A stretch of DNA of 32,463 nt from Oscillospiraceae bacterium (lineage in GTDB: Bacteria; Bacillota; Clostridia; Oscillospirales; Oscillospiraceae). The position numbers and the translations under genes are program-made. Positions 1-32,463 of this stretch are shown one piece after another. Positions within the stretch are counted from its first letter, which is position 1. Every line of letters begins with the position of its first letter. The notes beneath the pieces are model-generated. The model searched no databases. It worked only from the letters and a program-made list of their open reading frames with translations, and was not told where the DNA came from. Location of the stretch: NCBI GenBank assembly GCA_017469115.1, contig JAFUGY010000104.1, positions 1 through 32,463 on the forward strand, in the 5' to 3' direction.

Positions 1-1
1 G

Positions 2-61
2 AAAAAGCTCAAAGCGTTAGGCTACGAAGTGACAATTGCCGCTGTCCCTGTCACAGCCTAA
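2..61 (+). CDS. 3' end of an ORF cut by the window edge (possibly a transposase)
   Basis: The frame beginning at base 2 is open and ends with TAA at 59-61, giving the C-terminal tail KKLKALGYEVTIAAVPVTA. No start is visible because the gene begins outside the window. The tail 'LKALGYEVT' resembles the C-terminal ends of several transposase families, and a MITE-like palindrome lies just downstream, but 19 residues are too few to assign a family. A terminator-like hairpin follows within 35 bases, which supports a real gene end. Confidence 0.35.
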   Translation, partial: KKLKALGYEVTIAAVPVTA

Positions 62-93
62 TTCAGATTACATCCCAGCAAATCTGACTGAGG

Positions 94-111
94 GGGTAGT
101 CTACCCTTTTT
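94..111 (+). terminator. small terminator-like hairpin after the truncated ORF
   Basis: A GGGTA/TACCC stem with a 3-base loop is followed by a run of five T residues at 107-111. The stem is short (5 bp), so this is only a weak rho-independent terminator candidate for the ORF ending at 61. Confidence 0.35.
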
Positions 112-140
112 ACCTTCGGACAGGTTTTTGGTTTTATAGT

Positions 141-289
141 ATCACTGATAAATCCATATAAATCTTTCCGGCCGGAATGGCGGCATACTTCGTTATCAGC
201 CTTGAGAATTCACAAAGTATTCCCTTCGGCTTCTGCCTCGCCTGCCGCCATTCCACCTCGGAAATCTTTTAAAGCATCTTATCAGTGAT
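141..289. repeat. palindromic MITE-like element with about 45-bp imperfect terminal inverted repeats
   Basis: The left end 141-185 and the reverse complement of the right end 243-289 align over about 45 bases. The outermost 11 bases are exact (ATCACTGATAA / TTATCAGTGAT), and so are the innermost 12 (GGAATGGCGGCA at 174-185 / TGCCGCCATTCC at 243-254). The element is flanked on both sides by TAGT (137-140 and 290-293), which looks like a target-site duplication. It contains no credible ORF. It could be a non-autonomous transposable element or a REP-like intergenic hairpin. It sits just past the 3' end of the GH3-STAS gene, where no conventional terminator is seen, so it may also end that transcript. 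Confidence 0.6.
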
Positions 290-348
290 TAGTATGACTT
301 GTGATGTCGGAGGCGCGATCAACTGTTTTAGAGGGTTCATGCAGTCAT

Positions 349-2391
349 TTATTCAATTGTGAGTATTTCGGAAAAACCGGTGGCGTCGAAAACGTCCTTC
401 ACATTCTCATTTACATTTATTAGCTTCATTCCGCCGCGTTTAGCCATCATTTGTTCTGCCTGGAGCAGTACACGCAACCCTGCAGAGGAAACATACTCAA
501 GATTCTTGAAATCGAGGATCAGCTTATCAACGTTATCAAGAGAGGTTTTTGCCCAGGATTCAAACTTTGGCGCTGTAACAGAATCAAGCCTTCCTTCCAA
601 GGGCACAACAAGAACACCCGGTTCGTCCTTCTCCTCAGATATCCCCTGCTGAGATACAGCCGTGGCAGAAAACACAGGGCCTTCCACCATTTTGGTAAAG
701 AAGTTTTTCTGAACGTCTGTGGTAATAACATGCACAGGCTTTGTTGTAGAGGCGGAGGCACCCTTGAACTGCCTGAGTTCCAGATACAGCAGGCAGGTGT
801 CCTGCTGCATACGCTGAAGCGAAAGAGGATTTAAGCTCTCTAGCCCGTTAATCACCCACTGGTACACGTCGCTGATTTCCGATAGCTTCTTTTCCAGCAA
901 ATCTGCAAAAGCCTTCATATCAAGCTCAGTGTTCTTCTGCGGCTCAACAAGGAAGCGATAGCACATATTGTCGTAATCGGGGCAGACGCAGAAGTCGAAG
1001 ATAGGTTGATTCAGCTCTTCACTGACTTCGGCAACAGCTTTTTCAATGTCTGATTCCAGGATCTTTTCAGATGACATATTGATCATCTTGTTGACACGAC
1101 CTACAAAACGTATGGTTGGCGTTTCATTGAGCATACCCATGACGATGAAAGAGTCACTCATGCGGTAGCGGTATAGACCGGAATTATTTGTGATGACGAA
1201 TTCGTACTGCCTGCCGACCTCCAGCTTGTCCATTGTGACGATCTGCGAAAAGTCGCCATCGGCGTCAACAGGCAGGAACTCCATGAATAAACTTCCCGGT
1301 GTAAGCACTGAGATCTCGCTGTCTGTTTCAAATGGTGTGCTGTAAATGCCCTCCGTACTTGTTACTCCATAATAGATTCTGGTAAGGTTCTCACCTGTGT
1401 AGCGGTTTCGCATGATACGGTCATAGTTGGCAAAGCTACCACCCTTGCAGCCATAGATATACATCAGATTAGGCCAAATCACAGGCAGATATTGGAAATT
1501 AGTTCCATTTTTGAAGATCTCTTTGAGTTCTGCAGCGCGCTCGGGCATAGGTTTGATCTTCTTCAGCAGTGTTTCGCGGCATTCATCCTGCATTTTGATC
1601 TCTTCGTTGATGGTTCCTTTCTCAATATCGTCGATCAAAAGCTCATAATTTTTATCGATGTATTCCAGCATGGTAATAAGCAGCGGGAAGTACATGACGT
1701 TAATGCCGGTTATATCTCTGTCCTCAAGGGCAAAACGGCAATGGATATAACGGGTATCCCTTCCGTCAATGGTAGTGCCGGCTTCTACCGGGGAAGTGAA
1801 GGTGGTTCTCATAGTAATATCTGCGTTTTCAGGTCCGCCCATGTAGTCGACGATTTTAGCCGGGATATGACCATACGTTAAGCCACTGGGCAGTGTAAAC
1901 AGTTCTCCGGTATTCGGGCTGAAAGCACGACCACCACACCACTTGGTGCCGATTGCATTCACCAACACGGCTGTGCCGCACATGGAGTTATACTTTACAT
2001 AGGCGTTCTGATGCCGTTCCGTATAGGGGACGAATTTGGGTTTTCCGCTGGTACCGGAGGTTATATTAAAATGATCAAATGGATAGGCAGTTAATATATT
2101 TTGTTCTCCTTCAATCATGCGGTTAACATAAGGCTCAAAGTCTTCCCACACAGAAACCGGCAGTGCTTTCTGATAGTCTTCAATGGTGTGGATGTTTGCA
2201 AACCCATATTTTTTGCCGAATTCGGTATCCTTATTGTCTTCCAGAAGGGAGAAGAGCACCTCTTTCTGCACATCCATGGGATGCTTGGTTTCTTCCAGCA
2301 ATTTCTCAAATGCCTTGACGCTTAATTCTGCATTCTGAAGATTGGCCTGTAACGTCTGTTCTTTTTCCTGTTCAGTCCTGCAATATTCCAT
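349..2391 (-). CDS. GH3-family adenylating (acyl-acid amido synthetase-like) enzyme fused to a C-terminal STAS domain
   Basis: A 680-residue protein. Residues ~30-565 are GH3-like, with the nucleotide loop ITSGTSGKPKF (110-120), the second motif YYGVTSTEGIYSTP (340-353), GLYRYRMSD (405-413) and FVGRVNKMINMSSEKI (429-444). GH3 enzymes adenylate carboxylic acids and, in plants, conjugate them to amino acids; substrates of bacterial members are largely unknown. Residues ~590-680 form a STAS (anti-anti-sigma) domain with the acceptor site YVSSAGLRVLL (Ser635/636) and the typical DVFDATGFSEI ending. The start is set by an AAGGAGGA Shine-Dalgarno site just upstream. It is the last gene of a five-gene minus-strand operon, 28 bases after the MATE-ATPase gene. 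The enzyme is probably cytosolic and probably controlled through STAS phosphorylation or partner binding; the substrate cannot be read from the sequence. Confidence 0.85.
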   Translation of the reverse strand: MEYCRTEQEKEQTLQANLQNAELSVKAFEKLLEETKHPMDVQKEVLFSLLEDNKDTEFGKKYGFANIHTIEDYQKALPVSVWEDFEPYVNRMIEGEQNILTAYPFDHFNITSGTSGKPKFVPYTERHQNAYVKYNSMCGTAVLVNAIGTKWCGGRAFSPNTGELFTLPSGLTYGHIPAKIVDYMGGPENADITMRTTFTSPVEAGTTIDGRDTRYIHCRFALEDRDITGINVMYFPLLITMLEYIDKNYELLIDDIEKGTINEEIKMQDECRETLLKKIKPMPERAAELKEIFKNGTNFQYLPVIWPNLMYIYGCKGGSFANYDRIMRNRYTGENLTRIYYGVTSTEGIYSTPFETDSEISVLTPGSLFMEFLPVDADGDFSQIVTMDKLEVGRQYEFVITNNSGLYRYRMSDSFIVMGMLNETPTIRFVGRVNKMINMSSEKILESDIEKAVAEVSEELNQPIFDFCVCPDYDNMCYRFLVEPQKNTELDMKAFADLLEKKLSEISDVYQWVINGLESLNPLSLQRMQQDTCLLYLELRQFKGASASTTKPVHVITTDVQKNFFTKMVEGPVFSATAVSQQGISEEKDEPGVLVVPLEGRLDSVTAPKFESWAKTSLDNVDKLILDFKNLEYVSSAGLRVLLQAEQMMAKRGGMKLINVNENVKDVFDATGFSEILTIE

Positions 2392-2419
2392 CTTGTCCTC
2401 CTTGATTGATAATTTTCAT

Positions 2420-4198
2420 TTAAATACGAATCGTCAGCACGTTCAGGCCGACCAGGTATTGATACTGCACATCTTTCGCACCTTTATAGACCATGCGGAT
2501 CCCCATGTTCTTAATTTTATCATTTGGATCTACCAGATCCTTCCGTTCAGCAGGGTTAAAGGGCACACAATCGTCCCGGATGCGGAGGATTACGTCATCG
2601 TCCTTGTACACCACACGAATATCAACCGCATGTTTTTTACTGTCTTTTCGAAAGCCGTGGCTCACAACGTTGCCAGCCATCTCCTCCAGGAAAAGGCCGG
2701 AATAATAGGCACGCTTCTCATCAATGCCGCGGCTGCGGCAGAAAGCGATCACCTGCCTGGATACCGTGAGCACATCCTCCATGGAGCGAACAGAGAGATC
2801 GAGGCGGTTCTCTTTTTCAACCCCGAAGGAATCCCGAATGACCATCAGATCTTCCATATTACGCGGAAAGTGTTTTATCATCAGCCAAGCGTATCCGATC
2901 ACGATCAGGAAGGTCACCACACCGTTGAAAACATTGCCCCAATACGGGCCTTTTATTCCCAGATAACCGGTGAAAACAATGGCAAAACCCGCCACACATA
3001 CAAAGCCGTCCACTATAGAGAGCACATGGACGAGCCCCTGCTTGTTCGTAATCTGCCCGTAACAGATAAAGTGCATACAGATCACGATGAAAGGCATACA
3101 CAGCGGGAGAATCCGCAAGCCCAGCACCGTCATCCCGTAGACAGCCTCAGAAGGATCGCGGAAATAGATCCTCGTCAGGGGGACAGCGCAGATACTCAGC
3201 GTTGCAGAGATGATGCACATCAGAGGAACGTAGCGAGAAAACATAACACGCATAATATCGGTAAGAGACTGTCTGTCTTCCTCACCCACACTTACGGAAA
3301 TGAGCATACGTGAAACAGTCAGCATCCCTACTGGAATTGCCCAAAAAACATTAAGCAGCGTGTTTGCAGCGCTGAAAGCCGACACGCCTACACTGCCCAC
3401 ATAAGTAAGCAGCAGCCCGTTCACGATAAATCCGCGCACGGTCTGATACCCATCTGAGAGCGCACCGGGAATACCGACTTTCAGAATCTCCCCGCTTTCC
3501 CGCAGCTGCAGATGCTTCAGGGAAAGATGCAGCGAAGACCTCGCTCTGGTAAAATAACGGATCTGTACAAAGAGAAAGACGCAATCCGCAATAGCGTAAG
3601 CAAGCGCCAGCCCAAAAGCCCCCATATGCAGGACAAGGACAAACAGGATATCCAGAATCGCTACAACAACCACATAAAGGATACTCGACTGAAACATCAA
3701 CTTCTGCTGATTTTCCAGTGAGAGAAAAACCGCCAGCTGCGTGCTCAGCATGTAAGGCAGTGTGCCAATTGCTGAGCCGATCATATATTGGTTCAGCACT
3801 GGGCGGACAGCCGCATCCGACGTCAGAAAGCCGGAAAGATTGAACACACCAATCACCAGCAATGCAGACGCAAACAAAGCCCCGACGATGCCTGTGAGGA
3901 AAAGATCAAGGCAGAAAACATTCTGCACCTTTTCATGATCATTCTGACCCATATATTTCCCGCACAGGATAGATGCACCGCCGGTGAAAACTGTGCAGAC
4001 CGCTCCAAGCAGCGTATCGACCGGCCCCATGAGACCGATGGCGCTCATAGCTTCAAGGCCGATATAATTGCTGGCAAAGAAGCTGGTAATCAGATCATTG
4101 ACACAAACTACGGTCATCATCAGAATCTGAACCGGAAGGAGCCTGAACATAAGCCTGGTGACAAGCCCCATATTTCCTTCAAGATTTGCTGTTTTCAT
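2420..4198 (-). CDS. MATE-family transporter fused to a C-terminal RsbW/SpoIIAB-like ATPase domain
   Basis: A 592-residue protein. Residues ~1-440 have about twelve hydrophobic segments and the MATE layout (N-terminal PVQILMMTVVCVNDLITSFF, conserved GxxxxxxGxxxxxG-like helices), suggesting a cation-coupled multidrug or metabolite exporter. Residues ~455-592 form a cytoplasmic GHKL ATPase domain: N-box EEMAGNVVSHG (505-515, Asn510), G1-like RIRDDCVPF (around Asp542/543) and a degenerate G2 NMGIRMV (564-570). This domain resembles anti-sigma serine kinases more than sensor histidine kinases, and there is no H-box. The fusion suggests that transport is gated by, or signals through, STAS partners encoded in the same operon. 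ATG at 4198 is preceded by a modest GAGGG site. The degenerate G2 box leaves open that it binds nucleotide without kinase activity. Confidence 0.85.
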   Translation of the reverse strand: MKTANLEGNMGLVTRLMFRLLPVQILMMTVVCVNDLITSFFASNYIGLEAMSAIGLMGPVDTLLGAVCTVFTGGASILCGKYMGQNDHEKVQNVFCLDLFLTGIVGALFASALLVIGVFNLSGFLTSDAAVRPVLNQYMIGSAIGTLPYMLSTQLAVFLSLENQQKLMFQSSILYVVVVAILDILFVLVLHMGAFGLALAYAIADCVFLFVQIRYFTRARSSLHLSLKHLQLRESGEILKVGIPGALSDGYQTVRGFIVNGLLLTYVGSVGVSAFSAANTLLNVFWAIPVGMLTVSRMLISVSVGEEDRQSLTDIMRVMFSRYVPLMCIISATLSICAVPLTRIYFRDPSEAVYGMTVLGLRILPLCMPFIVICMHFICYGQITNKQGLVHVLSIVDGFVCVAGFAIVFTGYLGIKGPYWGNVFNGVVTFLIVIGYAWLMIKHFPRNMEDLMVIRDSFGVEKENRLDLSVRSMEDVLTVSRQVIAFCRSRGIDEKRAYYSGLFLEEMAGNVVSHGFRKDSKKHAVDIRVVYKDDDVILRIRDDCVPFNPAERKDLVDPNDKIKNMGIRMVYKGAKDVQYQYLVGLNVLTIRI

Positions 4199-4263
4199 TT
4201 TACGCCCTCACACAATCAGAATGTCAGGTTACCAATCTCGAGGATAAGATGCAATTGCACCAA

Positions 4264-4305
4264 CCTGCAGGCAATGATCATGGCATGACCATATCATCCT
4301 GCAGG
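4264..4305. other. intercistronic hairpin between the STAS gene and the MATE-ATPase gene
   Basis: Two copies of the palindrome CCTGCAGG (4264-4271 and 4298-4305) pair to close an inner stem (ATGAT/ATCAT, then ATGG/CCAT, loop CATGA). In the direction of the operon (minus) no T-run follows, so it is not a classical terminator. On the plus strand a short T-rich run follows (4308-4314), but no plus gene ends here. It may be an RNA processing or stability element that sets the relative expression of the upstream and downstream genes. Confidence 0.5.
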
Positions 4306-4340
4306 CTATTTTTTCTTGTATGCCTGTCGTTTCTCCGTGC

Positions 4341-4649
4341 TTATTCGGCAGCAACAAGATCGGAGAAACCTGTCATATCAAAGATCTCCATAATATATTC
4401 GTTCACATGAATCAGCTTCAGGCTGCCCCCCTCACCGCTCAGCTTCTGATCGATGCTCAGCAACATGCGCAGCCCTCCGGAGGAAACATAGTCTACCTCT
4501 GCAAAATCCATAATCACGTCTTTTATGCCTTTCAATTCCGGCTGCAGGCGCTTTTCCATTTCGGGAGAAGTGGCAGTGTCCAATCTCCCCGACGGTTTCA
4601 CGAATAGAGTTGTACCTTCTCTTTCACATTTGAAATTCAATTCATCCAT
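4341..4649 (-). CDS. stand-alone STAS-domain protein (anti-sigma factor antagonist type)
   Basis: A 102-residue single-domain STAS protein, the usual length of SpoIIAA/RsbV proteins. The acceptor loop reads DYVSSGGLRMLL with Ser56/Ser57 at the position phosphorylated by the cognate kinase in the family, followed by HVNEYIMEIFDMTGFSDL, a hallmark C-terminal helix and strand. ATG at 4649 follows a GAGGAGAA ribosome site. It lies 52 bases after the STAS-phosphotransferase gene and 142 before the MATE-ATPase gene, all in one direction. Expected role: binding the RsbW-like ATPase domain (free or MATE-fused) when unphosphorylated. No sigma factor is encoded beside it, so the usual transcriptional output is not evident. 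Confidence 0.88.
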   Translation of the reverse strand: MDELNFKCEREGTTLFVKPSGRLDTATSPEMEKRLQPELKGIKDVIMDFAEVDYVSSGGLRMLLSIDQKLSGEGGSLKLIHVNEYIMEIFDMTGFSDLVAAE

Positions 4650-4701
4650 TGCTGAATTTCTCCTCTCTATTTTAAGATTTTTAGATTTTTATATTTATGA
4701 T

Positions 4702-5880
4702 TCAGAACACCAGGGAATCCACCTTTGGCAACAGCTCTGACAAATTTGCACGGCAGATTTCGATCATCTTCCGGCCATCCTCGCGGTTCAGGCCGTTGCG
4801 GCGGATTTCCCGGCGCATCAATCTGGTCAAGCCGACAATTTTAGCCTTGGCTTCCACCTCGTCTATTCTGTTCTCATCTTCGGTGCCAAGATACAGCGCC
4901 AGGCTCTTGCGCCAGAATCTAAAACAGGTTTCATACGGTATTCCGAGAAACTTCGGTGTATGCTCATGGTTAACCAGGCCGAAACCCACGTAGGCATTGT
5001 ACATACTGGCCAATTCAAAAATGGGATGGCCATGGCAAAGTGTGTCCATATCGATCAGCAGGCTCTCGTTATTTTGCAGCATCACATTCTTCACATGGTA
5101 ATCCCCATGCATCAGATGCGCATCCTCCGGCACGGCGCTGATCATCGCAATCAGCTTTTCATGCTCCTCTGGGGGCAGATAATCTTTCAGAAACATTGCC
5201 CAATTCAGCGCAACTTTTTTCATGTCGGGCAAAATGTTCGAACGCACTTCCTTGGAGTGAATGAGCTTCAGCAGGCGGATGCTCATATCCGCTATCTCAT
5301 CCGGCGTTTTTTCACCTCTGATAATCAGTTTGGCATAGCTGGTCGCATTCAGCAGCTCGAAAACCGAACCAAAGCCACCGCCTTCAATACGCACCACATC
5401 ATAAGGAATTGCCGTGGGCACGCCCGCGACAAAAGCCAATCTTGCCAGTTCCCGCTCGCGGTGAATCTCCGGCAAGGCATCAGGGTTCAGGTAGACCTTG
5501 ACGATGGTATCCGGGTTGATGCGGTATACCTTGCCGTTGGCTCCCTGACCAATCACCTCGCACCCATCCACTGAAATCACGCGATAAGCTTTATGGACCT
5601 CCATCATTTCGGTGAAGCCGGTCATATCGAAAATGTTGTACAGCTCCGTATGGACATTCGTAAGGACGGTTGCATCCATTTTCTGCTTGAGGCGCAGGAT
5701 CACCCGAAGGTCGGCGCTGGTGCAATACTCCAGCTGATCACAATCCAGTTCCACGCTCTCACAGGGATTTGCGCTGCATATTCCTTGCAATTCCGTCTCT
5801 ACCGCCGGAGCATTTGCTGAATCGATGGTACCGGTGAGTGAAATGATCAGCTTCCCGTTGTCTGTTTTTGCTGTTATCAT
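4702..5880 (-). CDS. STAS domain fused to an aminoglycoside-phosphotransferase-like kinase
   Basis: A 392-residue fusion. Residues ~1-95 form a STAS domain with acceptor loop EYCTSADLRVIL (Thr54/Ser55) and YNIFDMTGFTEMM. Residues ~100-392 form an APH/choline-kinase-like fold: glycine loop IGQGANGKV (110-118), candidate Lys128, catalytic loop HGDYHVKN (258-265, Asp260, Asn265) and metal-binding IDMD (Asp277). The kinase half resembles a family of small-molecule phosphotransferases known from motifs only (the TIGR02172 type, by recollection); its substrate is unknown. ATG at 5880 follows AGGAGGA at a slightly long spacing. It lies 28 bases after the RsbW-like gene. All catalytic residues appear intact, so an active kinase is expected. 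Whether it phosphorylates a small molecule or a protein partner cannot be decided here. Confidence 0.85.
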   Translation of the reverse strand: MITAKTDNGKLIISLTGTIDSANAPAVETELQGICSANPCESVELDCDQLEYCTSADLRVILRLKQKMDATVLTNVHTELYNIFDMTGFTEMMEVHKAYRVISVDGCEVIGQGANGKVYRINPDTIVKVYLNPDALPEIHRERELARLAFVAGVPTAIPYDVVRIEGGGFGSVFELLNATSYAKLIIRGEKTPDEIADMSIRLLKLIHSKEVRSNILPDMKKVALNWAMFLKDYLPPEEHEKLIAMISAVPEDAHLMHGDYHVKNVMLQNNESLLIDMDTLCHGHPIFELASMYNAYVGFGLVNHEHTPKFLGIPYETCFRFWRKSLALYLGTEDENRIDEVEAKAKIVGLTRLMRREIRRNGLNREDGRKMIEICRANLSELLPKVDSLVF

Positions 5881-5908
5881 CTTATTTTAGTTTCCTCCTG
5901 ATACGGTC

Positions 5909-6319
5909 TCAAATTTTCTTGCGAATGGTCAGTATGTTCTGCCCGTCCCGGTAGTTGTAGCTGACACTGTCCATGATTCTCTTTACCATAAACAGCCCCA
6001 GCCCACCGATCGGCCGCTCGTTCGCCGGAAGATGGGTCGTATCCACGAACTTTGCCTTTAACGGATCATAAGGTACACCACGATCGATAAACGTAATGAT
6101 CACACACAGCGGATCCTTCTCCACATCCAGGCGCACCGTGGCTTTTCCGATTCCGGGATGATAGGCGTATCGGGCAATATTGCCGAAAAGCTCGTCAACA
6201 GCTACATCCAACTGGATCCGATTTCGCTCCGAGCAGCCAAGTTCTTTCAGCTTCGCATTGACAAAATCCATTACCGGTTTGATCTGTTCCAGGGTTGCAT
6301 CAACGGTCATCTCGTTCAT
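5909..6319 (-). CDS. RsbW/SpoIIAB-like ATP-binding anti-sigma/serine kinase protein
   Basis: A 136-residue GHKL-fold protein: N-box VAVDELFGNIARYAY (Glu43, Asn47), G1 box IDRGVPYDP (Asp79, Gly81), G2 box GGLGLF (105-110). Length and layout match the HATPase_c_2 family of switch kinases that phosphorylate STAS proteins. The frame is open further upstream to 6382, but the ATG at 6319 is preferred because it has an AAAGGGG site and gives the family-typical N-terminus MNEMTVDATLEQI. The longer start would place the candidate promoter inside the coding region. It is the first gene of the operon. Unlike typical partner-switch operons, no sigma factor or PP2C phosphatase gene is adjacent. Confidence 0.85.
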   Translation of the reverse strand: MNEMTVDATLEQIKPVMDFVNAKLKELGCSERNRIQLDVAVDELFGNIARYAYHPGIGKATVRLDVEKDPLCVIITFIDRGVPYDPLKAKFVDTTHLPANERPIGGLGLFMVKRIMDSVSYNYRDGQNILTIRKKI

Positions 6320-6358
6320 GAATTTGCCCCTTTCCGTTGTTTCGTAATCGATCTTTAT

Positions 6359-6394
6359 AGTATACCCTATCAAATCCATCAAATATCCATCAAA
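6359..6394 (-). promoter_or_regulatory. candidate operon promoter with phased direct repeats
   Basis: On the minus strand a TATACT -10 box (6359-6364) lies 40-45 bases before the ATG at 6319. No good -35 box is present. Instead two exact copies of TTTGATGGA (6375-6383 and 6386-6394) lie 11 bp apart, with a third partial copy (TTTGATAGG) at 6366-6374. One-turn spacing upstream of a promoter lacking a -35 box suggests an activator site. This is an inference. Confidence 0.45.
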
Positions 6395-6408
6395 CGGACC
6401 TGTTTTTG

Positions 6409-6453
6409 AAAAAAATTCAAAAAAATAGAGAACGGAAAGGTTCCATTCTCTAT
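6409..6453 (-). terminator. rho-independent terminator of the molybdenum hydroxylase/hydrolase operon
   Basis: The stem 6425-6437 / 6441-6453 pairs 12 of 13 positions (ATAGAGAACGGAA with TTCCATTCTCTAT), loop AGG. On the minus strand it is followed by a run of T (A-run on the plus strand, 6409-6425). It lies about 95 bases past the alpha/beta hydrolase stop and just upstream of the next operon's promoter. Confidence 0.85.
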
Positions 6454-6547
6454 GCTTTTGGTGTGCAGTCTATTGTGAGGTGAATGTTGAGTCGGCTCCG
6501 CGTCTCACCAGATTTTTCAGCGAGGCTTTTCCGCGCTGACAGGATGA

Positions 6548-7375
6548 TCACCGATTGAGGTGAAGAACTGTGCTAACCTCGTCGGCAAACTTCTCGGGAT
6601 TGTCACTCACCAGCATATGTGTGCTTTCCGGGAAGCACACTGCCCTGTAAGGGGAAACGACATGCTCTTTGTACCAATCGGCAAGAGCAGGCGGGAAGAG
6701 GGAACCGGGCTCGGCATAAAAATAGGTGACCGGCACCGTAATCTGCCCGACAATCGGACGATTATCCTGGGTTTTCATGGATGCCGCCAGACTTTTCAGC
6801 GTGGCTTCGTCGCAGGTGGCAAGTTTCTCCTCCAGAGGCTTCTTCAGGAGGAAGCCGGGGATTTTTTTCAGCTTCGGGACAGCGCCAACGGCGAATTCCT
6901 TGTACAGGGAATAAAAATTCTTCCCCGCATCCCGCTCCATATCTTCCTTTGTGTACTTCCCCTGATAGAGACCAAGCTTCCATTCTTCATCATTGAGCTG
7001 TTTGGGCGTCATGTCACAGAGGATAATCTGCTTCAGGGCAGAGCAGCCATAGAGCCGGACATAGTTGAACACAACTCCGGCGCCCATGGACCATCCCAGA
7101 AGGGTGATATTGGAAAGCGAAAGGCCCTGAATGATTTCATTCAGATCGCCGGCAAGGGTTTCCATGGTAGGGTTTTGCCCTGTGGTTTTTTTGCTCTCTC
7201 CATGCCCCCGATGATCATAGATTATGCATCTGGCCTGATTTTGGAGGGTTTCCACCGGCTCGGAATAGACTTCATGAGAGCTTGTCCAGCCGTGCATCAT
7301 GATCAGGGTATCCGGCCCCTGTCCCCTGTCCTCATAATAGAGTTGCTCGCCGCTGCTCAGTGTAAAGTAGCTCAT
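6548..7375 (-). CDS. alpha/beta hydrolase
   Basis: A 275-residue protein of the alpha/beta-hydrolase fold. Oxyanion region MMHGWTS (27-33), strand and turn YDHRGHGES (53-61), nucleophile elbow GWSMG (Ser96) and catalytic His in ESTHML (about 253) are all visible. The frame opens at 7423, but ATG at 7375 is preferred: an AAAGGAA site precedes it and MSYFTLSSGEQLYYEDRG is the usual start of such hydrolases. There is no signal peptide, so it should be cytosolic. It lies 68 bases downstream of the FAD subunit and before a strong terminator, so it is probably the last gene of the molybdenum hydroxylase operon. The substrate (ester, lactone, amide or halide) is unknown; co-transcription hints at a step in the same catabolic route. 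Confidence 0.85.
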   Translation of the reverse strand: MSYFTLSSGEQLYYEDRGQGPDTLIMMHGWTSSHEVYSEPVETLQNQARCIIYDHRGHGESKKTTGQNPTMETLAGDLNEIIQGLSLSNITLLGWSMGAGVVFNYVRLYGCSALKQIILCDMTPKQLNDEEWKLGLYQGKYTKEDMERDAGKNFYSLYKEFAVGAVPKLKKIPGFLLKKPLEEKLATCDEATLKSLAASMKTQDNRPIVGQITVPVTYFYAEPGSLFPPALADWYKEHVVSPYRAVCFPESTHMLVSDNPEKFADEVSTVLHLNR

Positions 7376-7443
7376 CAAACAGTTCCTTTCTTTTTTGTTA
7401 CCGGTTTCATGAAACGGAATCATCCATGATTCTGTTTTTCTTT

Positions 7444-8262
7444 TCAGATTCCGAATTTGGACAGGAAGGCGTCCAGAAGATTCATGCAGACCTGTTTTCG
7501 GTATTCTGCGCTGACGCGCCCCTTTGTGAGCATCATGCGCTCATCATATGCCTTGAGATATTCAGGCTTCAGGTGTTTTGCTTCTTCAAACGTCTTTCCG
7601 ATGAGCATTGCTTCCAGATCCTTATAGCGCAGAACGGTATCTGCCACCGCGCCGAAGGCCGCGGAAAGCTTTGTAATCCGGCCATCTGCACTGTCGAAAA
7701 CCCCGGCAAAGGACACTCTGGAAATTGCCAGTGCATTGCGGCCGCCGACTTTTTCATAAGCATACCGGTCGAGACCGTGTTTCGGCAACAGCACTTCGGC
7801 AATCAGCTCATCCTTTCTGAGATCGAGCTTCTTGCGGCCGAGATAAAACCCGTCAACGTTTACGATGCGCTCTCCAATTGCTGAGACAAGGCGCAGCTTC
7901 GCATCTGCAGCAAATTCCACCACAACCGTGTCCGCTTTCGCAGAGCCGTTGCCGAGATTTCCGCCAAAGGTGCCTGCATTGCGAATGGCAGGGGCAGCAA
8001 TGCGGGAAACCGCTTCTTTCATCAGCATGGGCACGTTGGGGTCTGCAAGCGCTTCGGTAAAGGTTACGGCAGCGCCGATGCGGATTTCTTCCTCATCTAC
8101 GCGGATCTGCCTCAGCTCCGGGATTTTATTCAGAAAGAGGTATTCCGCATTTTTACGGTTTTCCACCATGAGATCGGTACCGCCGGCATAAGGGATGATA
8201 TCGCGCTCTGCCAGTATTTCAAGCGCTTCCTTCAGAGTGGAAGGCACAACTCCGTTTACCAT
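7444..8262 (-). CDS. FAD-binding subunit of a molybdenum hydroxylase (xanthine dehydrogenase family)
   Basis: A 272-residue protein with the FAD_binding_5 signature AGGTDLMV near residues 26-33 and the family motif AIRNAGTFGGNLGNGSAKAD, followed by the CO-dehydrogenase-flavoprotein C-terminal part. It passes electrons from the iron-sulfur subunit to the acceptor. Length (about 270-290) is normal for a separate FAD subunit. Its ATG at 8262 overlaps the end of the iron-sulfur subunit gene by 7 bases, which implies translational coupling. Xanthine dehydrogenase is the commonest function, but nicotinate, purine or other N-heterocycle hydroxylases share the same subunit, so the substrate is left open. 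Confidence 0.88.
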   Translation of the reverse strand: MVNGVVPSTLKEALEILAERDIIPYAGGTDLMVENRKNAEYLFLNKIPELRQIRVDEEEIRIGAAVTFTEALADPNVPMLMKEAVSRIAAPAIRNAGTFGGNLGNGSAKADTVVVEFAADAKLRLVSAIGERIVNVDGFYLGRKKLDLRKDELIAEVLLPKHGLDRYAYEKVGGRNALAISRVSFAGVFDSADGRITKLSAAFGAVADTVLRYKDLEAMLIGKTFEEAKHLKPEYLKAYDERMMLTKGRVSAEYRKQVCMNLLDAFLSKFGI

Positions 8263-8729
8263 AGCCCGCTCCCTTCCTCGGCTGCCTGTTTGACAGCGTT
8301 TACAATGGCATTATAACCCGTACAGCGACAGAGGTTTCCGGAAAACCCTTCCCGGATTTTCTCTTCATCCGGGTGCGGATTTTTGGAGAGCAGAGCCTCG
8401 GCTGCCAGCAGCATACCGGGCGTGCAGAACCCGCACTGTACAGCGGAAACGCTGCCGAAGGCCTTCTCCAAAACAGCGAATCGCTCCGTTTCGCGAAATC
8501 CCTCCAAGGTGACAACATCGGCACCTTCCACCGCGCCCATGGCAACGCAGCAGGAATTATAAAGGGTATGATTGATCAGCACGCTGCAGGCGCCGCATTC
8601 TCCTTCTTTGCATCCGCATTTCACGCTTGTGCAGCGGAAGATCTCGCGCAGCACATCCAGGAGCCGGTCTGCTGCGCTGCCGGTGTAGGTGACTTGCCTG
8701 CCGTTGAGCACAAATTGAATGGCATCCAT
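8256..8729 (-). CDS. [2Fe-2S] iron-sulfur subunit of a molybdenum hydroxylase
   Basis: A 157-residue protein with both 2Fe-2S clusters. The plant-ferredoxin-type cluster uses Cys40, Cys45, Cys48 (CKEGECGAC) and Cys60. The second, alpha-helical cluster uses Cys99 and Cys102 (CGFC) with Cys134 and Cys136 (LCRCTGY). All eight ligands are present. It relays electrons from the molybdenum centre to FAD. It starts 1 base after the stop of the large subunit gene and overlaps the FAD subunit gene at its 3' end, so the three subunits should be made together. Length is typical (about 155-165). Confidence 0.92.
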   Translation of the reverse strand: MDAIQFVLNGRQVTYTGSAADRLLDVLREIFRCTSVKCGCKEGECGACSVLINHTLYNSCCVAMGAVEGADVVTLEGFRETERFAVLEKAFGSVSAVQCGFCTPGMLLAAEALLSKNPHPDEEKIREGFSGNLCRCTGYNAIVNAVKQAAEEGSGLW

Positions 8730-8730
8730 C

Positions 8731-10860
8731 TCAGATTCCCTCCTTTTCGATCACAGAGAGAACATCCTCTGCCGTAAACGGAATATGATGAAGGCTTTTG
8801 CCTCCCATGGCCTGTTCCACTGCTTCCAGAAAAGCAGCCGGAGCACCGACCAGAGGCAATTCCCCGGCGCCTTTCGCTCCGTAAGGGCCATAGGGGAATT
8901 TTTCGACATGCAGGATACACTGAAGATTCGGGACGTCCTGCGCCGTAGGGATCAGATAATCGGAAAACGAATGGTTGCGGATGCGACCTTTGGCATCATA
9001 ATCCATCTTTTCCATGGAGGAGTAGCCTATCCCCTGAAGGAAGCCTCCCTCCAGCTGGCCTATCACAATGTTCTCATCGATCGGCGTGCCGACATCAAAA
9101 CTCCCGTAGGCGCCAAGCACTCTGATAAAGCCGGTGAGGGTGTCAACCTCCACTTCAATGGCGTTGACTGCCCAGGCATAGGTCGGATAGGCGTCACCCG
9201 TGACGGTGCTGAGGTCGAACGGGATCAGATAATCCGGATGCCGGTAGTGCTCTTCCACTTCCTGCTCTTCCCCATCAACCCATTCCCTGCGCAACTTTTC
9301 GGCTGCACGGCGCAGCAGTTCCCCGACCACCATGATGGAACGGGAGGCAACCGTCGGGCCGGAGTCGGCAACGCGAGCGGTGTCGGGATGGTTGCAAATA
9401 ATCCTGTCCATCGGAAGATTCAGCTCATGGGCGACTATTTTTGAGAAGGTGGTACGAACCCCCTGCCCGATATCCCCGCTGGCTGCCAGAATTTCCACGG
9501 TACCGTCTTTATACTTTCGCAGTTTCGCCACCGCTTTGATGATATCGCGCTCCCCGGAGCCGGTAAAACCGGCGCCATGAAACAGCAACGACATGCCGAT
9601 GCCGCGGCGAAAACGCCCAGACTGAGGGAGCCCATATGCCTTTCGCTTTTCCCGATAATTACAGACTTTATCGAGTTCTTCTATCATGGCGGGAATGGGG
9701 ACCGGATCATGATATCTGCCTCTGGTGGATGTGAAATCTCCCTGTTTGCTGCAATGCGCTTCCTTGAAGGCAAGGGAATCCACACCGAGATCACGCGCGA
9801 TATGGTCCATCATCATTTCCACTGCAAAGAAAGTCTGCGGGGCACCGAAACCGCGATATGCACCGGAAGGCGTGGTGTTGGTTTTCACCGCTCTGCCGCG
9901 TATGTGAAGATTGGGAACCTGATAAATGCCGGGAGAGGCAATGATGCCGCGCTGCAGCACAACCGCAGAGAGGGTTGAATATGCACCGGCATTGAAGATG
10001 ACATCAATGTCCATCGCAGTGATTCTGCCGGACTTCACGGCAACCCGATAACGGCACAGGGAGGGGTGACGCTTGGAAGAATATTCCATATCCTCCCGCC
10101 GATCAAACACACAGCGCACGGGTTTCCCGCATTTGTGGGCAGCTACCGCCACCTGACTGCCGAGAATTGACGGAAATGCCTCTTTGCCGCCGAATGCACC
10201 GCCGGTTACGTCCTGCATAATATGAACGCCTTCCGGACCGCAGCCAAGCACGCGCGCCACAGCATTGCGGATATAAAAGATGCACTGCGTTGACCCGTGA
10301 ACAAACATGCGCCCATCGGATTCCGGCTGCGCCATCATCCCCTGGGGTTCCAGATATGCCTGCTCCTGGTAGCCGGTTTCAAATTCCTCGTCATAGATTT
10401 TGTCCGCCTCGGCAAATGCCTTTTCCACATCGCCGTGGCCATAAGCATAATCAAAGAAACTTTGCGTCGCCCTTCGCAGATCAAGCACAGGTTCCAGCTC
10501 CTCGTACTCGACAAGGCATGCATCCCGCAGGGATTCCACGATTTTCTCCTCGGGGCCGCACAACATGGCAATCGGTTCTCCAATATACTCAACGGTTTCC
10601 CGACAGAAAACAGGGGTGTCATCCAGGACGATGTTGACATTGTTATCGCCCGGGACATCTTTCGCATCCACATAGAAATATCCTTCCGGAAGCTCAGGCA
10701 CAGTAACCTTCACCACTCTGGCGCGTGCCACCGTTGCATGAAGCAGCTTGCCGAAAAGCACGCCTTCGGAGGGGTAATCCGCAACATAGATACTGCGGCC
10801 GGAGGCTTTTTCAGCATGATCTTTTTTAACGACACTTTGGCTGATGGTATTGATTATAAT
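8731..10860 (-). CDS. molybdenum-binding large subunit of a molybdenum hydroxylase; apparent non-AUG start
   Basis: Large catalytic subunit of the xanthine dehydrogenase/aldehyde oxidase family, about 709 residues from the proposed start. Visible motifs: GGAFGGKE (cofactor loop), AYRGFGAPQ (substrate/cofactor Arg) and KGAGELPLVGAPA, which carries the catalytic Glu. The first ordinary start codon in frame is GTG at 10761, but the 30-odd codons upstream encode the conserved N-terminus SVVKKDHAEKASG..YVADY. Between that and an in-frame TAA (about 40 bases before the proposed start) there is no ATG, GTG or TTG. An AAGGAGA site (10865-10871) points to ATT at 10860 or ATA at 10857. A TTGATT-17-TATAAT promoter lies just upstream. 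Substrate unknown; xanthine or another purine is the default guess. Selection, sequencing error or a true rare start all remain possible. Confidence 0.85.
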   Translation of the reverse strand: MIINTISQSVVKKDHAEKASGRSIYVADYPSEGVLFGKLLHATVARARVVKVTVPELPEGYFYVDAKDVPGDNNVNIVLDDTPVFCRETVEYIGEPIAMLCGPEEKIVESLRDACLVEYEELEPVLDLRRATQSFFDYAYGHGDVEKAFAEADKIYDEEFETGYQEQAYLEPQGMMAQPESDGRMFVHGSTQCIFYIRNAVARVLGCGPEGVHIMQDVTGGAFGGKEAFPSILGSQVAVAAHKCGKPVRCVFDRREDMEYSSKRHPSLCRYRVAVKSGRITAMDIDVIFNAGAYSTLSAVVLQRGIIASPGIYQVPNLHIRGRAVKTNTTPSGAYRGFGAPQTFFAVEMMMDHIARDLGVDSLAFKEAHCSKQGDFTSTRGRYHDPVPIPAMIEELDKVCNYREKRKAYGLPQSGRFRRGIGMSLLFHGAGFTGSGERDIIKAVAKLRKYKDGTVEILAASGDIGQGVRTTFSKIVAHELNLPMDRIICNHPDTARVADSGPTVASRSIMVVGELLRRAAEKLRREWVDGEEQEVEEHYRHPDYLIPFDLSTVTGDAYPTYAWAVNAIEVEVDTLTGFIRVLGAYGSFDVGTPIDENIVIGQLEGGFLQGIGYSSMEKMDYDAKGRIRNHSFSDYLIPTAQDVPNLQCILHVEKFPYGPYGAKGAGELPLVGAPAAFLEAVEQAMGGKSLHHIPFTAEDVLSVIEKEGI

Positions 10861-10864
10861 CAGA

Positions 10865-10871
10865 TCTCCTT
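10865..10871 (-). promoter_or_regulatory. ribosome binding site that places the Mo-subunit start upstream of GTG 10761
   Basis: AAGGAGA on the minus strand, 4 bases before ATT (10858-10860) and 7 before ATA (10855-10857). It is the only strong site in the region and lies about 100 bases upstream of the first ordinary start codon, so it supports a non-canonical initiation codon. Confidence 0.6.
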
Positions 10872-10910
10872 TCCTGTGTTTTTGTTATTCGCTAAATGAA
10901 AATTGTCATT

Positions 10911-10939
10911 ATTATATAAGAAGCTTCTGCAAAAATCAA
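10911..10939 (-). promoter_or_regulatory. sigma-A-type promoter of the molybdenum hydroxylase operon
   Basis: On the minus strand TTGATT (10934-10939), a 17-base spacer and a perfect TATAAT (10911-10916). Transcription would start around 10904, leaving a 40-base leader before the proposed start. The remaining intergenic DNA to 11085 is A/T-rich, with a TTATTTTT/AAAAATAA dyad near 10990-11012. Weak -10-like boxes (TATAAG 11037-11042, GATAAT 11042-11047) could serve the plus-strand gene, but no -35 box is convincing there. Confidence 0.75.
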
Positions 10940-11085
10940 TATGGCTGCTGATATGGCATTATCGATATTCCAAACTACTGCTCTAAAAAAATTTATTTTT
11001 TCAAAAATAAAAAAAGTAATTTTCGTTTTTTCGCCGTATAAGATAATAAGAGAAATGGTTCGAGAGCCGAAAGGAGGGTTCCGCT

Positions 11086-12090
11086 ATGTCGTGTCCGAGA
11101 GAAGAACGTGAAAAACTGGAGCATGTGATGATCGGCCCATACGGTGTTCTTGCCGATTCATCCCGTGGCCGCAGAATTGAGGAGGAAGAATGTTCGATTC
11201 GCACCTGCTTCCAGCGTGATGTCGACCGGATCACACATTCCAAGTCCTTCCGCAGGCTCAAGCACAAAACCCAGGTTTTTCTTCAGCCCGAAGGAGACCA
11301 TTATCGCACACGCCTGACGCACACGCTGGAGGTTACCCGCCTTGCAAGAACGGTTGCGCGTGCGCTACGGCTGAATGAAGATCTGGTAGAAGCTATCGCC
11401 CTCGGGCATGATCTCGGGCATACACCCTTTGGCCATGCAGGAGAACGCGCATTGAACCGTATTTTTTCAGAAGGGTTTAAACATTACGAGCAAAGCCTGC
11501 GTGTTGTTGATTATCTGGAGCGTGGAGGGCGCGGCTTGAATCTGTGCTACGAAACCCGCATGGGTATTCTCAACCATACGCTCGGAGCCCCGGATGACAC
11601 CTGTGAGGCCACGGTTGTCCGTTTAAGCGACAGAGTTGCCTATATCAATCATGATCTGGATGATTCCATCCGGGCCGGCATCATCACGGAATATGACGTT
11701 CCGGAGCGGATTCGGGATGAATGCGGATCCCGAAACAGCGAGCGTATCGACACCTTTGTCAAAGATCTGGTTGAAAACAGCAGGGACGGGAAGATTTCCT
11801 TTTCTCCGCATATGCAGGAAACCTTTGACTTTTTCCATTCTTACATGTATTCCGATATTTATGTAAACCCAGTTGCCAAAAGTGAAGAGAGCAAAGTAGA
11901 CGGTATTATTGAAAAGCTCTTCCAGTATTATTCCTCTGATCCCGGGAGGCTGCCGGAAGAATATGCCGCCATTGCTTTGCTGGAAGGCCCCCAGCGTGCT
12001 GCCTGTGACTATATCTCCGGCATGACGGACGGGTACGCGATGGAGAAATACAGTGAACTGTTTATTCCCTTTGCTTGGACGGTGAAATAA
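11086..12090 (+). CDS. dgt: dGTPase-like HD-domain deoxynucleotide triphosphohydrolase
   Basis: A 334-residue HD-superfamily protein. The metal and catalytic residues are visible: RLTHTLEV (His79), GHDLGHTPFGHAGE (His108-Asp109) and SDRVAYINHDLDD further on. N-terminal FRRLKHKTQVFLQPEGDHYRTRLTHTLEV is the classic signature of the dGTPase-like family. It is expected to hydrolyse dNTPs to the deoxynucleoside and triphosphate, affecting dNTP pools; its exact nucleotide preference cannot be read. ATG follows AAGGAGG at 8 bases. It is the first gene of a dgt-dnaG-rpoD operon, a common order in Clostridia; only 2 bases separate it from dnaG. It is shorter than the roughly 500-residue enterobacterial Dgt, as is usual for Firmicutes-type homologues. 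Confidence 0.9.
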   Translation: MSCPREEREKLEHVMIGPYGVLADSSRGRRIEEEECSIRTCFQRDVDRITHSKSFRRLKHKTQVFLQPEGDHYRTRLTHTLEVTRLARTVARALRLNEDLVEAIALGHDLGHTPFGHAGERALNRIFSEGFKHYEQSLRVVDYLERGGRGLNLCYETRMGILNHTLGAPDDTCEATVVRLSDRVAYINHDLDDSIRAGIITEYDVPERIRDECGSRNSERIDTFVKDLVENSRDGKISFSPHMQETFDFFHSYMYSDIYVNPVAKSEESKVDGIIEKLFQYYSSDPGRLPEEYAAIALLEGPQRAACDYISGMTDGYAMEKYSELFIPFAWTVK

Positions 12091-12092
12091 AA

Positions 12093-13831
12093 ATGTTCTC
12101 TGAATCGTTTTTGACAGAACTCGCCGACCGAAATGATATTGTGGATGTCGTCTCCGAATATGTTTCTCTCGGAAAACGAAGCGGCGCCAACTACTTTGGG
12201 CTCTGCCCCTTTCACAACGAAAAAACGCCGAGCTTTTCCGTCTCTCCCGAGAAGCAGATTTATTATTGTTTCGGTTGCGGGAAAGGCGGGGGCGTTATCA
12301 ACTTTATGATGGAGATTGAACAGCTCTCCTATCCGGAAGCAATCGAACGCCTTGCCAAACGCGCCGGCATTCCCGTTCCGGAACAGGAAAACGATGCTCA
12401 ATCCCGCAGGCGGGCACGCCTTTACGAAGTGAATAAAGCAGCCGCGCTCTATTTTCATGAACAGCTCAACACACCCGGCGGTGCCGGAGCACGGGAATAT
12501 ATCAACAAGCGGCAAATCTCGCGCAAAATGGCAACCTCTTTCGGCCTCGGTTATGCACCTGACAGCTACAGTGCATTTGAGCAGGCGATGCTGGCGCAGG
12601 GGTATACTTCTTCCGAGCTTGCATCTGCCGATCTGATCCGGCCCGGCAGCAAAGGCGGAACTTATGCCACCTTCCGGAATCGGCTGATGTTCCCCGTCAT
12701 TGACGTTCGCGGAAATGTCACGGGTTTTTCCGGCAGAATCATCGGTGACGGTGAGCCGAAATATCTCAACACAAAAGATACTCCGGTTTTCAGCAAAGGC
12801 AGGCTTCTTTTCGGGCTGAACCTTGCGCGGAAAAGCAAACGTGATTACATCATCCTTGTGGAAGGAAATGTTGATGTTGTAAGCCTGCACCAGGCAGGTT
12901 TTGACAGTGCCGTTGCCTCGCTCGGCACTTCCCTCACGAAAGAACAGGCGCAGCTGATCTCCCGGTACAAAAAAGAAGTTGTTCTCGCCTACGATAATGA
13001 CGGTGCAGGCCTCAAAGCCTCCCAAAGGGCTATCGACATCCTTGAAAAACTGGATGTAAAAGTGAAAGTGCTTCGTTGGGAAGGCGCCAAAGATCCGGAT
13101 GAGTACATCAAAACACGAGGCGGCGATGCTTTTCAAAATCTGATCGACCGTTCGGAATCTCAGATTGATTACCGCCTGATGAATATCAAGAAGAAATACG
13201 ACCTCACGGTGCCGGAACAAAAGGTCGATTTTCTGCATGAGGCAACAAAGCTGATTGCTACCTTTCCGGGCAGTGTGGAACGGCAGGTTTATGCCGTCCG
13301 TGTGGCGGAACAGGCCGGGATCATGGCAGATGCTGTTTCCAAAGAAGTGGAGCAGCAGCGAAAGCGGCTTTTGTCCGGTGCCAGACGGGAAGCGGAACGA
13401 AACAGCCGACCCGTCAACACGGCTCAACCGCAGGAGCGGTCTTTACGCTATGAGAATCTGCCTTCTGCCACCGCAGAAGAGGGCGTCATCCGGCTTCTCT
13501 ATCTGGAGCCGTCTCTATACCAAGAGGCCGAAGCTTCTCTCACCCGGGATGATTTTACTTCAGAAACACTTGGGCACATTTATTCTATTCTTCTGGAACG
13601 GATCCGGGCAAACCGGCCTGTCAACACAACCGTGCTGAGTGAAGCTCTTACCGGACCGGAAATGAATCTCCTCGTCAGCATTCTGAACAAACCCGAAAAT
13701 CTCTCCAACGCGAAAAACACCTTAAAAGACTATATCAAAACAATGAAAGATCAGCAGGAGCTCTCTCAGATTACCCCTGACCTTCGCTCTCTTGCCGATC
13801 AGCTGAAAAACAGCGGGAAAGGATACCGATC

Positions 13832-13835
<4 letters not shown>
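12093..13835 (+). CDS. dnaG: DNA primase
   Basis: A 580-residue primase that makes RNA primers for replication at the fork. The CHC2 zinc ribbon uses Cys38, His41, Cys59 and Cys62 ([20 protein letters not shown]). The TOPRIM catalytic core shows [13 protein letters not shown] (conserved Glu) and [11 protein letters not shown] (acidic pair). The C-terminal ~150 residues should be the helicase-binding domain. The frame is open back to a TTG at 12075, but ATG at 12093 gives the conserved N-terminus [20 protein letters not shown] and sits 2 bases after the dgt stop. No strong ribosome site is seen, so translation is probably coupled to dgt. It overlaps rpoD by 4 bases. Confidence 0.96.
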
Positions 13836-15151
<1,316 letters not shown>

Positions 15152-15222
15152 CAGCCGCATTCTCCCTTTATAAGGATACACAACTACTTGCAGAAAAGTT
15201 CTTTTTTCGAAGAAAATTTCTC

Positions 15223-15251
15223 TTGCAATCCACTTTCGGCTGTGTTAATAT
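15223..15251 (+). promoter_or_regulatory. promoter of rpmE
   Basis: TTGCAA (15223-15228), 17-base spacer, TAATAT (15246-15251), about 70 bases before the rpmE start. It makes rpmE transcription independent of the rpoD operon. Confidence 0.65.
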
Positions 15252-15319
15252 AAGCAAGCGTCTTGTAACTATGTCTTTTTCGGCACAATCAAGGCAGCAC
15301 ATGATTAGGAGTGAACATT

Positions 15320-15520
15320 ATGAAGGAAGGCATCCATCCCAACTATAAGCCCACCGTAATTAAATGCGCATGCGGCGCTGTATATGAAACCGGCAGCACC
15401 AAGCAGAATATCACCGTTGAAATCTGCTCCAAGTGCCACCCGTTCTACACAGGAAAACAGAAACTCGTCGATACGAGCGGCCGTGTTGATAAATTCAACA
15501 AGAAGTACGGCATTAAGTAA
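15320..15520 (+). CDS. rpmE: 50S ribosomal protein L31, zinc-binding type
   Basis: A 66-residue ribosomal protein with the conserved [11 protein letters not shown] start and the zinc ligands Cys16, Cys18 (CAC) and Cys36, Cys39 (CSKC), so it is the C+ (zinc) form. ATG at 15320 is preferred over an upstream GTG at 15311 because it gives the universal N-terminus and has AGGAG at a suitable distance. It is a single-gene unit with its own promoter and a strong terminator. Confidence 0.96.
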
Positions 15521-15559
15521 TTTCGTTTCAGCAAGTAAGTTTTGCTACAGAATGATGAA

Positions 15560-15592
15560 AGAGACGTGTGTAAACAGCACGTCTCTTTTTTT
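15560..15592 (+). terminator. rho-independent terminator of rpmE
   Basis: A perfect 9-bp stem AGAGACGTG / CACGTCTCT (15560-15568, 15578-15586) with a 9-base loop and a run of seven T. The convergent addA gene ends at 15619 on the other strand. In that direction the same stem is followed only by TTTC, so it might act weakly for addA as well. Confidence 0.9.
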
Positions 15593-15618
15593 GCCTTTGA
15601 TCGAGGTTTTGGTTTGCG

Positions 15619-18600
15619 TCAAACCGATACAGCCTGATTGCAGGAAAGGAAGTAGAGGATGGTTTCTTTTACCGGTTTCCCGAGAATTCTTGTAAGCGCC
15701 ATGGAATAGGCTTTGATCTGACTGCCGTACACTTCACACCTTTGCCGGATTTGATCCGGGGTATGAACAGAGTCGGTTTTATAATCGATGATAACCAGTT
15801 CTCCCGCTTCTTCGATGCAGCAATCGACCACCCCCTGCAGAAGAATTTGTTCTTCGGCTTCGGTTTCAAAGAGTTCTCCGCTTTGGCAGAGCAGGGAAAA
15901 GCGAAATTCCCGGTATACTTGATCAGCCCGCCGTATTCTTTCGCCCAGGTCTGACCGGAACAGCTTTAAAACCGAGCTTTGATCGACTGCGCCGGCTTCT
16001 CTGGCTGAAAGATACTTGTTCTCTTCCAGGCGTTTGATTTCCTCCCGGATCCCCTCCGGTGACCCGGCTTTGGACAAATCCATATACTGCAGAGCAAGAT
16101 GGGTGGCAATTCCCCGCTCTGCACCCGTGACGTATCTTTTCTCCGCTGCGAAATTCGGCTTTCGGAAATAATGATGCCTCTCCTGTGACTGCACCAATGC
16201 GACTGCTTCTGCATCTTCTTCCGTTTTCAGATACTTCAGCTCCGTTGCCGTTACTTTGGACGGCAGGGTTTGTGCAGCAGAAAACGAATACGAAAAATGC
16301 AGATTTTCTTCTATCTCACGGAGGATTCTTTCGTCAACTTCTTCCGGCTGTTCCTCTAAAACGATTTCTTCCGGGAGCTGCTGCTCTCCACCGCAGTGCA
16401 GGGTAAGGGTTTTGCCCTGAGAAGCCAATGCCGCCGTCACAATCCACTCGACAGGAGCCTGGGCTTTGGCAAGAGCTTCCGGCTCTGCACGTTCTCCCGG
16501 AAGGGGCAAAATCATCTTCTGTTTTTCCAGAAATGCTTCCGCATCGTCAACAACAGCCGAGAGGAACAGGCGCTCTTTTGCTCTTGTCACCGCAACATAA
16601 AGAAGCCTCATCTCTTCCGAGAGGGTTTCCCGCTGGATGCGAAGAGAAATTGATCTCCGGGCAAACGACGGGTACTGCACGAGCAAATCACGATCTACAA
16701 TTTTGGGGCCAAGCCCAAGCTCGGAATGCACAAGGACTGTATCCATTGTATCCTGACGATTGAATCTCCTTGCCGTATCGCAGAGAAAAACCACCGGGAA
16801 TTCCAGCCCTTTTGCATGATGAATGCTCATGATCTGCACGGCGGAATCTTCCCCTTTTTGTGCCGCGACCACCGAATTCTTTTTCTTCCGCTTTTCCAGA
16901 TAACGGACGAAACGGTGCAGGCCGTGATTGCCGTCTTTTTCAAATTCGGCTGCAAGACTGAGCATCCGGACAAGATTGGCAGTACGTTTCTCTCCATCCG
17001 GCATAGCGCTGCAAACAGCGAGAATATCCGTCTGGTAAAGGATCTTCCGGACCATTTTCTCTGCCGTCAGATCCGGGGCTTCCGCGCGGAATGCCTCCAG
17101 GGTTTCCAAAAAGTGACGACCTTTTTCGTTTTCTTCCGCATAATGCTTGAGGGCATCGTAAAAACCGGCTTCTGTGTCTGAGGAGCGAATGGCTGCAAGG
17201 TCATCGCCGGAGAACCCGAAAACAGGAGATGTCAGCACTGCCAGAAGGGCAACTTCATTTCTCGGGTTATCCATGATGCTGAGCATCGACAGCACAAAAC
17301 TGATTTCTCTCGTTTCGAAGAAATCTCCTCCCTGTCCGCTGGTGACCGGAATTCCCTTCTCGAGAAAGACTCTTCGATAAACACCCCCGACAGAGTTTGC
17401 ATTGCGAAGCAGGACTGCGATATCGCCGAAGCGAATGCTTCTTTCTCCTTCTGCATCCGTGACCGTCATCCCGCTTCGGATCAGACGGAGGATTTGATTT
17501 GCTGTACATTCTGCTTCAAAAGCCGTCTTGTCAGGGACTCTTCCGGTTTCATCGGCTTCCGGGAGGGAATAGAGCCAGACTTCAGGAGTTGGGACGTCCC
17601 CGGCATAATTTTTCGCACCGCATACAAGCGAACAGCTTTCATCATACGCCACATCACCGAGTTGTTCCGACATACAGCAGGAAAAGATGCTGTTGGCTGC
17701 AGCGAGAATTTCCTTTCTGGAACGGAAGTTCTCTCTCAAAATGATTTTGCCCGGATTTCCCGGTTGTGCCAGGGATTTCAGCGGGAAGTCCCTGTATTTT
17801 TGATTGAAAATCTCCGGATCCGCCAGACGGAAACGATAAATCGCCTGTTTGACATCCCCGACCAAGAAGAGTTTTTCTCCTCTGTTTGAGATTGCCTGAA
17901 AGATGTCCTCCTGTACGTGGCGTACATCCTGATACTCATCAATCATGATCTCTTCATAGCGATCTCCGACAGTTTTTGCAAGGGGTGTGCTCGTCCCATC
18001 CTCCTCCGTGAGAAGCTTTGCGGCAAAATGCTCCAGATCGGCATAGTCAACGAAACCGTTTCTTCTCTTTTCTTTCGCATAAGCTTCTTCGAATGAAAGC
18101 GTCAGTTGAAGCAAAGCTTCCATTGCGGGGGCTGTCCGCTTCAGTTCTTCCGAAATGGTTTCAGAATCGGCATAGAGCCGGCTGCTGATCTTTTCAAGCG
18201 CCTTCTTGCAGGCATCCCGCCGTTTTTTGACCATTTCCGTGAGGGCAGGAGCATGCTCCTTTTTCACCGGAAGCAGTTTGCCGAATGTCACGGGCGGGCA
18301 TTGCCTTGCCGCATTCCATCCGATCCGGAGACATCTTGCGAGCTCTCTCACTCCATCAGCTCCCTGCGAAATCCCGTCCAGATATGCCTTGGAGACCGTC
18401 TCGTCTGCAGCAATCGCCTCCATTACACGGTCGAGTTCCTCTGCCCAGTATTCCGCTTCCATACAGGCAGATTTCAGAATCTCCTGCCCCCACGGCGTAT
18501 CACCGATATCGGCGTAATCTTTTTTCAAGGCAGAAACACAGTCCTCTGCCCATCGATCCGGCCGGGCATGGCACTGCATTTTTTCATACAGAGAGAGAAC

Positions 18601-19155
18601 CAGTTCTGCAAGCCGGTCATCATTTCTCCCGACACCGACGGAGTTCACAAGGTTTTCAAATCCCGGATCGGCCTGTATGGTTTTGTATTTTTCATCAAGA
18701 ACCCGATTGAGGGTCTCCTCTTTCATGGAAAGGGCCAGATCATCATTGACGATTTTGAAATCTGAAGGCAGCCCCTTTAAATGCCCGTATTCTCTCAACA
18801 GGCTGACACAGAAATGGTGAATGGTTCCGATCTGGGCGTTTTGACACAGTGCCTGCTGACGGCGAACATGGTCGAGAAATGCCGGGGCTACAGCTTCCTC
18901 CGCTGCCAGAGCTGCCTCGGAATGCGAGAGCTCTTCCGTTATTCTGCTTTTCAGCTCTTCCGCTGATGCATTCGTAAAGGTGATCACCACAAACCGGTCG
19001 ATATCTCTGGGATGATCCCGATCCAGGACCGCCCGCATCAGGCGCTCGGTGAGCACTTTGGTTTTTCCGCTGCCGGCTCCGGCAGAAACCAGCACGGTTC
19101 CGCCATACGTCTCAATGGCCTCCTTCTGGGAAGGCGTCGGCACGAACTCACTCAT
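15619..19155 (-). CDS. addA: ATP-dependent helicase/nuclease subunit A (AddA)
   Basis: A 1178-residue UvrD-like superfamily 1 helicase with a C-terminal RecB-type nuclease. Walker A is SAGAGSGKT (24-32); later motifs include VVITFTNASAEEL, IMIDEYQDV, LFLVGDVKQAIYRFR, IMSIHHAKGLEFPVVF and LYVAVTRAKERLF. The nuclease motif is VIIDYKT (1121-1127, Asp1124, Lys1126). With AddB it resects double-strand breaks for RecA-dependent repair. ATG at 19155 has GAGG 9 bases upstream; the GTG at 19161 is too close to it. It overlaps addB by 8 bases, so translation is coupled. Length fits Firmicutes AddA (about 1200). Confidence 0.95.
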   Translation of the reverse strand: MSEFVPTPSQKEAIETYGGTVLVSAGAGSGKTKVLTERLMRAVLDRDHPRDIDRFVVITFTNASAEELKSRITEELSHSEAALAAEEAVAPAFLDHVRRQQALCQNAQIGTIHHFCVSLLREYGHLKGLPSDFKIVNDDLALSMKEETLNRVLDEKYKTIQADPGFENLVNSVGVGRNDDRLAELVLSLYEKMQCHARPDRWAEDCVSALKKDYADIGDTPWGQEILKSACMEAEYWAEELDRVMEAIAADETVSKAYLDGISQGADGVRELARCLRIGWNAARQCPPVTFGKLLPVKKEHAPALTEMVKKRRDACKKALEKISSRLYADSETISEELKRTAPAMEALLQLTLSFEEAYAKEKRRNGFVDYADLEHFAAKLLTEEDGTSTPLAKTVGDRYEEIMIDEYQDVRHVQEDIFQAISNRGEKLFLVGDVKQAIYRFRLADPEIFNQKYRDFPLKSLAQPGNPGKIILRENFRSRKEILAAANSIFSCCMSEQLGDVAYDESCSLVCGAKNYAGDVPTPEVWLYSLPEADETGRVPDKTAFEAECTANQILRLIRSGMTVTDAEGERSIRFGDIAVLLRNANSVGGVYRRVFLEKGIPVTSGQGGDFFETREISFVLSMLSIMDNPRNEVALLAVLTSPVFGFSGDDLAAIRSSDTEAGFYDALKHYAEENEKGRHFLETLEAFRAEAPDLTAEKMVRKILYQTDILAVCSAMPDGEKRTANLVRMLSLAAEFEKDGNHGLHRFVRYLEKRKKKNSVVAAQKGEDSAVQIMSIHHAKGLEFPVVFLCDTARRFNRQDTMDTVLVHSELGLGPKIVDRDLLVQYPSFARRSISLRIQRETLSEEMRLLYVAVTRAKERLFLSAVVDDAEAFLEKQKMILPLPGERAEPEALAKAQAPVEWIVTAALASQGKTLTLHCGGEQQLPEEIVLEEQPEEVDERILREIEENLHFSYSFSAAQTLPSKVTATELKYLKTEEDAEAVALVQSQERHHYFRKPNFAAEKRYVTGAERGIATHLALQYMDLSKAGSPEGIREEIKRLEENKYLSAREAGAVDQSSVLKLFRSDLGERIRRADQVYREFRFSLLCQSGELFETEAEEQILLQGVVDCCIEEAGELVIIDYKTDSVHTPDQIRQRCEVYGSQIKAYSMALTRILGKPVKETILYFLSCNQAVSV

Positions 19156-22100
19156 GATCACTCACCTCTTTTTCCAGCGCTTCCATCACGGCTTCTTTTT
19201 TCCATTCCCCCAGAATCCTGCAGGCTTCCCCGTTGATGCCATCCTCAAATCCGCAGGTGCCGTTCAGGTCGCAAAACCTGCAGTAAAGCTCTCCGTTTCC
19301 GATCCGGTAAGGGTTTGCATTGATCTCACCGCTTCTGACGCGGGTTGACATGTCGTCGAGGAGCATCCGGATGTGGCGGATCAGCAGGTCAAGCTGCTCC
19401 GGAGAAATCAGGCCTTCGCCTACCGGCTCGCCCTTTTTGTTTGTTTTCAACGGGCTGTAGACTTTCTCCTCTCCGGTTTCCCAGGCGTCCGGCACCTCGT
19501 CACTGCCCAGAACAATTCCGCTTCGACGTGCATTTTTATTCCGCTCTTTTTGGACGACCGCTTCGTCCTCCATTCTTTCCAGATTGAGATACTTGCTCTT
19601 TGCATGCTGGTAGACCGCCCCGGCCGGGCAAATCCGGGTGCCTTCCGGCAGCTGAAGGGCTTTTTCCGTCGATTGAGGGTTGCTCTCGAGAGCGAGCAGA
19701 TACAGGACAAGCTGGAGGCTGATGCCATACCACAGGTCGGAGAAAGAGAACTTTTTTTCCCCGGTTTTATAGTCGATAATCCGGATATAGACCTTTCCGT
19801 TGTGTTCCCATCCATCCACCCGATCTGCAATGCCGGTGAGCATCAGAGTGTCCTTCCCGTTTTGGAGGCGAAGGCCCGGAAAAACCTGACTGTCTCCGAA
19901 GTTCAACTCAAATGCAAGGGGAACAAACTTCGTCTTTCGGAGTTCGGCAACAGTATCCAGCACGGTGCGGATTGCATCCTCTTCTGCCCGTTGAAAGAGA
20001 TAAATAAACCGCTCATTTTTCTCCGCAAAATTCCCGAGAACCGTCTCTTCATAGGTTTTGATCACTTCACGGGCGATTGCCGTCACTGCTCGGTCATCTG
20101 TGTCGGCAAATCCGTCTCCTGCCAGAATCGCCTCGATGGTATGCTGGAGGACATAGTGCACAAAGGTGCCAAACTCTGCCGGAGAGAACTCCGCCTGCCC
20201 GGTGGGGCGAATCTTTAACCCGTGCCCGCAGAAGAAGGAGTATTTACAGGAGAAAAAGGTTTCCGCCCGGGAAGCACTGATTCGCATCCTCCTGCCGTAA
20301 AGTGCTTCAACGCTTTCCGGTGAAAGGGGGGCGCGTACGGTTTCGACAGCGCTACGGATCCCTGTCAGCGGCTCCGGGTTCACGCTTGTAAAATATGCCT
20401 CTGCGGCTTTCGCAGCTTTGCTCTTCCCTGCCGCGGCAAGACGAAAGGCCGGCCGAGGCGCAGACAACGCTGCTTCTTCTCGTTTGACATTCTGTATGTT
20501 CAACTGAAATAATCTCTGCGCTCTGGTAAGCAGGAAAGACGGCCTTGTTTCATTTCCGTCCGCATCAAGGGCCGGGTAGGCCAGAATCAGTCTGTCCGTC
20601 GGTAAAGAGAGGCAGCTGTAAAGGAGCGTATACTCCCTCCACATTTCAAGGTCTGGATTTCCTCCCAGTTCCGTGCCGTTTCGGTGCAGAAGCCGCAGCT
20701 CATCATCCGTGAAGAGACCGACCGCTGTTCCGGCAGCCGGCAGCCGCGCATCGTTTGCTCCCAGGATGATCAGATTTCGGATATTTCTGCGGCGCATACG
20801 GTCAAAATCCCCGGCGCTGACTGCATCCAGGGTAACGGGAATCGTACCGACATCGTATTTTGAAATGGTGAGGAGAAAGAGCCTTGCAAACTCGTCGGAA
20901 TCCATGCGGGTATCTCCAAGCACCTGCTCTGCCTGTTCCAGGGCAGACAAAATGATCTCCCATAGCTGGCTGTATTCCCCGGCTTCTCTTCTTTGTCCGT
21001 TATTCCATAACCGTTCCGCCTTCTCTTCCAGCAGGGCGGAGAGATTGAGACGTTCCAGAAAATCCGCAAGTGCCTGTGCCTGCCCCGATGCAGTTGAGGC
21101 AGCCTGGCTTTCTTCCTCAAAACGCAGCAGGGGCTCTGCCAGTTTTGCCCGAATCCGGTTGATGGCTGCAAGCTTTTCTGCGCTGTCTTTCTCTTCTTTC
21201 CCGTAACCATCCGGCAGCTGAGCCCAAGGGGCTTTTCTTCGCCATGCACGCTCATCGATCTTCCAGCGGTAAAGATAGTCAGAAAGCAAATCACATTCTT
21301 CTCTTGTAAGCCCTGTCAATCCCGTGCCCATATAGCTGATCACATCATCGTACTTCCAGCCGTTGTTGACGATGGCATAGGCATCGGCGATCAGTGCGGG
21401 AATCGGGCGGCTTTTCAAATCCGTCCTCCTGGCGGTAAAGAGAGGGATCCCGTAATCTTCAAAGATGTTCTCCAGAAGGGGGGCATAGTCTTCATATCCC
21501 CGTATTGCAATGGCAATATCTCTCCATCGACAACCGGTTTCTCTGACCAGTTTTAACACTTTGGCTGCAGCCAGCTCGCATTCTGCCGCTATGCTTTCCG
21601 CCCGGCAGAGCTCTATTTTCCCCTCGGAAGGAAAGGTTTTGCCGGTATAGGAAAAGGCATATTCCGTGAACAGGCGCAGGGGATCTTCCGTCATCCGGTC
21701 TTCCAGCGGATGAATGCTTTCCACCGGCACACCGAGTTCTGCGGCAATCGCCGTCAGTTTTTCGGCACTGCTTCGGGAAAGGGCAAAAATCTCGCTGCCG
21801 TCTTTCCCGCTGTCCGTTGTGAGACAGACCGTAAGCTGTACGCCTTTTTTCAGCATCGCCGTCAGAACGGAAAGCTCCGTTCTCGTAAAGTCAATAAACC
21901 CGTCAACATAGACGATACTTTTTTCCAGTAAGGCGCTGGATGCAATATTTTCGGCAAGGGTTGACAGCCTGTCACCCGGATCTGCCCGGGAATTTCCGAG
22001 CACTGCCTCATATGCCTCGCTGATTACTGCGAGATCCGAGAGCTTTCGTCCCAGTTCTCTGTTGTTACAGCGTGAAGCAGCTTCCGAAAGCTCCTCGGAT

Positions 22101-22498
22101 GTAATGCACGAAGCTTTCATCCCGTCCACTGCCGCAATCAGCATCTGCTGAAGTTCCGGATTGCCGGATGCACTTTTGAAAACCTCAAGCTTGCCGCCGA
22201 TGAGCTTCATCGCCTGTGCCATGCAGAGCGTACGCCCGCCGTCATCCAGATAAGTCACCGCAATCCCACCCAGCTCCGCGGCAATCTTTCTGGCAAGGCC
22301 GCTGAAACTGAACACCTCTGCATAGAGAGAGAGGGTATCGCCGCAGACCGTGCACAGTTCTCTTTCCGCTTCATGGCTGTATTGCTCCGGGACAATCAGG
22401 ATACGTCCCGGCTGCTTTGCCCGGACAGCCTGCTTTATTTCGTTGTAAACAACTGCTGTTTTTCCCGTTCGCGCTTTCCCGGTCAGTATTCTGAGCAT
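19148..22498 (-). CDS. addB: ATP-dependent nuclease subunit B (AddB)
   Basis: A 1116-residue protein with an N-terminal ATP site GKARTGKT (7-14), a long inactivated helicase-like region and a C-terminal nuclease motif IRIIDYKTGEKKFSF. Iron-sulfur ligands typical of AddB are visible: one Cys in FFSCKYSFFCGHG, then Cys1073, Cys1076 and Cys1082 (YCRFCDLNGTCGF). It forms the AddAB break-resection complex with the downstream addA product. The frame is open to a TTG at 22519, but ATG at 22498 with GGGAG 8 bases upstream gives the usual MLRILTGKARTGKT start. Its promoter is divergent from the aminotransferase promoter. Confidence 0.95.
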   Translation of the reverse strand: MLRILTGKARTGKTAVVYNEIKQAVRAKQPGRILIVPEQYSHEAERELCTVCGDTLSLYAEVFSFSGLARKIAAELGGIAVTYLDDGGRTLCMAQAMKLIGGKLEVFKSASGNPELQQMLIAAVDGMKASCITSEELSEAASRCNNRELGRKLSDLAVISEAYEAVLGNSRADPGDRLSTLAENIASSALLEKSIVYVDGFIDFTRTELSVLTAMLKKGVQLTVCLTTDSGKDGSEIFALSRSSAEKLTAIAAELGVPVESIHPLEDRMTEDPLRLFTEYAFSYTGKTFPSEGKIELCRAESIAAECELAAAKVLKLVRETGCRWRDIAIAIRGYEDYAPLLENIFEDYGIPLFTARRTDLKSRPIPALIADAYAIVNNGWKYDDVISYMGTGLTGLTREECDLLSDYLYRWKIDERAWRRKAPWAQLPDGYGKEEKDSAEKLAAINRIRAKLAEPLLRFEEESQAASTASGQAQALADFLERLNLSALLEEKAERLWNNGQRREAGEYSQLWEIILSALEQAEQVLGDTRMDSDEFARLFLLTISKYDVGTIPVTLDAVSAGDFDRMRRRNIRNLIILGANDARLPAAGTAVGLFTDDELRLLHRNGTELGGNPDLEMWREYTLLYSCLSLPTDRLILAYPALDADGNETRPSFLLTRAQRLFQLNIQNVKREEAALSAPRPAFRLAAAGKSKAAKAAEAYFTSVNPEPLTGIRSAVETVRAPLSPESVEALYGRRMRISASRAETFFSCKYSFFCGHGLKIRPTGQAEFSPAEFGTFVHYVLQHTIEAILAGDGFADTDDRAVTAIAREVIKTYEETVLGNFAEKNERFIYLFQRAEEDAIRTVLDTVAELRKTKFVPLAFELNFGDSQVFPGLRLQNGKDTLMLTGIADRVDGWEHNGKVYIRIIDYKTGEKKFSFSDLWYGISLQLVLYLLALESNPQSTEKALQLPEGTRICPAGAVYQHAKSKYLNLERMEDEAVVQKERNKNARRSGIVLGSDEVPDAWETGEEKVYSPLKTNKKGEPVGEGLISPEQLDLLIRHIRMLLDDMSTRVRSGEINANPYRIGNGELYCRFCDLNGTCGFEDGINGEACRILGEWKKEAVMEALEKEVSDHE

Positions 22499-22542
22499 TT
22501 CTTTTTCTCCCAAAACCAATTCTCTGAGGAAACACTGATAAC

Positions 22543-22571
22543 AGTATACTCAAAATGATCCAAGATCGCAA
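22543..22571 (-). promoter_or_regulatory. promoter of addBA
   Basis: On the minus strand TTGCGA (22566-22571), 17-base spacer, TATACT (22543-22548), 45 bases before the addB ATG. Confidence 0.6.
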
Positions 22572-22629
22572 GGTTGAACTTTGGCCTCTGTTTCTTTCGG
22601 AGAAAAAATACCGATCTCTCAGGTTTTTC

Positions 22630-22657
22630 TTGATAAAATGAAAGCTTGTGGTATAAT
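22630..22657 (+). promoter_or_regulatory. promoter of the aminotransferase gene
   Basis: TTGATA (22630-22635), 16-base spacer, perfect TATAAT (22652-22657). It leaves a leader of about 25 bases that holds the AGGAGGT ribosome site. Confidence 0.75.
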
Positions 22658-22687
22658 AAATTAGATTACATACAGGAGGTGGCTTTT

Positions 22688-23881
22688 ATGAAATTTTCAT
22701 CCAAAATGAAGCGTTGCGGGCTTTCGCCAATGCGCAAATTCAACGGTTATGCTGCCGATGCAGAAGCACGTGGCATCAAAATCTATCACCTGAACATAGG
22801 CCAACCCGATATTCATACACCCCAGGCATATTACGACGCCTTAAAAAACTATTCTGACCCGGTGATCTCCTACGCTCCTTCGCAGGGCATCAACCCGCTG
22901 CTGGATGCCATCCGGCATTACTATGCGGGCATCGGCGTGATGCTGGAGAGAAAAGATATTCTGATTACCAACGGCGGCAGTGAAGCTTTGCAGATGACGC
23001 TCGCCTCGATTCTTGACGACGGAGACGAGATTTTGATCCCCGAGCCCTTTTACCCGAATTATCACACATCGGTTACGCTGGCAGGCGCTTTTGTGAAGCC
23101 GATCCCGACGTCGCCGGAGGAAGGGTACCGGTTTGCCGTGCGGGAGAAGATTGAGCCGTTGATCAACGAGCACACAAGAGCGATTCTGGTGACGAACCCC
23201 GGCAACCCGACCGGGACGGTGCTTACCCGGGATGAGCTAAAGCTGATGCTCGACATTGCGAAAGAGCACAACCTGTTTATCCTTTGTGACGAGGTATACC
23301 GGGAATTTGTTTACGGCGGAGAGCCGCTTGTGAGCGCACTGCAGTATCCCGGTTATGAGGAAAACCTGATTATCATTGACTCGGTTTCGAAACGGTTTTC
23401 GGCTTGCGGGGCAAGAATCGGGATTCTAATCTCCAAAAATGCGGAATTCATGAGTGAAGCCATGAAATGGTGCCAGTGCAGGCTTTCGGTTTCATCCACT
23501 GATCAGGCTGCGGCTGCGGCGCTTTATTCCGTCGGCAGTGATTACTTTGCCGCAGTGAGGGAAGAATACAAAGCCAGGCGGGATGCCATGGTGAAAAAGC
23601 TGGAGCAGATCCCCGGGGTTATTTTTGCACGCCCGGAAGGCGCATTTTACATTATGGCCGCTTTGCCGGTGGACGATGCGGACAAGTTCCAGCTCTGGCT
23701 GCTCAACGAGTTTGATGATCACGGCGAAACCGTGATGTTTGCCTGCGGAGAACCTTTTTACGGTACCCCGGGTAAAGGCAAAAACGAGGTGAGAATGGCC
23801 TATGTTTTGAAAAAGGAAGATCTGGAGCGTGCGCTTGATATTTTGAAAATCGCTTTGGAGAAATACAACAACAGGCAGTAA
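22688..23881 (+). CDS. pyridoxal-phosphate aminotransferase, class I/II (aspartate aminotransferase-like)
   Basis: A 397-residue fold-type I aminotransferase. NPGNPTG (170-176), Asp201 (CDEVY), the PLP lysine Lys235 (SVSKRFS) and Arg243 are visible, as is the substrate-carboxylate region near the C-terminus. It should transfer amino groups between an amino acid and a 2-oxo acid; the exact amino acid cannot be read. The open frame reaches back to 22646, but ATG at 22688 with AGGAGGT at 7 bases gives the family start MKFSSKMKRCGLSPMRKF. It has its own promoter. No clear terminator follows (a 5-bp TCTGC/GCAGA stem near 23896-23913 only), so read-through into the LRR genes is possible. Confidence 0.92.
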   Translation: MKFSSKMKRCGLSPMRKFNGYAADAEARGIKIYHLNIGQPDIHTPQAYYDALKNYSDPVISYAPSQGINPLLDAIRHYYAGIGVMLERKDILITNGGSEALQMTLASILDDGDEILIPEPFYPNYHTSVTLAGAFVKPIPTSPEEGYRFAVREKIEPLINEHTRAILVTNPGNPTGTVLTRDELKLMLDIAKEHNLFILCDEVYREFVYGGEPLVSALQYPGYEENLIIIDSVSKRFSACGARIGILISKNAEFMSEAMKWCQCRLSVSSTDQAAAAALYSVGSDYFAAVREEYKARRDAMVKKLEQIPGVIFARPEGAFYIMAALPVDDADKFQLWLLNEFDDHGETVMFACGEPFYGTPGKGKNEVRMAYVLKKEDLERALDILKIALEKYNNRQ

Positions 23882-23963
23882 ACCAACTGCTGCGTGTCTG
23901 CCGTGAAAAGCAGATGTTTGTCTGTAAATCGTTGAATACCATTCAGGAGAGAGAATAGAGATT

Positions 23964-25991
23964 ATGGGTTTCTTAAAGAAAGTGGCATACTTTTTTAAAG
24001 TTTTGCTGATTCTGGTTTTTTTGGTCGTGTTTCTGGCATTCACGCTGTCCTTCAGCAGCCAGATTACGAAGAAGATCCCCTTCCTTTACGGGGAAAAAAT
24101 GGTTTCGTTATCCTCGGGAGAATATCCGGAGAGCACGACAGCGTTGACAGCGGTTGTCGGGCCAGAGGATCTGGCGCTTCTGGATGGGTTCGTCTCTCTC
24201 TCCTCGGCAGACTTCAGCGGAAGCACCTGCTACAATGAAATCAACCAGTGGGCTGCGGCGCATCCGGCTGTGAGCGTACGCTACACCGTACCCCTGCCGA
24301 ACGGGAGTCTGGCTGAAAACACTGCTTCGGCTATCGATCTCACGGGGCTGCGGCATGAAGACGTTGGTTCGGCCCTGACAGCCCTGCAGACTCTGCCGCA
24401 GATTGCTTCCATCAACCTGGGCAGTTCTTCGCAGTCATCCTCACCGGTTACGGCAGAGGATGTGGCGGCGTTTCAAACGACATTCCCGTCAGCCAGCATT
24501 TCGTACGGTGTGGAATTTCTCGGCAGGACGCTGCCGATTGACACGGAAACAGTGGATCTGACGGGGCTGACTTCGGCGCAGGTTGGAGAGGCCGCAAGAG
24601 GGCTTTCGCTCCTGCCCAACGTGAAGAGAATTCAGATTGCGGATAACGCCACAACCGACGGAAGCCTGCAGTGGGAAGATTTGACGACCATTTCGCATGC
24701 AGCGCCGGCTGCCGCAATGGATTATAAATTCACGGTGTGCGGTGTGAATGCCACCACGGCTGACACCACCCTTGATCTTCGCAACATCACACCCGGTGAT
24801 GTGAGCAGCGTGCTGGCAGTTCTGCCCGGAATGAGCCAGCTGCAGTATATTGAATTGGGCCATTACAGCAACGGCCTCAGCTTTGCTGACCTGCAGGCGA
24901 TTGCAAACGCCTGCCCGGCTGCCACGATTTCGATGGTGTGTGCGGTTTACGACAAGGAGTTTAATCTGGCAGATGAAGTGCTGGATCTGAACCATATTCG
25001 CGTCACGGATAACGGTGCGGATGTGAAAAACTTTTTGCCGTATATGAAGAACCTGAAGATGCTGGATATGGACTCATGCGGAGTGCCGGATCAGGCGATG
25101 GCAGAGATCCGGGATGCGTACCCGCAGGTGAATGTGGTGTGGCGCGTATGGTTCGGAAGAGAATACAGCGTGAGAACGGACGTGGTGAAGATTCTGGCCT
25201 CCAAGCCTTCGAAGGGCGGCGACATCACCAATGAAAACTCCGCCGGCCTTTATTACTGCACGAAGGTGCGGTATCTGGATCTCGGACACAACGATCAGCT
25301 GACAGACTTCTCCTTTGTGCGCAATATGCCGGATCTGCAGATCGTGGTGATTTCGATGACGGGTATTGCCGACCTCTCTCCCTTCAGCAGCTGCGCAGAA
25401 CTGATTTATCTGGAAATGGGTAACACGAGGGTTTCGGATGTATCGCCTCTGGCGGCATGCACGAAGCTGCGTCATCTGAACATCGGCACCAATGCAGGGA
25501 TCTCGGACATCACAGCTTTGTATGATATTCCGATGCTGCGCTTCTGGATCGGCGTGGGTGACCCCGTGCCGCAGGAACAGGTTGACACCTACCGCAGCCT
25601 GCATCCGGAGTGTGAAGTGAACACCACCGTGCCAACGGGTCTGGAACGCAATGCCAACGGCGGAGCCGTGAACGAAGGCTACACCTCGGAAAACTGGAAG
25701 ATCTACCAGCGCTACCTGACGGCAGACTGGGCTTATTATTCCGCGCACAACCAGGTCTTCCCGGCACAGCGGCCGCTGGGATACTATAAAGTAGTGTATC
25801 TTGCTTTCCAGTATAATCTGGCAGATGCATCTTATGCGTTTTCGTGGAATGACCCGCTGTACGATGCCCACGGCGAAGGCGTTGAGCCGGCGCACATGAA
25901 AGTTGTGGATGTGTCGATCCTCTTTGAAGAATGGCACGACCATGACATTCTTGAGCCGATCTATCCGGAAGACGAAACCAACTATGGCTGA
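23964..25991 (+). CDS. membrane-anchored leucine-rich-repeat family protein, paralogue 1
   Basis: A 675-residue protein. Residues ~8-30 are a single hydrophobic segment after a basic N-terminus, a signal anchor placing the rest outside the cell. Residues ~110-330 hold repeats of about 85 residues starting with a DLTGL..V element (IDLTGL, VDLTGL, LDLRNI, LDLNHI) and containing ALxxLPxLxxIxLG. The block LDMDSCGV..DAYPQVNVVWRVWFG..YSVRTDV..ILAS is shared with the two next genes. It is followed by about five classic LRR units (VRYLDLGHN, LIYLEMGN, LRHLNIGTN). The module ends with YAFSWNDPLY plus an acidic tail. No enzyme motif was recognised. It is the first of three paralogues in tandem; possible roles are adhesion or ligand binding at the surface, which is inference. 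Confidence 0.75.
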   Translation: MGFLKKVAYFFKVLLILVFLVVFLAFTLSFSSQITKKIPFLYGEKMVSLSSGEYPESTTALTAVVGPEDLALLDGFVSLSSADFSGSTCYNEINQWAAAHPAVSVRYTVPLPNGSLAENTASAIDLTGLRHEDVGSALTALQTLPQIASINLGSSSQSSSPVTAEDVAAFQTTFPSASISYGVEFLGRTLPIDTETVDLTGLTSAQVGEAARGLSLLPNVKRIQIADNATTDGSLQWEDLTTISHAAPAAAMDYKFTVCGVNATTADTTLDLRNITPGDVSSVLAVLPGMSQLQYIELGHYSNGLSFADLQAIANACPAATISMVCAVYDKEFNLADEVLDLNHIRVTDNGADVKNFLPYMKNLKMLDMDSCGVPDQAMAEIRDAYPQVNVVWRVWFGREYSVRTDVVKILASKPSKGGDITNENSAGLYYCTKVRYLDLGHNDQLTDFSFVRNMPDLQIVVISMTGIADLSPFSSCAELIYLEMGNTRVSDVSPLAACTKLRHLNIGTNAGISDITALYDIPMLRFWIGVGDPVPQEQVDTYRSLHPECEVNTTVPTGLERNANGGAVNEGYTSENWKIYQRYLTADWAYYSAHNQVFPAQRPLGYYKVVYLAFQYNLADASYAFSWNDPLYDAHGEGVEPAHMKVVDVSILFEEWHDHDILEPIYPEDETNYG

Positions 25992-26009
25992 TAAGGAGAC
26001 TGACCTTTG

Positions 26010-27320
26010 ATGTTGCATCTGAAGCGCATTTTCCTTCTGCTTGTAGTAGGTTTTATGTCTCTGGTGTTTGTCACACCCTTCTTCACTCTCTTTGCCAAAA
26101 AAGAGCCCATCCCGACAGCGACGCCTGCGCCCACTGCACCGCCCACGCCGGAGCCCACACCTCAGCCATTTGCGGACGGGTTTGACCTGCTGGGCAGGCA
26201 TTACGACATCGACACAGAGGAGATTGACCTGTCGGGCATTTCGGAGGCAAACGGGCAGGACATCGCCGTTTTCTGTCAGGCAGCACCCTATGCCGGGAAT
26301 CTAAAAAATGTGATACTCGGTGATGAAAGGACTACCCCTGTCAACTGGCATATCATTGCGCAGCTTCAGGAAGCGGCACCGAACGTCCACTTCGCCTACA
26401 GCTTCAGCCTTTACGGTGAGCCGATGACGCTGGACACCGAGTATATTGACCTTCGCAAAATCCCGGTGGAGGATAACGGGGCTGCCGTGGTTTCCGCTCT
26501 GCCGTGCATGAAAAACTGCACCACGCTGGACATGGATCAGAGCGGCGTGGACAGTGAACACATGGCGATGATCCGGGATTCTTTTCCGCAGGTAAAGGTG
26601 ATCTGGAGGGTGTGGTTCAGCATTCTGGATTACAGCTGCAGGACGAACGCGAAAACCATCCTCGCCTCGCTGGCGGGGGACGGCGGACTCACGGATGAAG
26701 AAAGCTGCAAACCTCTCACCTACTGCACGGATGTGGTGAACCTGGACGTTGGGCATAACAACCACATGCGGACACTGTATTTTCTGCAATATATGCCGAA
26801 CCTTGAGGTGTTTATCACTTATAACAACTATCTGCGGGATGTGGATGACCTGGCATACTGCAAGAAGCTGAAATATGTGGAGCTTTACGGCAGCTCGATG
26901 TACAACATCAATGCCATCGGGGAGCTTTATGAGCTGACGGATCTGCAGCTCGGCGGTTGCTACAATTTGAATGATATCTCCCCGATTATCCCCGCTGACC
27001 GCGTGCCGAAAATCCAGCGCCTGTGGCTGACGCCCGGGCAAATCCCGCAGGAACAGATTGAGGCATTCAAACAGAACCACCCGGGGTGTGAAGTGAATGA
27101 CACGGATGATTCCGTCGGCTATTACTGGCGGTTTATCGACCCCATCCACGCTTACAACTCGGAAGAAAACAGAACGCCGGCCTACCGGAAGATCGTCTCA
27201 ATTTTCCATTACGGAGCGGACGATAACGCAAACTACAGCTTTTCCAGAAACGATCCTTACTACACCACGCCCCACGGCGAGCCGGTTACAGGAGAGCGTG
27301 TAGAATGGTTTTACGGGTAA
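26010..27320 (+). CDS. membrane-anchored leucine-rich-repeat family protein, paralogue 2 with proline-rich spacer
   Basis: A 436-residue protein with one N-terminal hydrophobic segment (IFLLLVVGFMSLVFVTPFF) followed by a Pro/Thr-rich spacer (PTATPAPTAPPTPEPTPQPF), typical of a cell-wall-crossing stalk. The single module then shows EEIDLSGI, YSFSLYGEPMTLDTEYIDL, the block KVIWRVWF..ILAS and LRR-like units (VVNLDVGHN, LKYVELYG, LTDLQLGG), ending NYSFSRNDPYY. ATG at 26010 is chosen; a TTG directly before it (26007) has the same AAGGAG site at a closer spacing. The gene starts 18 bases after paralogue 1 and overlaps paralogue 3 by 16 bases, so the three form an operon. Function unknown. Confidence 0.75.
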   Translation: MLHLKRIFLLLVVGFMSLVFVTPFFTLFAKKEPIPTATPAPTAPPTPEPTPQPFADGFDLLGRHYDIDTEEIDLSGISEANGQDIAVFCQAAPYAGNLKNVILGDERTTPVNWHIIAQLQEAAPNVHFAYSFSLYGEPMTLDTEYIDLRKIPVEDNGAAVVSALPCMKNCTTLDMDQSGVDSEHMAMIRDSFPQVKVIWRVWFSILDYSCRTNAKTILASLAGDGGLTDEESCKPLTYCTDVVNLDVGHNNHMRTLYFLQYMPNLEVFITYNNYLRDVDDLAYCKKLKYVELYGSSMYNINAIGELYELTDLQLGGCYNLNDISPIIPADRVPKIQRLWLTPGQIPQEQIEAFKQNHPGCEVNDTDDSVGYYWRFIDPIHAYNSEENRTPAYRKIVSIFHYGADDNANYSFSRNDPYYTTPHGEPVTGERVEWFYG

Positions 27321-29551
27321 ACGGTATGAAAAAGATTCGTTTTTTTGCTATATTAGCTGTGCTTGTAATTGCCCTGGCGTGTCTTTCTGCTGCGGCTTTT
27401 GCAGACACCGTTGTTGTTTGCGGGCAGGAAGTTTCGCCAAAGGTGACGCGGATTGACCTGACCGGGATGACGGAGTCAGACGTGAAGGGATTTGTTTCCG
27501 CAGCACCGCAGCTGACACGGCTAAGAACCGTTGAGCTGGGGGATGAAACCACCACCATATTGAGCTGGGACTCCATCCGGCGCATGCAGGAAGCCGCACC
27601 GAAAGCTCACTTTCATTACAGCTTTCACCTTTACAGCGTGCCGATGACGCTGGAAGAGGAATACATAGATCTAAGAAGGATCTCCATCAAGGACGATGCG
27701 GAGGCGCTGGTTGCTGCGCTTCCCTGCCTGAAGGAAGCTCGGTTTCTCGATCTGGACACCTGCGATCTCCCTGAAGAGCGAATTCTGCAAATCCGCGGAG
27801 CATTCCCGGAGATCAAGGTGATCTGGCGTGTTACCTTCAGCACGGGATACAGCGTGCGCACCGATGTGAAGACCATTTTGGCCTCGTACGTCGGCGATTT
27901 CGGGCTGACGGATGATGCAAGCTGCAAACCCCTCACCTATTGCAGGGACGTTGTAAATCTCGACCTGGGGCACAACAACATCATGACGACACTGGATTTC
28001 GTCCGCAATATGCCCAATCTGGAAGTGCTGATTGTTGCAAAGGATGACATCAAAGATATCAGCGCCCTTGCCGAGTGCAAAAAGCTGCGCTATCTGGAAC
28101 TGTTTAAAAACCCACGCATTACGGACCTGTCACCGTTGGCTTCGCTGACGGAGCTGCGTGATCTGGAAATCGGGCTGCTGCCGAATGTGACGGACCTCTC
28201 GCCGCTTTACGACCTGGAGCTCGACCGCCTATGGATCGGCACGCAGACGGGAATTCCGGCAGAGCAGGTGGCGGAATATTCCAAACGGCACCCGAACTGT
28301 GTGATCAACCTGACGGACGATGACATCGACAACACCTGGCGCTACAAGGAAACCCATGGCGGGGCAGCACCGGCAGTGCTCTGGCCGCAGTATCAGGAAA
28401 TCAGGGAGATCTTCGGTTACGGCAACGAATCCAGCTGGAGTTTTGCCGGAAACGATCCCTACTTCTACATGGGGCCGGGAATGATCCCCCATGAGGAGAC
28501 CGTGAAGGAAGAAAAAACATTGGTTGTGCAGGAACTGGAAGTTTCTCCGGAAGATGACTTTCTGGATCTGACGGGGCTCACTTCGTCAGAGGTTCCGGCT
28601 GCCATAGATGTGATTCGGCAGCTGCCGCTTCTTGACACCGTTGAACTGGGGAACGACACGCTCTCGAAGCTTACATGGGAGGAAATTTCTGCTCTGCAGG
28701 AAGCCGCGCCCAACGCAGAGTTTCTCTATTCCTTCACCCTCTACGGCAAGACTTTTACGCTGTCTGACGAGACGATGGATCTCAACCACATTCCCATCGA
28801 CGATAACGGGGCACTGGTGCGGCAGGTAATCGGATGCATGCCTCACCTGCAGGTTCTTGATATGGACACATGCGGAGTTGACAACGAGCATATGGCAAGG
28901 CTGCGGGATGCATTTCCGAACATCAAAGTGATCTGGCGCATTTGGTTCGGCACCAATTACACCGTGCGCACCGATGTGAAGAAAATTCTTGCCTCCATGC
29001 CAAGTGTAGGCGGAGATCTGACTCCGGAGAACACAAGGACGCTCAAATACTGCACAGAAGTGAAGTATCTTGATGTTGGCCACAACGAGATTTTGAGAGA
29101 CATCTCGTTTGCCGCCTATATGCCGGATCTGGAAGTCGCGATTTTTGCGATGCTGAACTTCACGGATCTCACGCCGCTTGCAAACTGCACGAAGCTTGAG
29201 TATCTGGAAATCCAGACCAACAAGATAGCAGATCTCTCTCCGCTGAAGAATCTCACAGGCCTGCACCATTTGAATCTCGGATTCAACACCGACATTCATG
29301 ATCTTTCACCGCTCTACGGGCTGACCAATCTGGAGCGGCTGTGGATCGGAAAGTTCACCTCGATTCCCCAGGCGCAGGTGGATGAAATGCAGCGACTCGT
29401 GCCGAATTGCGTCATCGATGTGGAAGCAACCGACCCGCATGCCGGTTGGCGCTACGGAAATGAACGCTATGAATTGCTGGTAAAACAGTTCGGTTATGAC
29501 ACGCAGGATTACGCTTTCCCCTGGAAGGATCCGCTCTTCCTACCGCATTGA
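27305..29551 (+). CDS. secreted leucine-rich-repeat family protein, paralogue 3, internally duplicated
   Basis: A 748-residue protein with a signal peptide (basic start, hydrophobic core, likely cleavage after AFA at about residue 33). It contains two complete modules, residues ~34-395 and ~410-748. Each has IDLTG/LDLTGL, the WxxIxxxQEAAP..YSFxLYG unit, the DxDxCxx..VIWR..F..Y.VRTDVK.ILAS block, then LRR units (VNLDLGHN, LRYLELFKN; VKYLDVGHN, LEYLEIQTN, LHHLNLGFN). The modules end with SFAGNDPYF and AFPWKDPLF. ATG at 27305 is chosen because AGGAGAG lies 8 bases upstream; the inner ATG at 27326 lacks such a site. It may be fully released or wall-associated; no sortase motif was seen. A terminator follows. 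Confidence 0.75.
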   Translation: MVLRVNGMKKIRFFAILAVLVIALACLSAAAFADTVVVCGQEVSPKVTRIDLTGMTESDVKGFVSAAPQLTRLRTVELGDETTTILSWDSIRRMQEAAPKAHFHYSFHLYSVPMTLEEEYIDLRRISIKDDAEALVAALPCLKEARFLDLDTCDLPEERILQIRGAFPEIKVIWRVTFSTGYSVRTDVKTILASYVGDFGLTDDASCKPLTYCRDVVNLDLGHNNIMTTLDFVRNMPNLEVLIVAKDDIKDISALAECKKLRYLELFKNPRITDLSPLASLTELRDLEIGLLPNVTDLSPLYDLELDRLWIGTQTGIPAEQVAEYSKRHPNCVINLTDDDIDNTWRYKETHGGAAPAVLWPQYQEIREIFGYGNESSWSFAGNDPYFYMGPGMIPHEETVKEEKTLVVQELEVSPEDDFLDLTGLTSSEVPAAIDVIRQLPLLDTVELGNDTLSKLTWEEISALQEAAPNAEFLYSFTLYGKTFTLSDETMDLNHIPIDDNGALVRQVIGCMPHLQVLDMDTCGVDNEHMARLRDAFPNIKVIWRIWFGTNYTVRTDVKKILASMPSVGGDLTPENTRTLKYCTEVKYLDVGHNEILRDISFAAYMPDLEVAIFAMLNFTDLTPLANCTKLEYLEIQTNKIADLSPLKNLTGLHHLNLGFNTDIHDLSPLYGLTNLERLWIGKFTSIPQAQVDEMQRLVPNCVIDVEATDPHAGWRYGNERYELLVKQFGYDTQDYAFPWKDPLFLPH

Positions 29552-29558
29552 TTTTTTC

Positions 29559-29587
29559 TTGCATTCTTTTGAATCTGCGCGTATAAT
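29559..29587 (+). promoter_or_regulatory. candidate promoter of the GMP synthetase gene, overlapping the terminator
   Basis: TTGCAT (29559-29564), 17-base spacer, perfect TATAAT (29582-29587). The -10 box occupies the tip of the terminator hairpin. Transcription would start near 29594, inside the right arm. The -35 match is only moderate. Confidence 0.5.
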
Positions 29588-29604
29588 ACGCGCAGATTCT
29601 TTTT
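29571..29604 (+). terminator. rho-independent terminator of the LRR operon
   Basis: A perfect 13-bp stem (29571-29583 with 29587-29599) with a 3-base loop is followed by five T residues, 20 bases after the LRR stop. Its loop region carries the -10 box of the next promoter. Confidence 0.85.
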
Positions 29605-29621
29605 AATATGGAGGCTCAAAC

Positions 29622-30602
29622 ATGGCAGACAATCTCAGACCCGAATCCCTGCAGCGCATCACAACCCCCGAGCTTGCAAATGCGTTCATTGAGGAACAGA
29701 TTTCCGCCCTTCGGAATCAGATCGGCATGAAGAAGGTTCTCCTTGCTCTCTCCGGCGGTGTCGACTCCTCCGTTGTTGCCGCTTTGCTGATCAAAGCAAT
29801 CGGCGATCGGCTTACCTGCGTGCACGTCAATCACGGGCTGCTCCGCAAAGGAGAACCGGAACAGGTGATCCAGGTATTCAAAAATCAGCTTGGAGCCAAC
29901 CTGATCTATGTGGATGCTGTTGACCGTTTTCTGGATAAGCTGGCAGGCGTCAGCGATCCGGAGCAGAAGCGGAAAATCATCGGAAAAGAATTCATCGATG
30001 TTTTTGCCGAAGAGGCACGCAAACTCGATGGAATTGAATTTCTGGCACAGGGCACGATTTACCCCGATATTCTGGAGAGCGACGGTGTAAAGGCACACCA
30101 CAATGTGGGCGGGTTGCCGGCAGATCTGCAGTTTGAGCTTGTTGAGCCAGTGAAGTTCCTTTATAAAGATGAAGTGCGTGTGGTGGGGCTTGCCCTCGGG
30201 CTTCCTGAGAGCATGGTATACCGTCAGCCCTTCCCCGGCCCTGGCCTCGGCGTCCGCTGTGTGGGAGCTATCACGCGGGATCGGCTGGAAGCCGTGCGCG
30301 AGAGTGACGCGATTCTCCGCGAAGAGTTCGCCACAGCCGGTTTGCAGGGCAAAGTATGGCAGTACTTCACGGTTGTGCCGCCCTTCACCTCCACCGGCAT
30401 CAAGAACGGCAAGCGCACCGACGACTGGATGGTAATCATCCGGGCTGTCAACAGCGTAGACGCCACCGCCGCCACGATTGAGGAACTCCCCTATCCGCTG
30501 CTTTACAAAATCCGTGACAGGATCCTCGCTGAAGTTGCAGGCGTGAACCGCGTGCTCTATGATATCAGCCCGAAGCCGATTGCCACGATTGAATACGAAT
30601 AA
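29622..30602 (+). CDS. GMP synthetase ATP-pyrophosphatase subunit lacking the glutaminase domain
   Basis: A 326-residue protein that matches only the C-terminal two thirds of bacterial GuaA. The ATP-pyrophosphatase P-loop is LSGGVDSS (43-50). Then come HHNVGGLPADLQFELVEPVKFLYKDEVR, RQPFPGPGLGVR, and the dimerisation end DISPKPIATIEYE. It should adenylate XMP and aminate it to GMP. The roughly 190-residue N-terminal glutamine amidotransferase domain of single-chain GuaA is absent and is not encoded next to it. It may act as the synthetase half of a two-subunit enzyme (GuaAb-like), with the glutaminase encoded elsewhere, or use ammonia directly. ATG follows a GGAGG site at about 9 bases. It has its own promoter and terminator. 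Confidence 0.9.
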   Translation: MADNLRPESLQRITTPELANAFIEEQISALRNQIGMKKVLLALSGGVDSSVVAALLIKAIGDRLTCVHVNHGLLRKGEPEQVIQVFKNQLGANLIYVDAVDRFLDKLAGVSDPEQKRKIIGKEFIDVFAEEARKLDGIEFLAQGTIYPDILESDGVKAHHNVGGLPADLQFELVEPVKFLYKDEVRVVGLALGLPESMVYRQPFPGPGLGVRCVGAITRDRLEAVRESDAILREEFATAGLQGKVWQYFTVVPPFTSTGIKNGKRTDDWMVIIRAVNSVDATAATIEELPYPLLYKIRDRILAEVAGVNRVLYDISPKPIATIEYE

Positions 30603-30618
30603 AGCGAAATTGACGCTG

Positions 30619-30664
30619 ACAAACTCATTGAGCCTGATACTTACAAACTCGAATGAGCGCCTGA
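30619..30664. repeat. imperfect direct repeat of about 20 bases
   Basis: ACAAACTCATTGAGCCTGA (30619-30637) recurs as ACAAACTCgAaTGAGcgCCTGA (30643-30664), in the gap after the GMP synthetase stop. It contains no gene and its meaning is unknown. Confidence 0.4.
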
Positions 30665-30692
30665 CAGCCTGAACAACATAGTAAAACCAAGA

Positions 30693-30734
30693 GCCTTGTG
30701 CTATGACGAAACGTCACAGCATGAGGCTTTTTTT
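30693..30734 (+). terminator. rho-independent terminator of the GMP synthetase gene
   Basis: A long stem (13 of 16 positions paired; loop AAA) from GCCTTGTGCTATGACG to CGTCACAGCATGAGGC, followed by seven T residues. Confidence 0.9.
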
Positions 30735-30809
30735 ATACCCTTTCGTCTTGTAATACACCCAATCCCCGCCTTCCTTTCATATCCAGTCAAATTATATTTT
30801 GGTAAACGG

Positions 30810-30837
30810 TTGATTTTTCACGGTTTCGTGATATAAT
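30810..30837 (+). promoter_or_regulatory. promoter with an internal dyad, before the DUF4160/DUF2442 pair
   Basis: TTGATT (30810-30815), 16-base spacer, perfect TATAAT (30832-30837). The spacer holds the inverted repeat TCACG-GTTT-CGTGA (30818-30831). A dyad between the -35 and -10 boxes is a typical repressor operator position, so autoregulation by one of the two following products is plausible. Confidence 0.6.
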
Positions 30838-30867
30838 ATAAGTGGCCACAAATAGGAGGTTTCATCT

Positions 30868-31122
30868 ATGCCGGTATTGTCCAGATTCTATGGGATCATC
30901 ATTCGTATGTATTTCCAGCAGGCGGAGCATAATCCACCCCACATTCACGCCCTTTACGGGGAGGATATGGCCGCCATTGACATTCAGACGGGCGAAGTGT
31001 TGGAGGGCCATCTGCCGCCAAAGGCGCTTGCTATGGTACGGGAGTGGGCGGCGATCCACAAGACCGATCTTTTGCATATGTGGGAGACGCAGGAGTTCAA
31101 GTCTCTTTCTCCCCTTGAGTAA
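30868..31122 (+). CDS. DUF4160-type small protein (possible toxin-antitoxin-like partner)
   Basis: An 84-residue protein matching the DUF4160 pattern by eye: VLSRFYGIIIRMYFQQAEHNPPHIHALYGEDMAAIDIQTGEVLEG and a C-terminal VREWAAIHKTDLLHMWE. The conserved HNPPHIHA stretch could bind a metal or form an active site. AGGAGGT lies 7 bases before the ATG. It is 12 bases from a DUF2442 gene; such pairs are often found together in bacterial accessory DNA and have been suspected to be toxin-antitoxin-like, but no activity can be read here. Cytosolic. Confidence 0.8.
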   Translation: MPVLSRFYGIIIRMYFQQAEHNPPHIHALYGEDMAAIDIQTGEVLEGHLPPKALAMVREWAAIHKTDLLHMWETQEFKSLSPLE

Positions 31123-31134
31123 GGAGTTGATTGT

Positions 31135-31575
31135 ATGTTCCATAAAGTGAAAGCGGTCAACGCTCTGCCGGACTATCGCCTGAGCGTACAGTTTGCGGAG
31201 GGCGTGACCAAAATCTATGATGTAAAGCCCTTATTTGTAAAATGGGCTCCGTTCAAAGTACTGGAGAATGCGCCGGAGTTGTTTTCCAGCGTGGAGGTCG
31301 ATATGGGCGGCTACGGGGTTATTTGGAATGATGATCTTGACCTGTCCTGCGATGAGCTGTTTGAAAACGGCGAGACGGTCAAGACACCTTTTGACGGGCT
31401 CATGGCCTTTACGGACGCTACCCAGCTTTGGGGCCTGAACGAAAGCACGCTGCGCAAGGCAATCGCCTACGGCAAGCTGGTCAACGGCGTGGACGCCTGT
31501 AAATATGGCAAGCAGTGGGTCGTTTCCACAGAGGCAATGAGGCGGGAATATGGTGTTCCAAAAGCAGACCGTTAA
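31135..31575 (+). CDS. DUF2442 protein with a C-terminal DNA-binding-like domain
   Basis: A 146-residue protein. Residues ~1-80 match DUF2442 (HKVKAVNALPDYRLSVQFAEGVTKIYDV, then VWGxxxWND-like GYGVIWNDDLDLSCDEL). Residues ~95-146 (FTDATQLWGLNESTLRKAIAYGKLVNGVDACKYGKQWVVS) look like an excisionase/MerR-type helix-turn-helix, so it could bind the dyad at 30818-30831 and repress its own operon. AAGGAG lies 8 bases before the ATG. The co-directional DUF4160 gene precedes it by 12 bases. Confidence 0.8.
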   Translation: MFHKVKAVNALPDYRLSVQFAEGVTKIYDVKPLFVKWAPFKVLENAPELFSSVEVDMGGYGVIWNDDLDLSCDELFENGETVKTPFDGLMAFTDATQLWGLNESTLRKAIAYGKLVNGVDACKYGKQWVVSTEAMRREYGVPKADR

Positions 31576-31583
31576 GGAGAAAT

Positions 31584-31697
31584 ATGCTTATATCAGAATT
31601 GACGAACAAAGAGCTCACAGACAGAATTATTGACAGCGTTCTGTTTGAAGGGCTTGAAGACGGGGGTGAGGCCGCTGATTGTATTATCGTGGTGTGA
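31584..31697 (+). pseudogene. 37-codon ORF, probably the 5' fragment of a YdcF/DUF218-like gene
   Basis: ATG at 31584 follows AAGGAG at 5 bases and lies 8 bases after the DUF2442 stop. The peptide MLISELTNKELTDRIIDSVL..EGLEDGGEAADCIIVV ends at TGA. The end, ..DGGEAADCIIVV, looks like the point where DUF218/YdcF proteins continue with their first strand and glycine loop, so this is likely a gene truncated by recombination. The assignment is from memory of the family pattern; a genuine short peptide is the alternative. Bases 31698-31768 after it hold no gene, only a 5-bp AGGGG/CCCCT hairpin. Confidence 0.45.
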
Positions 31698-31768
31698 ATA
31701 ACGGACTGTTTCCGGATTTTGAAGTATAGGGGCAACCCCTTCTTCTCATGATTACTAAGGGGCGGGCT

Positions 31769-32463
31769 CTATACCACAATCCTGACCGTGCTGCCGCCGG
31801 TTTTTTCCTTTTTGACCACAACCTGCCGGTCGATTTCCCGGCGCAATTCGGACACATGGGAAATAATGCCGATCAGGCGATCGCCCTGGGTCAGGCTGCG
31901 CAGCGCGCCCATGGCCTGCTCCAGCGTTTCCTCGTCCAGCGAGCCAAAGCCCTCGTCCACAAACAGGCAGTCAAGCCGGATGCCCCCGGCGGTCGTCTGG
32001 ATTTCCTCGGACAGGCCCAGCGCCAGCGCCAGCGAGGCAATAAAGGCTTCGCCGCCGGACAGCGTTTTTACGCTGCGGGTACTGCCGTTATAATGATCGG
32101 TCACATCCAGGTCCAGTCCGCTCTGGCTGCGCAGGTTTTCGGCGGTTTCCCGCCGTTTCAGGTCGTACTTGCCGCCGCTCATGCCCATGAGGTGCACATT
32201 GGCCCGGCGCAGAATGCGGTCAAAGAAGCGCATTTGCGCATAGGTTTCCAGCATGACGCGCTCTTTGCCCCGCAGGGTGCCGTTGGCGGTGGCGGCCAGG
32301 GTGTTGATCCATTGCCATTTCCGGTCCAGCGCCGCCAGGGCGTTCGAAGCCTTCAGGATATTTTGCAGCGCCGTGCGGTTGGTGGCCAGCCGGTGCGCGG
32401 CCAGCGACTGCCGCTGGGCCAGCCGCTGCCTGCGCTGGGCCACCGTTTCTTTTTCAGCGCGCC
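31769..32463 (-). CDS. sbcC: C-terminal part of an SbcC-like exonuclease/SMC-type ATPase (runs off the window)
   Basis: At least 231 residues of the C-terminal end; the frame stays open to the window edge, so the N-terminus is outside. The ABC-type signature TLSGGEAF, Walker B LDCLFVDEGFGSLDEE and the switch histidine region GIISHVSELR match the C-terminal ATPase half of SbcC/Rad50. The preceding Arg/Gln/Ala-rich stretch is the end of the coiled coil. With SbcD it would form a nuclease that processes hairpins and blocked DNA ends. The DNA is visibly more G+C-rich (many GCC, CAG, CGC codons) than the rest of the window, which suggests a different origin or a strain-variable region. No terminator was found at its 3' end. 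Confidence 0.88.
   Translation of the reverse strand, partial: RAEKETVAQRRQRLAQRQSLAAHRLATNRTALQNILKASNALAALDRKWQWINTLAATANGTLRGKERVMLETYAQMRFFDRILRRANVHLMGMSGGKYDLKRRETAENLRSQSGLDLDVTDHYNGSTRSVKTLSGGEAFIASLALALGLSEEIQTTAGGIRLDCLFVDEGFGSLDEETLEQAMGALRSLTQGDRLIGIISHVSELRREIDRQVVVKKEKTGGSTVRIVV

Follow-up and report, generated by a model that had tools for sequence, protein, structure and literature searches.

The minus-strand operon described here (positions 349 to 6,319) attaches its output proteins covalently to switch domains: a transporter carries a degenerate RsbW domain, and enzymes carry STAS domains. Partner switching is known mainly as a form of sigma-factor control, whereas the domain content and gene neighborhoods of this operon point to a module that probably operates without a sigma factor and acts on proteins, not on transcription. 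As the output is covalently attached, a direct protein-level output can be tested with purified parts. Related bacteria repeatedly carry similar switch clusters, in some cases next to machinery for producing or secreting natural products. If this reading is true, these bacteria would commonly control metabolite transport in this manner, and the modules would provide a starting point in the search for metabolites that go with RiPP and contractile-injection loci.

The initial annotation had described a five-gene minus-strand run with a switch domain in each product. Pfam searches placed all five as claimed, in the order RsbW-like kinase (gene 5), STAS-APH, STAS, MATE-HATPase and GH3-STAS (gene 1), and the operon is confirmed as real (Table 1). 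The fusion of three of the five switch domains to effectors was likewise recovered by Pfam, as STAS with APH, MatE with HATPase_c_2 and GH3 with STAS. From gene 5 to gene 1, the intergenic gaps are 28, 52, 142 and 28 bases. The open frame of gene 5 extends from TTG 6382 (157 aa); judged by eye, its start is probably not that TTG but ATG 6319 (136 aa), which follows a purine-rich stretch. The terminator-like stem at 6453-6425, a pattern match only, sits between the upstream alpha/beta hydrolase gene and the operon. The single candidate promoter proposed for the run proved weak: a scan of 6319-6425 flagged nothing at 9/12 or above. The window, that is the whole stretch of 32,463 bases analyzed, is the entire contig C111 and ends 348 bases past gene 1; the sequence beyond base 1 is therefore missing. 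No natural-product exporter or synthetase adjoins the operon in the window, with its end that close to gene 1.

Table 1. Features of the switch operon and its upstream border (positions in the window).
Feature	Positions	Strand	Evidence
Gene 1, GH3 acyl-acid-amido-synthetase-like with C-terminal STAS, 680 aa	349..2391	-	Pfam GH3 2.9e-70, GH3_M, GH3_C, STAS 1.7e-15
Gene 2, MATE transporter with C-terminal degenerate HATPase_c_2, 592 aa	2420..4198	-	MatE 1.5e-16, HATPase_c_2 4.2e-12
Gene 3, stand-alone STAS protein, 102 aa	4341..4649	-	Pfam STAS 4e-15
Gene 4, STAS-APH fusion, 392 aa	4702..5880	-	Pfam STAS 1.5e-10, APH 1.8e-16
Gene 5, predicted stand-alone RsbW/SpoIIAB-like serine kinase	5909..6319	-	Pfam HATPase_c_2 3.5e-22
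Terminator-like hairpin	6425..6453	-	13-pair stem then TTTTTT; pattern match only

Sequence features further characterize the five products. Gene 5 matched the RsbW structure 6m36 (E 4e-4), and all the residues checked of its N-, G1- and G2-boxes are intact. Gene 4 matches NCBIfam TIGR02172 at 2.6e-22, yet under that family's cut-off; it contains the HGDxHxxN and DxD motifs of APH-like small-molecule kinases (HGDYHVKN...IDMD), the first of which fits 25 of the 33 APH genes of the set, 23 of them also with DxD, and its STAS segment YCTSADLR retains the Ser. Gene 3 exceeds the cut-off of TIGR00377 and matches 4hyl, RsbV (6m36_B) and SpoIIAA (1th8_B), with alignment of the SpoIIAA Ser that serves as phosphoacceptor. 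The acceptor Ser position is kept in the three STAS domains of the window and in 97 of the 98 STAS domains of the set. In gene 2, MatE (PF01554) is matched over two stretches at 60.9 bits against a cut-off of 24.9, with scores under every NCBIfam MATE cut-off shown; in its HATPase domain the G2-box glycines are replaced by K and N and the G1 Gly by Cys. This domain may retain weak ATP binding or kinase activity, since the N-box E and N are kept. Gene 1 has the N-terminal, central and C-terminal GH3 domains and the ATP motif, carries TSGTSGKPK and YRYRMSD, and matches JAR1 (2.5e-38), further plant GH3s and STAS structures. Five switch domains are thus present as the initial annotation had it, although they are not equivalent: one is an intact kinase, three are STAS domains with the acceptor Ser and one is a degenerate, MATE-fused domain.

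The degeneracy extends well beyond gene 2. The first G2-box glycine was found in 0/92 MATE-fused and 0/5 ABC-ATPase-fused domains versus 68/70 other HATPase domains (a kinase-type group that excludes the five ABC-ATPase fusions and one fragment), and the full residue set E, N, D, G, G, G, G was also present in 68 of these 70. Two kinase-class PP2C-HATPases (L184, L189) are likewise degenerate. MATE-fused domains have the second G2 glycine in 8/92 cases, the N-box Glu in 92/92, the N-box Asn in 52/92 and the G1 Asp in 78/92, and their profile aligns to solved SpoIIAB only as far as the G1 box. Of the five ABC-ATPase fusions (one on C106 of the genome analyzed, and L188, L196, L205 and L235), those of the other genomes lie in switch clusters in 4/4 cases; the C-terminal domain of these fusions was missed by Pfam at 0.01 and detected with custom profiles only. 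In two unrelated transporter families, the fused HATPase domains have thus systematically lost the G2 box and for this reason look like receivers and not like kinases.

Within the 2.64-Mb draft genome (89% complete), only two HATPase_c_2 domains score over the Pfam cut-off and both are in the operon, which also holds three of the six STAS domains of the genome, so that their co-location is beyond chance. Four weaker HATPase_c_2 matches lie elsewhere, and a third, degenerate HATPase domain on C106 was detected with custom profiles and not by PF13581. The claimed absence of a sigma factor and a PP2C is correct for the operon. RpoD is encoded at 13832-15151 in the window, and the genome has three SpoIIE-type PP2Cs, all on other contigs; one of these, on C105, shares 63% identity with a module phosphatase over 709 residues. 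A search for SigB/F/G-type sigma factors in the 89%-complete genome gave no TIGR02980 match over the cut-off.

The MATE-fused HATPase domain was matched in 110 of 400 family genomes, with MATE-sized frames for most of the matches listed. We compared 100 neighborhoods, picked by similarity to the domain of the window and not at random, with 20 control stretches; the set leaves out a few matches whose frames were short or broken. STAS genes were present in 53/100 neighborhoods, SpoIIE-type PP2C in 59/100, a further HATPase in 52/100 and APH in 23/100, versus 0/20 controls in each case, although the zero for HATPase partly reflects the design, since control stretches were positioned at a distance from HATPase matches. 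Among the loci, the same gene order is seen repeatedly: STAS > MATE-HATPase > enzyme > PP2C. One of them, L064 (G358), has STAS-APH, HATPase, PP2C, GH3, MATE-HATPase and STAS on one strand with an adjoining RiPP exporter, that is, the content of the window plus a PP2C and the exporter. Across the relatives' loci, NHLP export genes were found in 9/100, eCIS markers in 8/100 and A-C synthetases in 4/100. The clustering is thus conserved in other genomes, and the homologues are not scattered. A PP2C usually accompanies the other module genes, a point on which the initial annotation needs correction; in the genome of the window it would act in trans. STAS, PP2C and a second HATPase occurred all together in only 27 of 85 MATE-HATPase loci, and 30/85 had none of the three on the fetched stretch, many stretches being cut at contig edges. 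The proposal of post-translational partner switching without a sigma factor is therefore favored by the conserved clusters and by the lack of a SigB/F/G match over the cut-off, and weakened by the loci without linked partners.

GH3 is one occupant of the enzyme position in these modules. MATE-HATPase is directly followed by GH3 in 5/5 loci with both (the window, L064, L065, L066 and G384:C305, the last a fragment used only as a contig-edge GH3), and STAS-APH accompanies the pair in the window and in L064. Full-length GH3 occurs in 12 of the 400 genomes, a count that excludes weak PF03321 matches (E between 3e-8 and 8e-4, in most cases spanning about 100 residues close to the N-terminus), which are presumably other adenylate-forming enzymes. 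All 12 are among the 110 genomes with the HATPase match (hypergeometric 1.2e-7); by genus, the figures are 9/9 against 46/106 (3e-4). The full-length GH3 of G364 lies outside the loci read. GH3 has joined such switch modules repeatedly, its pairing with MATE-HATPase being found in two distant branches. The GH3-STAS fusion occurred in only 1/14 GH3 loci read (one other was contig-cut); in the remaining loci GH3 is a separate gene or is fused to NRPS domains, and at some modules other enzymes replace it. GH3 thus stands as a recurrent module member, whereas the fusion first proposed as part of the module was seen once and GH3 is one of several slot enzymes. A methyltransferase (Pfam, for L185) occupies the slot in four MATE-HATPase entries, which weakens the idea of a strict "amine acylation" slot.

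Three ideas were discarded. A single origin of GH3 within the module conflicts with well-supported branches that force at least three changes; shuffled labels equaled the real ones in 184/500 cases, so GH3 kinship is no predictor of context. Gene 1 scored 82 bits as OlsH against a cut-off of 620. A role in purine/pyrimidine catabolism had been hinted at by the xanthine-dehydrogenase genes of the window and by PreA-like genes near L111, L122 and L022, which suggested a nucleobase pathway; in the loci searched, each xanthine-dehydrogenase gene gave one match, the window itself, and PreA-like genes occur in 4/100 neighborhoods.

In the mechanism that we propose, gene 5 would phosphorylate the STAS domains of the stand-alone STAS protein, STAS-APH and GH3-STAS, and a SpoIIE-type phosphatase, usually from the same cluster in relatives and here in trans, would remove the phosphates. 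By analogy with the binding of SpoIIAA and RsbV to their kinases, the MATE-fused HATPase, having lost its ATP lid, could be a docking receiver, to which STAS in one phosphorylation state would bind, opening or closing the exporter. Through their STAS domains, GH3 and APH may come under the same control or be brought to the transporter. The product of GH3 would be an amide of an acyl or aryl acid with an amino acid; the MATE protein would export this amide or its precursor. The activities of kinase and phosphatase, the binding of STAS to the MATE domain, the direction of gating, the chemistry and the substrate are all inferred.

More tentatively, an apparently undescribed class of sigma-free partner switching may directly control small-molecule tailoring and transport. 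This class would be widespread in this bacterial family and would also occur in other parts of the phylum, with MATE and an amino-acid-type ABC ATPase bearing a dead RsbW-type domain as receiver, STAS as messenger, PP2C as sensor and an intact RsbW-type kinase as brake. A swappable slot would accommodate a group-transfer enzyme (GH3, GNAT, or a formyl-, methyl- or LPG-synthase-like transferase), and the window would be an extreme form whose slot enzyme has its own STAS domain. Since a RiPP exporter, a contractile injection system or an NRPS lies next to some modules, what is transported may be a signal, or a metabolite with a protective role, that goes along with those weapons.

Other explanations deserve consideration. 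The MATE protein might be a sensor, its substrate or flux altering the HATPase domain, which would phosphorylate or sequester STAS, with GH3, APH or unlinked targets as outputs. The conserved N-box Glu and G1 Asp (92/92 and 78/92) agree with this, as do the 30/85 loci without linked partners and the STAS fusions to APH and, here, GH3, which make those enzymes look like outputs. We nevertheless consider it unlikely: the first G2 glycine is absent throughout and the second is kept in 8/92 MATE-fused domains, and many modules already include intact kinases as well as PP2Cs whose N-termini are hydrophobic (by eye). The degeneracy, however, speaks against kinase activity and not against sequestration.

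Less probable still is a conventional transcriptional switch whose sigma target lies elsewhere (RpoD, an unassembled SigB/F or another type), MATE, APH and GH3 being cargo. The cargo is covalently fused to switch domains, and sigma genes were found, with three query sequences, in 2/100 neighborhoods versus 1/20 controls: at L214 on the opposite strand 1.8 kb off, and at L101 downstream of a MATE-HATPase without linked switch genes. The lack of a SigB/F/G match over the cut-off also counts against such a target, whereas the RsbW-like nature of gene 5, the presence of RpoD and a sigma search that did not cover ECF types in an 89%-complete genome leave it some room. That promiscuous domains are merely shared, with clustering due to family expansion, would fit the numerous STAS, HATPase and MATE genes of the family and the same 30/85 unlinked loci; it appears very improbable given the recurrent gene order, the absence of STAS, PP2C and APH from all 20 controls and the pairing of GH3 with MATE-HATPase in two distant branches.

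Among known systems, the operon resembles SpoIIAB-SpoIIAA-SpoIIE and RsbW-RsbV-RsbU of Bacillus in its RsbW-like kinase and acceptor-Ser STAS, in related modules often having a SpoIIE-type PP2C, and in sequence matches to solved RsbW, RsbV, SpoIIAA and SpoIIAB. It differs in that a transporter, a phosphotransferase and a GH3 enzyme carry fused switch domains, the transporter-fused HATPase is degenerate, the phosphatase is encoded outside the operon and no sigma target was found. Because neither the operon nor the 89%-complete genome gave a SigB/F/G match over the cut-off, we describe it as working like the RsbW/SpoIIAB switch and do not file it as a member. Like JAR1, GH3.12 and bacterial OlsH, gene 1 has GH3, GH3_M and GH3_C domains and the ATP-binding motif; unlike them, it has a C-terminal STAS domain. 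In Pseudomonas savastanoi, iaaL-matE likewise pairs an acyl acid-amino acid conjugating enzyme with a neighboring gene for a MATE exporter that serves its pathway (PMC7074806). There, the free acid and not the conjugate is regarded as the likely export substrate; the term GH3 is absent from the text of that paper, and its excerpts mention no switch domains (PMC7074806).

Partner switching independent of sigma factors has precedents in SypE-SypA and BtrUVW, the outputs of SypA and BtrUVW being called unknown in the excerpted literature. In Bordetella, the phosphatase, STAS protein and kinase BtrU-BtrV-BtrW govern type III secretion, not by a plain sigma switch (PMC7498569). The module proposed here resembles it in that phosphatase, STAS protein and kinase would likewise act otherwise than through a plain sigma switch; it differs in that its transporter and enzymes carry fused switch domains, whereas the excerpted text on BtrUVW mentions no such fusions (PMC7498569). 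In MlaB-MlaF, a STAS protein sits on the ATPase subunit of an ABC transporter and is proposed as its post-translational regulator (PMC7367683). The transporter there is ABC and not MATE, and the excerpt mentions no RsbW-like kinase; both systems nonetheless share the proposed control of a transporter component by a STAS domain (PMC7367683).

All five genes of the minus-strand operon described in the initial annotation, each with a STAS or RsbW-like switch domain, were confirmed, with intergenic gaps of 28, 52, 142 and 28 bases in transcription order. The draft genome (2.64 Mb, 148 contigs) is 89% complete; the window is one entire contig of it (C111), so that the downstream side of the operon is cut at the contig end. 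The only two HATPase_c_2 matches over cut-off in the whole genome lie in this operon, and three of the six STAS domains lie in the window, the others being on C84, C106 and C130; this concentration is not chance.

Features of the window and of two further contigs (C) of its genome (G000); L, fetched locus
Feature	Position	Strand	Remark
HATPase_c_2 (gene 5)	5909-6319	minus	first transcribed of five
STAS-APH (gene 4)	4702-5880	minus	second in transcription order
STAS (gene 3)	4341-4649	minus	third in transcription order
MATE-HATPase_c_2 (gene 2)	2420-4198	minus	fourth in transcription order
GH3-STAS (gene 1)	349-2391	minus	last transcribed of five
Terminator-like hairpin	6453-6425		between operon and upstream alpha/beta-hydrolase and xanthine-dehydrogenase-type genes
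Alpha/beta hydrolase and three xanthine-dehydrogenase-type subunit genes	6548-10761		upstream of operon, same direction, behind hairpin; two subunits assigned by Pfam, third by eye
Three consecutive large ORFs (675, 437, 748 aa)	23964-29551	plus	by eye: apparently paralogous, repeated leucine-rich-looking motifs, hydrophobic N-termini
326-aa ORF	29622-30602		presumably resembles ATP-pyrophosphatase half of GMP synthetase, without amidotransferase domain
A-PCP-C-GH3 fusion gene	L015:1-4314 (G000:C122)	minus	NRPS-like protein with terminal GH3 domain, cut by contig end
ABC ATPase gene	L222:6891-7982 (G000:C106)		amino-acid-type, degenerate RsbW-like end, beside SBP_bac_3/BPD_transp_1

With the MATE-fused HATPase domain as query, 110 of 400 Oscillospiraceae genomes gave matches (E <= 1e-4), and most of those listed fell in frames of roughly 580-660 residues, as long as the MATE fusion. 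Across the phylum, matches (E <= 1e-6) came from 33 of 398 genomes; in 11 of these, not counting the window's own, the matching frame had 574-640 residues and was judged a fusion from its length only. Using profiles built in this analysis, we scored 100 neighbourhoods and 20 control stretches. The neighbourhoods were picked from the ranked match list, 60 of them high-ranking (a few with short or broken frames were passed over) and 40 ranked lower; some genomes contributed several loci, and contig ends truncate many of the stretches. The controls were drawn from contigs of 15 of these genomes, at a distance of about 13 kb or more from the HATPase matches. The loci contained MATE-HATPase (85), PP2C (59), STAS (53), a further HATPase (52), APH (23), LPG_synthase_C (12), PHP (10), GNAT (7), formyltransferase (5) and methyltransferase (5); of the 20 controls, one had formyltransferase, two AMP-binding, one MATE and none the rest, the zero for HATPase being partly by choice. 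At least one of STAS, PP2C and a second HATPase was present in 55 of the 85 MATE-HATPase loci, all three in 27 and none in 30.

In one recurrent arrangement, STAS and MATE-HATPase are followed by a single enzyme and then by PP2C or PP2C-HATPase; HATPase and STAS-APH(-HATPase) precede or follow this run. The enzyme in this slot varies, being GH3 (L064, L065, L066), GNAT (L145, L148, L149, L153, L183, L201), formyltransferase (L140, L141) or methyltransferase (L184, L187, L189, L191), as labelled by Pfam on representatives; at other loci LPG_synthase_C genes stand in the slot or beside it, and some have no slot enzyme. A second form of the module lacks MATE; it comprises PP2C(-HATPase), STAS and STAS-APH(-HATPase), joined in some cases by a PHP phosphoesterase (e.g. 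L208, L216). The window version is unusual in its fusion of STAS to GH3 and in having no linked phosphatase. At L064 (genome G358), NHLP exporter genes, STAS-APH, HATPase, PP2C, GH3, MATE-HATPase and STAS follow in one direction, which is the content of the window operon plus a phosphatase, and the closest relatives of the window's MATE-HATPase (L097-L100) lie near STAS-APH(-HATPase) without GH3, with PHP in three. PHP-domain phosphoesterase genes were seen alongside STAS-APH(-HATPase) at L056, L098, L099, L100, L111, L114, L122, L125, L190, L208 and L216; the enzyme may oppose APH as a phosphatase acting on its product.

Full-length GH3 (E <= 1e-30) occurred in 12 of the 400 family genomes, all among the 110 with a HATPase match (hypergeometric 1.2e-7, a value too small owing to relatedness; by genus, 9 of 9 GH3 genera vs 46 of 106, 3e-4). 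Among 11 GH3 loci from other family genomes, five were in switch context (L056, L058, L064, L065, L066), one was beside NRPS domains (L062) and five had neither, four of these on stretches of 4-11 kb. Wherever both were seen, GH3 directly followed MATE-HATPase (the window, L064, L065, L066 and a contig-edge fragment of G384). On the GH3 tree, a minimum of three changes of context is required. In the MATE tree, a quick, midpoint-rooted tree with some long branches, the window's copy falls in the other half from those of L064, L065, L066 and G384, so the two genes were probably paired at least twice.

We compared 168 aligned HATPase domains at the N-box Glu and Asn, the G1 Asp and Gly and three G2 Gly, assuming the usual box names and role of the STAS Ser. 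The full set was present in 68 of 70 stand-alone, PP2C-fused or STAS-APH-fused domains, the exceptions being PP2C fusions in L184 and L189. In contrast, of the 92 MATE-fused domains, all kept the N-box Glu, 52 the N-box Asn, 23 the G1 glycine, 8 the second G2 glycine and none the first; beyond the G1 box, their profile no longer matched solved SpoIIAB. The window follows the same pattern, gene 5 being intact and the MATE-fused domain degenerate. The Ser aligned with that of SpoIIAA was found in 97 of 98 STAS domains, including all three of the window. Such a pattern would be expected if the transporter-fused domains bind and the other HATPases are kinases. ABC ATPases with degenerate HATPase-like C-terminal domains (L222 on the window genome's C106; L188, L196, L205, L235) are a second transporter family with a putative receiver: the G2 glycine pair and the G1 Asp were absent from all five, and the four from other genomes all lie on stretches with STAS and PP2C genes. 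They matched our profiles at E 4e-10 to 8e-6 (L205, 7.5e-12), but the link is weaker as the C106 domain had no Pfam HATPase_c_2 match at 0.01.

No sigma target was found: in the 89% complete draft, a search covering SigB/F/G-type but not ECF-type factors gave no hit over cut-off, the best match being RpoD, in the window, and sigma genes occurred in 2 of 100 neighbourhoods vs 1 of 20 controls (three sigma queries). The sigma gene at L214 is separated by 1.8 kb from a PP2C-HATPase and has the opposite orientation; that at L101 is found 2.1 kb downstream of, and co-directional with, a MATE-HATPase without linked switch genes. The reported lack of a PP2C gene holds for the operon, but not for related loci or for the genome, which has three SpoIIE-type PP2C genes (C66, C105, C49), with no STAS or HATPase gene beside them on the stretches examined. 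Two genes away from that on C49 is a MATE fragment, at the contig end. The C105 protein, 63% identical over 709 residues to the module phosphatase of L111 and 72% to one in L211, is the best candidate for a phosphatase acting in trans.

Elsewhere in the genome, C84 carries an A-PCP-C synthetase, a HATPase-free MATE and STAS, in that order, and then ends. In the same-genus genome G174, the same run (87, 88 and 70% identical) is followed by HATPase and PP2C, so the window's genome probably has a second switch module past the end of C84. Further STAS-APH genes lie on C130, adjoining an A-PCP-C synthetase, an FkbM methyltransferase and an AMP-ligase, and on C106, where an NHLP-type RiPP exporter (over NCBIfam cut-off) is 12 kb away. 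The second GH3 of the genome is the synthetase fusion on C122; two cNMP-binding-like genes and a cyclase-looking gene, so labelled by eye or by a profile built in this analysis, diverge from it.

Secretion and natural-product genes were also found among the 100 loci (NHLP export genes in 9, Pvc16_N or DUF4280 as markers of contractile injection in 8 and A-C synthetases in 4; 0 of 20 controls). NHLP/NHLM RiPP exporter genes lie near switch genes at L064, L134, L135, L140, L144, L145, L156, L197, L204 and L207 (TIGR03796 and TIGR03797 on representatives; of the five that are full-length, four exceed the cut-off and one falls slightly short), and a Nif11-type leader peptide (TIGR03798) at L065. 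Contractile-injection runs (Pvc16_N, DUF4280, AAA; PF14065 and PF14107 on representatives) directly adjoin switch modules in the same direction at L155, L177, L178, L181, L184, L189, L195 and L202.

No description of MATE-HATPase, a GH3-STAS protein or such a module appeared in titles and abstract openings of the top-ranked full-text literature, which excludes most subscription journals; there, "GH3" and "STAS domain" occurred together in only two papers, on plants and a fungus. A STAS review gave no hits for MATE, GH3 or HATPase, and a paper on the NHLP family none for phosphatase, anti-sigma or MATE. Papers on TciR/SypE, MlaB (PMC7367683), the PPM phosphatases, BtrUVW (PMC7498569) and matE-iaaL (PMC7074806) were also consulted. 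The observation behind the initial annotation was right, and the idea at its centre, sigma-free partner switching acting on metabolic effectors, a mechanism we infer from sequence, is the best reading of a module recurrent in the family.
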